Part shown: one piece after another, positions 1 through 64,000 of the stretch
How positions within the stretch are numbered: the first letter of the stretch is position 1
Layout of the letters: every line of letters begins with the position of its first letter
Origin: Nocardioides mangrovicus
Lineage (GTDB): Bacteria > Actinomycetota > Actinomycetes > Propionibacteriales > Nocardioidaceae
Length of the DNA stretch: 64,000 nucleotides
Direction: 5' to 3'
Assembly (NCBI RefSeq): GCF_003674065.1
Contig: NZ_RDBE01000010.1
Coordinates: forward strand, 183,649-247,648
Notes under the pieces: model-generated
Told to the model about the DNA's origin: nothing
Database searches by the model: none
The model's input: the letters and a program-made list of their open reading frames with translations, nothing else
Program-made: the position numbers and the translations under genes

Positions 1-2
1 TG

Positions 3-2456
3 GCCAAGGTGATCGCCGCAGCCCCCACCCGCGACGCCGCCCTCGACCTGCTGCACGAGGCGCTCACCGAGAGTCGCGTGCACGGGGTGGTGACCAACCT
101 CGGGCTGCTGCGCGGGCTGACCGAGGACCTGCGGCTGCGCAGCGCCAGCCATGCCACCTCGACGCTGGCCAGCACCGCCGACCCCGAGCCGCGCATCGAC
201 GTGGTGGAGGCCGGCGCGATGACCACCGTGCAGGACCTCCCGGGCCGGATCGGCTACTGGCAGGTCGGGGTGCCGCCGTCGGGGCCGATGGACCCGGTCT
301 CGCTGCGCGAGGCCAACCTGGCGGTGGGCAACCCGCCGCAGGCTCCGGGGCTCGAGGTCACCGCGACCGGTCCCCGGCTGCGGTTCTCGACGGCGTCGGT
401 GGTGTGCGTGACCGGGGCGCCCGCGGACGTCCGCGTGGACGACGAGGCGGTGCCGATGTGGCAGCCGGTGGAGGTGCCGGCGGGCTCGGAGCTGGCCATC
501 GGCACCGCGGAGGGACCCGGCCTGCGGCTCGCGGTGGCGGTGCGCGGCGGCCTGGAGGTGCCGCGCTACCTGGGCAGCTGCTCCACCTTCACCCTGGGCG
601 GCTTCGGCGGTCACGCCGGCCGGGCGCTGCAGCCCGGCGACGTGCTGCGGCCGGGCTCGCCGGACGCCGACGAGCCGCACCCCTGCCTGCCCGAGGGCGC
701 CACGCTGGGCCGCATCGGCGGACCGACGCCACCCGAGCGGCGTCCGCACCTGACCTCGCAGTGGCAGCTGGCCGTGACCGAGGGCCCCCACGCGGCACCG
801 GAGTTCTTCACCCGCGAGGACCTCGAGACCTTCTACGCCACCGACTACGAGGTGCACTTCAACTCCGCGCGCACCGGCGTCCGGCTCATCGGGCCGCGGC
901 CCCGGTGGGCCCGCGACGACGGCGGCGAGGCCGGGCTGCACCCCTCCAACATCCACGACACCCCGTACGCCGTGGGAGCCGTGGACTTCACCGGCGACAC
1001 CCCGATCATCCTGGGTCCCGACGGCCCCTCGCTGGGCGGCTTCGTGTGCCCGGCCGCCGTCGCCAGCGGCGACCTGTGGAAGCTGGGCCAGCTCCGACCC
1101 GGCGACACCGTGCGCTTCGTGCCGGTGCGCGCGGCCGACGCCCCCGGCCTCGACGAGGCCCGCGCGTCGGCCACCGTGCCGCGACCCGGCGGCGACGGCG
1201 ACGACGGCGTGCTCGGTCGCACCGAGGCCACCGACGCCGACCCGGGCGTCACCTACCGCCGCGACGGCGACGACAACGTGCTGGTCGAGTACGGCGAGCA
1301 GACGCTCGACCTGGGCCTGCGGATGCGCGTCCACGCGCTGATGACCCGCCTGGAGGAGCAGGCTCCCGCCGGCGTGGTGGACCTGACGCCGGGCATCCGC
1401 TCGCTGCAGGTGCACACCGACCCCGACGTGCTGCCCGCCGACCGGCTCACCGGACTGCTGCGCGAGATCGAGGCCGACCTGCCGTCCACCGGCGACCTGG
1501 TCGTGCCCTCCCGCACGGTGCGGCTGCCGCTCTCGTGGGACGACCCGGCCACCCGGCTGGCCATCGAGCGGTACATGACGGGCGTCCGCGACGACGCGCC
1601 CTGGACGCCGTCGAACCTGGAGTTCATCCGCCGCATCAACGGCCTGGACAGCATCGACGACGTGCGCCGCGTGGTCTTCGACGCCAGTTACCTGGTGCTC
1701 GGCCTCGGCGACGTCTACCTGGGCGCCCCGGTGGCCACGCCGCTGGACCCGCGGCACCGGCTGGTGACCACGAAGTACAACCCCGCCCGCACCTGGACCG
1801 CGGAGAACTCCGTGGGCATCGGCGGGGCGTACCTGTGCGTCTACGGCATGGAGGGCCCCGGCGGCTACCAGTTCGTGGGCCGCACGGTGCAGGTGTGGAA
1901 CCGCTGGCGCCGCGGCGGGCTGTTCGACGCGCAGCCCTGGGCGCTGCGCTTCTTCGACCGCATCGAGTGGTACCCGGTCTCGGCCGAGGAGCTGCTGGAG
2001 CTGCGGGCCGAGACCGACGCCGGCCGGGGCCGCTACGAGAGCGTCGAGGGCAGCTTCGCGCTGGCCGATCACGAGCGCTTCCTGGCCGAGCACGCCACCT
2101 CGATCGAGGCCTTCCGCGCCACCCAGGCGGCCGCCTTCGAGGCCGAGAAGCAGCGCTGGCGCGCGTCGGGTGAGTTCGACGTGCGCCCCGAACCCGCACC
2201 GACGCCCGTCGCCGCGGAGCCCGACCTGCCCGAGGGCGCCGTCGCCGTCCGGGCCCCGTTCGTGGCCACCGTGTGGCAGGTCTCGGCCCGGCCGGGCACC
2301 AGCGTCACGGAGGGCGACCCGCTGATCTCGCTGGAGGCGATGAAGATGGAGACCCCGCTGCGCGCACCCGCCGACGCCGACGTCGTCGAGGTGTACGTCG
2401 AGCCGGGCGCCCAGGTGGCGCCGGGCCAGGTGCTGCTCGCGGTGCGGTCGCGATGA
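3..2456 (+). CDS. Urea carboxylase, 5'-truncated by the window edge
   Basis: The reading frame is open from the window edge, so the gene begins upstream and the GTG at 9 is not its start. Visible domains in order are the C-terminal end of a biotin-carboxylase domain (AKVIAAAPTR, residues 1-55), a KipA/allophanate-hydrolase-subunit-2-like domain (about 65-380), a KipI/subunit-1-like domain (about 430-690), and a C-terminal biotinyl domain with EAMKM, whose biotinylated lysine codon is at 2343-2345. This order is diagnostic of urea carboxylase (EC 6.3.4.6), which makes allophanate from urea, ATP and bicarbonate in the cytoplasm. The stop overlaps the allophanate hydrolase start by 4 bp (ATGA), which couples the two pathway steps. 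Confidence 0.95.
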   Translation, partial: AKVIAAAPTRDAALDLLHEALTESRVHGVVTNLGLLRGLTEDLRLRSASHATSTLASTADPEPRIDVVEAGAMTTVQDLPGRIGYWQVGVPPSGPMDPVSLREANLAVGNPPQAPGLEVTATGPRLRFSTASVVCVTGAPADVRVDDEAVPMWQPVEVPAGSELAIGTAEGPGLRLAVAVRGGLEVPRYLGSCSTFTLGGFGGHAGRALQPGDVLRPGSPDADEPHPCLPEGATLGRIGGPTPPERRPHLTSQWQLAVTEGPHAAPEFFTREDLETFYATDYEVHFNSARTGVRLIGPRPRWARDDGGEAGLHPSNIHDTPYAVGAVDFTGDTPIILGPDGPSLGGFVCPAAVASGDLWKLGQLRPGDTVRFVPVRAADAPGLDEARASATVPRPGGDGDDGVLGRTEATDADPGVTYRRDGDDNVLVEYGEQTLDLGLRMRVHALMTRLEEQAPAGVVDLTPGIRSLQVHTDPDVLPADRLTGLLREIEADLPSTGDLVVPSRTVRLPLSWDDPATRLAIERYMTGVRDDAPWTPSNLEFIRRINGLDSIDDVRRVVFDASYLVLGLGDVYLGAPVATPLDPRHRLVTTKYNPARTWTAENSVGIGGAYLCVYGMEGPGGYQFVGRTVQVWNRWRRGGLFDAQPWALRFFDRIEWYPVSAEELLELRAETDAGRGRYESVEGSFALADHERFLAEHATSIEAFRATQAAAFEAEKQRWRASGEFDVRPEPAPTPVAAEPDLPEGAVAVRAPFVATVWQVSARPGTSVTEGDPLISLEAMKMETPLRAPADADVVEVYVEPGAQVAPGQVLLAVRSR

Positions 2457-4120
2457 GCGCCCGCACCCGCGTGGAGGCCGCGCTGGCCCGGCTGGTCGAG
2501 GTCGAGCGGCCCGAGGTCTGGATCAGCCTGCGCGAGCCCGCGGAGCTGCTGGCGCAGGCCGACGACGTCGACGCCCGGGTCGCGGCCGGCGAGCAGCTGC
2601 CGCTGGCCGGTCTCGTGGCGGCGGTGAAGGACAACATCGACGTCGCCGGGCTGGCCACCACCGCCGGTGCGGCCTCCTACGCCTACGAGCCGGCGGCCGA
2701 CGCTCCTGGCGTGGCCCGGCTGCGCGCGGCCGGTGCGGTGGTGCTGGGCAAGACCAACCTCGACCAGTTCGCCACCGGCCTGGTGGGCACCCGCAGCCCG
2801 TTCGGCGCCGTCCGCAACGCCTGGGACCCCGCCCGCATCTCGGGCGGCTCCAGCTCGGGGTCGGCCGTCGCGGTGGCCCTCGGCGTCGTCGACCTGGCGC
2901 TGGGCACCGACACCGCCGGCTCCGGCCGGGTGCCGGCGGCCCTCAACGGCATCGTCGGCGTGAAGCCCACCAGGGGGCTGATCCCCACCACGGGCGTGGT
3001 GCCCGCCTGCCGGACGCTCGACTGCGTCACCGTGCTCGCCCGCGACCTGCGGCTGGCCCGCCGCGCCGCGATGCTGATGAGCGGCCCCGACGGCGTCGAC
3101 CCGCTGGCCCGCGCGTCACAGCCGGGACGAGCGCTCCCGGCCGTGCCCAGGGTGGCCGTGCCGGACGACCTCGGCGAGCTGGCGCCCGGCTGGGCGGCGG
3201 CCTTCGAGGCGGTGGTGGAAACCCTGCGCAGCCAGGGCGTCGAGGTGGTCGAGGTCGACGTCGCGCCGCTGCTCGAGGCGGCCACCCTGCTCTACGGCGG
3301 CGCGTTCGTGGCCGAGCGCACCGCAGCGGTGGGCGACCACGTGGCGGCTCACCCCGAGCTGGTCGGCACCGACCTCGACCCCACCGTCGCGGCCATCGTC
3401 TCGGCCGGTGCCACGGCGAGCGCCGTGGACTACTTCCGCGACCGGGAGCTGCTCGAGCGACTCGGCCAGCAGGGGCTGAGGTTCCTCGCGGACTGCTCCG
3501 CGCTGCTCACCCCCACCACCACCTGGCACCCGACGCTGGCCGAGGTGGCCGACGACCCGGTCGGCGCCAACAGCCGGATGGGGCGCTTCACCAACTTCGC
3601 CAACCTGCTCGACCTCTCCGCGCTCGCGGTGCCGGCCGGAGTGGTCGACGGGCTGCCGTTCGGCGTCATGCTCACCGGCGCCGCCCACGACGACGCGCTG
3701 CTGGAGCAGATCGCCACCCTGCTGCAGCCCGACGTCGACCTGCTGGTGGTCGGCGCCCACCTCTCCGGTCAGCCCCTCAACCACCAGCTGGTGGCCGCGG
3801 GCGGCTCGCTGGTGGGTCCGGCGCTAACGGCACCGGCGTACCGGCTGCACCGGCTGGCCACCACCCCGCCCAAGCCCGGGCTGCGACGCGTGGCCGACGG
3901 GGGCGAGGCCGTGCGCGGCGAGGTGTGGCGACTGCCCGCGCCGGGACTGGCCGGGCTGCTGGCCGCGCTCCCCGCGCCGATGACGCTGGGCCCGGTGGAG
4001 CTGGCCGACGGGAGCACCGTCGTCGGCTTCGGCTGCGAGCCCGTGGCGCTCGCCGGCGCCGAGGACATCACGGCCCACGGCGGCTGGGCCGACTACCTCG
4101 CGACACAATCGATGCGGTGA
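2453..4120 (+). CDS. atzF: Allophanate hydrolase (amidase-signature family)
   Basis: 555 aa. It completes the urea amidolyase pathway by cleaving allophanate to ammonia and CO2. The amidase-signature domain spans roughly residues 1-415, with the catalytic Lys at about 59 (AVKDNID), a Ser-rich loop GGSSSGS at 131-137 and the nucleophile in DTAGSGR at about 157. A C-terminal AtzF-type domain (about 425-555, starting VVGAHLSGQPLN) is retained, which separates it from generic amidases and GatA. The start ATG lies in the stop of the urea carboxylase gene and its own stop overlaps the TetR gene by 4 bp, so the three form one transcription unit. No urease genes are in view, so this is probably the urea-use route here (inference). 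Confidence 0.93.
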   Translation: MSARTRVEAALARLVEVERPEVWISLREPAELLAQADDVDARVAAGEQLPLAGLVAAVKDNIDVAGLATTAGAASYAYEPAADAPGVARLRAAGAVVLGKTNLDQFATGLVGTRSPFGAVRNAWDPARISGGSSSGSAVAVALGVVDLALGTDTAGSGRVPAALNGIVGVKPTRGLIPTTGVVPACRTLDCVTVLARDLRLARRAAMLMSGPDGVDPLARASQPGRALPAVPRVAVPDDLGELAPGWAAAFEAVVETLRSQGVEVVEVDVAPLLEAATLLYGGAFVAERTAAVGDHVAAHPELVGTDLDPTVAAIVSAGATASAVDYFRDRELLERLGQQGLRFLADCSALLTPTTTWHPTLAEVADDPVGANSRMGRFTNFANLLDLSALAVPAGVVDGLPFGVMLTGAAHDDALLEQIATLLQPDVDLLVVGAHLSGQPLNHQLVAAGGSLVGPALTAPAYRLHRLATTPPKPGLRRVADGGEAVRGEVWRLPAPGLAGLLAALPAPMTLGPVELADGSTVVGFGCEPVALAGAEDITAHGGWADYLATQSMR

Positions 4121-4812
4121 GCGCCCCGGACGGCAAGGTCACCCCTCGCGTGGGGAGGCCCCGCGCGAACCCGCGCGACGACGACGGTCTCGATGCCCGC
4201 GAGCAGATCCTCGACGCGGCGGCCGCCCTGTTCGCCGAGCACGGCTACGCCGGCACCTCCACCCGCGCCATCGCCGAGCGCGTCGGGATCCGGCAGGCCT
4301 CGCTGTACTACCACGTGGCGGGCAAGGACGACCTGCTGCTGGAGCTGCTCGAGCGCTCCGTGCGTCCCAGCCTGGACTTCGTGGCCGACCTGCTGCGGCT
4401 GGGCGCGGGTGAGCGACGCTACGCCGCGCTCCACGCGCTGGCGGTGATCGACGTCGGGACCCTGCTGGCCACCCCCCACAACATCGGCACCCTCTACTTG
4501 ACCCACGAGGTGCAGCAGCCGAGGTTCGAGCCCTTCCACCGCCACCGCGCCGAGCTGCGGTCGGCCTACGTGGAGCTGGCCGGCTCGGAGTTCGCTGGCA
4601 GCTGCTGCCTGCAGCTGGTGGAGATGGTGATCGGGCTGCGCCGCGACCGCGAGCCCGCGCCGGCCGAGTCCGCCGGGCTGCGCGAGGAGATCGCCACGGC
4701 CTGCCTGCGCGTGGTCGGGCTGGCGCCCGGACGGGTGGCCGCTGCGGCGCGCGAGGGCGCACGGCTGGTGGAGCAGCTCGCCGGCGAGGGGTCCCGTACG
4801 CCGCCCGCATAG
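4117..4812 (+). CDS. TetR/AcrR family transcriptional regulator
   Basis: 231 aa from GTG 4117, which overlaps the preceding stop (GTGA). The N-terminal helix-turn-helix is clear: REQILDAAAALFAEHGYAGT, then TRAIAERVGI and ASLYYHVAGKDDLLLELL, residues about 27-85. The C-terminal ligand domain is not recognisable by eye. Being last in the urea carboxylase/allophanate hydrolase unit, it is probably that unit's local repressor and autoregulated (inference). The operator would lie upstream of the carboxylase gene, outside the window. Confidence 0.9.
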   Translation: MSAPDGKVTPRVGRPRANPRDDDGLDAREQILDAAAALFAEHGYAGTSTRAIAERVGIRQASLYYHVAGKDDLLLELLERSVRPSLDFVADLLRLGAGERRYAALHALAVIDVGTLLATPHNIGTLYLTHEVQQPRFEPFHRHRAELRSAYVELAGSEFAGSCCLQLVEMVIGLRRDREPAPAESAGLREEIATACLRVVGLAPGRVAAAAREGARLVEQLAGEGSRTPPA

Positions 4813-4815
4813 GGT
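4810..4815 (+). promoter_or_regulatory. -10 box for otsA, leaderless spacing
   Basis: TAGGGT, with 6 nt to the GTG start at 4822. It overlaps the TetR stop codon. No ribosome binding site fits between it and the start, so a leaderless transcript is predicted. Confidence 0.5.
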
Positions 4816-4821
4816 GGGGCG

Positions 4822-6231
4822 GTGAGCGGATCGGGTGCCGAGCTGGTCGTCGTGGCCAACCGGCTGGCCTTCGACCGAGTGGTCGAGGACGACGGCAGCG
4901 TCGCGTGGCGCCGCTCCCCCGGCGGCCTGGTCTCCGCGCTGATGCCGGTGATGCGGGCCAACCATGGCGCCTGGATCGGCTGGCCCGGCGACACCACGGA
5001 CGAGACCGACGGCGCCGAGATCGAGCCCTTCGAGCAGGACGGCCTGCAGCTGGTGCCGGTCACGATGAGCACGCGGGAGTACGAGGAGTTCTACGAGGGC
5101 TTCTCCAACGCGACGCTGTGGCCGCTCTACCACGACCTGGTGGCCAAGCCGGAGTTCCACCGTGAGTGGTGGGACGCCTACGTCGAGGTCAACCAGCGCT
5201 TCGCCCGCCGCGCGGCCGAGGTGGCCGCCGAGGGCGCCGTGGTGTGGGTGCAGGACTACCAGCTGCAGCTGGTGCCGCAGCTGCTGCGCGAGCTGCGGCC
5301 CGACCTGCGCATCGGCTTCTACCTGCACATCCCGTTCCCGCCGGCGGAGCTGTTCCAGCAGCTTCCCTGGCGCCGGCAGATCCTCGAGGGCCTGCTCGGT
5401 GCCGACCTGGTGGGCTTCCAGCTGCCCGGCGGGGCGCAGAACTTCATCCGGCTGGTGCGCAGCCGGGTGGGGCACAAGACCCAGCGCGACACGATCCTGC
5501 TCCCCGACGGCCGCGAGGTCCGGGCGCGGGCGTTCCCGATCTCCATCGACGCCGAGTCCTACGAGGAGATGGCGCGCACCGACGCGGTCAAGGCGCGCTC
5601 GGAGGAGATCCGGACGGTGCTCGGCGACCCGCGGGTGGTGTTCCTCGGCATCGACCGGCTCGACTACACCAAGGGCATCTTCGCGCGGCTGCGGGCCTTC
5701 GCCGAGCTGCTGGTCGACGGCGAGCTCGAGGTCGGCGACGCCGTGTTCGTCCAGGTGGCCACGCCCTCGCGCGAGCGGGTGGACCAGTACCGCATGCTGC
5801 GCGACGAGATCGACCGGCTGGTCGGGCGCATCAACGGCGACCTGGGCAGCATCGGCCGTCCCGCCATCAGCTACCTGCACTCCTCCTACCCGCCGGAGGA
5901 GATGGCGGCGCTCTACCGCGCGGCCGACGTCATGGTGGTCACGCCGCTGCGCGACGGGATGAACCTGGTGGCCAAGGAGTACGTCGCCTGCCGCTACGAC
6001 GACGACGGCGCGCTGGTGCTCTCGGAGTTCGCCGGCGCGGCCGCCGAGCTGCGCCAGGCGTACCTGGTCAACCCCTACGACATCAACGGGATGAAGGCGC
6101 AGATGCTCGCCGCCGCCCGGGCCGAGCCCAAGGAGCGCACCCGCCGGATGAAGGCGATGCGCAAGACCGTGCACGAGCACGACGTCGACGCCTGGGCCCG
6201 GGCGTTCCTCGACGCCTTGCGCGGAACATAG
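4822..6231 (+). CDS. otsA: Trehalose-6-phosphate synthase, GT20
   Basis: 469 aa, the normal length of a stand-alone synthase. It transfers glucose from UDP- or GDP-glucose to glucose-6-phosphate, the first step of OtsAB trehalose synthesis, in the cytoplasm. Family marks are NR at 13-14, the SPGGL loop at 32-36, WVQDYQL near 142-148, [17 protein letters not shown] near residue 275 and the donor-binding [13 protein letters not shown] segment. There is no trehalose-phosphatase domain and no otsB next door, so the phosphatase must be elsewhere. It has its own predicted promoter over the end of the TetR gene and is probably transcribed separately from the urea genes. Confidence 0.95.
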
Positions 6232-6234
6232 TCT
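6229..6234 (+). promoter_or_regulatory. -10 box for the downstream hydrolase, leaderless spacing
   Basis: TAGTCT, 7 nt before ATG 6242. Its first three bases are the otsA stop codon. Confidence 0.45.
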
Positions 6235-6241
6235 GGTCGGC

Positions 6242-7393
6242 ATGGACCTGATCCCGAAGCCGGACCAGGTCGTCTCCGCGGCGTCGAACCTGGCCCACTC
6301 CCTGGTCTACGGCGGCCTGGCCGACCTGCGCCCGATGCCGCGCACTCTCATCGACGACGGCCCGCTGCGCGAGGTCTACCACTACCGCCCCCAGCGCACC
6401 GTCCGCGAGACCGGCGACCCGGTGCTGCTGGTGACCCCGCTGGCCGCCCCGGCGCTGTGCTACGACCTGCGGCGCGGCTGCTCGCTGATCGAGCACCTGG
6501 TGCAGCAAGGGCGCCCGACCTACCTCGTGGAGTACGGCGAGATCAGCTTCCGCGACCGCAACCTGGGCATGGAGCACTGGATCAACGAGGTCGTGCCCGA
6601 GGCCGTCCGTGCGGTCGCCGAGCACGCCGGCGGCCGGCCCGTGCACATCGTCGGCTGGAGCCTGGGCGGCATCTTCGCGGTGCTCGCCGCCGCCGACTCG
6701 GCGTCCTTGCCCATCGCCTCGCTGACCGTGCTGGGCTCGCCGTTCGACGTCACCCAGGTGCCGCTGATCGCACCGATCCGGCCGCTGCTGGACTTCGACG
6801 CCGGCCTGATCACCCGCGCCTACCGACTGCTCGGCGGGGCCCCGAAGGCCCTGGTGCGCACCGCCTTCCAGCTCAGCAGCATCTCCGACCACCTCACCAA
6901 GCCGTTCGTGAAGCTGGTCTCGCTCGACGACGCCGAGTACCTCGCCCAACTCGAGGCGGTGGAGCGGTTCACCGCGGCGATGACGGCGTACCCGGGACGC
7001 ACGTTCGGCCAGCTGTACCACCGGATGATCAAGGGCAACGAGCTGGTCGACGGCAGCTGGGAGATCGGCGGCCGCGAGATCCGGCTCGACGCCATCACCG
7101 TGCCGGTGCTGGTGTTCGCCGGCAACACCGACGGCATCGCGCCGGTCAACGCCGTCCGCGCGCTGCTGCCGCTGCTGCCGAACGCCGAGGTACGTCTCGA
7201 GATCGTGCCCGGGGGCCACCTGGGCATGCTCACCGGGCGCGCCGCTCGCGGCACCACCTGGCCGACGCTGGACGAGTGGCTGGACGAGAAGTCCGCCGCG
7301 CAGACCTCCAAGCGGGCCGACCCGAAGGCGATCGGCAGCAACCCGCGGCGGCGGTACTCCTCCTCGGCCACCCGGGGCCTGGCCAAGAAGTGA
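6242..7393 (+). CDS. Alpha/beta hydrolase of the PHA-synthase-like family
   Basis: 383 aa. The nucleophile elbow GWSLGG places the catalytic Ser at about 140. The N-terminal layout (TPLAAPALCYDLRRGCSLIEHLVQQG, split by family-typical PTYLVEYG) resembles PhaC-type and related actinobacterial hydrolases, but a true class I/III PHA synthase uses Cys in this position, so polymerisation is doubtful. The late acidic and His residues sit in NTDGIAPVNAV and PGGHLGM. The last 35 residues form a basic, Ser-rich tail (RADPKAIGSNPRRRYSSS), possibly for surface or granule contact. The substrate is unknown. The lipase gene starts inside its stop codon. Confidence 0.75.
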   Translation: MDLIPKPDQVVSAASNLAHSLVYGGLADLRPMPRTLIDDGPLREVYHYRPQRTVRETGDPVLLVTPLAAPALCYDLRRGCSLIEHLVQQGRPTYLVEYGEISFRDRNLGMEHWINEVVPEAVRAVAEHAGGRPVHIVGWSLGGIFAVLAAADSASLPIASLTVLGSPFDVTQVPLIAPIRPLLDFDAGLITRAYRLLGGAPKALVRTAFQLSSISDHLTKPFVKLVSLDDAEYLAQLEAVERFTAAMTAYPGRTFGQLYHRMIKGNELVDGSWEIGGREIRLDAITVPVLVFAGNTDGIAPVNAVRALLPLLPNAEVRLEIVPGGHLGMLTGRAARGTTWPTLDEWLDEKSAAQTSKRADPKAIGSNPRRRYSSSATRGLAKK

Positions 7394-8295
7394 GGCGGCT
7401 GCTGGCGGCCGCTCTGCTGCTCGTGCTCGCGGGGTGCGGAGGTGGGACGACGGCGACGCCTGCGCGGCCCACCACATCGCCGACCGCGTCGGGCTCGTTC
7501 TCGCTGGTGCCGGCCCACGCGCGCTACGTCGCGCTCGGCGACTCCTACACCGCAGCGCCGTACGTCTACCTCACCGACGTCGCCCAGGGCTGCCTGCGCT
7601 CGGACCACAACTACCCGGCCCTGCTGGCGAAACGGCTCGGCGCACGGCTCACCGACGTCTCCTGCAGCGCGGCCGACACCACCGACGTCGAGGGCTCGCA
7701 GCGCACCTTCCAGGGCACTCGTCCGCCGCAGCTGGCTGCCGTCGGCTCCGACACCGACCTGGTGACGATCGGCCTGGGCGGCAACGACTTCGGGCTCTTC
7801 GCCTCCTTGGTGAGCGGCTGTCCGATCACCGGACCGAACGGCCAGAGCTTCGGGCTGCAGTCGGGTACGGCGTGCGGCCGGGTGGACGTCGCGGCCGCCC
7901 TGGGCGACCTGCCGAAGATCCGCGAGCGACTGGTGTCCGTCGTGCGAGCCGTGCAGGCGAAGGCTCCGAACGCCACCGTCGTGCTGGTGGGCTACCCCCG
8001 GATCGCGTCGACCGGCGCGCAGTGCCGCTCGCTGCTGCCGATCTCGCAGACCGACGCCGTCGCCGCCGACCGCGTGACCAAGGCCCTCTCGACCGCGATG
8101 GCCGCCGCCGCGCGGCAGACCGGCGCCGGCTTCGTGAACATGTACGCCGCCTCCGCCGGCCACGACGTCTGCGCGGGCAAACGGGCCTGGGTCAACGGCA
8201 TCCACACCGACACCGACCGCGCCGCCCCCCTCCACCCCTTCCTGGCCGAGCAGCGGGCGGTGGCCGATCGGGTCGCGGCCGCGTTGGCGGGGTAG
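7390..8295 (+). CDS. SGNH/GDSL-family lipase/esterase lipoprotein
   Basis: 301 aa from GTG 7390, overlapping the previous stop by 4 bp. The N-terminus is a lipoprotein signal with lipobox LAGC (Cys about 16), followed by a Thr/Ser/Pro linker. SGNH blocks visible are ALGDSYTA (nucleophile Ser), GLGGNDFG (oxyanion Gly/Asn) and the C-terminal block ending APLHP with the catalytic His. Paired Cys residues suggest disulfides outside the membrane. It resembles the Streptomyces secreted GDSL lipase group; the substrate is unknown. The stop codon lies inside a large palindrome, so mRNA 3'-end formation or stability may depend on that hairpin. Confidence 0.88.
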   Translation: MRRLLAAALLLVLAGCGGGTTATPARPTTSPTASGSFSLVPAHARYVALGDSYTAAPYVYLTDVAQGCLRSDHNYPALLAKRLGARLTDVSCSAADTTDVEGSQRTFQGTRPPQLAAVGSDTDLVTIGLGGNDFGLFASLVSGCPITGPNGQSFGLQSGTACGRVDVAAALGDLPKIRERLVSVVRAVQAKAPNATVVLVGYPRIASTGAQCRSLLPISQTDAVAADRVTKALSTAMAAAARQTGAGFVNMYAASAGHDVCAGKRAWVNGIHTDTDRAAPLHPFLAEQRAVADRVAAALAG

Positions 8296-8357
8296 TCCGA
8301 GACGAGATGGTTGTCGATCAGCCCTCGGAACAACCATTTCGTCTCTGACTATCCCGC
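8287..8357. repeat. Palindrome P1, 28-bp arms, overlaps a stop codon
   Basis: The arms are 8287-8314 and 8330-8357, 25 of 28 positions complementary by hand, with a 15-nt loop. The left arm contains the lipase TAG stop. The outer boundary (TAGTC...GACTA) is shared with the next palindrome at 8378-8436, so the two are probably one repeat family. It could act as a terminator or mRNA-stabilising hairpin. No T-run follows. Confidence 0.7.
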
Positions 8358-8377
8358 TACCCAGGCCCATCCCGGGG

Positions 8378-8436
8378 TAGTCCAGAACGCAATACATGGT
8401 GATCGGCCCCAAAACCATGAAGAACGTTCTGGACTA
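8378..8436. repeat. Palindrome P2, perfect 12-bp outer arms
   Basis: The outer arms TAGTCCAGAACG (8378-8389) and CGTTCTGGACTA (8425-8436) are perfect. An inner stem CATGGT/ACCATG lies at 8395-8400 and 8414-8419, with a 5-nt internal mismatch between the stems. It is preceded by GGGG, like P1. It lies between two plus-strand genes, 16 bp before the next promoter. Confidence 0.7.
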
Positions 8437-8451
8437 GGTCGCGGGCGGTCC

Positions 8452-8457
8452 TAGGCT
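8452..8457 (+). promoter_or_regulatory. -10 box, leaderless spacing
   Basis: TAGGCT, 7 nt before ATG 8465. Confidence 0.5.
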
Positions 8458-8464
8458 CGGGCCC

Positions 8465-9037
8465 ATGGAACCCCTGGTCGCCGACCTCGTCGACGTGCAC
8501 GCCGAGGGGGCGAGGGCCATCGCGGCGGTGGGGGCCGACCAGTGGTCGCTGCCGACGCCGTGCGAGGACTGGGACGTCGCCGACCTGGTGCGGCACCAGG
8601 TCATGGGGCACCGGGTCTTTACCGCGCTGCTGGCCGGCGAGCCCGTGGACCGCGCGACGATGTGGGGCGAGCTGGGCGAGGTCGACCCGGCCCAGCTGAC
8701 GACCCTGTTCGTGGAGTCGGCGCGCGATCTCGAGCGGGCTTTCGACGCCCCGGAGGCGCTGGCCCGGCGGATCACGCTGCCGATCGGGGAGGTGCCGGCG
8801 GAGGCGTCGCTGCACCTGCGGCTGGCCGAGACGATGGTGCACGGCTGGGACCTGGCCCGCGCCACCGGCCAGCAGCCACACTTCCCCGACGACCTGGTCG
8901 AGCGCGAGATCGAGGCCAGCCGACAGCTGCTCCAGCGGGTACCGGCGGGCCACTCGCCGTTCGGCTCCCCGGTCGGGGTGCCCGACGACGCGGCGCCGCT
9001 GGACCGGCTCGCGGCACTCCTGGGCCGCACTCCGTGA
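8465..9037 (+). CDS. TIGR03086-type DinB/mycothiol-dependent isomerase-like protein
   Basis: 190 aa. It matches the maleylpyruvate-isomerase N-terminal/TIGR03086 metal-binding group: [13 protein letters not shown] near residues 32-45 and [10 protein letters not shown] near 120-130 carry conserved His/Asp/Trp residues that would hold a divalent metal in a four-helix DinB fold. These proteins are numerous in mycothiol-producing actinobacteria and are presumed thiol- or metal-dependent enzymes; the reaction here is unknown. Its stop overlaps the ung start by 4 bp (GTGA), so the two are co-transcribed. Confidence 0.8.
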
Positions 9038-9723
9038 CGCTGGCGGGACTGGTCGAGAAGCGTCTCGTCGCCCCCGACTGGGCGCAGGCGCTGGCCCCGG
9101 TGGAGGACCAGATCACGGCGATGGGCGGCTTCTTGCGCGAGGAGCTGGCCGCAGGACGTCGCTACCTGCCGGCCGGCGACCTGGTGCTGCGGGCGTTCCA
9201 GCGGCCGCTGGCCGAGGTCAAGGTGCTCGTGGTCGGCCAGGACCCCTACCCGACGCCGGGGCATCCGGTCGGGCTGAGCTTCTCGGTGGCCCCCGACGTC
9301 CGCCCGCTGCCCAAGAGCCTGGTCAACATCTACACCGAGCTGGTCGACGACCTCGGCGTCGAGCGTCCGGTCACCGGCGACCTCACGCCGTGGGCGGAGT
9401 CCGGCGTGCTGCTGCTCAACCGGTCGCTGACCGTGCGCCCCGGCCAGCCGGCCTCCCACCGCGGCAAGGGCTGGGAGGCGGTCACCCAGCAGGCCATCGA
9501 CGCGCTGGTCGCCCGGGGCGGGCCGCTGGCCGCGATCTTGTGGGGCCGCGACGCCCAGGGGCTCAAGCCGAGGCTGGGATCGGTGCCCTCGGTGGAGTCG
9601 GTGCACCCCAGCCCGCTCTCGGCCCACCGCGGCTTCTTCGGCTCGCGGCCCTTCAGCCGGGTGAACCGGATGCTGGTCGAGCAGGGCGGCGAGCCGGTGG
9701 ACTGGAATCTAGTTCAATCTTAA
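9034..9723 (+). CDS. ung: Uracil-DNA glycosylase, family 1
   Basis: 229 aa from GTG 9034. It removes uracil from DNA as the first step of base-excision repair. The water-activating motif [10 protein letters not shown] (Asp about 70) is the actinobacterial form of GQDPYHGPGQ, and the DNA-intercalating loop HPSPLS is present near residue 190. The length matches the family. It is translationally coupled to the TIGR03086 gene. The last codons and stop (9721-9723) lie within the operator-like palindrome of the downstream dioxygenase gene, so promoter and coding sequence overlap there. Confidence 0.95.
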
Positions 9724-9731
9724 ACTAAGAT
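9710..9731 (+). promoter_or_regulatory. Operator-like palindrome plus -10 box for the LigB dioxygenase
   Basis: An 18-bp imperfect palindrome, TAGTTCAATCTTAAACTA (9710-9727, 14 of 18 symmetric), abuts a TAAGAT -10 box (9726-9731), with 6 nt to ATG 9738. The AT-rich dyad stands out from its surroundings and resembles MarR-family operators. A bound protein would block the promoter directly. No marR gene is adjacent, so the regulator would act from elsewhere. Confidence 0.5.
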
Positions 9732-9737
9732 GGTGGC

Positions 9738-10517
9738 ATGCCCGACCGGATGCCCGCCCTCTACATCGGCCACGGGGCCCCGCCCCTGCTCGACGACCCG
9801 CTGTGGTCGGGGCAGCTGCGCGGCCTGGCCGGCGACCTGCCGCGGCCCAGCGCCGTCCTCATGGTCAGCGCCCACTGGGAGTCCGCCCCGCTCGCGCTCT
9901 CGGCGTCGGGCCCCGGAGTCGGGCTGGTCTACGACTTCGGCGGGTTCGCGCAGAAGTACTACGAGATGACCTACGAGACCCCCGACGCCACGGCTCTGGC
10001 CGCCCGCATCGCCGGCCTCATGCCCGCCGCCGAGCAGGTGCACCAGCACCCCCGGCGCGGCCTGGACCACGGCGCCTGGGTGCCGATGAAGATCATGTAC
10101 CCGGCCGGCGACGTCCCGGTGCTGCAGATGTCGCTGCCCACCCACGACCCGGGACGCCTCCTGGAGATCGGCCGCCGGCTCGCGCCGCTGCGCGACGAGG
10201 GCGTGCTCATCGTCGGCTCGGGGTTCTTGACCCACGGCCTGCCGTTCCTCACCGACTTCTCCCTCGACGCGACACCGCCGACCTGGTCGGTGGAGTTCGA
10301 CGCCTGGGCCGCCGAGGCGATGGCGCGCGGCGACGTCGACGAGCTGGCCTCCTACGCCGACAAGGCGCCGGGCATGCCGTACGCGCACCCCACGGTCGAG
10401 CACTTCAGCCCGCTCTTCGTCACCCTCGGCGCCGCGACCGCACCGGACGCGCCCGGCGAGCAGGTCATCGACGGCTTCTGGCTCGGACTCTCGAAGCGGT
10501 CGCTGCAGGTGGCCTGA
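9738..10517 (+). CDS. DODA-type extradiol ring-opening dioxygenase (LigB superfamily)
   Basis: 259 aa. The LigB fold is seen from the N-terminal YIGHGAPPLLDD (iron-ligand His), SAHWES (second ligand), the central LDHGAWVPMKIMYP and GSGFLTHGLPF. These match the YgiD/4,5-DOPA-dioxygenase-like class, which uses non-haem iron or zinc and opens catechol rings. The natural substrate cannot be told. The gene is single, with its own promoter and an AT-rich operator, suggesting induction by an aromatic or redox signal (inference). Confidence 0.85.
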   Translation: MPDRMPALYIGHGAPPLLDDPLWSGQLRGLAGDLPRPSAVLMVSAHWESAPLALSASGPGVGLVYDFGGFAQKYYEMTYETPDATALAARIAGLMPAAEQVHQHPRRGLDHGAWVPMKIMYPAGDVPVLQMSLPTHDPGRLLEIGRRLAPLRDEGVLIVGSGFLTHGLPFLTDFSLDATPPTWSVEFDAWAAEAMARGDVDELASYADKAPGMPYAHPTVEHFSPLFVTLGAATAPDAPGEQVIDGFWLGLSKRSLQVA

Positions 10518-10547
10518 GGGTCCGGCCCTTTGCCAGACTTGGGCCTC

Positions 10548-11396
10548 GTGCCCATCCTCTCGATCCAGTCCTCGGTGGCCTACGGACACGTCGGCAACTC
10601 GGCCGCCGTCTTCCCACTGCAGCGGCTGGGATTCGAGGTCTGGCCGGTCATCACCGTCCACTTCTCCAACCACACCGGCTACGGCGCCTGGCGCGGGCCG
10701 GAGCTGGCGGCGGCCGACGTCCGCGAGGTGGTGCGCGGGGTCGAGGAGCGCGGCGCGTTCCCCCACGTCGAGGCGGTGCTCTCGGGCTACCAGGGCGGCG
10801 AGGACATCGGCGAGGTCGTGCTCGACACCGTGGCCGCGGTGAAGGCCGCCACCCCCGACGCGCTCTACGTCTGCGACCCGGTGATGGGCGACGTCGGCGC
10901 CGGGCTCTACGTGCACGAGCGGATCCCGGTGCTGATGCGCGAGCGGGTGGTGCCGGCCGCCGACGTCGTCACCCCCAACCACTTCGAGCTCGGCGTGCTC
11001 ACGCACAGCAAGCCGCGCACGATGCCCGAGATCCTCGACGCCGTGGCCGCCGTCCGGGCCACCGGGCCGCGGGTCGTGCTGGTGACCAGCCTGGTGCGTC
11101 CCGACCTCGCCACCGACACCATCGAGACCCTCGCGGTGGGCCCCGACGGCGGCTGGTTGGTCAGCACGCCGCGACTCCCGCTGCACCGCGACGGCGCTGG
11201 CGACGTCACTGCCGCCCTGTTCACCGCCCACGTCCTGCGCGGCGCCGATCTGCGCACCGCCCTGGAGCGGACCGTGGCCAGCGTGTACGACCTGATGCAG
11301 GTGACCCTGGACCGCGACAGCCCCGAGCTGGAGGTCGTGGCGGCCCAGGAGCGGTTCGTCGAACCGGTCTCACGGTTCACCGCCGAACCGGTCTGA
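10548..11396 (+). CDS. pdxY: Pyridoxal/pyridoxine kinase, PdxY type
   Basis: 282 aa using GTG 10548, where the product begins MPILSIQSSVAYGHVGN like characterised PdxY proteins; a TTG at 10530 would add six residues without family support. It phosphorylates pyridoxal with ATP in the vitamin B6 salvage pathway. Ribokinase-fold marks are the N-terminal SVAYGHVGNSA, CDPVMGD, TPNHFELG and the C-terminal GAGDVTAALFTAH, whose Asp is the catalytic base. A CAGACT element 8 nt before the start may be its -10. It is convergent with the sulfatase, with only 7 bp between stops. Confidence 0.88.
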   Translation: MPILSIQSSVAYGHVGNSAAVFPLQRLGFEVWPVITVHFSNHTGYGAWRGPELAAADVREVVRGVEERGAFPHVEAVLSGYQGGEDIGEVVLDTVAAVKAATPDALYVCDPVMGDVGAGLYVHERIPVLMRERVVPAADVVTPNHFELGVLTHSKPRTMPEILDAVAAVRATGPRVVLVTSLVRPDLATDTIETLAVGPDGGWLVSTPRLPLHRDGAGDVTAALFTAHVLRGADLRTALERTVASVYDLMQVTLDRDSPELEVVAAQERFVEPVSRFTAEPV

Positions 11397-11403
11397 GCGG
11401 CCC

Positions 11404-13122
11404 CTACCTCGGCCACTCGTCGCCGTAGTAGGCGTTGGTACGGACGATCTCGTCGTCGGTGATGGCCTTCTCCTGGGCCGGGGTGGCGCGGAACTCGGCC
11501 GGCATCGGACGATCGCAGGCGGCCTCTCGGCAGTGGATGTAGTCGAACCACAGCGCGACGAGCTTCCTCTTGACCTCCGCGTACGCCGGGTCGTTCTGCA
11601 GGCCGTCGAGCTCGAGCGGGTCCTTCTTCAGGTCGTAGAGCTCCTCCTCGCCGGTGCTGTAGCGGGTGTACTTGTACCTCGCCGTGCGGATGCCGCGGGT
11701 GTCCAGACCGTCGTCGAAGCCGGGCTGCAGGTGCTCGTCGGCGTCGCGGCGGTAGCGCCTGGCCTCGTCGCGGCCCTCGGTGACCACCGGGACGGTCCAG
11801 CCGGAGTCGCCGTTGCTCACGGCGGGCAGGAACGAGGCGCCGTCGGTCCGCGGCATCGTCGTCCCGGCGTACTGGGCGAGGGTCGGAGCCAGGTCGATGG
11901 TGGTGACCGGGTCGTAGCGGCGGGCGTGTGGGACGCCCGGGCCGGCCATGACCAACGGCACCCGCAGCGACGGCTCGTGGCTGAGGATCTTGCCCTGCCG
12001 CTTGCGGTGCTCGCCGAGGAAGTAGCCGTTGTCGGAGGTGAACACGACGACGGTGTCGTCCCACTGCCCGGTGCGCTGCAGCGTCTTCATCGTGATGCCG
12101 ATCTGGCGGTCGAGCACGAACTCGGCCTCGGCCCGCTGCCGCGAGACCTCGGTCAGCGCCCTCTTCTCGGTCTCGTCCATCTCCGGCACGTGACGCAGCA
12201 GCGCCGGCTTGTCGCTCATGTCGGCCTCGGCCGGCCCGTACGGCGGCTGCCCCAGCGCGTGAGTGATCTCCCGGTCGAACCGACCCCGCACCCACCCCGG
12301 CCGGGCCGGGGTCTCCCAGTGCTCGAGGAAGCCCCGCAGGTTGCGGGTGGGCTTGGGGTCGTCGCGCTCGTGCGGGCGGCCGAAGTGCGGGGCGGTCGGC
12401 GTCCACCAGATGAACCACGGCTTCTTCTGCTTCCCGTAGTCGCGGATCCGGCCACGCGTCTCACGGCCGTTGACGTTGGTGGAGTAGTCGCCGGGGTGCG
12501 GCACCACGCGCCCGTTGATGACCTGCGTGTAGTGGGTGTAGTTGTACGTGCCGCCGAAGTACGGGCTCCGGTTGCCGTAGAGGTGGTCGCTGCCGGCGTA
12601 CCAGTCCGTCCAGCCCGGCGGCACGTAGGTGCGCGAGTCCTGGCCGGCGCGGGTCGGCTGCTGCGCGTAGCCGTTGAGGTACTTGCCCACCAGCGCGGTG
12701 TGGTAGCCCGCCTGCTGCAGCACCGTGGCGATGGTGGTGCGATCGTCGAAGGCGTGGAAGCCCCACGGCGGCTCGTGGCTGAGCACGCCGTGGTTGTGGG
12801 CGTACTGGCCGGAGAGGAACGAGGCCCGGCTGGGGCAGCACAGCGGGTACGGCGCGAAGGAGTTCTCGAACGTGACGCCCCGCCCGGCGATCAGCTTGCG
12901 CACGTTGGGCATGAAGCGCAGCTCGTCGGTGCGCATGTCGTCGGCCTCGATGACCAGCAGGTTCGGACGCCGCACCGCGGGCAACGGCGCCGTCGCACCC
13001 GCGGAGAAGTGCGGCTGCCGCGGCTCGATGGACTCCCGCGAGCCGGAGCCGGTGTGGCCACCACAGCCGGCCGCCAGGGCCACCACGACGCAGATCACGA
13101 TCCCCGACGGCCAACGACGCAC
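11404..13122 (-). CDS. Sulfatase, lipoprotein (copy 1 of a tandem pair)
   Basis: 572 aa. The lipoprotein signal ends at lipobox LAAGC (Cys 20). The alkaline-phosphatase-fold sulfatase domain has metal-binding DD at 61-62 and the sulfatase motif CCPSR at 95-99, whose first Cys would be converted to formylglycine. SDNGYFLGEH in the second half and repeated His residues complete the arylsulfatase/heparan-type active site. It is anchored outside the membrane and probably releases sulfate from a glycan or aryl sulfate; the substrate is unknown. It is closely similar over its whole length to the adjacent gene. No formylglycine-generating enzyme is in the window. Confidence 0.9.
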   Translation of the reverse strand: MRRWPSGIVICVVVALAAGCGGHTGSGSRESIEPRQPHFSAGATAPLPAVRRPNLLVIEADDMRTDELRFMPNVRKLIAGRGVTFENSFAPYPLCCPSRASFLSGQYAHNHGVLSHEPPWGFHAFDDRTTIATVLQQAGYHTALVGKYLNGYAQQPTRAGQDSRTYVPPGWTDWYAGSDHLYGNRSPYFGGTYNYTHYTQVINGRVVPHPGDYSTNVNGRETRGRIRDYGKQKKPWFIWWTPTAPHFGRPHERDDPKPTRNLRGFLEHWETPARPGWVRGRFDREITHALGQPPYGPAEADMSDKPALLRHVPEMDETEKRALTEVSRQRAEAEFVLDRQIGITMKTLQRTGQWDDTVVVFTSDNGYFLGEHRKRQGKILSHEPSLRVPLVMAGPGVPHARRYDPVTTIDLAPTLAQYAGTTMPRTDGASFLPAVSNGDSGWTVPVVTEGRDEARRYRRDADEHLQPGFDDGLDTRGIRTARYKYTRYSTGEEELYDLKKDPLELDGLQNDPAYAEVKRKLVALWFDYIHCREAACDRPMPAEFRATPAQEKAITDDEIVRTNAYYGDEWPR

Positions 13123-13128
13123 CGCGGA

Positions 13129-13134
13129 ACCCTA
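13129..13134 (-). promoter_or_regulatory. -10 box for sulfatase 1, leaderless spacing
   Basis: TAGGGT on the minus strand, 6 nt before the GTG start at 13122. Confidence 0.5.
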
Positions 13135-13179
13135 TCCGTTTTCTATGAGAGTTTGCTGAGTGACTTACCTGACTTTGAG

Positions 13180-14889
13180 CTACCGGGTCCAGTGGTCGTC
13201 GTAGTAGACGTTGGTCCGGGTGATCTCGTCGTCGGTGATGGCCTTCTCCTGCGCGGGCGTGAGCCGGAACTTGGCGGGCAGCGGGTCCTGGCAGTCGGCC
13301 CCCTTGCAGTTCATGTACTTCGTCCACAGCGCGGCCAGCTGCCGAGAGATCCCCGCATAGGCGGGGTTGTCCTGCTCACTGCTGAGCTGGAGCGGGTCCT
13401 TGGCGAGGTCGTAGAGCTCGGTCTCGCCGGTGGAGTAGCGGATGTAGGACCACCGGCCCAGCCGGAGGCCGCGCGTGTCGAGACCGTTGGACTCGAAGCC
13501 CGGTGAGCGCGCCCGTACGTAGCTCTTCCGGTCGTCGCGCCCCTCGGTGACCACCGGCACGGTCCAGCCGGTGTCGCCCTGCTCGAGGTCGCGCAGGAAG
13601 GAGGTGCCGTCGGTGTCGGGCATCGTGGTGCCGGCGTACTGGGCCAGCGTCGGGGCCATGTCGATGACCGACACCGGGTCGTAGCGCTGGCCGTGCTCGA
13701 TGCCCGGACCGGCGATCAGCAGCGGCACCCGCAACGACGGCTCGTGGGCCAAGATCTTGCCCTGCCGCTTGCGGTGCTCACCGAGGAAGTAGCCGTTGTC
13801 GGAGGTGAACACCACCACCGTGTTGTCCCACTGACCGGTGCGCTGCAGCGTCTTCATCGTCACGCCGATCTGCCGGTCGAGCACGTACAGCGACTCCGCC
13901 CGCTGCCGCTCCACCTCGGTGAGCGCCTTGCGCTCGGCATCGTCCATCTCCGGGGTGCCGCTCAGCAGCCGCGGCTTGTCGCTGATGTCGGCCTCGGCCG
14001 GCCCGTAGGGCGGCGTACCGAGCGGGTGGGTGATCTTCTTGTCGAAGATGCCGCGCACCCAGCCCGGACGAGCCGGTGTCGGCCACCTCTCGAGCTTGCC
14101 CTTGGTGTCGCGCAGCGGAGCGGGGTCGTCCTTCTCGTGCGGGCGGCCGAAGTGCGGCGCCGTGGGCGTCCACCAGATGAACCACGGCTTCTTCTGCTTG
14201 CCGTAGGCCCGGATCCGGCCTCGGGTCTCGCTGGCGTTGACGTCGGTGGAGTACCGATCAGGGTGCGCGACGACCTTGCCGTTGATGACCTGGGTGTAGT
14301 GGAAGTAGTTGTAGGTACCCCCGAACAATGGACTCTTGCTGCCGTAGCGGTGGTCGCTGCCGGCGTACCAGTCGGTCCAACCGGGTGCCACGTACGTGCG
14401 CGAGGACAGCGTGCTGTCGTGCCGGTGCTCGGAGCCGTAACCGTTGAGGTACTTGCCCACCAGCGCCGTGTTGTAACCGGCCTTCTGCAGCACCGTCGCG
14501 ATGGTGGTGGTGTCGTCGAAGGCCTGGAAGCCCCACGGCTTCTTCACGCTGAGGACGCCGTTGTTGTGGTTGTACTGCCCGGACAAGAAGGTGGCCCGGC
14601 TGGGGCAGCACAGCGGGTAGGGCGCGAAGGAGTTCTCGAAGGTGATCCCCCGCTGGCCGATCAGCTTGCGCACGTTCGGCATGAACTGCAGCTCGTCGCT
14701 GCGCATGTCATCGGTCTCGATGACCAGGACGTTGGGCCGCGTAACGGCCGGCACGTACGCCGTCGAGCTCGGGCTGAACGTCGGCTCGGCCGGCTCGACC
14801 GAGCGCTTGTCGCCGCCCTGCCCGCCGCACGCGGCCGCCAGCGCCAACAAGACGAGCGCAACCAGGACCCCGATCGAGCGACGCAGCAC
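13180..14889 (-). CDS. Sulfatase, lipoprotein (copy 2 of a tandem pair)
   Basis: 569 aa, colinear with copy 1 from lipobox AAAC (Cys 21) through DD (60-61), CCPSR (94-98, first Cys the formylglycine site) and SDNGYFLGEHRKRQGKIL to the C-terminus. Blocks such as KQKKPWFIWWTPTAPHFGRP are identical between the copies, indicating tandem duplication. Linkers differ (for example after KYLNGY), suggesting substrate divergence. Each copy has its own -10 box, so they can be regulated separately. Sulfate release for scavenging or remodelling of sulfated polymers is inferred. Confidence 0.9.
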   Translation of the reverse strand: MLRRSIGVLVALVLLALAAACGGQGGDKRSVEPAEPTFSPSSTAYVPAVTRPNVLVIETDDMRSDELQFMPNVRKLIGQRGITFENSFAPYPLCCPSRATFLSGQYNHNNGVLSVKKPWGFQAFDDTTTIATVLQKAGYNTALVGKYLNGYGSEHRHDSTLSSRTYVAPGWTDWYAGSDHRYGSKSPLFGGTYNYFHYTQVINGKVVAHPDRYSTDVNASETRGRIRAYGKQKKPWFIWWTPTAPHFGRPHEKDDPAPLRDTKGKLERWPTPARPGWVRGIFDKKITHPLGTPPYGPAEADISDKPRLLSGTPEMDDAERKALTEVERQRAESLYVLDRQIGVTMKTLQRTGQWDNTVVVFTSDNGYFLGEHRKRQGKILAHEPSLRVPLLIAGPGIEHGQRYDPVSVIDMAPTLAQYAGTTMPDTDGTSFLRDLEQGDTGWTVPVVTEGRDDRKSYVRARSPGFESNGLDTRGLRLGRWSYIRYSTGETELYDLAKDPLQLSSEQDNPAYAGISRQLAALWTKYMNCKGADCQDPLPAKFRLTPAQEKAITDDEITRTNVYYDDHWTR

Positions 14890-14895
14890 CTGGTC

Positions 14896-14901
14896 ACGCT
14901 A
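14896..14901 (-). promoter_or_regulatory. -10 box for sulfatase 2, leaderless spacing
   Basis: TAGCGT on the minus strand, 6 nt before GTG 14889. Confidence 0.45.
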
Positions 14902-14931
14902 CCGAGGCAGGTACGTCCGACTGAGCACGGG

Positions 14932-15003
14932 AGCCGCGTGTCAGGATTGAACTGACGACCGTCCGCTTACAAGGCGGGTGCTCTACCACTGAGCTAACGC
15001 GGC
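14932..15003 (-). tRNA. tRNA-Thr (anticodon TGT)
   Basis: Read on the minus strand, a 7-bp acceptor stem GCCGCGT/ACGCGGC closes the cloverleaf. The D stem is GCTC/GAGC, the anticodon loop CTTGTAA with anticodon TGT, and the T arm GTCAG-TTCAATC-CTGAC. CCA is not encoded. The outermost anticodon-stem pair is C-A. TGT reads ACA and other Thr codons by wobble. Confidence 0.93.
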
Positions 15004-15094
15004 GGGGCTTCAGGGTAGGGGGCGGGTTCGGGTTCGGACCAACCCGCTCCGGCTGCGGGGCGCTCCTCCCGGCGGCCGTCGGGCCCCGAGGTGT

Positions 15095-15175
15095 GCGCCA
15101 ACTGCGCACTTGCGAAGTCGGCACGCCAGAAGCCGCCCGTTCGTCGGGCCAGGTGCGCACGTGTGCAGTTGGCGC
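15095..15175. repeat. CACTTGC palindrome, copy A (divergent member)
   Basis: The arms 15095-15117 and 15153-15175 match over about 19 of 23 positions. It lies between the tRNA and the stop of the DUF4032 gene (15181). It shares the CACTTGCGAAG block with the other copies, but its centre diverges and the GACA box is lost. In phase with the family, the 75-bp core is 15098-15172. Confidence 0.75.
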
Positions 15176-15180
15176 GCCTG

Positions 15181-16425
15181 TCATTCCGGCTGCGGCAGGA
15201 GCGCATCCGCGTCGTCGACCGCGGTGGCCGAGACGACGACCTCCTCGGGACGGGTGGGGAGCACGTGGTCGATGTAGTCCTGGGCGGTGTCCTCCAGGCT
15301 GACCTCGGCACCGCGGTCCTCGCTGAGGTACCACCGGTGCTCGAGGATCTCGTGGAAGAGCTCGGGGCCCTCGAGCTTGCCGCGCTGCTCGGGCGGGATC
15401 ATCGCCAGCGTCGGCTCGTAGACCTGGGAGAGCCAGCGGTTGGCCACCAGCATCCGGTCCTCCCCGCCCAGGCCGAAGTAGGCGGTGTAGGCGGCGAGGT
15501 CGTTGAGCAGCCGCCGGGCCTGGTTGTCCTCGACGTCGAGGCCGGTCAGGTCGCGGAACTCGCGGCGGTGGTGGCCCAGCTCGACCACCCGCGGCTGGAT
15601 CTGGATGGTCGAGCCGTCCCAGTCGGTCACCACGTCGAGCTCCTCGACGTCGAAGCCGAGGTCGTTGAGGCGCTCGACCCGCTGCTCGATGCGCCAGGTC
15701 TCCTCGGAGTCGAACTCCTCCTTCGCGGTCAGCTCCTCCCACAGCGAGGCGTACCGCTCCTGGATCAGGTCGACGATGAGCATCTCGTCGATCTCGTGGT
15801 CGACCAGGCCGCCGGCCTTGAGGTCGAGCAGCTCGGCGAAGACGTTCTCCACGCCCACCTGGACGTCGTTGTTGCGCAGCTGGGCCGAGAGCTCGGGCCG
15901 CAGCTCGCCGGTCTCGGCGTCGACCAGGTACGCTGCGAAGGCTCCGGCGTTGCGGCGGAAGAGCACGTTCGAGAGCGACACGTCTCCCCAGTAGAAGCCG
16001 GCCAGGTGCAGCCGGACCAGCAGCACCACGAGCGCGTCGATGATCAGCGGCAGGCTGTCGGCGCGGACGCCGTGGCTGAACAGCGTGCGGTACGGCATCG
16101 CGAACGCCAGGTGCCGGGTGATCAGGCAGGCCGGCAGCGGCTCGCCGGACTCGGTCTCGCGGCCGGCCACGACGCCGTGCGGCGTCACCGCCGGCAGGCC
16201 CATCCGCTGCAGGTCGCGCAGCAGGCCGTACTCGCGCCACGCGATCGGCTCAACCGTCTCCTTGACCGCGTAGACGGCCTCGCCGAGCCGCACGATGCGC
16301 ACGACGTGGCGCGAGAGGCCGCGCGGCAGCGAGATGACGTGCTCGGTCCATTCGACCAGCGGCACGGGCCACGGGAGCGTGAACACCGCCGGGTCGGGAC
16401 GGTTCGCCACGATGCGCAGCGGCAT
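15181..16425 (-). CDS. DUF4032 protein with LPS-kinase-like N-terminal region
   Basis: 414 aa. The N-terminal half reads like an atypical kinase of the WaaP/Kdo group: AVKETVEPIAWREY near 53-66 (Lys/Glu pair), LHLAGFYWGDVSLSNVLF near 160 (Asp/Asn catalytic loop) and YLVDAETGE (metal-binding Asp). The C-terminal half is the actinobacterial DUF4032 domain. The function is not established; phosphotransfer to a small molecule or cell-surface component is the family inference. It has its own promoter (16432-16437) and ends 6 bp before palindrome A. Confidence 0.8.
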   Translation of the reverse strand: MPLRIVANRPDPAVFTLPWPVPLVEWTEHVISLPRGLSRHVVRIVRLGEAVYAVKETVEPIAWREYGLLRDLQRMGLPAVTPHGVVAGRETESGEPLPACLITRHLAFAMPYRTLFSHGVRADSLPLIIDALVVLLVRLHLAGFYWGDVSLSNVLFRRNAGAFAAYLVDAETGELRPELSAQLRNNDVQVGVENVFAELLDLKAGGLVDHEIDEMLIVDLIQERYASLWEELTAKEEFDSEETWRIEQRVERLNDLGFDVEELDVVTDWDGSTIQIQPRVVELGHHRREFRDLTGLDVEDNQARRLLNDLAAYTAYFGLGGEDRMLVANRWLSQVYEPTLAMIPPEQRGKLEGPELFHEILEHRWYLSEDRGAEVSLEDTAQDYIDHVLPTRPEEVVVSATAVDDADALLPQPE

Positions 16426-16431
16426 GGTTCC

Positions 16432-16437
16432 AGGGTA
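16432..16437 (-). promoter_or_regulatory. -10 box for the DUF4032 gene, leaderless spacing
   Basis: TACCCT on the minus strand, 6 nt before ATG 16425. Confidence 0.45.
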
Positions 16438-16456
16438 ACGGCGCTCACACCCCGCC

Positions 16457-17605
16457 TCAGGCCAGCAGGTCGCGCCCGATCACCATCCGCTGGATCTGGT
16501 TGGTGCCCTCGAAGATCTGGGTGACCTTGGCGTCGCGGAAGAACCGCTCCACGGGGTAGTCCGCGGTGTAGCCGTAGCCGCCGAACACCTGGACGGCGTC
16601 GGTGCTCACCCGCATCGCGGCGTCGGTGGCGGTGAGCTTGGCGATGCTGGCCTGCCGCGAGAAGCGTCGGCCGGCGTCCTTGAGCCGGGCCGCGTGGAGG
16701 TAGGTCGCGCGCGCCTGCTCCACCGCTGCGGCCATGTCGGCCAGCAGGAACTGCAACCCCTGGAACGACCCGATCGGCTGCCCGAACTGCTCGCGCTCCC
16801 CCGCCCACGCCACGGCCGCCGCGAGCGCCGCCTGGCCGATGCCGGTGGCCACGGCGGCGATGCCCAGCCGTCCGGCGTCGAGCGCGGAGAGGGCGATCTT
16901 CATGCCCTGGCCCTCCTCGCCGATGCGCTGCGAGACCGGGATGCGGGCGCCGTCGAAGATCACCTGGGTGGTGACGTCGGCGTGCAGGCCCATCTTCTTC
17001 TCCGGCGCCCCGAACGACATGCCCTCGGTGTCAGCCGGCACCAGGAAGCCGGTCAGCCCGCGGCGCGGGTCGTCGTCGGTGCGCGCGAAGAGCACGTAGT
17101 AGTCGGCGTGGCTGCCGTTGCTGATCCACTGCTTGGTGCCGTGCACGACGTACGCCTCGCCGTCGCGGCGCGCTCGGGTCCGGATGCCCGAGACGTCGGA
17201 GCCCGCCTGCGGCTCGGAGAGGCAGTACGCACCCAGCCAGTCGCCCGAGAGCATCCGCGGCAGCCACTCCTCGCGCAGCGCGTCGTCGGCGTTCTGGTCC
17301 ACGGCCAGGCAGGTCAGCGCGTGCACCGAGACCCCGACGCCGACGCTGGCCCAGGCGGTGGCGATCTCCTCGAGCACCTGCAGGTAGACCTCGTAGGGCT
17401 GGGCCCCACCGCCGTGCTCCTCGGCGAAGGGCAGGCTCAGCAGCCCGGCCTTGCCCAGCACCCGGTAGGCGTCCGCCGGAAACTCGGCCCGCGCCTCGGC
17501 TTCGTCGGCGCGGGGCCGCAGCTCGTGCTCGGCGATCTCGCGGGTCAGGCCGAGGAGCGCCTCGGCCTCGTCGGTCGGCAGCAGGCGCTCGACGGTGGTG
17601 GCCAT
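16457..17605 (-). CDS. Acyl-CoA dehydrogenase
   Basis: 382 aa, full length for the family. FAD-dependent alpha,beta-dehydrogenation of an acyl-CoA, with electrons passed to ETF. Visible marks are the flavin-contact YCLSEPQAGSD near 150 and WISNGSHAD near 180, the helical GREQFGQPIGSFQ-type segment, and the C-terminal GGYGYTADYPVERFFRDAK and FEGTNQIQRMVIGR, whose Glu is the usual catalytic base of short- and medium-chain members. The sequence is closest to short/branched-chain or butyryl-CoA dehydrogenases, but chain length is not certain. It lies 21 bp downstream of rlmB on the same strand. Confidence 0.92.
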   Translation of the reverse strand: MATTVERLLPTDEAEALLGLTREIAEHELRPRADEAEARAEFPADAYRVLGKAGLLSLPFAEEHGGGAQPYEVYLQVLEEIATAWASVGVGVSVHALTCLAVDQNADDALREEWLPRMLSGDWLGAYCLSEPQAGSDVSGIRTRARRDGEAYVVHGTKQWISNGSHADYYVLFARTDDDPRRGLTGFLVPADTEGMSFGAPEKKMGLHADVTTQVIFDGARIPVSQRIGEEGQGMKIALSALDAGRLGIAAVATGIGQAALAAAVAWAGEREQFGQPIGSFQGLQFLLADMAAAVEQARATYLHAARLKDAGRRFSRQASIAKLTATDAAMRVSTDAVQVFGGYGYTADYPVERFFRDAKVTQIFEGTNQIQRMVIGRDLLA

Positions 17606-17626
17606 GGCCCCACTATGCCCGCGCGA

Positions 17627-18580
17627 CTATGCCCGCGCGCGGGAGAGGGCGTAGAGCACCACCGAGGCGGCGACGCCGGCGTTGAGCGACTCCAGGTCGT
17701 CGGCCATCGGGATCGAGACCAGCCGGTCGCAGGTCTCGGCGACCAGCCGGGAGAGCCCATCGCCCTCGGACCCGACCACCACGACCAGCGGTCCGGCGGC
17801 CAGGTCGGCGTCGGCCTCCAGCTCGGGCAGGGACAGGTCGCCGTCAGCAGCCAGGCCCACCACCGTGCAGCCGGCGTCCTGGTAGGCCTTGAGCTGCCGG
17901 GTCAGGTTCGTCGCCTGCGCCACCGGCACGCGGGCGGCGGCACCGGCGGAGGTCTTCCAGGCGCTGGCGGTCATCCCCGCCGAGCGCCGCTCGGGCACGA
18001 CCACGCCGTGCGCGCCGAACCCGGCGGCGCTGCGCACCACGGCGCCGAGGTTGCGCGGATCGGTCACCTGGTCGAGCGCGACCACCAGCGGCGCCTCGCC
18101 GCGCTCCTCGGCGCGCGCGAGCAGGTCGTCGGGGTGGGCGTACTCGTAGGGCGGCACCCGCGCGGCGAGCCCCTGGTGCACCGCGCCACCGGTCATCTTG
18201 TCGAGCTCGTGGCGACTCACCTCGAGCAGCGAGATGCCGCGGTCGGCGGCCATCTCGAAGGTCTCGCGCAGCCGGCCGTCGCGCTCGGCACCCTCGGCGA
18301 CGTAGACCGCGCTCACCGGCATCCGCGCCCGCAGCGCCTCGACCACCGAGTTGCGCCCGGCCACCCATTCCGCGTCGCCACCCTTGCGCTGCGGGCGGCC
18401 CGAGGCGGACCGCTCGGCCTGCTTCTTGGCCTTGAACGCCTTGTGATTGGGTCGTTCGGCGGCCTTCGGGGTCGGCCCCTTGCCGGCCAGTCCGCGGCGC
18501 ACCCGGCCGCCCGATCCGGCGGTCGGGTTGCCCTTCGACGTGCGGCGCACGGAGCCGCGTCGGTTCGAATTACCAGGCAT
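17627..18580 (-). CDS. rlmB: 23S rRNA 2'-O-methyltransferase, SpoU/TrmH family (RlmB-like)
   Basis: 317 aa. A basic N-terminal extension (about 1-75, rich in Arg/Lys/Gly) precedes the substrate-binding domain and the SPOUT knot. The three SpoU motifs are visible: [24 protein letters not shown] and [19 protein letters not shown]. The family methylates a 2'-hydroxyl in 23S rRNA (G2251 in E. coli). It lies 3 nt downstream of the cysS stop, the usual cysS-rlmB pairing of actinobacteria. Confidence 0.92.
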
Positions 18581-18583
18581 CGG

Positions 18584-20014
18584 TTACTGCTCCAGCTCCC
18601 AGGTCGGTCCGTCGGGGGTGTCGGTGATCGCGATGCCGGCGGTGCGCAGCGTGTCGCGGATGGCGTCGGCGGCGGCGAAGTCCTTGGCCGCCCGGGCGGC
18701 GGCCCGCTGCTCGAGCAGGCCCCGCACCAAGACGTCGACGGCCGAGGTCAGTCGCTCGTCGGAGCCGGCCGCGGCGCCCCAGGCCGGGTCGGCCGGGTCG
18801 AGACCGAGCACGTCGAGCATCGCGCGCACCTGCCCGGCGAGTGCGGAGACGTCCTCGCCGGCGGCGAGCAGCCGGTTGCCCTCGCGGACGACGTCGAAGA
18901 GCACACCGACGGCAGCCGGGGTGCCGAGGTCGTCGTCCATCGCCTCGACGAAGGCCGGCGGGAGCTCGCCTGGGTTTCGAGACGGGCGCGGGGCGCCCTC
19001 CTCGACCACCGAGTCCACCGGGAGTGCTCGCTCGAGGAACCCCTCGACCCGGCGGAACCCGGCCGCTGCCTCCTCGAGCGCCTCGAAGCTGAACTCGACG
19101 TGCGAGCGGTAATGGGCGCTGACCATGTAGAAGCGCAGCTCGATGGCGCGCACCCGCTGGAGCACCTCGCCGACCACCAGCGAGTTGCCGAGCGACTTGC
19201 TCATCTTCTCCCCGGCGGTGGTGATCCAGGCGTTGTGCAGCCAGTACGAGGCGAACGGCCGCCCGGCCGCGCGCGACTGCGCCTGCTCGTTCTCGTGGTG
19301 GGGGAACCTCAGGTCGACCCCGCCGCCGTGGATGTCGAAGGCCGGGCCGAGGTACTTGCCCGCCATCGCCGAGCACTCGATGTGCCAGCCCGGTCGGCCC
19401 GGGCCCCAGGGCGAGGGCCACGAGGCGGTGGCCGGCTCGGAGTCCTTGCGGCCCTTCCACAGGGCGAAGTCGCGGGGGTCGCGCTTCCCGCGGGGGTCGG
19501 CGTCCTCGGCCGCCTCCATGTCGTCGACGCGCTGGCCCGACAGCTCCCCGTAGGCGGGCCAGGAGAGCACGTCGAAGTAGACGTCGCCGGAGCCGTCCTC
19601 GGCGGCGTAGGCGTGCCCGTCGCGCACCAGCTCCTCGATCAGCTGCAGCATCTCGGGTACGTGCCCGGTGGCGGCGGGCTCGTAGGTGGGTGGCAGCACG
19701 TTGAGCGCGTCGTAGGCGCGGGTGAGCTCGCGGCTCATCTCGTAGGCGAGGTTGTACCAGGGCCGGTCCTGGTCGGCGGACTTGAGCAGGATCTTGTCGT
19801 CGATGTCGGTGATGTTGCGGATGAAGTCAACCTGGTAGCCACTGGCCAGGAGCCAGCGGCGCAGCACGTCGAAGTTGACCGCCGATCGCACGTGCCCCAC
19901 GTGCGGCTGCGACTGCACCGTGAGCCCGCAGACGTACACACCGGCGCGACCGGGCTCGAGCGGGACGAACTCGCGCACCGCCCGGGCGGCGGTGTCGTGC
20001 AGGCGCAGACTCAC
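18584..20014 (-). CDS. cysS: Cysteinyl-tRNA synthetase
   Basis: 476 aa from GTG 20014, which overlaps the preceding stop (GTGA); an upstream in-frame extension belongs to another frame of the previous gene. Class I synthetase with zinc ligand Cys in YVCGLTVQ, the HIGH-like [10 protein letters not shown], zinc-site [23 protein letters not shown] and the KMSKS motif in EKMSKSLGN. It charges tRNA-Cys. It is essential, and here it is embedded in a train that begins with the DUF969/DUF979 transporter genes, so its expression may depend partly on that operator or on an internal promoter not identified. Confidence 0.97.
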
Positions 20015-20934
20015 CCGCGAAGGGTATCCGCGCCCGGCGACACTCCCTCCGCCAGCAGCGCGAACGAGACCAGCCAGTGCGTGCTCATGAAGCTCCCACC
20101 GGCGATGTGCTCGGTGGCCAGCGCCACCTGGGCGTCCGCCGCCCGCACCACCTCCGTCGGCAGGAAGGGTGCCAGCGAGCGCAGCTGCCAGGCCCGGCTC
20201 AGTCCGAGACCCAACAGGTGCGCGCCCTTGCCGTCGGTGGGGTCGCGCACCTCCGCCACCGCCAGCAGCGGCTCGAGGTCGGGCAGGAACGCCGCGAGCC
20301 AGGGCTCGAAGTCCTCGGCCGGCAGCACGCGGCGCATCAGCTCGGCCTCGCTCAGCGTGGGCGAGAGGAAGTCGCTGGGCCCCGGCTCCCAGCGCACCGG
20401 GGCGTCGCGGTCGGCCAGGTAGAGCCGGCGAGCGGTCTCCTCGACGAGGCCGGCGTCGGGCAGGCAGGCGTGGAGCAGCGACAGCGCGAAAGCGAGGTTG
20501 GCGTGCTCGCCGCTGCGGTTGGGCGTGGCCAGCGTGGGCAGCCAGGCCTCGGTCAGCTCGGCGACCACCTCGAGCAGGTCGGGCAGGTCGGCGGCCACCG
20601 CCAGCGCCGCCGCCCAGGCCCAGCCGTAGGGACGCTCGAACCAGGGGTGCGCCCGCAGGTAGGCCACCTCCGTGGCGACGTGGGCGGGCGTCAGCCGCTC
20701 CTCGAGCAGCGCGCGCAGCGGGGCGGGGTCGGCGACCAGCGGCAGCAGCGTGAGCGCCGACCAGTGCATGTGCACCGAGGAGTGCCAGTCGAAGCTGCCG
20801 TGGAACGCCGGGTGCAGCCGCGACGGCGTGACGTCGACGTCGTCGGGCCCGGCGGAGACGTGCTGGGCGGCGTAGGGATAGGGCGTGGTCAGCACCGCGT
20901 GCACGGTGCGGGCCCACTCCTCGTGGTGCTGCAT
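20011..20934 (-). CDS. DUF2891 family protein
   Basis: 307 aa from ATG 20934, which shares one base with the DUF979 stop. The protein is rich in His/Trp/Asp: [20 protein letters not shown] near 45, [11 protein letters not shown] near 110, and a C-terminal [15 protein letters not shown]. It looks like an alpha-helical (alpha/alpha toroid) enzyme, with no signal peptide. The function is unknown. Repeated neighbourhood with DUF969/DUF979 in other bacteria is recalled and suggests it acts on what that transporter imports (inference). Confidence 0.85.
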
Positions 20935-21902
20935 CAGAAGGCCAGGACGTACATGAGGACGATGTTGCACGCCAGCAGCGGCACCGCCGTGGGCAGTTGG
21001 GCCTTGATCGGGCCGTAGGTGTCGGTGAGCTCGAGCAGCGCCGCCGGCACCAGGTTGAAGTTGGCCGCCATCGGCGTGACCAGGGTGCCGCAGAACCCGG
21101 CCAGCATGCCGATCGCGAACACCGCGGGCGGGTTGCCGTGGAACTGCTCGATCAGCAACGGCCAGCCGACGGCCGCGGTCATCACCGGGAAGGCGGCGAA
21201 CGCGTTGCCCATGATGATGGTGAACAACGCCATCCCCAGGCAGTACACGACGACGGCGAGCAGCAGCAGCCCGTGCGGCAGCACGGAGTCGGTGATCTTG
21301 CCGACCGCCGTCCCCACGCCGGCCGCGGTGAACAGCAGCCCGAGCGTGGCCAGGAACTGCGGCAGGATCGCCGCCCAGCCGATGTGGCCGAGCAGCCGGT
21401 CGCCCTCGCGCAGCGGCACCATCGGGTTCGGCTCGCGGAAGAGCGCCATGCCCACCACCAGCGCCACCACGGCGGCCACCCCGAGCCCGATCACCGTCTC
21501 CGAGCCGACCTCGAGCAGGGGCGTGCCGCCGGGCTTGACGTTCTTGAGCACCGAGCCGAAGACGACCGCCACCAGCGGGATCAGCAGCGCAGGAAGGAAG
21601 AGCCAGTTGACGTACCGCTGCGCGAGCCGCTCGCGGGTGGGTTCGTCCGTGGTGAGCGCGGTGCCGCGGCCGGGGAAGCCGAACCCGGCGAGCACGGCCA
21701 CGGCCAGCACGGCCAGCCCCTCGACGAACGCGCTACCGCTCTTGTCCACGACGTAGGTGCCGTAGACGAAGCAGAACGCCAGCAGGGCCCAGAACGCGGC
21801 GCTGCCGAACCGTCTGGTGTCGGTGCGGTCGACCGCCCGGATGACGGCGACGGCCACGAAGAGCGCGGCGACCAGCCAGTAGACGAACTCCGCGGTGATC
21901 AC
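20934..21902 (-). CDS. DUF979 membrane protein, putative permease subunit
   Basis: 322 aa from GTG 21902 (GTGA overlap with the DUF969 stop). About nine hydrophobic segments are visible, including [13 protein letters not shown] at the N-terminus, a central [16 protein letters not shown] and the C-terminal [28 protein letters not shown]979 occurs with DUF969 as a two-gene predicted transporter; clustering with 5-oxoproline metabolism genes is recalled for relatives. Here the partner is the muramidase locus across the divergent promoter, so import of a peptidoglycan-derived or pyroglutamyl compound is possible, but the substrate is unproven. Confidence 0.85.
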
Positions 21903-22570
21903 GAGCGCACCAACTCGTCGAGGCGGCGGTCCAGGCGCAGCATCCGCCAGCCGTGGATGACGAAGGCGCACACCGCCGTCGGGATGGCCCAGAGCGCGAC
22001 GTCGAGGGCGTCGAGCTTGAGCCCGTAGGTGGTGTCGACGAACCCGGTGATGAGCAGGATCGACCCGACGGCCACGAAGATGTCCTCGCCGAAGAACGCC
22101 CCGACGTTGTCCGCGCTCGCCGCGTAGGAGCGGATCCGCTCACGCGCGGGCCGGCTCAGGTCGCCGTGGCGGCGCTCGGCCGCGGCCTCCGACATGGGAG
22201 CGACGATCGGCCGGATGGCCTGGGCGTGCCCGCCGATGGCGAGCAGCCCGAGGGCGGCGGTGACCTGCCGGATCAGCAGGTACGCCGCCAGCAGCCGGCC
22301 CGGGGTGAGCGCCGAGAGCCGCGTGATGAGCGTGCGGGCGCGGTGCTGCAGGCCGTAGCGCTCGATGAGGCCGATGACCGGCAGCACGAAGATGAAGACG
22401 GTCACCGACCGCGAGCCTGCGAAGCCGGTGCCGAAGGCGTCGACGATCTTGACCGGCGACAGCCCCGCGATCAGGCCCGCGGCGATGCCCGCGACGGTGA
22501 CCACCAGCATTGAGTTGAGCCGGAGCGCGAACCCGACGACCACCACCGCGACTGCCACGAGCACCCACAT
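21899..22570 (-). CDS. DUF969 membrane protein, putative permease subunit
   Basis: 223 aa from ATG 22570. It starts with hydrophobic MWVLVAVAVVVVGFALRLN and has five to six membrane segments, with the conserved SADNVGAFFGEDIFVAVGSILL stretch and GGHAQAIRPIVAPM between them. It pairs with DUF979 (4-bp overlap) and is first in the minus-strand train DUF969-DUF979-DUF2891-cysS-rlmB-acyl-CoA dehydrogenase. A 17-bp dyad lies 26-42 bp upstream. Confidence 0.85.
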   Translation of the reverse strand: MWVLVAVAVVVVGFALRLNSMLVVTVAGIAAGLIAGLSPVKIVDAFGTGFAGSRSVTVFIFVLPVIGLIERYGLQHRARTLITRLSALTPGRLLAAYLLIRQVTAALGLLAIGGHAQAIRPIVAPMSEAAAERRHGDLSRPARERIRSYAASADNVGAFFGEDIFVAVGSILLITGFVDTTYGLKLDALDVALWAIPTAVCAFVIHGWRMLRLDRRLDELVRS

Positions 22571-22595
22571 GGCGCAGCAGCCAACCACAGCCACA

Positions 22596-22612
22596 TTGCA
22601 AGCGGCTTGCAA
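22596..22612. promoter_or_regulatory. Perfect 17-bp dyad between divergent operons
   Basis: TTGCAAGC-G-GCTTGCAA, a perfect 8-bp inverted repeat with a 1-nt centre, between the DUF969 start (22570) and the NamZ start (22676). Such TTGCAAGC dyads resemble LacI-family operators. Its right half could serve as the -35 for the plus-strand gene. No regulator gene is adjacent. A further small hairpin (GCCAGC/GCTGGC) follows in the plus-strand leader at about 22643-22661. Confidence 0.6.
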
Positions 22613-22675
22613 AATCTTTGCGTTCTCGCGACAGACTCTTGCGCCAGCGTCCTCGGCTGGCGTAGGAAGAGACGA

Positions 22676-23971
22676 ATGCAGCGCCGCGCATTTCTCGGGG
22701 CGGCCGCGGCGGGTGCCGTCGCGACCGCGAGCACGATCGCAGCCCCGGCGTCGGCCCGACCCGCCCCCCTGGGTCATGGCCGGCGCCGGGTCCGTACCGG
22801 TTTCGAGGCACTCGCCGCGTCCGGCTACCGGACGCTGCGGGGCTCGAGGGTCGGCATGCTGGCCAACCCCACGGCGCTGACCCGCGACCTCGCCCACGAG
22901 GTCGACGTCATGCACGCCGACCGCCGCGTCGACCTCGTCGCCGTCTTCGGCCCCGAGCACGGCTTCCGCGGTACGGCGCAGGCCGGCGGCTCGCAGGGCT
23001 CCTACGACGACCCGGCCACCGGGCTCCCGGTCTACGACCTGTACGCCAAGACGCAGGACGAGATCACCCAGATCATCGGCGGCGCCGGGATCGACGTGCT
23101 GCTCGTCGACATCGTGGAGATCGGCGTGCGGTACTACACCTACATCTGGTCGATGTACCAGGCGATGGTGGCGTGCGCACGACTGGGCATCGGATACGTG
23201 GTGCTCGACCGGCCCTCGCCGCTGGGCGCCTCACACCCGCGCGGTCCGGTGCTCCACCCCGCGCTGTCGACGTTCGTCGGCCTCAAGCCGATCGCGATGG
23301 ACTACGCGATGACGATGGGAGAGCTGGCCCGCCTGGACAACGCCGAGTTCGTGCCCGACGACGCCGGCGGCCGGGCCGCCGACCTCACCGTGGTGCCGGT
23401 GCAGGGCTGGCGTCGAGACGACGACGCCGACACCACCGGCCTGCCCTGGGTGCTGCCCTCGCCCAACATCCCCACCCTCGACAGCGCTTTCGTCTACGCC
23501 GGCAACGGGCTGTTCGAGGGCACCAACCTCTCCGAGGGCCGCGGCACCACCAAGCCGTTCGAGACCGTCGGCGCCCCCTACGCCGACTACCACTGGGCCG
23601 CGACGCTGAACGACCAGGACCTGCCCGGCGTTGCGTTCCGGGAGGCCTACTTCTCCCCGACCTTCTCCAAGTACGTCGGCCAGACCTGCGCCGGCGTGGA
23701 GCTCCACGTGAACGACCGGCGGGCCTACGACCCGGTGCGCACCGCCGTCGCGATGATCGTGTCGGCCAGGCGGCTCTACCCCGACGACTTCGCCTGGCGC
23801 TACGACACCGGCGACCCGGTCGATCCCTACGACGTCGACAAGCTCGCCGGCTCCTCGCTGCTGCGCGACGCCGTCGACGCCGGCCAGGACACCGATGCGG
23901 TCGTCGCCACCTGGCACGACGAGCTGCGCGCCTTCGAGCGCATCCGGTCGGCCCACCTGATGTACCGATGA
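22676..23971 (+). CDS. namZ: DUF1343 exo-beta-N-acetylmuramidase, NamZ type, Tat-exported
   Basis: 431 aa from ATG 22676, chosen because AGGAAGAGACGA precedes it and the product opens with a twin-arginine signal (QRRAFLG, then an Ala-rich core to about residue 35). The mature part is the DUF1343 fold: GMLANPTAL, FGPEHGFRG near 95-103, YDLYAKTQ, LVDIVEIGVRYYTYIWSMY, LPSPNIPTLDSA and EGTNLSEGRGTTKPFE. B. subtilis NamZ of this family cleaves MurNAc from the non-reducing ends of peptidoglycan fragments. The next gene is beta-lactamase-like, as amiE is in Bacillus, so a peptidoglycan-turnover role is likely. Confidence 0.88.
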   Translation: MQRRAFLGAAAAGAVATASTIAAPASARPAPLGHGRRRVRTGFEALAASGYRTLRGSRVGMLANPTALTRDLAHEVDVMHADRRVDLVAVFGPEHGFRGTAQAGGSQGSYDDPATGLPVYDLYAKTQDEITQIIGGAGIDVLLVDIVEIGVRYYTYIWSMYQAMVACARLGIGYVVLDRPSPLGASHPRGPVLHPALSTFVGLKPIAMDYAMTMGELARLDNAEFVPDDAGGRAADLTVVPVQGWRRDDDADTTGLPWVLPSPNIPTLDSAFVYAGNGLFEGTNLSEGRGTTKPFETVGAPYADYHWAATLNDQDLPGVAFREAYFSPTFSKYVGQTCAGVELHVNDRRAYDPVRTAVAMIVSARRLYPDDFAWRYDTGDPVDPYDVDKLAGSSLLRDAVDAGQDTDAVVATWHDELRAFERIRSAHLMYR

Positions 23972-23979
23972 GGAGAGAC

Positions 23980-25758
23980 ATGACGAAGCTCGTTCTCGTC
24001 GCCGCGGCGGCGCTGGTGGCGGCCACGGGAGCCACGGCGAGTGTTCCCAGCGCAATCGCCAGTGCAATCGCCAGCGCGACCACCGGGGTGACCACCGACC
24101 ACGGCGGACCGCGGCTGGCGCAGCTCGTGGGCAGCCAGCACGTCACCTTGCACCGCGGCTCGGCCCGCAGCGCCGGGCTGCTCCCGGCGTACGCGCGACG
24201 CGTCGTGCGCGACGCCGCCGCCGGCGTCACGCCCGAGAGCGCCACCACGCCCGGCGTCTACCCCGGCGAGACGGTGATCGCCGGGCGCAACGGCGTCATC
24301 ACCGGCTTCGACGCGAAGGGCTTCGCGCTGCGCTACGCCGACCAGAGCGGTACCCAGCTCCCGCGCGAGGAGTGGATCTCGACTCGTCGCTCGACGATGT
24401 ACGACCTCGCCTCGCTCTCGAAGCTGTTCACCTCGATCGTGGCGGTGCAGCAGCTGGAGAAGGGCCGGCTCGACCTCGACCGGACGGTGGCCTCGTACCT
24501 GCCGGCGTACGCGCAGAACGGCAAGGGCGCGATCACCATCCGCCAGCTGCTCACCCACACCTCGGGGCTGCCGCCGGACCCGAGCCCCGCGCTGTGGACG
24601 TACCCGACGTACCAGGACCGGATCGACGCGATCCTGACCCAGACACCCGCCGCGCCGGCCGGGTCCACGTACGTCTACTCCGACCTCAACATGATGTCGC
24701 TGCAGCTGGTGCTGGAGAAAATCACCGGCAAGCCGCTGGACCAACTGGTGCGGCAGGGCATCACGAAGCCGCTGCACATGACCAGCACCATGTACAACCC
24801 GCCGGCCCGGCTGCGGTACCGGATCGCCGCCGAGGAGTACCAGACCACCCCGGCGCGCGGGCTCACCTGGGGCCAGGTGCACGACGAGAACGCCTGGGCG
24901 CTGAACGGCGTCGCCGGCCACGCCGGGGTGTTCTCCGACGCCCACGACCTCGCGATCTTGGCGCAGACGATGCTCAACGGCGGCCGCTACGGCAAGGCGC
25001 GGATCCTCTCGAAGCACTGGGTGGTGGCGATGCTGAAGAACTACAACCAGGCCTTCACCGGCAACGAGCACGGGCTCGGCTTCGAGCTGTGGCAGCACTA
25101 CGAGTCCGGCGCTCTCGCGACGCCGTACACGGGAGCCCACACCGGCTTCACCGGCACCTCGATCACCATCGACCCGACCACGCAGAGCTTCGTCATCCTG
25201 CTCACCAACCGGGTGCACCCGCACCGGACGGGACCGACGGTGAACCCCTACCGGCGCGCGGTGGCCGACGACATGGCTCGCGCGGTGCGCGTGAAGCCGG
25301 CGGCGGGGCGCACCGCCTGGTACGCGGGCATGGAAGACGCGACCACGGCCACGCTGACGATGCCCGTGACGCTGCCGGCCGGACGCACGGCGCTGCGCTG
25401 GTCGATGTGGTACGACACCGAGCCCCGCGCCGACTTCGCCACTCTGGAGGCCTCCACCGACGACGGCACCTCGTGGACGCCGGTGCCGTTCACCCTGCGC
25501 GGCAAGCGGCTCTCGGTGCGCACCCCCGGCTCGGTGGCGGGCTACGAAGGCCACCAGTGGTTGCGGGCGCGCGCCTCGCTGGCGGCGTACTCCGGCCGGG
25601 TGCAGCTGCGCTGGCGCTACACCACCGACGAGCTCTACCACGGTCGCGGCGTCTACGTGGACGACGTGCGGGTGCAGCGCGGGCGGCACACGATCCTCGA
25701 CGCCGAGCGGCACCCGGCGGTGCTCGACGCGGTCGGGTGGGTGGCGTCGCGGAGCTGA
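23980..25758 (+). CDS. Serine beta-lactamase-fold hydrolase, secreted (AmiE/PBP4*-like)
   Basis: 592 aa from ATG 23980, with AGGAGAG just upstream; an ATG at 23968 is less well placed. After a Sec signal (about 1-30) comes the beta-lactamase-related domain: SLSK (Ser about 145, Lys 148), YSDLN (Tyr base) and HTGFTGTS (KTG-equivalent), so all three catalytic elements are intact. A C-terminal region of about 150 residues (from WYAGMEDATT) looks like a beta-sandwich, perhaps carbohydrate-binding. Placement 8 bp after namZ suggests cleavage of muropeptide amide bonds or other cell-wall esters; the exact reaction is unproven. Confidence 0.85.
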   Translation: MTKLVLVAAAALVAATGATASVPSAIASAIASATTGVTTDHGGPRLAQLVGSQHVTLHRGSARSAGLLPAYARRVVRDAAAGVTPESATTPGVYPGETVIAGRNGVITGFDAKGFALRYADQSGTQLPREEWISTRRSTMYDLASLSKLFTSIVAVQQLEKGRLDLDRTVASYLPAYAQNGKGAITIRQLLTHTSGLPPDPSPALWTYPTYQDRIDAILTQTPAAPAGSTYVYSDLNMMSLQLVLEKITGKPLDQLVRQGITKPLHMTSTMYNPPARLRYRIAAEEYQTTPARGLTWGQVHDENAWALNGVAGHAGVFSDAHDLAILAQTMLNGGRYGKARILSKHWVVAMLKNYNQAFTGNEHGLGFELWQHYESGALATPYTGAHTGFTGTSITIDPTTQSFVILLTNRVHPHRTGPTVNPYRRAVADDMARAVRVKPAAGRTAWYAGMEDATTATLTMPVTLPAGRTALRWSMWYDTEPRADFATLEASTDDGTSWTPVPFTLRGKRLSVRTPGSVAGYEGHQWLRARASLAAYSGRVQLRWRYTTDELYHGRGVYVDDVRVQRGRHTILDAERHPAVLDAVGWVASRS

Positions 25759-25786
25759 GGCGGCCGGCGCTGGCGACCGGCGTCCG

Positions 25787-25808
25787 TTCACCATGGCACC
25801 CTGGTGAA
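25787..25808. promoter_or_regulatory. 7-bp inverted repeat upstream of the C39 protease
   Basis: TTCACCA/TGGTGAA with an 8-nt loop, between the beta-lactamase-like gene and the C39 gene. It could be a terminator of the first or an operator of the second. A nearby direct repeat GTGACG (25812 and 25821) precedes the -10 box. Confidence 0.35.
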
Positions 25809-25834
25809 AGAGTGACGTATGTGACGAATGGGAT

Positions 25835-25840
25835 TAGGCT
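25835..25840 (+). promoter_or_regulatory. -10 box for the C39 protease, leaderless spacing
   Basis: TAGGCT, 6 nt before GTG 25847. Confidence 0.5.
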
Positions 25841-25846
25841 CGCGCG

Positions 25847-27085
<1,239 letters not shown>

Positions 27086-27095
27086 GCGTGCGGTG

Positions 27096-27176
27096 CCAAA
27101 GTCGCGCACTTGCGAAGTTTTCGGCGGGACAAACCAGGCGTACCCCAGAGAAAGCTTCGCAAGTGTGGAGTTTTTG
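27096..27176. repeat. CACTTGC palindrome, copy B
   Basis: 81 bp between convergent stops (27085 and 27180). The core arms CACTTGCGAAG (27107-27117) and CTTCGCAAGTG (27155-27165) are perfect. The off-centre box GCGGGACAAA is present. Its first 37 bases differ from copy D at about five positions. Confidence 0.85.
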
Positions 27177-27179
27177 TCT

Positions 27180-27458
27180 TCAGCAGCCGCAGCTGTAGAA
27201 CGTCACGTCCCAGTGGGTGCCCTCATCGGCATAGACGTTCCCCGAGGCCGCCTGGTAATGCGGGGCACCGTCGCCGGCCCAGGCGCCGGTGTAGGTGTAG
27301 GTGCTGTGGATCCAGCTGGTCAGGCACGAGGTGCGGGAGAAGTCGAACTTGTAGCCGTTGGCGTGGCTGTAGGTCCCTGAGGCGTCGCCGACCTCGGTGC
27401 GCGAAGGTGCACCGGCCTCAGCGTGCAGAGAAGTGAACGGTATGCCAGCCGGTCGCAC
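27180..27458 (-). pseudogene. Small Cys/Tyr/Trp-rich open frame, probable remnant of a secreted protein
   Basis: 92 codons if translated from GTG 27458, which overlaps the 3' end of the upstream oxidoreductase gene by 41 bp. Only the last 65 or so residues look protein-like: [29 protein letters not shown] and DEGTHWDVTFYSCGC, with paired Cys as in exported disulfide proteins. There is no signal peptide and the first 25 codons read as junk, so I interpret it as the 3' remnant of a secreted protein gene. An intact, translationally coupled small protein cannot be excluded. Confidence 0.4.
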
Positions 27459-28974
27459 CGTCGGGCACGACGTCGGCGCGCGCCGCGGTCTGGGTGTAGC
27501 CGCTCTGGTCGGTGGCCCGCACCACGAGCACGTGGTCGCCGCCGCTCAGGTCGACCTCGCCGGCCCACTGCACCCAGGTGTCGTTGCCGGGCACGGTGCC
27601 GAGGTCGGCGCTCTGCCAGGCCTTCCCGTCCAGCTGGTACTCCACCTTCGCGATGCCGGTGTGCTGCGACCACGCCGATCCGCCCACGCGGCGCTTGCCC
27701 GCCTCGACCTGCTGCCCCGAGCGCGGGACGTCGATGCGGGACTCGGTCTTGACCGGGCCCAGCGGCGACCAGCCGTTCTGCGTCCAGTACGCCGAGAAGT
27801 CGGAGAAGCGGGTGACCTCCAGGTCGACGAGCCACTTCGTGGCCGAGACGTAGCCGTACAGGCCGGGCACGACCATGCGTACGGGGAACCCGTGCTCGAG
27901 CGGCAGCGGCTTGCCGTTCATGGCCAGGGCCAGCATCGCGTTGCGGTTGACGTCAGTGAGCGCCGAGAGCGGGGTGCCGCAGGTCCAGCCGTCCTGCGAC
28001 GTCGTCTTGACCGCGTCGGCGCCGTCCTTGACGCCGGCCTCGGCGAGCAGGTCGCGCACGAGCACCCCGGACCAGAACGCGTTGCTGATCAGGTCGCCGC
28101 CGACCTCGTTGGACACGCAGCACAGCGTGATCCACTCCTGCGTGAGCTGGCGTCGCGCGAGCTGGTCGTAGGTGATGACCAGCGGCTGGTCGACCATGCC
28201 GTGGATGCGCAGGCTCCAGTCGTCCGGGGTGATCGTGGGGATCGAGAGCTCGACGTTGATGAGGTAGAAGTCCTCGTTGGGGGTGCGCCACGGCTCCACG
28301 CCGTCGACCCGCAGGTTGGCGCCCACCGGCACCGCACCGGTGCGCACGGGCAGCCGCAGCAGCCGTCGCGCCTCCTCGGCCTTACTGCGCGCCTGGCCCC
28401 ACCAGCCGGCCAGGCCGGTCACCACCAGCGAGGCGGCGAAGGTCCCCGCCGTGCGGGTCAGGAACGCCCGGCGACCGGTCACCTCGGTCTCGGCCCGCAC
28501 CGCCGCCCCCACCAGCCAGGGCAGCAGCACCAGCCAGGTGGCCAGGCCCACGATCAGCGGCAGGAAGGAAGCCGGCGTCGGGTGCTTCTGGTGCAGCACC
28601 CCGGCCAGCCCGACGGCGCCGAGCACCGCGAGCACGACGTAGCCCTGCCAGGGGCGATGGGCCGCACGGACGCCGGCCCACCCGGTCAGCGCGATGAGCC
28701 CGAGCGCCGTCCCGGCGACCAGCAGCGGCTTGTCGAGGTGCTGGACCACGCCGATGAGCAGCTCGGCGACCGGGCCCGGCGTCAGGTCGCGCACGACGGC
28801 GGCGACGTCGAGCACCGGGTTGCTGTCGAGCCGCAGCAGGGAGGCCGCCGCGACGCTGGTGGCGGCGCCCGAGAGCCCGGTCACCGCACCGGCGACGAAG
28901 GGACGCAGCCGGCCGGCGCGGCGCGCAGGAGAGGCAGCGGCCGCCGTCGTCGGCTCCTCCACGTCGGTGGTCAC
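27418..28974 (-). CDS. Membrane-anchored molybdopterin oxidoreductase, sulfite-oxidase fold
   Basis: 518 aa. The N-terminal 185 residues contain about four membrane helices ([52 protein letters not shown]). The sulfite-oxidase-type Mo-cofactor domain follows, with [15 protein letters not shown] supplying the Mo-ligand Cys (near 293-294) and [15 protein letters not shown] for pterin contact. A C-terminal Ig-like dimerisation domain ([16 protein letters not shown]) closes it. It probably faces the cell exterior. The substrate may be sulfite or a sulfoxide/nitrate-like compound and cannot be fixed. Confidence 0.87.
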
Positions 28975-29013
28975 TGCTTCATGGTGACACCTGATGGGGC
29001 AGGATCCTCATCT

Positions 29014-29493
29014 GTGCAGGAGCTGCGAACCGGGATCGGGAGCGACGTGCACCGGCTCGTGGCCGGGCGCCCGATGCGGCTGGCGGGCCTGGACTGGCCC
29101 GAGGAGCCCCTGGGTCTCGAGGGCCACAGCGACGCCGACGTCGCCGCTCACGCCGTGTGCGACGCGCTGCTCTCTGCCGCCCACCTGGGCGACGTCGGTA
29201 GCAACTTCGGCACCTCCGAGCCCCGGTGGCACGGCGCGAACAGCCTCACGCTGCTGGCCGAGGCGGTCAGCCGGGTGCGAGCCGACGGCTGGGCCGTTGC
29301 GAACGTCGCGGTACAGGTGATCGGCAACGTCCCACGCATCGGGCCGCGCCGCGCCGAGGCGGAGCGGGCCCTGGCCGCGGTCGTCGGCGCACCCGTCTCG
29401 GTCTCGGCCACCACCACCGAGGGGCTCGGCTTGACCGGTCGCGGTGAGGGCGTCGCCGCGATCGCCACCGCGCTGCTGCAGCGCGAGGCCTGA
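29014..29493 (+). CDS. ispF: 2-C-methyl-D-erythritol 2,4-cyclodiphosphate synthase
   Basis: 159 aa from GTG 29014, 9 nt after AGGA; an in-frame ATG at 28981 would add an atypical 11-residue tail. Fifth step of the MEP isoprenoid pathway. Metal-binding GIGSDVHRL (Asp 11, His 13), [12 protein letters not shown] (His/Asp) and the C-terminal [14 protein letters not shown] are all present. Trimeric, cytoplasmic. In many actinobacteria ispF directly follows ispD; here it is separated by a hydrolase and nirD. Confidence 0.96.
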
Positions 29494-29495
29494 GC

Positions 29496-30146
29496 GTGCC
29501 GACGCTCACGACGTACGACGGGCTGCGCCTGGCCGTGGCCTGCTACGGCCCCGCCGACGCGACCCTCACCGTGCTGCTGGCCCACTGCTGGACCTGCGAT
29601 CAGGACCTGTGGCGCTACCAGGTGCGCGACCTGCTGGCCCAGGAGCCCGGGCGCGTACGCATCGTCACCTGGGACCACCGCGGCCACGGCCTGTCCGACC
29701 CGACCCCGCGCGGCACCACCACCATCGAGAACCTCGCGCGCGACATGTCCGACGTCGTCGACACCTTCGCCCCCGACGGCCGGCTGGTGCTGGCCGGGCA
29801 CTCCATCGGTGGGATGACGCTGATGGCGCTGGCCCGGCTGCGCCCCGAGCTGTACGCCTCGCGGGTGGCGGGCGCGCTGTTCTGCTCGACGTCCTCAGGC
29901 GGTCTCGACGCCGACTGCATGGTCCACGAGCGCACCGACGCACTCGCCGCGCTGGCCGGCGTGCCGACCGAGGTCCTGGTCGGCACCCACGACCGGCTCA
30001 CCCCGGTGCGCATGGCCCGGCGCATCGCCGACGCGGTGCCGGACTCCCGGCTCACCCTGCTCCCCGACGCCGGCCACATGCTCCCGCTGGAGCGCGACGA
30101 CGTCGTCTCGGCCACGCTGTTGCGGCTGGTGCGTCAGGCCGGGTAG
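29496..30146 (+). CDS. Alpha/beta hydrolase
   Basis: 216 aa, starting GTG 29496, 2 nt after the ispF stop. HCWTCDQDLW holds the oxyanion region. WDHRGHGLSDP is followed by the nucleophile elbow AGHSIGGM (Ser about 109), and the late GTHDRLTPV and AGHMLPLE give Asp and His. The triad is complete. It is short for the family because the lid (cap) is reduced to a few residues after FCSTSSGG. The substrate is unknown. Confidence 0.85.
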   Translation: MPTLTTYDGLRLAVACYGPADATLTVLLAHCWTCDQDLWRYQVRDLLAQEPGRVRIVTWDHRGHGLSDPTPRGTTTIENLARDMSDVVDTFAPDGRLVLAGHSIGGMTLMALARLRPELYASRVAGALFCSTSSGGLDADCMVHERTDALAALAGVPTEVLVGTHDRLTPVRMARRIADAVPDSRLTLLPDAGHMLPLERDDVVSATLLRLVRQAG

Positions 30147-30151
30147 GGGCC

Positions 30152-30493
30152 TCAGCCCGCCCGTCGCCGACCGACCTCGACCATGCCTCCGGCGACCCGA
30201 ACGTCGTAGGTCGAGATCTTGACCCCTGGGTCGTCCAGGCAGATGCCCGTGGCCAGGTCGAAGGCCTGCAGGTGCGTCGGGGAGGCGACGAAGGTGACGT
30301 CGCCGCGGGTGCCGACCATGCCGCGGGCCAGCACGTGGTGCTGGGTGAACGGGTCGCGGTTGGTGACCGCCCTGACCTCCCCGTCGTGGGTCCGGAAGAC
30401 CGCGACGGCCCGTCCGTGCACCAGGACCGCCACGCCGTGGTCGGCGTCCAGGTCGTCGAAGCGACACACGGCGACCCACTCCGGATCGCCCAT
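30152..30493 (-). CDS. nirD: Nitrite reductase small subunit, Rieske-like (NirD), orphan
   Basis: 113 aa from ATG 30493, with GGAGGTG immediately before; the earlier GTG is rejected. It has the NirD-type Rieske fold of assimilatory nitrite reductase (VAVFRTHDGEVRAVTNRDPFT, GTRGDVTFVASP, HLQAFDLATGICLDDP). As in other NirD proteins, the Rieske Cys/His cluster ligands are absent: CxH is replaced by NRD and the second motif by SPTHLQ. No nirB lies nearby, so the partner must be elsewhere. Confidence 0.85.
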   Translation of the reverse strand: MGDPEWVAVCRFDDLDADHGVAVLVHGRAVAVFRTHDGEVRAVTNRDPFTQHHVLARGMVGTRGDVTFVASPTHLQAFDLATGICLDDPGVKISTYDVRVAGGMVEVGRRRAG

Positions 30494-30560
30494 GGTCACC
30501 TCCACCCACGACCCGGCCGACCGTCGGCCCCGTCGCCTGTGGGGAACGTAGATCGCGCAC

Positions 30561-30598
30561 GTAACGGCGGATCGCTGCTATGTAACGGCCGGGAAAAC
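30561..30598. promoter_or_regulatory. GlnR-like half-site cluster in the nirD-ispD divergent region
   Basis: GTAACGGC occurs twice, at 30561 and 30582 (21 bp apart, two helical turns). The second is followed after 6 nt by GAAAAC, close to the actinobacterial GlnR pattern gTnAC-n6-GaAAC. GlnR control of nitrite-reductase genes is known in Streptomyces and mycobacteria. The match is imperfect, with one extra A. Confidence 0.3.
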
Positions 30599-30609
30599 TC
30601 GTTTCGCCC

Positions 30610-30615
30610 TACGGT
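30610..30615 (+). promoter_or_regulatory. -10 box for ispD, leaderless spacing
   Basis: TACGGT, 6 nt before GTG 30622. Confidence 0.45.
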
Positions 30616-30621
30616 GGGGCC

Positions 30622-31323
30622 GTGACCGCGCCCCGTACCGCCGCCGTCGTGCTCGCCGCCGGGTCGGGCAGCCGCACCGGATCGGTCACCAACAAGGCGC
30701 TGCTGGCGCTGGCCGGGACGCCGATGCTGGTGTGGTCGGTCCGCACCGCGCTGGCGATCGACGGCGTGCACCGGCTGGTGCTGGTGGTCCGGTCCGACGA
30801 GCAGGAGGCGGTGGCGCAGGCCGTGGCCCCGCACCTGGGCAGCAGCGACGTCTGGCTGGTCGAGGGCGGCGCCACGCGCCACGAGTCCGAGCAGCGGGCA
30901 CTGGCGGCGCTGCGTCGCGACATCGACGACGAGGAGGTCGAGGTGGTCGCCGTCCACGACGCCGCGCGTCCGCTGGCCACGCCCGAGCTGTGGCGCGCCG
31001 TGATCGACACTGCGGCCGCGCGCGGCGGGGCGCTGCCGGTGCTGCCCGAGGTCGGCCTGCTGCCGCGCGAGCCCGTCGAGCGCGCCGGTGAGGGCGCCGC
31101 AGAGAGCCTGGTCGCGGTGCAGACGCCGCAGGCCTTCCGGGCCGCTCCCCTGCTGGCCGCCTACGACCGCGCGCAGGCCGAGGGCTTCACCGGCAGCGAC
31201 ACCGCCGCCTGCCTGGAGGCCTACGCCGACCTGCCGCTCGTGGCGGTGCCCGGCGAGGCCGCCAACCTCAAGGTCACCTGGGCCGACGACCTGCGCGTGG
31301 CCGACCGGCTGCTCACCGGCTGA
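30622..31323 (+). CDS. ispD: 2-C-methyl-D-erythritol 4-phosphate cytidylyltransferase
   Basis: 233 aa. Third step of the MEP pathway: CTP plus MEP gives CDP-ME. The nucleotide-binding AAGSGSRTG (with NKALLAL downstream), VHDAARP (metal Asp), LPVLP and VQTPQAF are present, so the active site looks complete; G-S-R-T replaces the common G-x-R-M. Its end overlaps by 11 bp the end of a convergent, degenerate IspD-like gene, an unusual arrangement. Confidence 0.93.
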   Translation: MTAPRTAAVVLAAGSGSRTGSVTNKALLALAGTPMLVWSVRTALAIDGVHRLVLVVRSDEQEAVAQAVAPHLGSSDVWLVEGGATRHESEQRALAALRRDIDDEEVEVVAVHDAARPLATPELWRAVIDTAAARGGALPVLPEVGLLPREPVERAGEGAAESLVAVQTPQAFRAAPLLAAYDRAQAEGFTGSDTAACLEAYADLPLVAVPGEAANLKVTWADDLRVADRLLTG

Positions 31324-31870
31324 ACGGCTCGAAGCCGCTCTCGAGCACCCGCAACGAGGCGAGGTCGGCGACCCGCGCCGCTGCTGCCGGCGCCGCCAGC
31401 AGCTCGACGCGATGCTCGAGCCGCAGCCGGCCGACCAGCGCCGGCAGGTCGGCGAGGTCCAGGGGCGACGCCGCGCCTGCGAGCACCCGCGCGGGAAGCA
31501 CGAGCGGCGAGACCACCCGCACGAACGCGTCGCGATCGGCGGTGCCGGCGATCAGGTCGCCCTCGAGGCGTTTGAGGGTGTCGGCGACCGGCTGCACGCC
31601 GGCCACCACCACCTCACCGGCCACGGCGGCACGGATCGCCTCGGCCAGGAAGCCGGCCGGCGTCGCGGGGCACAGCGGGTCGTGGACGACGAGAGGGCGG
31701 CCGGAGTCGCGCAGCCGCTCCCAGTCGACGTCGAAGTCGACCAGGTCGACCCCGGCGTCCTCGAGGGCCGAGGAGGCCCACACCACGAGGGGCTCGCCGT
31801 GGAGCAGCGCGAACGGCAGCGACCCGCGGTCGGTGGTCGGGACGATCCCCAGCGGCGTCGGCTCGTCCAC
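31313..31870 (-). CDS. IspD-like protein lacking the CTP-binding signature
   Basis: 185 aa from GTG 31870 (MDEPTPLGIVPTTDRGS). The layout is that of an IspD/GT-A nucleotidyltransferase: an initial strand, SLPFALLHGEPLVVWA, PLVVHDPLCPATPAGFL in the place of VHDAARP, and a C-terminal RLRLEHRVELL. However, the glycine-rich AAGxGxR loop is replaced by VPTTDRGS, so cytidylyltransfer is unlikely. Such paralogs occur next to CarD/IspD in some actinobacteria (recalled, not checked). The role is unknown; it may be regulatory or a scaffold. It lies convergent to ispD and downstream of carD across a strong terminator. Confidence 0.65.
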   Translation of the reverse strand: MDEPTPLGIVPTTDRGSLPFALLHGEPLVVWASSALEDAGVDLVDFDVDWERLRDSGRPLVVHDPLCPATPAGFLAEAIRAAVAGEVVVAGVQPVADTLKRLEGDLIAGTADRDAFVRVVSPLVLPARVLAGAASPLDLADLPALVGRLRLEHRVELLAAPAAAARVADLASLRVLESGFEPFSR

Positions 31871-31881
31871 GAGCCGACCGT

Positions 31882-31927
31882 AGACGCCACCGGGCCCCGA
31901 CCGTGTGGTCGGGGCCCGGTGGCGTCT
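31882..31927. terminator. Strong terminator hairpin downstream of carD
   Basis: A perfect 21-bp GC-rich stem (31882-31902 with 31907-31927) and a GTGT tetraloop. On the plus strand it is followed by TTCTCT. On the minus strand, the carD direction, no T-run follows. It separates carD (stop 31941) from the IspD-like gene (start 31870). Confidence 0.85.
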
Positions 31928-31940
31928 TTCTCTGGTGGTG

Positions 31941-32426
31941 CTAGGAGGCGAGCACCTCGTCGAGGATGGTCTCGGCCTTGTCCTCGTTGGTGTGCTCGGC
32001 CAGCGCCAGCTCGGAGACGAGGATCTGGCGCGCCTTGGCCAGCATCCGCTTCTCACCGGCGGAGAGACCGCGGTCGCGCTCGCGGCGCCACAGGTCGCGC
32101 ACGACCTCGGCGACCTTCATGACGTCGCCGGAGTGCAGCTTCTCCAGGTTGGCCTTGTACCGGCGCGACCAGTTGGTCGGCTCCTCGGTGTGAGCGGCGC
32201 GGAGCACGTCGAACACGCGGTCGAGGCCGGCCTTGTCGACGACGTCACGGACGCCGACCAGGTCGAGGTTGCAGGCAGGGACGCGGACCACGAGGTCCTG
32301 CTGGGCGACGATCCGAAGGACGAGGTACTGGGTGTCCTCCCCTTTGATCTTGCGCATCTCGATCTTCTCGATGACGGCAGCGCCATGGTTGGGATAGACG
32401 ACCGTTTCGCCGACGGTAAATGTCAT
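31941..32426 (-). CDS. carD: CarD-family RNA polymerase-binding regulator
   Basis: 161 aa. The N-terminal RNAP-interaction domain ([20 protein letters not shown], Tudor-like, residues 2-60) binds the beta subunit. The C-terminal helical domain ([39 protein letters not shown] with the conserved Trp) contacts the promoter upstream edge. CarD stabilises open complexes at rRNA and housekeeping promoters and is essential in mycobacteria. Its leader is divergent from the prenyltransferase gene. GAAAGGGG lies 12 nt before ATG 32426, with a TAGACT-like -10 further up. Confidence 0.96.
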
Positions 32427-32589
32427 GTGCAGTTGACCCCTTTCGAGGTGACTAGTCTAACACGCTCCCGCAGCGGCGCCGTCGGCGTTTGTGCAGGTCA
32501 GAGCGCCTTTCGGAGGTTGACAGAACTGCGTGAGGTGTGCATCCGGCGGCGTCGGCGGATACTGCGTGCGGGAGAGGGAGGCGGTCGTC

Positions 32590-33351
32590 ATGGGGACCGA
32601 GGAGACGTCGACGAAGGAGCCGCTCGCGAGCGCGCGAGCACGCTCGGAGGTGCCCGAGCAGCTGGCCGGAGCGGTCGGTGCCTGCCACCCGCTGCAGGCC
32701 CTGCTGATGGGGGTGGCCGTGGCTGCGGCGGCCTACGTCTCGGGGCGCCCGCTGCGCGAGACGCTCGTCGCCGGCGCTGCGATCTTGGTGGTCCAGGCCG
32801 CGCTGGGGCTGCTCAACGACGCCGCCGACGCCGAGCGCGACCGGGCGGCAGGAGTCGCCGGCAAGCCGGTCGCCGAGGGCCACCTGCCGCCCGGCAACGC
32901 CTCGTTCCTCGGCGTCTGCCTGATGGTCATGGCCGTGCCGCTGGCGCTGGAGAACGGGACGGCGGCGGCCGTGGCCCTGCTCGGCTACCTCCTCGCCGGC
33001 CTGCTCTCGCTGACCCCGCTGCGCCGGTCGTGGCTGTCGTGGCTGCCGTGGGCGGCGGGCTTCGCGCTGCTGCCGGCGTACCTGGCCTACGGTGGCTGGG
33101 GGCTAGGCGTCCACGGCTCCCCGCCCACCTGGACGATGACCGTGCTGGCCGCGGCGCTCGGCGTCGGGGTGCACCTGCTGCTGGCGCTGCCGCACCTGGT
33201 GGCCGACAACCGCAACGGGATGCGGCACCTGCCGCTGCGCATCGCGCTGCGCACCGGGGCGTCGCGGCTGCTGGTGGCGGCCACGATCTGGACCGGGCTG
33301 TGCGCGGTGGCACTGGTGCTGGCGGCGTTCGCCGTCGGCCTGCGGCAGTGA
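32590..33351 (+). CDS. UbiA-family prenyltransferase-like membrane protein
   Basis: 253 aa from ATG 32590, preceded by GGGAGG; the frame is open back to 32530 but without support. About seven or eight membrane helices. The NDAADAERDRAAG motif near 77-89 is the first Asp-rich prenyl-diphosphate site of UbiA enzymes, with GKPVAEG following. The second Asp motif is weak (VADNRNGMRHLPLRIA), typical of the actinobacterial SCO3242-like subgroup. The substrate is unknown; quinone or lipid prenylation is the family inference. Confidence 0.8.
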   Translation: MGTEETSTKEPLASARARSEVPEQLAGAVGACHPLQALLMGVAVAAAAYVSGRPLRETLVAGAAILVVQAALGLLNDAADAERDRAAGVAGKPVAEGHLPPGNASFLGVCLMVMAVPLALENGTAAAVALLGYLLAGLLSLTPLRRSWLSWLPWAAGFALLPAYLAYGGWGLGVHGSPPTWTMTVLAAALGVGVHLLLALPHLVADNRNGMRHLPLRIALRTGASRLLVAATIWTGLCAVALVLAAFAVGLRQ

Positions 33352-33432
33352 CGACGGCGGCGGTGTCCTAGGCTGGCGGCGAGCCACCGTGGGTGGCGCA
33401 GACGACGCAGTGCGACCAGGAGGACAGGCCTC

Positions 33433-33966
33433 GTGCAGATCTCTTCGCGACGGGTGCTGGCCCGCCTCTCGCTGCTGCTGGCGGTGCCGCTGGTGGGCGC
33501 GTGCGGGTTCAACGCCCAGACCGACGCCGTGTACCAGCCGGCCGTCGGCAGCAACGCGCGCGACAGCCAGGTCGACGTCCTCGGCGCGGTCGTGGTGTCC
33601 TCCACCCCGGGGCGCGGCCGCTTCATCGCGACGCTCTCCAACGAGTCGCAGAGCCACAGCGACAAGCTGACCGGCATCCAGAGCTCCGGGTCGACCGAGG
33701 CGACGCTGAGCGGTGACATCTCGATCACCGCCACGGGCGACGTGAACCTGGCCAAGGCGACCCCGATCACCGTCACGGGCTCCAAGATCGACGCGGTGAA
33801 GAGCAACTTCGTCACCTTCCAACTCACCTTCGAACGGGCCGAGCCGGTCACCATCAGCGTCCCGGTCGTCACCGCCACCGGTCCCTACCAGGGCTACGGC
33901 GCCGCCTCCACGCTCACGCCCAACGACGTCGCCACCAAGGGCTCGCAGGGAGCGTTCGGCCAGTGA
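33433..33966 (+). CDS. Lipoprotein of unknown function, copper-chaperone-like size
   Basis: 177 aa from GTG 33433 with AGGA upstream. The lipobox VGAC gives Cys 24 after a typical signal ([15 protein letters not shown]). The remainder is beta-rich, with [26 protein letters not shown] and [15 protein letters not shown], resembling the DUF461/PCu(A)C-like secreted fold, but no His/Met copper ligands are obvious. The stop overlaps the gpmA start by 4 bp (GTGA), a linkage that recurs in actinobacteria, so co-expression is expected. The function is unknown. Confidence 0.8.
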
Positions 33967-34706
33967 CGCACACGCTGATCCTGCTGCGCCACGGCGAGAG
34001 CGAGTGGAACGCCAAGAACCTGTTCACCGGCTGGGTCGACGTCGCGCTGAGCGAGACCGGCCGCGGCGAGGCCGTCCGCGGCGGCCGGCAGCTGGTCGAG
34101 GCGGGCCTGCTGCCCGACGTCGTCCACACCTCGCTGCTGCGGCGCGCGATCACCACCGCCAACATCGCCCTCGACGAGGCCGACCGGCACTGGATCCCGG
34201 TGCGCCGCTCCTGGCGCCTCAACGAGCGTCACTACGGAGCCCTGCAGGGCAAGGACAAGAAGCAGACGCTGGAGACCTACGGCGAGGAGCAGTTCATGCT
34301 CTGGCGCCGGTCCTTCGACGTGCCCCCGCCCCCGCTCGAGGACGACGACGAGTTCTCCCAGGCCGGCGACCCCCGCTACGCCGACCTCGGGGAGGACATG
34401 CCCCGCTCGGAGTGCCTCAAGGACGTGATCGCCCGCATGCTCCCCTACTGGGAGTCGGCGATCGTGCCGGACCTGCAGGCCGGCCGGGTCGTCCTCGTGG
34501 CCGCCCACGGCAACAGCCTGCGGGCGGTGGTCAAGCACCTCGACCACATCAGCGACCACGACATCGCGGGCCTCAACATCCCCACCGGCATGCCCCTGGT
34601 CTACGAGCTCGACGACGACCTCTCTCCCACTGTCCCGGGCGGCCGGTACCTCGACCCCGACGCCGCCGCCGAGGCCGCTGCTGCGGTGGCCAACCAGGGG
34701 CGGTAA
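33963..34706 (+). CDS. gpmA: 2,3-bisphosphoglycerate-dependent phosphoglycerate mutase
   Basis: 247 aa. It interconverts 3- and 2-phosphoglycerate in glycolysis. [10 protein letters not shown] carries the phospho-histidine (His 10), [21 protein letters not shown] and [16 protein letters not shown] bind substrate, and [15 protein letters not shown] holds the second catalytic His. Standard length. Palindrome C begins 14 bp after the stop. In M. tuberculosis gpm1 adjoins senX3-regX3; here a DUF559 gene and phoU lie between. Confidence 0.96.
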
Positions 34707-34720
34707 GGGTTTGCGCCTCA

Positions 34721-34800
34721 CCAAAACCGCGCACTTGCACAGACCTACGCGCTGAACGGCGATTTGTCCCACGCACAACGCTGCAAGTGCACGACTTTGG
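34721..34800. repeat. CACTTGC palindrome, copy C (inverted relative to D)
   Basis: 80 bp with 19-bp arms (34721-34739, 34782-34800) matching at 16 of 19. The asymmetric centre reads GCTGAACGGCGATTTGTCCC on the plus strand, opposite in orientation to copies B, D and E. The DUF559 stop is 4 bp past its right end. It forms the left flank of a possible mobile unit. Confidence 0.88.
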
Positions 34801-34804
34801 CGTT

Positions 34805-35728
34805 CTAGGCGACCGGGAAGTGAGCCCGCCACCCCTCGTTGATCGGCGAGACCCTCACGCCTCGCTGCACCAGCGCCCTACGCACCCGCTCGATCGTTCG
34901 TAGCGGGTCGTGGAAGATGCCGGCACTCGTGACGACGATGATGCGCCACCCGCCCTCGTCGAGCTCCTCACGCCGGTCGAGATCGGACTCCCATTGGCCG
35001 ACCCGCTCGATGTGATGACGTCCGTCGTATTCAACGATGAGCCGGATCCGCGGATAGGACAGGTCGAGGCGACGCCTCAGCCGCCCGGTGGCGCCAACGA
35101 TTCGAAAGTTCACCTCCGGCTCGGGAAGGCCCGCGAACACGAGGAGCAGCCGTAGTCGGGTCTCCATCGGAGAGTCGACCTCAGCACGCACCAACGCGGC
35201 CGCGCGTCTCGACTTGCGGACGTGCTTGCCGCGCAGCCGCGCGCAATAGTCCACGAGCTCGTCTCGAGTGAAGAACCCGTGGCGCACCATGTGGTCTCCG
35301 GCCACCACTGTGTCCACAAGCGGCAGCGTCGCCGCGAGCTCGACAAAGAGCTGCAAGGCCGCGCTGATCGGCATCCCTCGGAACTGGGCGCAATCGCTCG
35401 GCGCAGCTCGGAAGTGCGGACGCAGCCCCGCCCGATAGTGGCGGTCTCGACGAGCGTGAACCGTCACGTGGATCTCGTCGTCGACCGGCACTGGGATTCC
35501 CAACAGCTGCGCAACGGTCGAGTGGCTCAGATGCGCATCGGCGACCGGGTGCAGCAGGAGTCCGGCTTGGGCTCTCACCTTGACGTCGAGCTCGACGTCG
35601 GCGACCACATGGACGCCCCAGTAGATGCGCTGCCAGCCGTGCCCCCGCAGCGCACCACGACTCAGACCAAGATCAACCAGGTCGCCGGCAAGGACCGGCA
35701 ATGGTTCAGAGCGCCCCGAATTCGACAT
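34805..35728 (-). CDS. DUF559 (PD-(D/E)XK, Vsr-like) protein with AbiEi-like N-terminus
   Basis: 307 aa from ATG 35728; an in-frame TTG at 35794 lies inside palindrome D and is not preferred. The N-terminal part (about 10-120) resembles AbiEi-type winged-helix proteins (LGLSRGALRGHGWQRIYWGVHV). The C-terminal 110 residues are a DUF559 nuclease-like core: SPMETRLRLLLVFAG (Glu), RRLDLSYPRIRLIVEYDGRHH (Asp, then Glu-x-Asp) and RREELDEGGWRIIVVT. Key acidic residues are intact. Such genes are multi-copy in actinobacterial genomes and of unknown function. It is flanked on both sides by inverted repeat copies, suggesting a functional link. Confidence 0.82.
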   Translation of the reverse strand: MSNSGRSEPLPVLAGDLVDLGLSRGALRGHGWQRIYWGVHVVADVELDVKVRAQAGLLLHPVADAHLSHSTVAQLLGIPVPVDDEIHVTVHARRDRHYRAGLRPHFRAAPSDCAQFRGMPISAALQLFVELAATLPLVDTVVAGDHMVRHGFFTRDELVDYCARLRGKHVRKSRRAAALVRAEVDSPMETRLRLLLVFAGLPEPEVNFRIVGATGRLRRRLDLSYPRIRLIVEYDGRHHIERVGQWESDLDRREELDEGGWRIIVVTSAGIFHDPLRTIERVRRALVQRGVRVSPINEGWRAHFPVA

Positions 35729-35790
35729 GCCACGAGCGTGCCCCCGGGACGGGCACTGCGCACGAGCGTCTTCGACACCTGTGGACAACG

Positions 35791-35870
35791 CCAAAGTCCC
35801 GCACTTGCGAAGTTATGAGCGGGACATTTCGCCGTTCAGCTCGCAGGTCCACGCAAGTGCACGGCTTTGG
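35791..35870. repeat. CACTTGC palindrome, copy D
   Basis: 80 bp, arms 35791-35809 and 35852-35870 with 16 of 19 matching. The centre carries GCGGGACATTTCGCCGTTC. It starts 62 bp upstream of the DUF559 ATG and ends 16 bp from the phoU stop. Inverted relative to copy C. Confidence 0.88.
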
Positions 35871-35886
35871 CCCGCGCACCGGCCCC

Positions 35887-36543
35887 TCAGGCGTCCGACG
35901 GCGACGGCATGTCCCCGGTCACCAGGAACGCGACCCGGCGGGCGATGGAGACGGCGTGGTCGGCGATGCGCTCGTAGTAGCGGCCCAGGAGGGCGATGTC
36001 GACGGCCGCCTCGACGCCGTGCTTCCAGTCGGAGTCGAGGAGGTCGCGGAAGGAGGAGCGGCGCAGCTTGTCCATCTCCTCGTCGGCCTCCTCGAGCTGG
36101 CGGGCGCCGTCGGCGTCGCGCTCGGCGATGATGACCTCGACCTTGCCGACCATGACCTCGGCGATGGCGGCCATGCGCGAGATGGTGGGCTCGAGCTCCT
36201 CGGGCACGGCGATCTCGGGGACGCGGAGCCGGGCGATCTTGGCCACGTGCACCGACAGGTCGCCCATCCGCTCGAACTCCGAGACCATCCGCAGCGCGGC
36301 GATCAGCATGCGCAGGTCGCCGGCGACGGGGTTCTGCAGCGAGAGCAGCTCGAAGCTCCGCTCCTCGATCTCCTCGCGCTTGCGGTCGATCTCCGCGTCG
36401 CTGCTGATGACCTGCTCGGCGCGGTTGGCGTCGCCGTTGAGCAGCGACTCGGTGGCCTGGGAGACTGCCGTGCGGACCAGGCGGGACATGGTGACCAGGT
36501 CCTGACGAATTCCGTCGAGTTGGTCGGCGTACGCATCACGCAT
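35887..36543 (-). CDS. phoU: Phosphate signalling regulator PhoU
   Basis: 218 aa from ATG 36543. Two PhoU three-helix bundles: residues about 15-105 with AEIDRKREEIEERSFELL and ALRMVSEFERMGDLSVHVAKIA, and 115-205 with the matching GRYYERIADHAVSIARRVAFL. These E/D-x-x-R-x-x-D motifs bind metal clusters. PhoU restrains the phosphate-sensing kinase, usually together with Pst. It is divergent from senX3 across a PHO box, the common actinobacterial layout, and its pst partners are not in the window. Confidence 0.95.
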   Translation of the reverse strand: MRDAYADQLDGIRQDLVTMSRLVRTAVSQATESLLNGDANRAEQVISSDAEIDRKREEIEERSFELLSLQNPVAGDLRMLIAALRMVSEFERMGDLSVHVAKIARLRVPEIAVPEELEPTISRMAAIAEVMVGKVEVIIAERDADGARQLEEADEEMDKLRRSSFRDLLDSDWKHGVEAAVDIALLGRYYERIADHAVSIARRVAFLVTGDMPSPSDA

Positions 36544-36587
36544 GTCCCCGACCTTAGGCCCACCAGGTGAAGGGTCGGGGGCGAAGC

Positions 36588-36604
36588 GTGAACGGGCAGT
36601 GAAC
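36588..36604 (-). promoter_or_regulatory. PHO box (PhoP/RegX3 site) between phoU and senX3
   Basis: On the minus strand GTTCAC occurs twice at exactly 11-bp spacing (plus strand GTGAAC at 36588-36593 and 36599-36604), the signature of PhoP-type direct repeats in Streptomyces. A weaker third unit may precede it. This predicts RegX3 control of phoU and/or autoregulation of senX3-regX3. Confidence 0.7.
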
Positions 36605-36653
36605 ACGTGCCCAACCGGACGCCCGCAATGGAAACTGCAGGTGAGAGCGGCCG

Positions 36654-36659
36654 TACCAT
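36654..36659 (+). promoter_or_regulatory. -10 box for senX3, leaderless spacing
   Basis: TACCAT, 7 nt before GTG 36667, which supports that start over the ATGs further upstream. Confidence 0.45.
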
Positions 36660-36666
36660 CGGATAC

Positions 36667-37845
36667 GTGGACTCCGCGACGACGCAGGCCCTCCTGTTCG
36701 GCGTGCTCGGAGCCGTGCTGGGTGGTGCCGCCGTGCTCGCCTGGCGGGTGAGCGAGATGCAGCAGCACCGCGTCGTCGAGGAGCCCGACGAGACCGTTCC
36801 TCCGGCCGGCGTCGCGACCGTGCTCTCGGTGCTGCGCAGCAGCGCGCTGGTCGTCGGGGCCGACGACGTCGTGCTTACCTCGACCGCCGCCGCGCAGACG
36901 ATGGGGGTCATGAGCGGCACCCGGCTCAGCGACGACGAGCTGCTCTCGCTGGTGCGTCAGGTCCGTCGCGACGGGCAGATCCGCGAGACCGAGCTGCTGC
37001 GCTCGCGCAGCCGCGGCGAGCGGGCGCGCCACGTGGCCGCCCGCGTGGCGCCGCTGGGCGCGCGGCTGGTGCTGGTGCTCCTCGAGGATCGCACCCGCGA
37101 ACGGCAGGTCGAGGCCATCCGTCGCGACTTCGTGGCCAACGTCAGCCACGAGCTGAAGACCCCGGTCGGCGCCATCCGGCTGCTCGCCGAGGCCGTCACC
37201 GACGCCGCCGACGACCCCGAGGCCGTCCAGCGCTTCGCGGCGCGCATGGGCGTGGAGAGCCAGCGGCTGGGGCGGCTCGTGCAGCAGATCATCGAGCTCT
37301 CCCGGTTGCAGGACGACGACCCGCTGGAGGAGCTGGGCAGCGTGTGGCTGGACCGCATCGTCGAGCGCGTCGTCGACGAGAACTCCACCGACGCCGCGGC
37401 CAAGCAGATCAAGGTCACCCACGACGGCGACGAGCACCTCGCGCTGCTGGGCAACAAGGAGCAGCTGAGCCTGGCCATCGGCAACCTGGTCTCGAACGCC
37501 GTCAGCTACTCCCCCGACGGCTCGACGGTGCTCATCACGACGCGCGCCGAGAGCGAGGACAGCGTCAGCATCGCCGTCACCGACCAGGGCATCGGCATCC
37601 CCGAACAGGAGATCGAGCGCATCTTCGAGCGCTTCTACCGCGTCGACCCGGCACGCCACCGCTCCACCGGCGGCACCGGGCTCGGACTCTCGATCGTCAA
37701 GCACATCGTCGCCTCCCACGGTGGCGAGGTGCGGGTGTGGTCGGTGGAGGGGCAGGGGTCGACGTTCACCCTGACGCTCCCCCGTGCCAGGCAGGACCTG
37801 GTGCCCGCGACCGCGGCGCCGGCTCAGAAGGAGGGACGCCCGTGA
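36667..37845 (+). CDS. senX3: Sensor histidine kinase SenX3/PhoR type
   Basis: 392 aa from GTG 36667. One membrane helix at about 6-26, then a PAS-like region (50-140), HisKA with FVANVSHELKTP (phospho-acceptor His 161) and HATPase_c with NLVSNAVSYS, VTDQGIGIPEQEIERIFERF and GGTGLGLSIVKHI. It has no second membrane segment or periplasmic sensor loop, as expected for SenX3, which reads phosphate through Pst/PhoU. It phosphorylates the RegX3 product of the next gene, which overlaps it by 4 bp. Confidence 0.94.
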   Translation: MDSATTQALLFGVLGAVLGGAAVLAWRVSEMQQHRVVEEPDETVPPAGVATVLSVLRSSALVVGADDVVLTSTAAAQTMGVMSGTRLSDDELLSLVRQVRRDGQIRETELLRSRSRGERARHVAARVAPLGARLVLVLLEDRTRERQVEAIRRDFVANVSHELKTPVGAIRLLAEAVTDAADDPEAVQRFAARMGVESQRLGRLVQQIIELSRLQDDDPLEELGSVWLDRIVERVVDENSTDAAAKQIKVTHDGDEHLALLGNKEQLSLAIGNLVSNAVSYSPDGSTVLITTRAESEDSVSIAVTDQGIGIPEQEIERIFERFYRVDPARHRSTGGTGLGLSIVKHIVASHGGEVRVWSVEGQGSTFTLTLPRARQDLVPATAAPAQKEGRP

Positions 37846-38519
37846 CCCGGGTGCTGGTGGTCGAGGACGAGGAGAGCTACTCCGACGCCTTGTCCTACAT
37901 GCTGCGCAAGGAGGGCTTCGAGGTGGCGGTGGCCAAGACCGGCACCGACGCCCTCACCGAGTTCGACCGGTCCGGGGCCGACCTGGTGCTGCTCGACCTG
38001 ATGCTGCCGGGGATCCCGGGCACGGAGGTGTGCCGCCAGATCCGGCAGAGCTCCAACGTGCCGGTCATCATGGTCAGCGCCAAGGACGACGAGGTCGACA
38101 AGGTGGTCGGGCTCGAGCTGGGGGCCGACGACTACGTCACCAAGCCGTACTCCCCCCGTGAGCTGGTGGCCCGCATCCGCGCCGTGCTGCGTCGCGGGGT
38201 GGAGCCGGACCTGGCGCCGACGACGCTGGAGGCGGGGCCGGTGCGCATGGACGTCGAGCGCCACGTCGTCACCGTCAACGGCGACAACACCCGGCTGCCG
38301 CTCAAGGAGTTCGAGCTGCTGGAGATGTTCCTGCGCAACCCGGGCCGGGTGCTGACCCGCGGTCAGCTCATCGACCGCGTGTGGGGCTCGGACTACGTCG
38401 GCGACACCAAGACCCTCGACGTCCACGTCAAGCGGCTGCGGACCAAGCTCGAGCCCGACCCGGCCGACCCCAAATATCTGGTGACCGTGCGCGGACTGGG
38501 CTACAAGCTGGACCTGTGA
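37842..38519 (+). CDS. regX3: Response regulator RegX3/PhoP type, OmpR family
   Basis: 225 aa from GTG 37842 with AAGGAGG 11 nt upstream. The receiver domain holds VVEDEES (acidic pocket), LLDLMLPG (phospho-Asp 52), the switch Ser in MVSAKDD and Lys in VTKPYSP. The winged-helix DNA-binding domain runs from about 128 to the end, with LPLKEFELLEMFLRNPGRVLTR and TLDVHVKRLRTKLEPDP. It activates phosphate-starvation genes through PHO boxes such as the one at 36588-36604. Confidence 0.95.
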   Translation: MTRVLVVEDEESYSDALSYMLRKEGFEVAVAKTGTDALTEFDRSGADLVLLDLMLPGIPGTEVCRQIRQSSNVPVIMVSAKDDEVDKVVGLELGADDYVTKPYSPRELVARIRAVLRRGVEPDLAPTTLEAGPVRMDVERHVVTVNGDNTRLPLKEFELLEMFLRNPGRVLTRGQLIDRVWGSDYVGDTKTLDVHVKRLRTKLEPDPADPKYLVTVRGLGYKLDL

Positions 38520-38554
38520 CCTCACGTCGCCCGCCCGGTGCGCGTCTACCGAGC

Positions 38555-39496
38555 ATGGCGACGACGACGTCCTCGGGTTCGACCACCGCCACACGACCGC
38601 CGGCCTGGCTGCCACTGGCCGCGGTCGGGGTGACGCTGGTGCTGTGGGCCTCGGCCTTCGTGGCCATCCGGCACCTGGCCGACGTCTTCGCGCCCGGACC
38701 GCTCTCGCTGGGTCGGCTGTTCTTCGGCTCGCTCGCGCTCGGCCTGACCGCGCTGGTGACCCGCACCTGGCGTGCGGCGACCCCGCGCCAGTGGCTGGCC
38801 ATGGTGGCCATCGGCGTGCTGTGGTTCGGGATCTACAACGTCGCGCTCAACGCCGGTGAGCGCCGCGTCGACGCCGGCACCGCCGCGCTGCTGATCCAGG
38901 TCTCACCCATCCTCATCGCCGTGATCGCCCTGGTGTTCCTGCACGAGCGCGCCACCGCCGCCCTCGGAGCCGGCATCGTGCTGGCCTTCGCCGGCGTCGC
39001 GCTGATCGCCTTCTCGACCTCCAGCGGCACCGACCACGACACCGTCGGGGTGCTGCTGTGCGTGCTCTCCGCGGTCGTGTACTCCATCAGCCTGGTGCTG
39101 CAGAAGCCGCTGGTGGCCACGCTCCCGGCGCTTCAGGTGACGTTCGTGGCCTGCACGGTCGGGCTCGTGGTGTGCCTGCCCTTCGCCGGACGGCTGTTCC
39201 ACGAGCTCTCGCGCGCCGGAGCCTCCGACGTGTGGTGGCTGGCCTACCTCGGCGTCTTCCCGACGGCCATCGCCTTCACCACGTACGCCTACGCGCTGCG
39301 CCACATGAACGCCGGCAGCCTCGGCGTCAGCACCTACCTGGTGCCGCCGATCACCGTGCTGCTCAGCCTGGTCTTCCTCGGCGAGACCCCGCCGTGGTTC
39401 GCCTACGTGGGCGGCGTGCTGGCGCTGCTCGGTGTCGCGGTCACCCGGCGGACACCCGCTGCGACACCTCTGGGACCTCAGAAGTCATCGACGTGA
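38555..39496 (+). CDS. EamA/DMT-superfamily transporter
   Basis: 313 aa from ATG 38555. Ten predicted membrane helices in two EamA repeats: PLAAVGVTLVLWASAFVAIRHLA at the start, LNAGERRVDAGTAALLIQVSPI closing the first half, and VYSISLVLQKPLV and LGVSTYLVPPITVLLSLVFLGE in the second. An exporter of metabolites or amino acids is the family expectation; the substrate is unknown. It is the last ordinary gene before the exopolysaccharide island. The 152-bp gap that follows shows no clear structure. Confidence 0.9.
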   Translation: MATTTSSGSTTATRPPAWLPLAAVGVTLVLWASAFVAIRHLADVFAPGPLSLGRLFFGSLALGLTALVTRTWRAATPRQWLAMVAIGVLWFGIYNVALNAGERRVDAGTAALLIQVSPILIAVIALVFLHERATAALGAGIVLAFAGVALIAFSTSSGTDHDTVGVLLCVLSAVVYSISLVLQKPLVATLPALQVTFVACTVGLVVCLPFAGRLFHELSRAGASDVWWLAYLGVFPTAIAFTTYAYALRHMNAGSLGVSTYLVPPITVLLSLVFLGETPPWFAYVGGVLALLGVAVTRRTPAATPLGPQKSST

Positions 39497-39648
39497 CCGG
39501 ATGTGTCAGGAGTTGTCCCTAGGCGCCGCAATTCTCCGCCCTCACCGCATCCGGATCCGGCGGTGCGGACCATCCGGTCAGCACATTCGCCGACGAAGTA
39601 GCCCACGGCGAGCCTAGGATGGGGATCGTCTGAGAGCGAGGGGGACCC

Positions 39649-40302
39649 ATGCCAGTGCTCAGCACGAGGGCGGTGGCGCTCGCCGCGCTCATCGTCGTGT
39701 CGATGAGCGGCTGCGGTAGTCACGAGGACGGCCGAGCTGCAACTAGCAGCGGGTCCTCACGCCCATCGAGCTCCGGATCGGCCGACGGCTCCGGTGCGAA
39801 CGAGGTTGGATCCGGCTCCGGCGCGTCGCCGGTCCCCGACGCGCCAGTCAACACCCCGCCCCCGTCCGGGTCCTACGACGACTCCACGGGCACCCGCGGA
39901 GGGTCCGCGAAATCGCAGAAGGCCGTGCTCGCAGCCCTGCCGGGGTCCAAGACCCCGGCCTGCGTCGACGTCGGCGCCAACCCCACGGTGCGCTCGGGGC
40001 GCCTCGCGATGGGCGACTTCGTATCCGCGCGCAGGCTGTTCGCCCACGGAGGGAGCGCCTACGACGCCGCGGAGTCTTTCTTCTACGTCATCCCGACGAG
40101 CTCCCGGCTGACGTCGGCGAGAGTGACCTTCTCCCCGGTCTCGGGAGGCGGGAAAACCACCACCGTCACCACCCGGCAGCACGAGGAAGCAGCGCAGTGG
40201 ACCTACTACCCGGTGCACGTCAAGCTGACCCCGGGGGTGTGGCGCCTGACCGCGGTCTCCGGCACGGACCGAGGGTGCTTCCTGCTTCACCTCACCGCCT
40301 GA
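39649..40302 (+). CDS. Putative lipoprotein with low-complexity linker
   Basis: 217 aa. A signal with lipobox MSGC (Cys 22) is followed by about 65 residues of Ser/Gly/Pro-rich linker. The folded part (about 100-217) is beta-rich, with two Cys (TPACVDV and DRGCFLLHLTA) that could form a disulfide spanning the domain. No family was recognised. Codon use is less GC-extreme than in the housekeeping genes. A hairpin at 40281-40313 overlaps its stop. It may be the first gene of the accessory exopolysaccharide region. Confidence 0.7.
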   Translation: MPVLSTRAVALAALIVVSMSGCGSHEDGRAATSSGSSRPSSSGSADGSGANEVGSGSGASPVPDAPVNTPPPSGSYDDSTGTRGGSAKSQKAVLAALPGSKTPACVDVGANPTVRSGRLAMGDFVSARRLFAHGGSAYDAAESFFYVIPTSSRLTSARVTFSPVSGGGKTTTVTTRQHEEAAQWTYYPVHVKLTPGVWRLTAVSGTDRGCFLLHLTA

Positions 40303-40313
40303 TGTGAAGCAGG
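40281..40313. terminator. Hairpin at the convergent 3' ends of the lipoprotein and GH26-like genes
   Basis: Perfect 10-bp inverted repeat CCTGCTTCAC/GTGAAGCAGG with a 13-nt loop. The plus-strand stop (40300-40302) lies in the loop. No T-run. It probably works as a bidirectional terminator or 3'-end stabiliser. Confidence 0.5.
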
Positions 40314-40327
40314 ACCGGCTTAGCTGG

Positions 40328-41446
40328 TCAGGGAACCCTCACGCGGAACGCCTTGTTGCGGGCCAGCTTCTTGAAGCCCCGCAGCGAGATTCGTGAGGAC
40401 TGCACCCGCGATACGTCCTGGTTGAAGTAGACCATCGCCTTCAGCTCGGGGTAGCGGTGAAGGTTGCGGACGACGTTGCGGAAGAATCGTCCCTTCCACG
40501 AAGCGACACCGGGCTTCTCGGCGATGCCCCATTCGGCCAGCATGATCGGCTTACCGGGGTGGTGCCGGACGGCCCAGCGATACTCACCGGGCCAGGCGTT
40601 GCCCCAGCGCAGGTTCATCAGCCGCCGAAAGCCCCCGCTCTGGCCGTTCTGGTTCGGCTTCTGGTACGGGTCGAAGCCGATCCAGTCGACGTAGTCGTCA
40701 CCAGGCCACAGCGCACCGAACCACGGGCGGACCGCGTAGGTCTGGGCACCCATGTACTGCATCACCATCACGGCGTTGTCGACCCCGGCGGCCCGCAACC
40801 GATCGACGACGTGACGGTACATCGCGGAGTAGTCCGACGCCGTGTAGCCCGACCCAGGGGTCTCGATGACCTCCTCCTCGGGCTCGTGGTGCAACGCCAG
40901 GAAGAACTTCTTGTGGAAGGTCGCCTTGAGGTACGCCGCCTCGCGGTCCAGGTAGGCGTCGTCCTTACCTGCCGCCACGTCGGCCCAGCTGTACCCGGCC
41001 TCGGGCTTCCAGCTGACGAACAAGATCCGGTGGGAACCGGGCTGGTTAACCAGCCCGAGCTCCCACGGCGTCGGGAAGAGCTCCTGGTTCTGGTGGTAGT
41101 AGTGCAGCACGTTCTGGTGGACGCCCACCATGGCCTCGTAGGACAGGAATGAGTCCTGCGGGGCGGCATAATCGGCGGGTTGCACCAGCGCGCCCTGCAG
41201 GATGTGGCACTTCGGCACCAGCTTCTGGCCCAAGCCGCAGCTGTGTCGGGAGGCCGTGCGCTCACTCGGCGTCGCGTAGGACGCGGCGAGCGCGCTCGAG
41301 ACAGCGAGCCGCGGGGCGGGCTGGGGATCGGCGGTGCCCTGCGCGGTGATCGCGCACAGTCCCATCAGCAGTGCTCCGGTCGTCATGGCGCTCAACCGCG
41401 TCGCCACCCGCGCTCGGCCGCCGTCGAGAAACCTCAGGCCGCTCAT
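40328..41446 (-). CDS. Secreted GH26-like glycoside hydrolase
   Basis: 372 aa from ATG 41446 with AGGGG upstream. Signal peptide or membrane anchor near 15-40. The (beta/alpha)8-type catalytic region shows LALHHEPEEEV (acid/base Glu after HH, near residue 186) and IMLAEWGIAEKPG (nucleophile Glu near 313), with WIGFDPYQKPN between, as in GH26 endo-beta-mannanases. In exopolysaccharide loci such enzymes trim or release the polymer; that role is inferred from position next to the polymerase, sulfotransferase and export genes. The exact glycan is unknown. Confidence 0.78.
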   Translation of the reverse strand: MSGLRFLDGGRARVATRLSAMTTGALLMGLCAITAQGTADPQPAPRLAVSSALAASYATPSERTASRHSCGLGQKLVPKCHILQGALVQPADYAAPQDSFLSYEAMVGVHQNVLHYYHQNQELFPTPWELGLVNQPGSHRILFVSWKPEAGYSWADVAAGKDDAYLDREAAYLKATFHKKFFLALHHEPEEEVIETPGSGYTASDYSAMYRHVVDRLRAAGVDNAVMVMQYMGAQTYAVRPWFGALWPGDDYVDWIGFDPYQKPNQNGQSGGFRRLMNLRWGNAWPGEYRWAVRHHPGKPIMLAEWGIAEKPGVASWKGRFFRNVVRNLHRYPELKAMVYFNQDVSRVQSSRISLRGFKKLARNKAFRVRVP

Positions 41447-41507
41447 CTCCACCCCTAGGGTCGTCCGGACCCCGAGTGGATCCGGTACTCCTAGTAGTGA
41501 AGCGAAT

Positions 41508-41541
41508 AAAAGCCGCTTTTGGTAGCAGAATGGACATTTTT
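41508..41541. promoter_or_regulatory. Dyad and TGGACATT motif upstream of the GH26-like gene
   Basis: AAAAGC-C-GCTTTT (41508-41520) is a perfect 6-bp dyad, followed by TGGACATTTTT (41531-41541). The TGGACATT word recurs upstream of other island genes (46051-46063 on the reverse strand, 55657-55668). The 184-bp gap 41447-41630 is visibly AT-richer than the surroundings and otherwise empty. Confidence 0.3.
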
Positions 41542-41630
41542 CCCTCTGACACCACTGGGCACATGGGTCACCGAAGTGTCGGATCGGCCGAGGTCCGACA
41601 CGGCCACCGGCGCCGGCCGCTGCAGCGGGA

Positions 41631-44600
41631 TCAGGCAGGTTTCAACGCCACCGTCCACATGATGGCCTTGTCGCTCGCGGAGTCCGTCGTGGCGGTGACG
41701 CCGCCAGCCGTACCGGCGCCAGCCGCCGCCGCGTCGGCGACCAGCATGCTGAAGCGTCCCGACGAGCCGGTGTCGTAGGCGCTGTCACGCGAGGTGACAC
41801 CCGCGGGGGGCGTCCAGGCCGCGACGGCCGTGGACTTGTCGGTCCACCAGGACACGATGCGATCCCCCGCAGCCGCGGTGACCGTGGGCGTGGTGTGCGA
41901 CGTCCCGCCCGCGTCGCCGATCACCGCGAAGGCGTCTACGGGGGCGCTCCCCGACGCATTGCGGTAGACCGCCAGGGACAGCACCGCCTTGCCGGCTGCC
42001 GACTTGGTCACCGAGACGGCGGAGCCTGCGTCCGAGCTACCGGCCGTCTTGCGCCACATCGTCGACGAGATGGTGCTGTTGGTCAGGGTGGAGACCTGGG
42101 TCCAGCCGCTGGGGGGTGACGTCCAACCCGCGCCTGCAGAGCTGGTGAGGACCAACAGCATGGTGTCGCCAGTCGTGACCGCCGCAGGGACCGTCACGGA
42201 CTTGGACGTCGTACTACCCGCCGCGGAGTGGGCGCTGCCCACGTAGGTCACTGCCTGCGCCGACGGGCTGCTCACCGTGACCTGCTGGGTGGTCGTGCCC
42301 GTGGCTCCGCCATTGTCGGTGACCGTCAGCTTGACCGCGTAGGTCGCAGCCGAGGAGTAGGCGTGGGTCGGCTTGGCGCTCGTGCTGGTTCCCCCGTCGC
42401 CGAAGTCCCACGACCACCCGGTGATCGTCCCGTCGGAATCGCTGGACGCCGAGGAGTCGAAGGTACAGCTCAGTGCGGTGCAGCTGGTGGTGTACGACGC
42501 CGTTGGGGCGGCGTTCTGTGCTGCCGCCTCCGGCTTCAGCGCGATGGTCCACATGATCGCCTTGTCACTGGAGGCATCGGTCGTCGCCGTCAAGGTGCCG
42601 TAGGCGCCTTGGGAGACCGGTCCATTGCTGTCGGCCGCCAGCAGGCTGAACCGACCCGAGCTCCCGGAGTCGTAGGCCACGTCACGCTGGGTGACCCCTT
42701 GCGGTGCGCTCCACGACGACACTGCAGCGGACTTGTCGGCCCACAGGGATACCACCGTCGCCCCGGACGGTGCGGTAATCGAGGGGGTGACGTGGCTGAA
42801 GCCACCGGCATCGCCGCTGACCGCCGAGGTGGGGATCGGCGTCGACGCCGAGACCCCGCGGTAGTCCAGCAGACCCACGCTGGCCTTGGCTGCCGCCGAC
42901 GAGGTGAAGCTCACGGTGCCACCGAGATCGCCCGCCGCCACCTGCTTGCGCCACAGCGTCGAGGTGATCGAGACGTTGGTGGTCGTGGCGACCTGGGTCC
43001 ATCCCGACCCAGGCCCGCTCCAGGTGGTCGTCTTCGAGGTGTTCAGCGTCAGCAGTATGGTGTCGCCGACCTTGGCGCCGGCGGGGACCGCTGCGGTCTT
43101 GGTGGTCGACGATCCCGCCGCGGAGTGGGAGGCGCCCACGAAGGAGACCTGCTGCGCGGTCGAGGCCACCGTGACCTGACGCGTCGTGGACGCCGAGGCT
43201 CCCTTGTCGTCGGTCACGGTGAGCGTGATCGCGTAAGAGCCCGCTGCCGAGTATGCGTGCGACGGGTTGACGCCGCTCGCAGTACCGCCGTCGCCGAAGT
43301 CCCAGCTGTAAGAGGCGATCGAGCCGTCCGTGTCGCTGGAGGCAGCCGCGTCGACCGCGCACCCGCCGTTGCTGCACGAGGTCGTGAACGAGGCCGTCGG
43401 CGGCTTGTTGGCCGCGGGGGAGGCGATGAAGAACATGGACTTGTTGGTCCAGTCGACCCCTCCGGTGGTGGGCCCGTTCACCAAGACCGGCGTTCCGGAG
43501 ACGGCGGTGCCGTCGAAGGAGACCTGGTACAGCCCGCCGTTGAGCTTGTTCACGTAGTAGAGGGTGTTGCCGGAGAGGAACATCCCGCCGGCGTTGGTGA
43601 AGTCGACGCTGCTGGAGACGACCTGCTCGGTGTTGTCGACGATGCCGCTGTCGGGTGAGAACCAGGCCGAGTACAACCGCGAGTCGCCGGTCATGGTGAA
43701 GTAGAGCCGCCCGCCGCTGTAGAACATCCCGGTCACCGAGGCGACCTGGCTGTAGAAGGTCGGGTTGTTGCCGTCGAAGGTCGTGCCGTCCTGAGAGTCG
43801 ACCGTGGCCCACGCCGGGTCGTGGTACGGGTTCACCGCGGTGGGCGAGCCGATCGAGCTGCCGTTGAGCGGGGCGACGTAGAGAGTCCCGTCGGTCGAGC
43901 CGTAGAAGAGCTTGCTGCCGACCGTGAAGGCGCCGCGGGTGTTGCGCCAGGGGATGCTCGTGCCGCTCACCGGCTGCGGCGTACCGGCGCTTGTCCCGTC
44001 GAAGGAGACCGACGTCAGCGAGTCCGTGGGGTCCGTGGGTGCCGCGACGTCCTGGTTGATGATCTCGATCCCGTTGACCAGCGGGTTCTCGGTCTCGTGA
44101 GCGAAGGAGATGTCGACCACGCCGTCGGTCGCCGTGGCGTCGAAGGCCTTCATGGTGCCGGTCTGGTCGCCCACGTCAGCGGCGATGTCGTAGTGGTCGA
44201 GAACCCGGGCGCCGTTGATGTCGACGTCGAAGACGCGCTGGCCCGCGCTGCCGGTCCCGGTGTAACGGTTCGCGAAGTAAAGCCTGACCTTGACGTGGGT
44301 CCCTGTGGCCACGGGGAAGCGATAGTCCATCTTCGGGTTGTCGCTGCCGCTCCACCGCTCGTGATCGAAGATCGCCGACGGGGTGCCGGCGGGCACCGTG
44401 GAGCTGACGGACGTGACCGGGTTCCAGTCGGCGGTCGAGGTCTGGCCGCTCAGGTACGGGCTCGGGCTGGCCGAGGAGTCGGCGGCCCAATCGGGCCCAC
44501 CGTCGGAGGAGGTGATGGCCGGGCCGCCGGCGTCCACGCGGTAGAGGACGTTGGTCGGCGAGTTCGAGGCGTACCTGCCCAGGTAGACAGTGCCGGGAAG

Positions 44601-45983
44601 CTTGCCCGTCGCCGTCGAGGCCAGCTGCGTGCCTCCGGAGTAGGGGAAGAAGGCGATCTTCTGACGCTGGTACTTGTAGTTGCCGATGTAGTTGTTGTCG
44701 TAGGCCATCCACAGGCCCTTGTCGGTGGCCAGGAGGGCGTAGACCGCCTTGCCGAGCGGCTTGTGTCCCGGGTTCCAGCTGTAGGGCCGGCCGCTCACCG
44801 GATCCAGTGCGGCCAGGCCCGGACGCGGCACGGCACCGGGCTGCGCCTGGTCCGACCCCAGCGGGTTGTTGTTCCAGCGGTTGTGGCCGCCGATGTAGAC
44901 GGCGTTGTTGGTGACGGTGACTCCCCAGACGGTGTCACCACCGGTCTGGTCGACCCACGTCGGCTGGATGTCGACGCCGGTGGCCCGCGTCTCGAACCGT
45001 GAGGTCGCATCGCACAGGCTCCCGGTGACTCCACCGCCGGTCGCGTTGACGACGAAGTAGGAGCTGTCCGGGGAGAAGGTGATCCCCCGTGTGTAGCCGT
45101 CGAAGGCCCAGTTGAAGCAGTACGGCGAGTACCGCGTGGTGGCCCAGCTGGTGTCGACCGCGGTCGAGGTCGAGTTGAGGTCGATCATGACGAGCTGGTC
45201 GCGCAGCAACCCGTCGGCGTACTTGAAGTTTCCCGTGACCACGAGCCTGGTGCCGTCGGGCGAGACGTCGAGAGCCCACGGACCGACGTATCCCTGCGCA
45301 CCGCTGCCCGTGTCGTTGTGGTGCCCGGTCAGCTGCTCGCTCACGTAGCCGTCCAGGGCACCGCTCGAGGCACTCATCGAGGCCAAGCCCTGACGGGTCG
45401 ACCCGTTGGCGGTGGTGAAGAACCCGCCCACGACCAACCGGCTGCCCGCCTTCGCCATGTCGCGGATGCCGCCGTAGTTGAAGGTGGGCGCGGTGAACGA
45501 GGACACGATGGCACCGGTCGAGACGTTCAGCAGCGTCAGGTACTTGACCGCCTTGCCGTTCACGCTGGTGAAGTCGCCCGCGACGTAGACCGAACTGGTG
45601 TCGGGCCCGGGCAGCACCGAATAGACCTGCCCGCCGCTCAGCGCAGGTGCGAAGGTGCTCGAGATCGCCCCGGTCGTCGCGTTGAACGCCGCGATCCCCG
45701 AGCGGGCCGTGCCGCCGACGGAGGTGAAGCTGCCGCCGATCACCATGACGTCGCCGACCTGGGCCGCGCTCCACACGGCGCCGTCGTCGACCTGCGGCGT
45801 GACAGCGGACGGGACCGCGCTGACCATGCTCGATTCCGTGGGCGGAGCAGGGGTGGAAGCCTGGTGCGCCACGGCCGGCGGAGCCGGCAGCGCAATGATC
45901 GCCCCGAGGATTGCGATGGCCACCGCGACCAGCGCAGCTGTGACTCTGTTCAACATCGTGCGCACGTCCAGCCCCCCGGCCAT
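41631..45983 (-). CDS. Giant secreted protein: propeller, malectin-like and two PKD modules
   Basis: 1450 aa. Signal peptide in the first 40 residues. Residues about 65-430 carry repeated G-G/D-F-T-S-V-G/N-G units (GGSFTSVGG, GDFTSVNG, GGFFTTANG, GNFKYADG), likely a beta-propeller. A malectin-like carbohydrate-binding domain follows (about 500-650, VRLYFANRYTGTGSAGQRVFD split in family style), then a second propeller-like region. The C-terminus is a duplicated module: PKD (SYSWDFGDGGTASG and GWSWDFGDGGTSTS) plus a domain of about 200 residues ending SDKAIMWTxALKP. It is probably a cell-surface or matrix glycan-binding protein of the exopolysaccharide. Confidence 0.82.
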   Translation of the reverse strand: MAGGLDVRTMLNRVTAALVAVAIAILGAIIALPAPPAVAHQASTPAPPTESSMVSAVPSAVTPQVDDGAVWSAAQVGDVMVIGGSFTSVGGTARSGIAAFNATTGAISSTFAPALSGGQVYSVLPGPDTSSVYVAGDFTSVNGKAVKYLTLLNVSTGAIVSSFTAPTFNYGGIRDMAKAGSRLVVGGFFTTANGSTRQGLASMSASSGALDGYVSEQLTGHHNDTGSGAQGYVGPWALDVSPDGTRLVVTGNFKYADGLLRDQLVMIDLNSTSTAVDTSWATTRYSPYCFNWAFDGYTRGITFSPDSSYFVVNATGGGVTGSLCDATSRFETRATGVDIQPTWVDQTGGDTVWGVTVTNNAVYIGGHNRWNNNPLGSDQAQPGAVPRPGLAALDPVSGRPYSWNPGHKPLGKAVYALLATDKGLWMAYDNNYIGNYKYQRQKIAFFPYSGGTQLASTATGKLPGTVYLGRYASNSPTNVLYRVDAGGPAITSSDGGPDWAADSSASPSPYLSGQTSTADWNPVTSVSSTVPAGTPSAIFDHERWSGSDNPKMDYRFPVATGTHVKVRLYFANRYTGTGSAGQRVFDVDINGARVLDHYDIAADVGDQTGTMKAFDATATDGVVDISFAHETENPLVNGIEIINQDVAAPTDPTDSLTSVSFDGTSAGTPQPVSGTSIPWRNTRGAFTVGSKLFYGSTDGTLYVAPLNGSSIGSPTAVNPYHDPAWATVDSQDGTTFDGNNPTFYSQVASVTGMFYSGGRLYFTMTGDSRLYSAWFSPDSGIVDNTEQVVSSSVDFTNAGGMFLSGNTLYYVNKLNGGLYQVSFDGTAVSGTPVLVNGPTTGGVDWTNKSMFFIASPAANKPPTASFTTSCSNGGCAVDAAASSDTDGSIASYSWDFGDGGTASGVNPSHAYSAAGSYAITLTVTDDKGASASTTRQVTVASTAQQVSFVGASHSAAGSSTTKTAAVPAGAKVGDTILLTLNTSKTTTWSGPGSGWTQVATTTNVSITSTLWRKQVAAGDLGGTVSFTSSAAAKASVGLLDYRGVSASTPIPTSAVSGDAGGFSHVTPSITAPSGATVVSLWADKSAAVSSWSAPQGVTQRDVAYDSGSSGRFSLLAADSNGPVSQGAYGTLTATTDASSDKAIMWTIALKPEAAAQNAAPTASYTTSCTALSCTFDSSASSDSDGTITGWSWDFGDGGTSTSAKPTHAYSSAATYAVKLTVTDNGGATGTTTQQVTVSSPSAQAVTYVGSAHSAAGSTTSKSVTVPAAVTTGDTMLLVLTSSAGAGWTSPPSGWTQVSTLTNSTISSTMWRKTAGSSDAGSAVSVTKSAAGKAVLSLAVYRNASGSAPVDAFAVIGDAGGTSHTTPTVTAAAGDRIVSWWTDKSTAVAAWTPPAGVTSRDSAYDTGSSGRFSMLVADAAAAGAGTAGGVTATTDSASDKAIMWTVALKPA

Positions 45984-46050
45984 CGACTAATCTTCAGCGC
46001 GAGAACTGTGACACCGCGAAGGGCCACGCGAGGGCGCCGGAGCGATACAT

Positions 46051-46063
46051 CTGAAATGTCCAG
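46051..46063. promoter_or_regulatory. TGGACATT-type motif between the PKD-protein and sulfotransferase genes
   Basis: Reverse strand reads CTGGACATTTCAG; the same word occurs at 41531 and 55657. It lies in the divergent region, 68 bp from the PKD-protein start and 28 bp from the sulfotransferase start. Regulatory meaning is conjectural. Confidence 0.25.
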
Positions 46064-46090
46064 CTAATGGGTCTAGACCAGGGTGCGCCG

Positions 46091-46987
46091 ATGACTGATG
46101 ATCCTCGCTGGAACCGTCAACGACTGCGCTCAGCCGTACCGCGTCCGTTGCGCCCGGCGGTCCGTACCGTCTTCAAGTCCACAGCCCGAGCGACCAGCAG
46201 CTGGCGGATGAGGCCGTCGTTCCTGGTCATCGGGGGGCAACGCTGCGGCACGACGACGATCTTCAAGGTGCTGTCGCAGCACCCGCAGCTGGCGCGGCCC
46301 CCCGTGGAGAAGGGCACCGACTACTTCACGCTGCACTACTCGCGCGGCATGTCGTGGTACCGATCGCAGTTCTCGTTGGCCGCAACCGCTCGAGCACGCG
46401 CGTACGGGCACGGCGACGCGGTGGCCTTCGAGGCCTGCACCTACTACCTCTTCCACCCGCTGGCGATCCCGCGGCTGGCCAACGACCTGCCCGACGTCAA
46501 GCTGGTGGCCATGCTCCGCGACCCGGTGGAGCGTGCCTACTCCGCCTACAAGCACGAGTTCGCTCGTGGCTTCGACGTGGCGGACACCTTCGACGAGGCG
46601 CTGGAGCTGGAGGACAGTCGGTTGGAGGGCGAGGTGGAACGCATCCTCGCCGACCCCGACTACGAGTCCATTCCCCATCGCCACCACGCCTACCGTCGTC
46701 GCGGCCAGTACGCGGAGCAGCTACGGCGGGTGCTGGACCACTTCCCGCGAGAACAACTGCACGTGATGGACAGCGAGCTGTTCTTCGCCGACCCGCAGCG
46801 CGAGCTGGCCGACCTGCTGGGTTTCCTGGGCCTCGAGGCATGGTCGCCGGGGTCCATCGAGCAGCACAACGCCCGTCCCGGCACCTCGATGTCGCCTCAG
46901 GCGAGAGCACGTCTCACCGAGCACTACGCCTCGCACGACGCAGAGTTGGCGCAGCTGCTGGGCCGTCAGCCGGGCTGGCGCTCCTGA
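46091..46987 (+). CDS. PAPS-dependent sulfotransferase
   Basis: 298 aa from ATG 46091 with AGGGTG 7 nt upstream; ATG 46067 would add eight residues and lacks a binding site. The 5'-phosphosulfate loop FLVIGGQRCGTTTIFKVL lies at about 44-61 and the 3'-phosphate site is LRDPVERAYSAYKHEF, with a catalytic-region His in YRRRGQYAEQLRR. It transfers sulfate from PAPS to a hydroxyl, here probably a sugar of the exopolysaccharide. There is no signal peptide, so it acts on cytoplasmic lipid-linked precursors. With two sulfatases in the same window, sulfated glycans appear important to this organism. Confidence 0.88.
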   Translation: MTDDPRWNRQRLRSAVPRPLRPAVRTVFKSTARATSSWRMRPSFLVIGGQRCGTTTIFKVLSQHPQLARPPVEKGTDYFTLHYSRGMSWYRSQFSLAATARARAYGHGDAVAFEACTYYLFHPLAIPRLANDLPDVKLVAMLRDPVERAYSAYKHEFARGFDVADTFDEALELEDSRLEGEVERILADPDYESIPHRHHAYRRRGQYAEQLRRVLDHFPREQLHVMDSELFFADPQRELADLLGFLGLEAWSPGSIEQHNARPGTSMSPQARARLTEHYASHDAELAQLLGRQPGWRS

Positions 46988-47808
46988 ACCACCGTCTCAC
47001 GCGGCGACACCCTCGCCCCCGGTCCGAGCACACGGGCGACCGAGGTCATCAGCAGCAGACCGAGCACACCGAAGACGAGTCCCCCGACGACATCGGTCAG
47101 CCAGTGCTCGAGGTTGTAGGTACGCGCATAGGCCTGGACGGTGGCCAGCACGGCGAGAACCGACCAGGTGGCGAACCACGCCCGGCGCTCGCGCGTGCCG
47201 GTTGCGACGGTGAATAGGTAGAGCACCAGCCCGTAGACGATGAGGACCCGCGCGCAGCCACCGGAGGGGAAGGTTCCCAGCGTGGTGGGCGGGTGGCCAC
47301 GATGCACGACGTCTTGCAGGACAATCTGCAGGTGCTTCTCCAAGACGTACCCGGAGAACAGCAGCGCCGGTGGCACCCACCAGGACCAACCCCGGCGCCA
47401 CCACACGAGCGCAAAGCCGATGGCCGCGACCAGGTCGACCCCCTGGGCGATGCGGGGTTTGCCGATGTTGGTCAGGTGCTGCCACAAGGTGGACCACCAG
47501 CCGTCGACCTGGCGCGCCTGGAACCAGCCGAACGCGGGTCGGTCGACCAGCTGCTCCAGAGCGTGGGCAAGCTCCCCCAGCGGCCACAGCACGACGACGA
47601 GAGCGGCGGCCCCGGCCAGGTACACGATCAGCGCGGTGATCGCCGCTCCCCACTGACCCACCGCCGCACTCACGACGACCGCGGTGCGCTGACGCGCCCG
47701 AGTAGCCCGAGCGGGGGGATCGAGGACGGGGGCGCGAGCCGTCAGGGCGGCTCCCGCCCCCACGACCACGGCGAACCACGCCAGGCACACGACGACGGCA
47801 CCGTTCAT
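46966..47808 (-). CDS. PAP2-family membrane phosphatase-like protein with altered motif 2
   Basis: 280 aa from ATG 47808 with GGAGGTCGGG before it. About six membrane helices. PAP2 motif 1 is KHLQIVLQDVVHRGHP. Motif 2 reads FPSGGCARV, with Gly in place of the usual catalytic His of PSGH. Motif 3 is ARTYNLEHWLTDVVGG with the nucleophile His and Asp kept. The change could lower or alter activity. In this locus it may process undecaprenyl diphosphate or transfer phospholipid groups. Its 3' end overlaps the convergent sulfotransferase gene by 22 bp. Confidence 0.8.
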   Translation of the reverse strand: MNGAVVVCLAWFAVVVGAGAALTARAPVLDPPARATRARQRTAVVVSAAVGQWGAAITALIVYLAGAAALVVVLWPLGELAHALEQLVDRPAFGWFQARQVDGWWSTLWQHLTNIGKPRIAQGVDLVAAIGFALVWWRRGWSWWVPPALLFSGYVLEKHLQIVLQDVVHRGHPPTTLGTFPSGGCARVLIVYGLVLYLFTVATGTRERRAWFATWSVLAVLATVQAYARTYNLEHWLTDVVGGLVFGVLGLLLMTSVARVLGPGARVSPRETVVQERQPG

Positions 47809-47899
47809 CCCGACCTCCGTTTCGACGGCCCCAATCGGCTCATTTCGGCTATGGGTCCTGCGCAGAACGCATAGCGTAAGGGCTGGTCTGGAGGTGGCG

Positions 47900-50398
47900 A
47901 TGGGTCTACGGCAAGCGGCGGGCACGACGATGTCCCGCCACGAGCCGCGGCTGCTGCTCCCCCCGGGACCGACCGGCGTCTCCGCCGCGATCGACCGGGT
48001 CCGGCGCCGTGCGCGCGCCTCGCGGCACCGCCCCGAGTGGCCCCTCGCCGCCCTGTTCGTGGGATTCCCGCTGTGGTGGGCGCTGGGCGTGGTCCAGGTC
48101 GCCTACCTGATCTTCAGCGCAATGATGGCCTGGCGGATGCTTCAGCGCAGGACGCTCGCGAGACCTCGCGGCCTCGGCGTCTGGCTGCTCTTCGTCGTGT
48201 GGTCCCTGGCGGGGATCGCCGTCCTGCAGGTGCTCGTGCCGAACTCGGTACCGGGCGACAACAACAACCGCTACCTGCTGTGGGGGTTGCGCTGCCTCGG
48301 CTACGCCGAGGTCAGTGTTGTTCTGCTCTACGTCAGCGATCTCTCGCGCCGCATCGACCGCGTCCGCGTGTCGCGGGCACTCGCGCCCATGTTCGTGACG
48401 ATCGTCCTCGGCGGTCTCGCCGGCAGCGCCGCCGGGGCCCTGCCCCTGCGCTCGCTCACCGAGGTGCTGCTCGGACCGGTCCTGCCCGCCAACGCGTTCC
48501 TCACCTCGCTGATCCACCCGGTGCTGGCAGATCGGCACGTCTACCTGGGCGCGGTCACCTATCGGCCCAGCGCGCCCTTCCCTTACGCGAACGAGTGGGG
48601 CCTGAACTTCGCTGCCTTCCTCCCCTTCTTCGTCCACGCCTGGCTACGGCGAGACGCCGGGTGGCGGCGGGTGGCGGGCCCGGTCCTGCTCCTCGTGAGC
48701 CTGGTCCCAGTCGTCTACTCCTCGAACCGAGCGCTGTGGGTCGTGCTGATGGCGATGGCCGCACTCGCGGTGGGCACGTTCTGGCGATCCTTCAACATCC
48801 GTGTCGTGCTCGCAGCGGGGACGCTCGTCGCCGTCGCACTGGTAGCGGTCGTCGTCTCGCCCTTGGGGACAGCCGTCGCCGACCGCCTGGACGGGCACAA
48901 CAGCAACGCCGGACGGGCGCGACTCACTGCCACCTCGATCGAGGGCCTGGTTCACAGCTCGCCCGTGGTGGGAGCCGGAGCGACCCGGCGACCCGCCGGC
49001 GGCTCGTACTCGATCGCCGCCGGGAACTCGACGACCTGTCCGACCTGCCTGCCGCCCTCGTTCGGCACCCAGGGCGTCTTGTGGTCGGTGCTGTTCACCA
49101 CCGGTTTCGTGGGTGCACTGCTCTTCGTGGGCTTCTTCGTCTCGGTGCTGTGGCGCCACCGGCGACAGCGAGCCGCAGCCGACCGCGCGGCCCAGCTGAG
49201 TCTGGTGGCGTTCTTGGCTACCTGTCCGGTCTACGACTGGAGCATCCCGACCGTGGTAGCGGTCATGGCCGCGGTGGGCTTGCTGGCCGGAGGGGATGTG
49301 GTCTCCTCCCGACCGGTCGTACGGCCTGCTGCCAGGTTGGTCTTACCGGTGATGGTGACCGGCGCGCTCGGCGGTCTGGTCGCTTTCGGCCTCGCGGGAG
49401 GCACCACCTACACCGCCACCGCCTCGGTCTATCTGCCGGACACCACGGCGGCGGGCGGTGCGACCATCGACCAGACGCTGGACAACGAGGCCCAGTACGT
49501 CCACAGCCAGACCGTGAGCCGAGCCGTCGCCGCCGCCACCGGCCATCGCCCGGTCACAGGGCCGGTGGTCACAGCGCAGCCGAACAGTCGGATCCTGCTC
49601 GTCCGGTACGCCGCTCCCGACGCCGCGCGGGCAGAGGCCGCGAGTAGACGCGCGGCAGCCGTGCTGCTCGCCGATCTCACCGGCAGGCTGGAGCGGGACC
49701 GCCGGATTACCGAGGCGCTCCTCCGTCAGCAGGCCCGGACCGCCGCCGGTCAGATCACCACCCTCAACGATATCGGCGGACTGGGGGTGCCCGGCTCCAG
49801 CTACTCGCTGGTCCAGCGCTCCGCGGTCATCTCGCAGCTGTACCAACTCGAGCAGAGCAGGAGCGCCGAGCTCACCACCGGAGTGTCGGGCCGGGTGACG
49901 GGTGTCGCGACCGGGGTACTTCCCCAGCGTCGGCAGACTTTCGTCGTGTCCGGCGCGATGCTGGGCCTGCTTCTCACCTGTTGCCTGGCCGTTCTCGCGG
50001 ATGTCCTCCCCGTACGCACCAGAACGCGTCGGCTCGCTTGCGGTGGGTCGCTACTGGGCCTCCCGCAGGTACAGGTGGTCGCCGGCCGCGCGGACCCGTG
50101 GTCGGCGCGCGAGCAGCTCCGACCGGGGCCGGCCGAGTTCGTCGGGGCCGACCACAATGACGTGGAGGGTCGCGCGGTTGCTGCGGCACTCCGCGCCGAC
50201 GTCAGGCGGACGGAGGGGCCGTTTCCGGCAGCAACCAGAGACCTGGTCCTCGTATCATCTGAGGAGACCTCCTGGCGCGTTCTTCGCCAGGCGCACCATC
50301 GGTGGCGGAGCAGCGGGTGGAGCGTCGTCGGCCTGGTGCTGGTCCTCCATCCTCACCGGCGTCACGTCCGGACCAACCCGTACAGGGAGCTGCGTTGA
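47900..50398 (+). CDS. O-antigen-polymerase/ligase-like protein fused to a Wzz-like chain-length domain
   Basis: 832 aa from ATG 47900 with GGAGG 5 nt upstream. Residues about 45-460 are a polytopic membrane domain with 11-12 helices and the large loop between HPVLADRHVYLGAV and SSNRALWVVLMAM, then GAGATRRPAGGSYS, in the manner of O-antigen polymerase/ligase (Wzy/WaaL-like). Residues about 475-680 look like a Wzz domain: a membrane segment, TYTATASVYLPD, then a long helical region (AAVLLADLTGRLERDRRITEALLRQQA) and a second membrane segment near 695. The fusion is unusual. The TTG start of the next gene overlaps its stop. Confidence 0.75.
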   Translation: MGLRQAAGTTMSRHEPRLLLPPGPTGVSAAIDRVRRRARASRHRPEWPLAALFVGFPLWWALGVVQVAYLIFSAMMAWRMLQRRTLARPRGLGVWLLFVVWSLAGIAVLQVLVPNSVPGDNNNRYLLWGLRCLGYAEVSVVLLYVSDLSRRIDRVRVSRALAPMFVTIVLGGLAGSAAGALPLRSLTEVLLGPVLPANAFLTSLIHPVLADRHVYLGAVTYRPSAPFPYANEWGLNFAAFLPFFVHAWLRRDAGWRRVAGPVLLLVSLVPVVYSSNRALWVVLMAMAALAVGTFWRSFNIRVVLAAGTLVAVALVAVVVSPLGTAVADRLDGHNSNAGRARLTATSIEGLVHSSPVVGAGATRRPAGGSYSIAAGNSTTCPTCLPPSFGTQGVLWSVLFTTGFVGALLFVGFFVSVLWRHRRQRAAADRAAQLSLVAFLATCPVYDWSIPTVVAVMAAVGLLAGGDVVSSRPVVRPAARLVLPVMVTGALGGLVAFGLAGGTTYTATASVYLPDTTAAGGATIDQTLDNEAQYVHSQTVSRAVAAATGHRPVTGPVVTAQPNSRILLVRYAAPDAARAEAASRRAAAVLLADLTGRLERDRRITEALLRQQARTAAGQITTLNDIGGLGVPGSSYSLVQRSAVISQLYQLEQSRSAELTTGVSGRVTGVATGVLPQRRQTFVVSGAMLGLLLTCCLAVLADVLPVRTRTRRLACGGSLLGLPQVQVVAGRADPWSAREQLRPGPAEFVGADHNDVEGRAVAAALRADVRRTEGPFPAATRDLVLVSSEETSWRVLRQAHHRWRSSGWSVVGLVLVLHPHRRHVRTNPYRELR

Positions 50399-52239
50399 CC
50401 ATCTCACCACCTCGTGACGCCTTCGCCAGCGCCGAGCTGCTCCGCATCGCGCTGCGTCGCCACCGTCTCTTCGTGGTCTCACTCGCCCTTGCGGTCGCCG
50501 TCTTGGGAGCCGGCCTCGCGGCCCTTCGGCCCACCCCCTTCCGCTCGACCGTCGACGTCCTGATCAAGCCCGTGGTCGGCGCCGCCTTCTCCCCGGACAC
50601 CACCGGCAACGCTCAGCAGGTCACGGTGGGCCTCGAGACGGAGTCGCACCTCGTCGGAGATCCGCAGGTCGTCGCTTTGCTCGGGCGCTCCTTGCGATCC
50701 GCCGTGGACGATGGTCGAGTCGACATTTCCACCACGCTGCTGACCAACAGCCAGATCCTCGCCATCACCGTCAACGGATCGACGCCGGCTCGCGCGAGAG
50801 CCAACGCCACGGCGGTGGCCCGGGCTTACCTACTGTCCCGGGGTCGCCAGGCCACCCAGGTACGCGACCAGCAGGTGTCGGGCCTCGACAAGCAGATCAT
50901 CGCTACCCAAGCGCGCTTGGCGGCCGCCTCCAGCGCCAGCTCCGACGACAAAGCGGACGCCACTGTCCAGCTCCTCGCGACCCGTCTGACCAGCCTCCAA
51001 AGCGCCCTGGGCAGTGCGCAGGCCGTCGCTACGGCACCGGGCAAGGTCGTCAGTCCCGCCAGTGTGCCGTCTCGCTTCAGTCCCTTGAGCTACCTCGTGG
51101 GTGCGATCGTGGGCGCCATCATCGGCGTCTTGCTGGGTCTCGCCCTCGCGCTGCGACGCGCCCGGCGCTTCGACGAGTTCGACATCGACGCCACCTCTAC
51201 CCTGGGTGTTCCCCGCTGGGGGTTCCTCGGCGACCGCAGTGCCAAGCGGAGCGCACTCCTGGTCAACCAGGACGCCGACTCCTCATCGCGTGAGGCCATG
51301 CGCCATCTGCGGATGCTCCTCGCAGCGGGCCGTGAGCTACCCGGCGTCGTGGCGGTGAGCAGCCGCGAGCCCTTCGCACCGCTTTCGGCGATCGCGGTCG
51401 ACCTGGCCACCTCCCTGGCCGATGCCGGGTACGACGTCACGCTGGTCGACGCCGCCATCGACGACCCGCGGGTGGCAGGGCTCGTGCAGCATCCCGAGGT
51501 TCCGGGCGTGGCCGACCTGCTGCGCCACCAGCGCCAGCGCGTGCTGCCGTCCAGCGCCTTCGCCAACATCCAGGTCGTGACGGCCGGCACGTCTCCTGGA
51601 GAGGTCCGCGACCTGTACTCGGGCTACCAGCTGCGAGCGGCGTTGGACAGAGAGCGCAAGAAGCGCGACCTCGTCCTGCTGGTCACCCCGCCGCTGTCCT
51701 CGGCGACCGGGATCAGCGTGGCGAGCGCGGCGGACACCGTGCTCCTCATCGTCGACCGCGACCGCGACCGCTATCGCTCGATCGTGGCCACTATCGAGCA
51801 GATCAAGCGTTCGGGGGTTGCCGTGGGGGGGTTGGCCTCGGCACGCCACCTGGAGTCCCGCGCGGCTCACGCTGCGCAGGAGATCGCGACCACCCCCCAG
51901 TCATCTGCTCCGCCGATCGCCGAGCCGGGTTCGGCGGGAGACCAGACCGGGATCGCCGGCGAGCCCTCACCCGACGCCGCTACCACCGATGCGGAGCCCA
52001 GCGAGGCTACGCAGCAGACTCCGGTGGATGCGGCCGGAGCCGATGCCGAGCCGGTTCCCGAACCGGCGGGTGTCGACGGCGAGGAGGTCCGCGCCGGCAC
52101 CACCGAGCAAGCCGCGGGCCCGTCGGCGCCATCGAACTCCTCACCGCAGCGCGCGACCGGTCGCCGCTCGCGTCGCACCGACCCGAAGCCCACCGACGCC
52201 GAGACGAGCAGCTCCAGTTCGGTGCGCTCGTGGCTCTGA
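50395..52239 (+). CDS. Wzz/BY-kinase-like protein with degenerate nucleotide site
   Basis: 614 aa from TTG 50395 (4-bp TTGA overlap). Membrane helices near 24-45 and 230-250 bracket a coiled periplasmic Wzz region (STVDVLIKPVVG, RDQQVSGLDKQIIATQARLAA). The cytoplasmic part has the CpsD/CapB fold, but Walker A is lost (SREPFAPLSAIAVDLA with no Gly-Lys-Ser/Thr). Walker A' survives as VTLVDAAIDDP, and Walker B is altered (LLVTPPLSSATGIS). No Tyr-rich tail; instead about 130 residues rich in Ala/Pro/Glu end in basic RRSRRTDPKP. It probably works as a structural chain-length regulator, not a kinase. Confidence 0.78.
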   Translation: MTISPPRDAFASAELLRIALRRHRLFVVSLALAVAVLGAGLAALRPTPFRSTVDVLIKPVVGAAFSPDTTGNAQQVTVGLETESHLVGDPQVVALLGRSLRSAVDDGRVDISTTLLTNSQILAITVNGSTPARARANATAVARAYLLSRGRQATQVRDQQVSGLDKQIIATQARLAAASSASSDDKADATVQLLATRLTSLQSALGSAQAVATAPGKVVSPASVPSRFSPLSYLVGAIVGAIIGVLLGLALALRRARRFDEFDIDATSTLGVPRWGFLGDRSAKRSALLVNQDADSSSREAMRHLRMLLAAGRELPGVVAVSSREPFAPLSAIAVDLATSLADAGYDVTLVDAAIDDPRVAGLVQHPEVPGVADLLRHQRQRVLPSSAFANIQVVTAGTSPGEVRDLYSGYQLRAALDRERKKRDLVLLVTPPLSSATGISVASAADTVLLIVDRDRDRYRSIVATIEQIKRSGVAVGGLASARHLESRAAHAAQEIATTPQSSAPPIAEPGSAGDQTGIAGEPSPDAATTDAEPSEATQQTPVDAAGADAEPVPEPAGVDGEEVRAGTTEQAAGPSAPSNSSPQRATGRRSRRTDPKPTDAETSSSSSVRSWL

Positions 52240-52291
52240 CTCGGACCGACCGCGGGCACGCGAGGCGCTCATCCGGGTCCGGGTCCGGCCG

Positions 52292-53500
52292 ATGACCTCA
52301 GCCGACGGCGTCGACGGCTACCTGGAGCTGGTGCTAGGGGCACTGTGGCCCGGCCGCAGCGTCCTGCGGGTGCCTCCTGCGCGACGCAGGGCCCCCGGCG
52401 AGACGGCCCTGATCCCTCTGCCCCACCACCGAAACCCGCGACTGCTCGTCCCCGAGGGGCCCCCCGCCGCCAGTGCCGCAGCAGTGCGGAACTTCAACAC
52501 CTTCACCACGGGTCTGACCCGCGCGAAGTCGCAGCTCGCGGCCGCCGGCGTGCGCGCCGGTGCGCTGCGGTGGGCGCCATCGCGCTTGCTCCTGCGGGGT
52601 GAGGAGCCGGGTATCGACGCCTACCTCTCGCAGGTTCTCGGTTTGCCCGTCCAGGTGGCGCTCTACATCGGACCACGGCGTGCGGTGCAGAAGCCGGTGT
52701 TGCAGGTCATCGACCCCTCGGGGCACACGATCGGGTTCGCCAAGGTGGGCATCAACGAGCTCACCCGACGCCTAGTGAGGCGGGAAGCGGACGCGCTGCG
52801 CGCAGTCGCCACCCACGACACGCGGGTCCTACGGGTGCCGGACATCGTGCACGCGGGGGTCTGGGAGGGTCACGAGCTGCTAGTGCAGGAGGCGGTACCG
52901 CCCGGTCGCTCCCGCGCCGCAGTGCGGCGATGGCTCCCCGAGGCGACCGCCGAGGTCGGACGTATCGAGGGAACCACCTGGTCTGCGTGGCCCGCGAGTA
53001 CCTACCGCCGAAGGCTGGGCCAGCGACAGCGGGCTCTTGTCTCCCATCCGTGCGCTCCGCTGCTCACCGCGGCGCTCGATCTCGCCGATCGGGTGGTGGG
53101 CACCGACGCGGTCGAGTTCGGGTGCAGCCATGGCGACTGGGCGTCTTGGAACTTCACCGCGAACGACGATTACCTGGTGGCCTGGGACTGGGAGCACTTC
53201 GCGCGTGACGTGCCACTGGGGTTGGACGCGGTGCACCACGACATCGCCGAACGGACCGCGCTGCGCGGACTCAGACCGGCCGCAGCCTTCGCAGACCTCG
53301 TCGGCGACCTGCCCACCGCTCTGACCGGAACGATGGTGGGCGCGTCCGCAGCCCCGCGCGCCGTGGCCCTCTATGTCGTGGAGATCCTGACCCGGTACCT
53401 GGAGGACGACGAGGCCCGCAACGGGACCACGGCGATGAGCAGGGTCTCCGACTGGGTACCACCGACCCTGGGCCTCTTGGCCGGCAGCGCGACGCGATGA
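52292..53500 (+). CDS. Aminoglycoside-phosphotransferase/choline-kinase-like protein
   Basis: 402 aa from ATG 52292. The C-terminal half carries the APH catalytic loop CSHGDWASWNFT (Asp and Asn, near 285) and AWDWEH (metal Asp), and the N-lobe has IGFAKVGINELTRRLVRREADALR with Lys and Glu. The first 130 residues are unlike antibiotic kinases. In an exopolysaccharide gene row between the chain-length gene and the flippase (4-bp overlap with the latter), a role in phosphorylating a sugar or polyol precursor is more likely than resistance (inference). Confidence 0.72.
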   Translation: MTSADGVDGYLELVLGALWPGRSVLRVPPARRRAPGETALIPLPHHRNPRLLVPEGPPAASAAAVRNFNTFTTGLTRAKSQLAAAGVRAGALRWAPSRLLLRGEEPGIDAYLSQVLGLPVQVALYIGPRRAVQKPVLQVIDPSGHTIGFAKVGINELTRRLVRREADALRAVATHDTRVLRVPDIVHAGVWEGHELLVQEAVPPGRSRAAVRRWLPEATAEVGRIEGTTWSAWPASTYRRRLGQRQRALVSHPCAPLLTAALDLADRVVGTDAVEFGCSHGDWASWNFTANDDYLVAWDWEHFARDVPLGLDAVHHDIAERTALRGLRPAAAFADLVGDLPTALTGTMVGASAAPRAVALYVVEILTRYLEDDEARNGTTAMSRVSDWVPPTLGLLAGSATR

Positions 53501-55059
53501 CCTCCAGCCCGCCCACGACCTCGACGTCGCACGACGGCGTCAACCTGACGCGAGTTGCGCGGTCCTCGGCCGTCACGCTGCTCGGCGCCGCCGTGTCTGC
53601 CATCGCGACCTTCGCCCTCACCTTGGTCGTGGCCAGGGGCACCGACCAGGTCACCGCGGGCGTCTTCTTCAGCAGCACGGGGGTCTTCGTCATCGCCGCC
53701 GCGGTGTGCGGCCTGGGCACGGACGCCGGTCTGGTGTACTTCCTCTCCCGGGCCCGCCTGCGGGGCCGTGCCGATGAGATCCCCCAGCTGATGCGAGCCG
53801 CGCTCGAACCCATCGTCGGGTGCGCCCTGGTCGCCGGTGTGATCATGTTCGCCTGCGCCGGTCCCCTCGCCAAGATCATCAGCCGCGACGCCGCCGCGCA
53901 GACCGCCGAGGCGCTGCGGGTGCTGGCGCCCTTCTTGGTGTTCTCGGTAGCGCTCAGCGCCTTGCTCGCCGCGGCTCGGGGCTTGCGCACCATGCGTCCC
54001 TACGTGGCCCTCGAGCAGATCGGACGCCCCACCCTGCAGCTCCTGACCGCTGCGCTGCTGCTGCTGCTGCCGGTGAGTCTGTCGCTGCCGTGGGCGTGGT
54101 CGCTGCCCTACGTCGTGGTCTGCGGCGCCGCGGTGGCGTGGTGGCGACGGGCGCTGCCGGGCCTCCACGCGCACGACAACAGGCCGGACAATCGGCCGGA
54201 CAACAGGCCGGATAGTGTCCGTGGCCCGCTGTGGCGCTTCACAGCACCTCGAGCGGTGTCGAGCATCGCACAGATTCTGATGCAGCGTCTTGACGTCGTC
54301 CTCGTCGCTGCGCTGGCCGGCGCCGCTCCGGCTGCGGTCTACGCCGCCGCGACCCGGTTCGTTGTGCTGGGTCAGCTGGCCCGCAACAGCGTCTCGCTGG
54401 CGGTGCAGCCCCACCTCGCCGACACCTTGATCAGCCGCGATATCCATGGCGCTCGATCGCTCTACCGCACCTCGACCGCCTGGCTGATGTGCACCACCTG
54501 GCCGCTGTTCTGCACGCTCGCTGTGGCCGGGCATCAGCTCCTGCAGATCTTCGGTCGTGGATACGGGGTGGCCGGACCCGTGCTGGTGATGCTGGCGCTC
54601 GCGATGATGGTGGCCACGCTCTGCGGGGACGTCGACGTGCTGCTCATCATGAGCAGGCGAACCTCGTGGAGCATGTGGAACATGCTCGTTGCCGTCGTCT
54701 TGAATGTCGGGCTCGACGTGTGGCTCATTCCCGCGCTCGGGGTCAACGGGGCAGCGTTGGGCTGGTCGGTGGCGATCGTCGTGCGCAACCTGCTGGCGCT
54801 GGCCCAGGTGCGGATCGCGCTCGGGATCCAGCCGCTGGGCCGTGAGACCGGCTACGTCGCCGCACTGAGCGTCAGCTGTTTCGGGCTCATCTCCTGGGCG
54901 GCGATGCGGCTGGCGGGCTCGGGCTGGGGTGCGCTGGCTGTTGGTCTCGTGCTCGGCGCTGCCCTCTACGCTGCCGGCCTGTATGCGGCTCGCACCCAGC
55001 TACACCTCGACGAGTTGGTGCCCTCGCGCCAACGCGGGAGGGTCAGCCGAACCGCTTGA
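53497..55059 (+). CDS. Polysaccharide flippase (Wzx/MurJ-like, MATE superfamily)
   Basis: 520 aa. About 14 hydrophobic helices, starting TLLGAAVSAIATFALTLVVAR. It has MOP/polysaccharide-synthase features such as VFFSSTGVFVIAAAVCGLGTDAGLVYFLSRAR near 55-85 and a late GVNGAALGWSVAIVVRNLLAL. It would carry undecaprenyl-linked repeat units outward for the polymerase encoded two genes upstream. The central loop contains a 3 x 4-residue tandem repeat (DNRP), encoded by three 12-bp units at 54175-54210. Convergent with the acyltransferase, overlapping by 17 bp. Confidence 0.88.
   Translation: MTSSPPTTSTSHDGVNLTRVARSSAVTLLGAAVSAIATFALTLVVARGTDQVTAGVFFSSTGVFVIAAAVCGLGTDAGLVYFLSRARLRGRADEIPQLMRAALEPIVGCALVAGVIMFACAGPLAKIISRDAAAQTAEALRVLAPFLVFSVALSALLAAARGLRTMRPYVALEQIGRPTLQLLTAALLLLLPVSLSLPWAWSLPYVVVCGAAVAWWRRALPGLHAHDNRPDNRPDNRPDSVRGPLWRFTAPRAVSSIAQILMQRLDVVLVAALAGAAPAAVYAAATRFVVLGQLARNSVSLAVQPHLADTLISRDIHGARSLYRTSTAWLMCTTWPLFCTLAVAGHQLLQIFGRGYGVAGPVLVMLALAMMVATLCGDVDVLLIMSRRTSWSMWNMLVAVVLNVGLDVWLIPALGVNGAALGWSVAIVVRNLLALAQVRIALGIQPLGRETGYVAALSVSCFGLISWAAMRLAGSGWGALAVGLVLGAALYAAGLYAARTQLHLDELVPSRQRGRVSRTA
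54175..54210 (+). repeat. Three tandem 12-bp units in the flippase gene
   Basis: Units GACAACAGGCCG, GACAATCGGCCG, GACAACAGGCCG encode DNRPDNRPDNRP in a cytoplasmic or periplasmic loop. The in-frame length (multiple of 3) allows copy-number change without frameshift. Confidence 0.85.
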
Positions 55060-55642
55060 CGATATCGGCCGGGTTGCCCGAGACGACGACCCTCGGGGGC
55101 ACCGAACCCCGCACGACGGCGCCGGCGGCCACGACGCTGTCGGAGCCGACCGTCGACCCCTTCAGGAGTAGGGCGCGAAGGCCCACCCAGACGTTGTCGC
55201 CGATCTCCACCGGCGCTCGAGTCGCGGACAGGGGGGGACGGTGGCGGTCCTCAGGACGCAGGTTGTGGTAATCGGTGTCGGTGATGCCGCAATCGGAGAT
55301 CAAGCACTCCCGGCCGATCGTCACCTGCTCCTGGGCGATCAACCAGCACCCGTTGAGCAGCGTGTCGGAGCCCACGGTCACGGTGCCGCCACCCTTGACC
55401 GACAGACCCCGCACTCTCACCCGTGCACCCAGCTCGACCCGCGTGCCGTGCTTGATCCGAAGCGGGCCCAAGATCATGACACCCTCACCGAGGGTGAGCG
55501 AGCGATAGCGAGCGGTGTACCAGCGGCGTCGCAGGGCGAACACCACGCCGACCGCCACCCGCGTCGGCCCGTTCAGCTCCCGCACGTCGATGACCCTAGC
55601 CGACCCGGCGCTCGCGTCACGGTCCGCCGCGAAGCACATCAT
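55043..55642 (-). CDS. Hexapeptide-repeat O-acetyltransferase
   Basis: 199 aa. Left-handed beta-helix repeats run from about residue 55 (MILGPLRIKHGTRVELGARVRV) through VEIGDNVWVGLRALLLKGSTVGSDSVVAAGAVV near 140-175. The likely catalytic His sits in the DTDYHNL loop, typical of the LbH-MAT-like/WcaF sugar acetyltransferases. It probably acetylates an exopolysaccharide sugar with acetyl-CoA. The exact start is uncertain: two ATG codons are adjacent (55642 and 55639) and no good binding site is seen. Confidence 0.85.
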   Translation of the reverse strand: MMCFAADRDASAGSARVIDVRELNGPTRVAVGVVFALRRRWYTARYRSLTLGEGVMILGPLRIKHGTRVELGARVRVRGLSVKGGGTVTVGSDTLLNGCWLIAQEQVTIGRECLISDCGITDTDYHNLRPEDRHRPPLSATRAPVEIGDNVWVGLRALLLKGSTVGSDSVVAAGAVVRGSVPPRVVVSGNPADIVKRFG

Positions 55643-55821
55643 GGGAAACGTGCTAATTGGACATTCAGTCGATAAAGGAAAGATGTCGGACGGTCTAGGT
55701 GAAAAGTCCGATTAACCCGTTAAGTCCGCCCATCCGGCGGATATTCAACCGCAACAACTCCTGATTTACTGAGGGTGAACATGGGGTTGTCACAAGTGAT
55801 TCAACGGGGGGTTTAGCAGCC
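55643..55821. promoter_or_regulatory. AT-rich divergent region between the acyltransferase and glycosyltransferase genes
   Basis: 179 bp of markedly lower GC. It holds the TTGGACATTCAG word (55657-55668), two near copies of AAGTCCG and a small dyad TCCGCC/GGCGGA (about 55725-55741). It probably contains the promoters for both genes; no -10/-35 pair can be fixed with confidence. Confidence 0.4.
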
Positions 55822-56892
55822 ATGACCACGACACGCACGTCCGACCTTCGCATTCCTCGGCAGCGGGCCGGCAGCAGTCGAGTCGACCAGGTCTCGGTTC
55901 CGCGGCCGAAGCCTACGGGCCCGGCCATCACGACGGGTCCGCGCACGTTGATGGTCGCTGCGACCGGCGGTCACCTGGAGCAGCTCTTCCGGTTCACCAG
56001 CCGCTTCGCGCCTGCCAGCGGCCAGGTGGAGTGGGTGACCCACGACGACCCGCAGTCGCAGTCCCTCCTCGCTCACCAGAAAGTGCATTTCATTCCATAT
56101 GTCCCACCTCGAGGGTGGCGTGAGATTTTGCGGACGGAGCCGCAGGCCCTTTCCATCCTGCGTCAGGGCCGTTTCGACCGGGTCGTCTCCACTGGCGCCG
56201 GCGTGGCTATCCCCTTCGTCACCACCGCCCGCATGCTGGGCATCCCGTGTCACTACATCGAGAGCGCGGCGCGTGCCGATGGTCCCAGCCTCACCGGCCG
56301 CGTGATGCAGCGGACCCCCGGGGTCAACCTGTACTCCCAGTACTCGCGCTGGTCCGATGACCGGTGGTCCTACCGGGGCTCGCTGTTCGACAGCTTCCGG
56401 GCGCGACCCGTGGCGGCCAGAGCGCCGCGCCGCGTCGTGGTCACGCTCGGCACGATGCGCGCCTACTCTTTTCGTCGCGCGGTCGACCGGCTCATCGACA
56501 TCCTTCCCGCGGTCCTGGCCCCGGACGCCGAGGTGGTGTGGCAGGTCGGCGCGACGGACCCCGGAGGTCTGGCAGGTGACGTCCGGGTCAGCCTCGCCAA
56601 CGCCGAGCTGCGTGCTCTCATCAGCTCGGCGGACCTGGTGATCGCCCACGCCGGCATCGGCTCGGCCCTGACGGCCCTCGAGCTGGGGTGCCGCCCCGTG
56701 CTGCTCCCTCGGCGGGCCGCCCACCAGGAGCACGTGGACGACCACCAAACCCTCATCGCCCGTGAGCTGGACAGTCGCGGGCTGGCCATCTCACGTGAGG
56801 CCGACCTGGTCACCGCTGACGACCTGCTGGCCGCCACGGCCGCACGCGTGGACCTGAACCAGGCACCCGCTCCGTTCTCGCTGAGGTCCTGA
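55822..56892 (+). CDS. Fused PssD/PssE-type (Alg14/Alg13-like) glycosyltransferase
   Basis: 356 aa. After about 40 disordered residues, the N-terminal half (TLMVAATGGHLEQLFRFTSRF to SQYSRW) matches the membrane-anchoring Alg14/PssD part. The C-terminal half (RRVVVTLGTMRAYSFRRAVDRL, then LISSADLVIAHAGIGSALTALELGCRPVLLPRR with the donor-binding HAGIGS loop) matches the Alg13/PssE catalytic part. In most species these are two genes; here they are fused. It likely adds an early sugar to the lipid-linked repeat unit. Co-directional with the GT2 gene, 6 bp apart. Confidence 0.83.
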   Translation: MTTTRTSDLRIPRQRAGSSRVDQVSVPRPKPTGPAITTGPRTLMVAATGGHLEQLFRFTSRFAPASGQVEWVTHDDPQSQSLLAHQKVHFIPYVPPRGWREILRTEPQALSILRQGRFDRVVSTGAGVAIPFVTTARMLGIPCHYIESAARADGPSLTGRVMQRTPGVNLYSQYSRWSDDRWSYRGSLFDSFRARPVAARAPRRVVVTLGTMRAYSFRRAVDRLIDILPAVLAPDAEVVWQVGATDPGGLAGDVRVSLANAELRALISSADLVIAHAGIGSALTALELGCRPVLLPRRAAHQEHVDDHQTLIARELDSRGLAISREADLVTADDLLAATAARVDLNQAPAPFSLRS

Positions 56893-56898
56893 GGGGAG

Positions 56899-57888
56899 AT
56901 GGTCGTGTCACAGCCGACTCACCACGGTCCACAGCTGGCCGAGCACCCCAGGGACGACAACAGGGACGACACCACGGCGTGGCCGAGCGTCTGCGTGGTC
57001 ATCCCAACCCACAACCGACCCGAACTCGTACGCGCGGCCATCGCCTCCGTGCTCGGGCAGGACTATGCGGGGACCATCGAGATCGTGGTGGTCTTCGACC
57101 GGTCTGAGCCCGACCACACCCTGGCCCGCCAGGGCGACGATCGCGCGGTCCGGGTCATCCACAACGTCCGGACACCCGGGCTGGCCGGATCGCGCAACAG
57201 CGGCATCCTCAGCGCACGGGCAGACATCGTCGCCTTCTGCGACGACGACGACCAATGGCTGCCGCTCAAGCTCTCCCGGCAGGTGAGCCTCCTGCAGACC
57301 TCCCCCGACTGCGAGATGACCAGCACGTCCATCGTGATCGACTTCGAGGGGCGCTCGATCGTGCGCCTCGCCGGCCAGGATCGGGTGACCTACGCCGAGC
57401 TGCTGCGCTCGCGCAAGTCGATGCTGCACTCATCCGGCTTCGTGTTCCGGCGCGACGCACTCATCGAGGGGATCGGCCTCATCGACGAGGACACGCCGCG
57501 GAGCATGGCCGAGGACTGGGACATCCTGCTGCGAGCGGCCCGCCGCCGTCCCATCCTCCACATCGACGAGCCGCTCGTACGGGTCCGCTGGGGGCCGACC
57601 TCCTTCTTCGCCAACGACTGGCAGGTGCGCAACGAGGCCAGGCTGTGGATGCTGGCGCACCACCCGGACATCGCCCGCGACCGGAAGGGCTTCGGCCTGA
57701 CCCACGGCAAGCTGGCGTTCGGGCACGCGATGCTGGGGCAACGCCGGCAGGCGGTGCGCGAGGCCCTGCTCGCCGCGTCGCGCAACCCGCTCGAGCCGCG
57801 CCTCTACCTGGCCCTGCTGGTCGCCGCGCGGGTCTTGCCCGGCCAACGGGTGGTCAACGCGCTGAACCGCCGCGGTCACGGGATCTGA
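56899..57888 (+). CDS. Glycosyltransferase family 2
   Basis: 329 aa with GGGGAG just upstream of ATG 56899. GT-A fold: VCVVIPTHNRPELVRAAIASVLGQDY near 32-57, VFDRSEPD, GLAGSRNSGILSA (acceptor helix), AFCDDDDQW (DxD metal site near 117) and the base region MAEDWDILLRA. A tail of about 90 residues follows, helical and not membrane-spanning. It adds a sugar to the exopolysaccharide repeat unit. The last gene of the island; convergent with the YbjN gene after 34 bp. Confidence 0.9.
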   Translation: MVVSQPTHHGPQLAEHPRDDNRDDTTAWPSVCVVIPTHNRPELVRAAIASVLGQDYAGTIEIVVVFDRSEPDHTLARQGDDRAVRVIHNVRTPGLAGSRNSGILSARADIVAFCDDDDQWLPLKLSRQVSLLQTSPDCEMTSTSIVIDFEGRSIVRLAGQDRVTYAELLRSRKSMLHSSGFVFRRDALIEGIGLIDEDTPRSMAEDWDILLRAARRRPILHIDEPLVRVRWGPTSFFANDWQVRNEARLWMLAHHPDIARDRKGFGLTHGKLAFGHAMLGQRRQAVREALLAASRNPLEPRLYLALLVAARVLPGQRVVNALNRRGHGI

Positions 57889-57922
57889 GGGCTGCACACC
57901 CCACCGACGGCTCGGGCGCCAT

Positions 57923-58411
57923 TCAGCCCTCCTCGCGCTCCAGCCAGCCGCGGAAGGCCTCGAGGTTGGCGGTCGACTCGCCGTTGGCGCGCCGCCAGCG
58001 CCACTCCTTGCGGATCGCGGTGGAGAAGCCGAGCTCGAGGATGGTGTTGAACGACTCGTCGGAGTAGGCCAGCAGCGAGCCGAGCAGCCGGTCGACCTCC
58101 TCGACCGAGACCACCGAGAGCGGCAGCCGGGCCTCGATAAAGATGTCGCCGAGCGGGTCGACGGCGAAGGCCATCGCGAACATCCTCATGTTGCGCTCGA
58201 GGAGCCAGCGGTAGACGCCGGCGTGATTCTCGTCGGGTCGTCGGCACACGAAGGCGTGCATGGTCAGGGCGTGGCGGCCGAGCTCCATCCGCACCGGCGT
58301 CTTCAGCTTCCGCTCACCGGGCAGGACGACGTCGAAGACACCCTCGGCCGGCTCGTCCCACTCGACCTCGCCGGCGGCGAGCGCCTCGCGGATCGTCTCC
58401 GCGGCGCTCAC
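57923..58411 (-). CDS. YbjN-domain protein
   Basis: 162 aa from GTG 58411, which overlaps the mshA stop (GTGA). The single YbjN domain shows [39 protein letters not shown], interrupted here by no gap, then [17 protein letters not shown]. Its role is unknown; it is a type III secretion chaperone-like fold by family. The pairing mshA-ybjN is the same as Rv0486-Rv0487 in M. tuberculosis, so it belongs to the conserved backbone beyond the exopolysaccharide island. Confidence 0.85.
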
Positions 58412-59673
58412 CGGGGCTCCGCCAGGTCGTGGCGCATCGCGCCGGCGGCGTCGACGTAGGCCTGGAGCGTGCGCTCGGCGGTGACGTCCCACCCGAAACG
58501 CGAGGCCTGCTCGAGCGCGCCGGCCGAGAGTCGTTCGCGCAGCTTCTGGTCGGCCAGCAGGCGCCCGATGGCGGCGGCGTAATCGGCCGGGTCGTGGCCG
58601 GCGACGACCAGGCCCGAGCGGCCGTCGGCGACGGCGGTGGGCAGGCCGCCGACGGCAGCGGCGACGACGGGGGTGCCCACCGCCTGCGCCTCAACGGCCA
58701 CCAGGCCGAAGGACTCGTTGTAGGAGGGCACGACGACCACGTCGGCCGCGGCGTACCAGTCGACCAGGTCCGCGCGATCGACCGGCGGCACGAAGCGGAC
58801 GACCTCGCGCAGCCCGAGCGAGTCGGCGAGGTCGACCAGCGCCTCGGGACGTTCCAGGCCCGAGCCCGAGGGGCCGCCCACGACGGCGACGACGAGGCGC
58901 TCGCGCAGGGTCGGGTCGGCGCGGAGCAGCTCGGCGGCCGCGCGGACGAGCACGTCGGGCCCCTTGAGCGGTTGCAGCCGACCGACGAAGAGCAGCAGCG
59001 CGGCGGACTCGGCGATCCCGAGGCGTCCTCGCGCCTCGGCGCGTGGACGCGGCCGGAAGGTGTCGAGGTCGACGCCGGGGTGGATCACGTCCACGCGAGC
59101 GGGGTCGGCGTCGTAGAGCTCGATGAGCTGCTTGGCCTCCTCCGCGGTGTTGGCCAGCAGCAGGTCGGCCGCGGCCACCACCTGCTCCTCACCGATCACG
59201 CGGGCGACCGGTTCGGGGGCGTCGCCCCGGGCCAGCAGCTGGTTCTTCACCTTGGCCATCGTGTGCATCGAATGCACCAGCGGGACCGCCCACCGGTCGC
59301 GGGCGAGGGCACCGACCTGGCCGGAGAGCCAGTAGTGGCTGTGCACGACGTCGTAGTGACCTCGCTCGTGCGCCGCCTCGCTGCGCAGCACCTCGCGGGC
59401 GAACGCGCACAGCTGGCCGGGGAGCTCGGCCTTGGAGAGGCCCTCGAAGGGTCCCGCGACGACGTGGTGCACCTGCACGCCGTCGGTCAGCCGGACCACG
59501 GGATCCAGCCGCGAGGAGGTGGCGCGGGTGAAGACGTCGACCGCGACGTCGCGCTCGGCCAAGCGCTTGGCCAGCTCGACGACGTAGACGTTCATGCCGC
59601 CAGCGTCGCCGGTGCCGGGCTGGTCGAGCGGGGAGGTGTGCAGGCTGACCATCGCGACGCGACGGATCGGCAT
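58408..59673 (-). CDS. mshA: D-inositol-3-phosphate glycosyltransferase (mycothiol step 1)
   Basis: 421 aa from ATG 59673 with AGGAGGTGGTGAC before it. GT4 GT-B enzyme: [21 protein letters not shown] near 23-43 (donor and acceptor loop), [28 protein letters not shown] (Arg/Lys phosphate clamp) and [19 protein letters not shown] (donor-binding Glu). It joins GlcNAc from UDP-GlcNAc to inositol-3-phosphate, the first step of mycothiol synthesis, an actinobacterial thiol. Its presence fits the numerous mycothiol-dependent-type enzymes of this phylum. Confidence 0.95.
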
Positions 59674-59722
59674 GTCACCACCTCCTGTCGACCTGAACCT
59701 CGGCTCGATCCTCGCCTATTCC

Positions 59723-59728
59723 TACAGT
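59723..59728 (+). promoter_or_regulatory. -10 box for the SDR gene
   Basis: TACAGT, 8 nt before ATG 59737. Leaderless or nearly so. Confidence 0.4.
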
Positions 59729-59736
59729 TGACCCCT

Positions 59737-60486
59737 ATGAGCAGTCGCACCGCCGTCGTCACCGGGGCCAGCAGCGGGATCGGGGCCGCCACGGCGCGCG
59801 CCCTGGCCGGCGACGGGTTCCACGTCTGGTGCGCAGCGCGCCGCGAGGACCGCGTCCGCGAGCTGGCGGCCGAGATCGGCGGCACCGCGGTGGTCTGCGA
59901 CGTCACCGACGACGCCTCGGTCGCCTCGCTGGCCGAGCAGGTCGGCGAGCGGCTCGACCTGCTGGTCAACAACGCCGGCGGCGCCTTCGACGCCGACCCC
60001 GTCGCCGAGGCCGACCTCGACCGGTGGCGGACGGCCTACGAGGTGAACGTGCTCGGCCTCGTCCGCGTGACCAAGGCACTGCTGCCGGCCCTCATGGCCA
60101 GCGGGAACGGCCTGGTGGTGAACCTGGGCTCGACCGCCGGCCGGATCGCCTACGAGAACGGCGCGAGCTACACCTCCGCCAAGCACGGCACCCAGGTGGT
60201 GACCGAGACGCTGCGCCTGGAGCTGGTCGACCGGCCGGTGAGGTTCAGCGAGATCGCCCCGGGGATGGTGGCCACCGAGGAGTTCGGGCTGGTGCGCTTC
60301 GACGGCGACCAGGACAAGCGCGACGCGGTGTACTCCGGCGTCGAGCAGCCGCTGGTGGCCGACGACGTCGCCGAGTGCGTGCGCTGGGTCGCCTCCCTGC
60401 CCGCCCACGTGAGCGTCGACGAGCTGGTGGTGCGGCCCAAGGCGCAGGCGGCGCAGCACAAGGTGCATCGGGGGGCGATCGGGTGA
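59737..60486 (+). CDS. Short-chain dehydrogenase/reductase
   Basis: 249 aa. Classical SDR: TGASSGIGAATARAL near 9-23 (nucleotide loop), CDVTDD (adenine ring), NNAGGAF, LGSTAG (Ser), YTSAKHG (Tyr and Lys) and the APGMVATEEF substrate segment. All four catalytic residues are present. The C-terminal motif (ELVVRPKAQAAQHKVHRG) resembles YdfG-type 3-hydroxy acid/serine dehydrogenases. It prefers NADP(H) if R/K follow the second strand (CAARREDR supports this). Convergent with the phosphatase; palindrome E follows. Confidence 0.9.
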   Translation: MSSRTAVVTGASSGIGAATARALAGDGFHVWCAARREDRVRELAAEIGGTAVVCDVTDDASVASLAEQVGERLDLLVNNAGGAFDADPVAEADLDRWRTAYEVNVLGLVRVTKALLPALMASGNGLVVNLGSTAGRIAYENGASYTSAKHGTQVVTETLRLELVDRPVRFSEIAPGMVATEEFGLVRFDGDQDKRDAVYSGVEQPLVADDVAECVRWVASLPAHVSVDELVVRPKAQAAQHKVHRGAIG

Positions 60487-60506
60487 GCGGGGGTTGTCGG
60501 GGTTGC

Positions 60507-60603
60507 CGCGACCGCCAAAACTCAACACTTGCGGGGTTGTGGGCGTGACAAATCGGATGATCGGCCGCTCTACCTTCGCAAGTGTGGAGTTGTGGCGGTC
60601 GCG
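60507..60603. repeat. CACTTGC palindrome, copy E (longest arms)
   Basis: 27-bp arms (60507-60533, 60577-60603) match at 25 of 27. The 81-bp family core is 60515-60595. It holds the GCGTGACAAATCG box. The stop of the convergent phosphatase gene (60570-60572) and its last eleven sense codons lie inside the palindrome. Confidence 0.88.
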
Positions 60604-61148
60604 GCGAGCACCCCAGCGATGACCCCGCACGCCCCGTCCAGCTGCGCGACCACCTGGTCGTAGGTCGCCTGGTCGGCGCCGACCGGGTCGGCGACGTCGT
60701 AGTCCTCGCCGCGGCGGAGGGTGTCGTTCAGGGTGGAGCGGTGCAGGGCGCACCAGGCGACGAGGTCGGCGGGGGTGCCCGGCGGAGCCTGGGGGGCCAG
60801 GGCCGCGAGCTCGAGCACGGTGAAGGTCCGGTGGAGGGCCCCGGGGGACTCCTGGAGCACCTGGGCGCGCAGGTTACGGCTGGCGGCGAGGACCAGATCG
60901 GCTCCCTCGACCGTCGCGGCGGCCAGCCGGCGAGAGGCGAAGCCGGCGCCCGATGCTCCCCGCTCGAGGAGGGCGGCGGCGGAGCGGGCGTCCATCGCCA
61001 CCGCATCGGGGGCCCGGGTGCCGGCGGAGGTCACGGCGAAGCGCTCGGCGGCGCCCAGCACGACCAGCCGGTGGCTCAGGAGGCGCTCGGCGAAGGGCGA
61101 ACGACAGAGATTGCCCTCACACACCACCAGTACGGTGAATCCGGCCAC
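60570..61148 (-). CDS. Low-molecular-weight protein-tyrosine phosphatase
   Basis: 192 aa from GTG 61148. P-loop CEGNLCRSP with nucleophile Cys 10 and Arg 16 (C-X5-R). The general-acid Asp lies in DVADPVG near 158. The family folds as a single Rossmann-like domain and dephosphorylates tyrosine on proteins, including BY-kinases of exopolysaccharide systems (family knowledge). The last 11 residues (AATATTPHLRR) are encoded within palindrome E and are probably an acquired tail. Confidence 0.88.
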   Translation of the reverse strand: MAGFTVLVVCEGNLCRSPFAERLLSHRLVVLGAAERFAVTSAGTRAPDAVAMDARSAAALLERGASGAGFASRRLAAATVEGADLVLAASRNLRAQVLQESPGALHRTFTVLELAALAPQAPPGTPADLVAWCALHRSTLNDTLRRGEDYDVADPVGADQATYDQVVAQLDGACGVIAGVLAATATTPHLRR

Positions 61149-61155
61149 CCGGTAG

Positions 61156-61165
61156 ACCGTAGACT
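61156..61165. promoter_or_regulatory. Overlapping divergent -10 boxes (phosphatase and typA)
   Basis: Minus-strand TACGGT (61156-61161) is 7 nt from the phosphatase GTG. Plus-strand TAGACT (61160-61165) is 9 nt from the typA GTG. The whole intergenic gap is 26 bp, so the two promoters cannot both be occupied at once. Confidence 0.4.
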
Positions 61166-61174
61166 TCCCGTCTC

Positions 61175-63038
<1,864 letters not shown>

Positions 63039-63055
<17 letters not shown>

Positions 63056-63476
63056 CCCACTCCTGCGTCGGGTCGCCTGGGCGATCGCGGCTCTGTACGC
63101 CGTCGGGCTGGCGCTGCTGGTCTTCTCCCCCATCGGCGGCGCGCTCAACGAGCTGACGGTGCGGCTCTACGTGCTGTGGGTCTACCGCCTGCACGGCAAC
63201 CCCGCGGTGACCCCGGACTGGTTCGGCGCCGGGCTCAACGTCGTGCTCTTCGTGCCGCTCGGCGTGCTGGTGGTGCTGCTGGTCCGCTGGCCGTGGTGGG
63301 CGGCCACGCTGCTCGCGGTGTGGGTCTCGGCCGGGATCGAGCTGGTGCAGGTGATCCCGGTGCTGCACCGTGTGGCCAGCCTGGAGGACGTCATCACCAA
63401 CACCACCGGCGGCTTCGCCGGCGCGCTCATCGGAATCCGCCTCCGCGACTCGGTCCGCGCACGCGACATCGGCTAG
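63039..63476 (+). CDS. VanZ-like membrane protein
   Basis: 145 aa from GTG 63039 (AGGA 10 nt upstream; GTG 63015 is a longer alternative). Four membrane helices: [60 protein letters not shown] and [13 protein letters not shown]. The VanZ family signature P[13 protein letters not shown] and [12 protein letters not shown] is present. The role is unknown; relatives affect glycopeptide tolerance or membrane properties. It overlaps typA by 17 bp. Confidence 0.88.
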
Positions 63477-63491
63477 GTGCACCGCGGTGCC

Positions 63492-63497
63492 TACGAT
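63492..63497 (+). promoter_or_regulatory. -10 box for the last gene, leaderless spacing
   Basis: TACGAT, 6 nt before GTG 63504. Confidence 0.5.
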
Positions 63498-63503
63498 CAC
63501 CGC

Positions 63504-64000
63504 GTGACCCGTGCCCTGATCCTCTCCGAGCACGATCTGGCGGGGTACGAGGCGCGGTTCGCGCGCGGCGAGGTGCCCTCGGCGCTGCCCTACGGCGCCG
63601 AGGCGGTGCGCGACCTGGGCTGGGAGACCGCCGGCGTGCGGCTGCCGGAGGGGCCAGTGGCGACCAAGCTGCGGCAGGCCGCCGAGCACCGCTACGGCGG
63701 ACCACTGGCCCGCCAGGTGCTGGGCGTGCCGCGCGCCTTCCGCAGCGACCTGGTGCTCGCGCTGCTGGAGACCCAGGCCGGCCTGGCCGGCCGCCTGGAG
63801 CGGCTGCACGTGCCGCCGTACGGCAACCGGCCGCTGGTGGTGTTTTCGTGCTGGCTCGCCGACGACGTCCGCCGCGCCGACACCGCCACCCGGCGCCGGC
63901 TGGCACGGCGCTTCGCCAGCGTCGACCTGCTCACCCACATGTCGCGACACGAGACCGCCACGCTGGTCGAGCTCGGCATCTCCGAGGAGCGGCTGCTCGC
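63504..64000 (+). CDS. Probable glycosyltransferase, 3'-truncated by the window end
   Basis: 165 codons visible from GTG 63504 and still open at the window end. The product begins MTRALILSEHDLAGYEARFARG, followed by EVPSALPYGAEAVRDLGWE, a pattern I associate with GT-B (family 4-like) glycosyltransferases in actinobacteria. NRPLVVFSCWLADDVRRAD near 110-128 fits an N-terminal GT-B domain end. The catalytic C-terminal half is outside, so donor and acceptor are unknown. Confidence 0.6.
   Translation, partial: MTRALILSEHDLAGYEARFARGEVPSALPYGAEAVRDLGWETAGVRLPEGPVATKLRQAAEHRYGGPLARQVLGVPRAFRSDLVLALLETQAGLAGRLERLHVPPYGNRPLVVFSCWLADDVRRADTATRRRLARRFASVDLLTHMSRHETATLVELGISEERLL

Follow-up and report, generated by a model that had tools for sequence, protein, structure and literature searches.

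A Wzy-type polymerase and a Wzz-type co-polymerase domain predicted in a single protein of Nocardioides mangrovicus and its relatives

In a 64,000-nucleotide stretch of the Nocardioides mangrovicus genome (contig NZ_RDBE01000010.1, positions 183,649 to 247,648 of the forward strand; hereafter the window), one gene is predicted from its sequence to encode a single protein with both a Wzy/O-antigen-ligase-type polymerase domain (residues 49-465) and a complete Wzz/PCP, or co-polymerase, domain (residues ~477-704). Wzy, which strings sugar units into surface polysaccharide, and Wzz, which sets the chain length, are normally separate proteins. No report of a natural Wzy-Wzz fusion was found in the open-licence literature searched, although absence there is no proof. 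The initial annotation had placed a polytopic domain of Wzy/WaaL type together with a Wzz-type region in a single 832-aa frame, and this reading is borne out by the PF04932 matches of the relatives, by profile comparison (hhalign, 99.9%) and by a Foldseek search whose best 50 matches all came from PCP entries.

The fused gene and its surroundings

The fused gene, its parts and the gene that follows it are located in the window as listed here.

47900..50398, + strand: fused Wzy-Wzz gene, an open frame of 832 aa counted from ATG 47900
48038..49288, + strand: polymerase domain of the Wzy/O-antigen-ligase type (residues 49-465), with 12 TM helices and cytoplasmic ends by prediction
48434..48580, + strand: large loop after helix 5, predicted outside (residues 181-229), with invariant R224-P225 (alignment A1)
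48860..49060, + strand: large loop after helix 9, predicted outside (residues 323-389), with invariant R331, S337, R341, R365, C382 and C385
49289..49321, + strand: inter-domain linker, predicted cytoplasmic (alignment A1, charge pattern)
49298..49300, + strand: GTG at residue 469, a possible internal start preceded by GGAGG (49289-49293)
49322..50005, + strand: short Wzz/PCP domain, made up of TM1, an alpha/beta domain with a long helix, and TM2 with invariant G691
50006..50395, + strand: tail after TM2 (alignments A1 and A6)
50395..52239, + strand: free Wzz with a probable BY-pseudokinase domain (PCP-2a, Wzc-like), its start overlapping the fused-gene stop

The uninterrupted frame is opened by GTG 47894 and runs to 50398 (834 codons). 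ATG 47900 is the likelier start, because GGAGG at 47890-47894 ends five bases 5' of it. The stop codon, TGA at 50396-50398, overlaps the possible TTG start of the next gene at 50395 (TTGA), and the second Wzz thus lies directly 3' of the fused gene, where it had been placed from the outset. The window has a GC content of 71%. Within the organism's own genome of 4.1 Mb, the sole match of the fused protein at E 1 or better is the protein itself.

Several other genes lie near the fusion.

46067..46987, + strand: sulfotransferase (Sulfotransfer_1, 2e-14), relatives of which occur in 30 of the 39 other stretches
52268..53500, + strand: kinase-like (APH-type) protein, start approximate, named by weak similarity (Fructosamin_kin, 0.18)
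53497..55059, + strand: Wzx-type flippase (MatE 4e-10, Polysacc_synt 1e-7, MurJ 3.3e-7)
56899..57888, + strand: family-2 glycosyltransferase (PF00535, 3.9e-24)

Also beside the fusion are genes for a GT28-type glycosyltransferase, a hexapeptide acyltransferase and a GH26-like enzyme. The kinase-like protein had no Pfam match at 0.001; relatives of it were found in 26 of the 39 other stretches.

The same kinds of genes are described for the wps-1 cluster of Actinoplanes missouriensis, namely Wzx, Wzy (WpsJ), Wzz (WpsK), a family-2 glycosyltransferase, a GH26 enzyme, sulfotransferases and the protein-kinase-like WpsI, with which the kinase-like protein of the window may be compared (PMC13390465); the comparison is one of gene content as described by the authors of that work, not of sequence. 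They predict a sulfated exopolysaccharide as the product, describing this as still to be verified, and report that deletion of either wpsJ or wpsK leads to abnormal sporangia (PMC13390465). The product of the cluster in the window is probably a sulfated exopolysaccharide like that predicted for wps-1. The two clusters differ in that the description of wps-1 names one Wzz, which is separate from Wzy (PMC13390465), whereas the window's Wzy is joined to an additional, short Wzz.

The polymerase part

The comparisons below use these alignments: A1, 14 fused proteins; A2, the C-terminal parts of these; A3, 18 free Wzz proteins; and A7, 30 polymerase domains. The window's protein shares 30-36% identity with the 13 other fused proteins that were aligned over their full length.

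The Pfam model PF04932 (Wzy_C) matches the window's protein at residues 265-412 with an E value of 0.012 and 15.8 bits, which is below the Pfam cut-off of 31.7. Among the aligned polymerase domains 23 of 30 match the model at E 0.01 or better, the best at 8e-11. Helix limits were set from hydropathy and a full-length AlphaFold model of low confidence, and the positive-inside charge pattern of the 14 aligned fused proteins fits 12 helices with both termini inside: the mean number of Lys/Arg residues is 1.8-4.2 in the linker and the short loops predicted inside, against 0-1.0 in the short outer loops.

Known Wzy proteins have 10-14 TM helices and two large outer loops, PL3 and PL5 (PMC12004945). 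Both features are present in the window by prediction, with 12 helices and with large loops at residues 181-229 and 323-389, after helices 5 and 9, which are the positions of PL3 and PL5 (PMC12004945). For both large loops of Wzy an RX10G (or RX15G) motif has been described, the two motifs stated in that review differing from each other (PMC12004945). In the first loop region of the fused proteins, invariant R224 and G236 give RX11G (alignment A1); the exact RX10G was not seen, and the invariant R331, R341 and R365 of the second loop lack such spacing in the window. A search of PDB sequences with the 30-row polymerase profile (A7) gave no match up to E 10.

The co-polymerase part

Two hydrophobic segments, residues 477-500 and 681-704, enclose a domain of approximately 180 residues, and the domain with both segments is present in all 14 aligned fused proteins, G691 of TM2 being invariant. 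A Wzz fold of this C-terminal part had been set beforehand as the test of the annotation, and such a fold was found by profile comparison, in the topology of AlphaFold models and by Foldseek.

Free Wzz proteins of the same cluster type served for comparison. Comparison of A2 with A3 by hhalign gave a probability of 99.9% (E 9.6e-32 for that single comparison), while the control comparison of A2 with A7 gave 0.6%. Similarly, an HMM built from the 18 free Wzz proteins, with no fused protein included, matches the C-terminal part of the window's protein over nearly its full length (53.8 bits, E 3e-15). In PDB sequence searches A1 found PslE (0.0012) and Wzc (0.45), with no further match up to E 1, and A2 alone found PslE (0.087 and 0.11), Wzc (2.1) and an unrelated adhesin (3.9). 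Among the NCBIfam chain-length models, TIGR01006 matches three of the 14 fused proteins (best 0.0015) and TIGR03007 and TIGR03017 one each. With an E value of 1 or lower, the Pfam Wzz model PF02706 matches two of the 14 fused C-terminal parts (best 0.0022), the window's own Wzz domain not being one of them. In the whole genome, a search with PF02706 at E 1 pointed to four places, none above the cut-off, which are the next gene and three others.

The AlphaFold model of the C-terminal part has the order TM, strand, two helices, two strands, a helix of ~50 residues, helix, strand, TM, at a mean pLDDT of 54.9; it may be drawn towards a PCP because two of its four alignment rows are Wzc-like neighbours. 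In the full-length model, for which the alignment consisted of two fused rows, the elements follow almost the same order (mean pLDDT 39), at a confidence too low for a fold search. Foldseek returned 710 PDB matches at E 10, of which 30 were at 0.001; the best was WzzE (3.3e-5), and the best 50 of the 710 all came from WzzE, WzzB-type, KpsE or Wzc entries, KpsE being a PCP as well. The VIA-align result was less clear, with PCPs reaching Z 9.8 and HMG-CoA reductases, which are unrelated, Z 10.1. The HMG-CoA reductase and MoaC rows in that search, with PCP-like scores over about 100 residues, were taken to reflect a shared alpha/beta arrangement. The role proposed for the fused domain is that of a subunit in a ring oligomer which would set chain length.

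The linker between the domains averages 23 residues in the aligned family and is shorter in the window. The GTG at residue 469 could yield a free Wzz from the fused gene. A start codon with AGGAGG, GGAGG or AGGAG at suitable spacing occurs in the linker of four of the 23 fused genes known to us (the window, L040, L046 and L168), at differing positions, and such an internal start is thus not conserved among them. Sites of this kind are denser in the linker than in the polymerase part, where there are two in all; the codon make-up of the two regions differs. A tail after TM2 is found in the window, L031, L032 and L033, while the other ten of the 14 aligned proteins stop soon after TM2. It is possibly the remnant of a shrunken BY-kinase domain, to the kinase region of which it shows a weak hhalign similarity (52.8% over 41 columns).

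The product of the next gene belongs to the family represented by profile A3, which finds Wzc at 1e-40. The initial annotation had called it Wzz/BY-kinase-like, and a Wzz with a BY-kinase-like domain it is. Kinase activity is another matter: the protein is probably a pseudokinase, because it has no GK[ST] P-loop (Walker A), which is absent from 56 of the 57 Wzc-like proteins of these stretches, and no Tyr in its last 25 residues, where at most two are found in any of them.

Relatives with and without the fusion

Matches to the fused protein were found in 46 of 149 genomes sampled from the family, 67 of 293 from the order, 58 of 296 from the class and 8 of 198 from the phylum (own genome included; the samples overlap). 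With four HMMs, 80 loci were classified: the window, 38 of the 45 other family matches, 40 loci from the order, class and phylum samples, and L031. Of these, 23 are fused, the window included, and 57 are unfused. The same domain order, which the initial annotation had suggested looking for, is thus present in 22 other loci, and an artefact of frame or assembly is thereby ruled out. The window and 21 other fused loci belong to one family (two rows are identical), and one comes from a metagenome-assembled genome labelled Pseudonocardiales (L031).

The polymerase tree unites the 23 fused with 31 unfused loci in a single group (54 rows, support 92). In all 31 unfused members a short, kinase-free Wzz is encoded separately and in the same orientation as wzy, in the + strand loci 0.7-2.2 kb past it, and a Wzc-like Wzz is also present. 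No separate short Wzz was found in any of the 23 fused loci within the stretches read around them, some of which (L032, L033) extend only a little way from the gene; the count of 31/31 against 0/23 treats related genomes as independent. The free Wzc-like Wzz is kept in 23/23 fused loci, 14 of them in the first stretches and nine in extended flanks (L082-L085, L184-L188). Taken together, these counts indicate that the fused domain replaces the short Wzz. The Wzz tree agrees with this: all 23 fused domains group with 30 of the 32 short Wzz proteins, apart from the Wzc-like proteins, with an SH-aLRT of 87, which is moderate support from a quick tree. The exceptions, placed on the Wzc-like side, are the short Wzz of L174 and one of L177's two short frames. 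In the 26 more distant classified loci there is mostly one Wzz per stretch, and in L057 none.

According to gene content and trees, a gene boundary disappeared from a three-part set of Wzy, short Wzz and Wzc-like Wzz, in one event or in two. Two changes are required by the trees, and in that of the polymerase four fused loci (the window and L031-L033) stand apart from the other 19; a single origin was not rejected by the one-clade test (p-AU 0.078). The Wzc-like gene does not always follow the fusion. In L035, L043, L048 and L050, all fused, it lies approximately 6-8 kb away on the opposite strand, and co-translation of the two genes is therefore not general.

How polymerase and regulators may work together

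In the complex of WzzE and WzyE there are about eight Wzz to one Wzy, which sits inside the membrane lumen of the ring (PMC10030265); this stoichiometry is that of one distant Gram-negative system. In known systems, as predicted for the proteins considered here, Wzy is a polytopic polymerase bearing two large outer loops and Wzz a co-polymerase with two helices, and the two act as a complex (PMC12004945, PMC10030265). There, however, Wzy and Wzz are separate proteins in that ratio of ~8:1, and the window has one chain together with a second, free Wzz. The initial annotation had supposed that the fusion builds in a fixed ratio of polymerase to length regulator. This is only half right: each polymerase does come with its own Wzz domain at 1:1, but a second, free regulator is present in all fused loci and ~8:1 was measured elsewhere (PMC10030265).

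The arrangement that we favour, with a probability of about 55%, is a mixed co-polymerase ring, itself putative, in which one fused subunit bears the polymerase and free Wzc-like pseudokinase proteins fill the rest. It is favoured because the measured ring has about eight Wzz to one Wzy, which a 1:1 chain alone is ill-suited to form, and because the free Wzz has been kept in all 23 fused loci. The C-terminus of Wzy would lie in the cytoplasm, and because of this the chain could pass directly from Wzy into TM1 of Wzz, run over the outer face of the membrane and return via TM2. The fused chain would then contribute the polymerase and one ring subunit, the free Wzc-like protein would contribute the remaining subunits, and each ring would be assembled round one tethered polymerase. 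The pseudokinase domain would serve as a scaffold in the assembly of the ring, without acting via phosphorylation. A scaffold role has been proposed for the pseudokinase PCPs EcpK/EpsV and HfsA/HfsB by their finders, and like these the product of the window's next gene is Wzc-like without kinase motifs (PMC12004946); it differs from them in being paired with a short Wzz fused to Wzy. More tentatively, and with odds that we put clearly below even, the ring of two paralogues may contain exactly one polymerase-bearing subunit, one polymerase per ring being set by the fusion and by the amount of the free Wzc-like Wzz.

Rather unlikely, in our judgement, is that the fused protein forms a low-order oligomer of its own, with one polymerase per Wzz domain, either outside a classical ring or without one, and that the Wzc-like protein does something else, such as export or gating. 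The short and the Wzc-like Wzz are largely separate in the Wzz tree and the short one may thus have a distinct job; fused and free copies are also sometimes on opposite strands. However, a ring of eight such chains would bring eight 12-helix polymerases, and the known lumen holds about one (PMC10030265).

Somewhat less probable still is a ligase of the WaaL/O-glycosylation-ligase type, which would move finished chains to an acceptor, with Wzz coupling length to transfer. PF04932 bears the name O-antigen ligase, and it covers polymerases too. The window's only NCBIfam match, at 2.4e-5 and below its cut-off, is to TIGR03097, a putative O-glycosylation ligase, and a second Wzy_C frame (462 aa), which lies outside the window but approximately 17 kb further along its contig, could be the polymerase. 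Inside the window, however, the fused gene is the sole PF04932 match and stands beside a flippase and glycosyltransferases, its large loops follow helices 5 and 9 as they do in Wzy, and its counterpart wpsJ in A. missouriensis is a Wzy in the interpretation of the authors (PMC13390465). By these sequence features and neighbours, the N-terminal domain is likely a polymerase rather than a ligase.

Least credible is that the Wzz part of the fusion serves as a structural anchor, or is left over from evolution, and takes no part in length control, all regulation being left to the Wzc-like protein: the domain of the window has a long branch in the Wzz tree (1.83 changes per column) and lacks a Pfam Wzz match, and many more distant relatives show only one Wzz, but the domain and both its membrane segments persist in every aligned fused protein, with G691 unchanged.

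Significance

Complexes of separate proteins have so far been the source of what is known of how Wzz sets chain length and of how many Wzz surround one Wzy. A natural covalent link between Wzy and Wzz is strong evidence for their direct partnership, and it fixes which ends meet. In a fused protein the polymerase is unable to lose its regulator during purification. Since the short Wzz is separate or fused within one type of locus, a clean comparison of the two states is possible. Finally, the loci described here suggest that in many such systems two different Wzz proteins serve each polymerase.

Domain junction of the fused gene

Near the junction between the Wzy-type polymerase and the short Wzz domain, the fused gene carries a GGAGG motif followed by an in-frame GTG (window 49289-49300), and the linkers of three other loci with a fused gene (L040, L046 and L168) likewise have GGAGG and then an in-frame GTG close to the junction. 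In all four cases the position is where a separate Wzz would start, and the motif is perhaps the relic of an old gene start. The organism also seems to possess a conventional Wzz and Wzy pair elsewhere in its genome, in stretch L090 (C3):

6269-7258, frame of 330 aa that matches Wzz weakly
7194-8648, separate Wzy_C protein of 485 aa, following the 330-aa frame

Composition and gene content of the cluster

Third-position GC is approximately 0.83-0.92 in the cluster genes (window ~40300-57900) versus approximately 0.94-0.98 in many, though not all, flanking genes, a hint that this block has a history different from that of its surroundings. Three of the genes in the block are:

41631-45983 (-), protein of 1450 aa that carries malectin, PKD and beta-propeller-like (Rax2, DUF5122) domains
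46966-47925 (-), PAP2 phosphatase, encoded in antisense orientation and flanked by the sulfotransferase gene on one side and the fused gene on the other
55043-55642, hexapeptide acyltransferase

Relatives of the 1450-aa protein (28-51%) adjoin many of the related clusters. Neither the phosphatase nor the acyltransferase had a relative at E 1e-5 among the 39 other stretches compared.

Wzc-like proteins

The GK[ST] P-loop is absent from 56 of the 57 Wzc-like proteins of these clusters (window 50395-52239 and its relatives). Among them, pseudokinases appear to be the norm.
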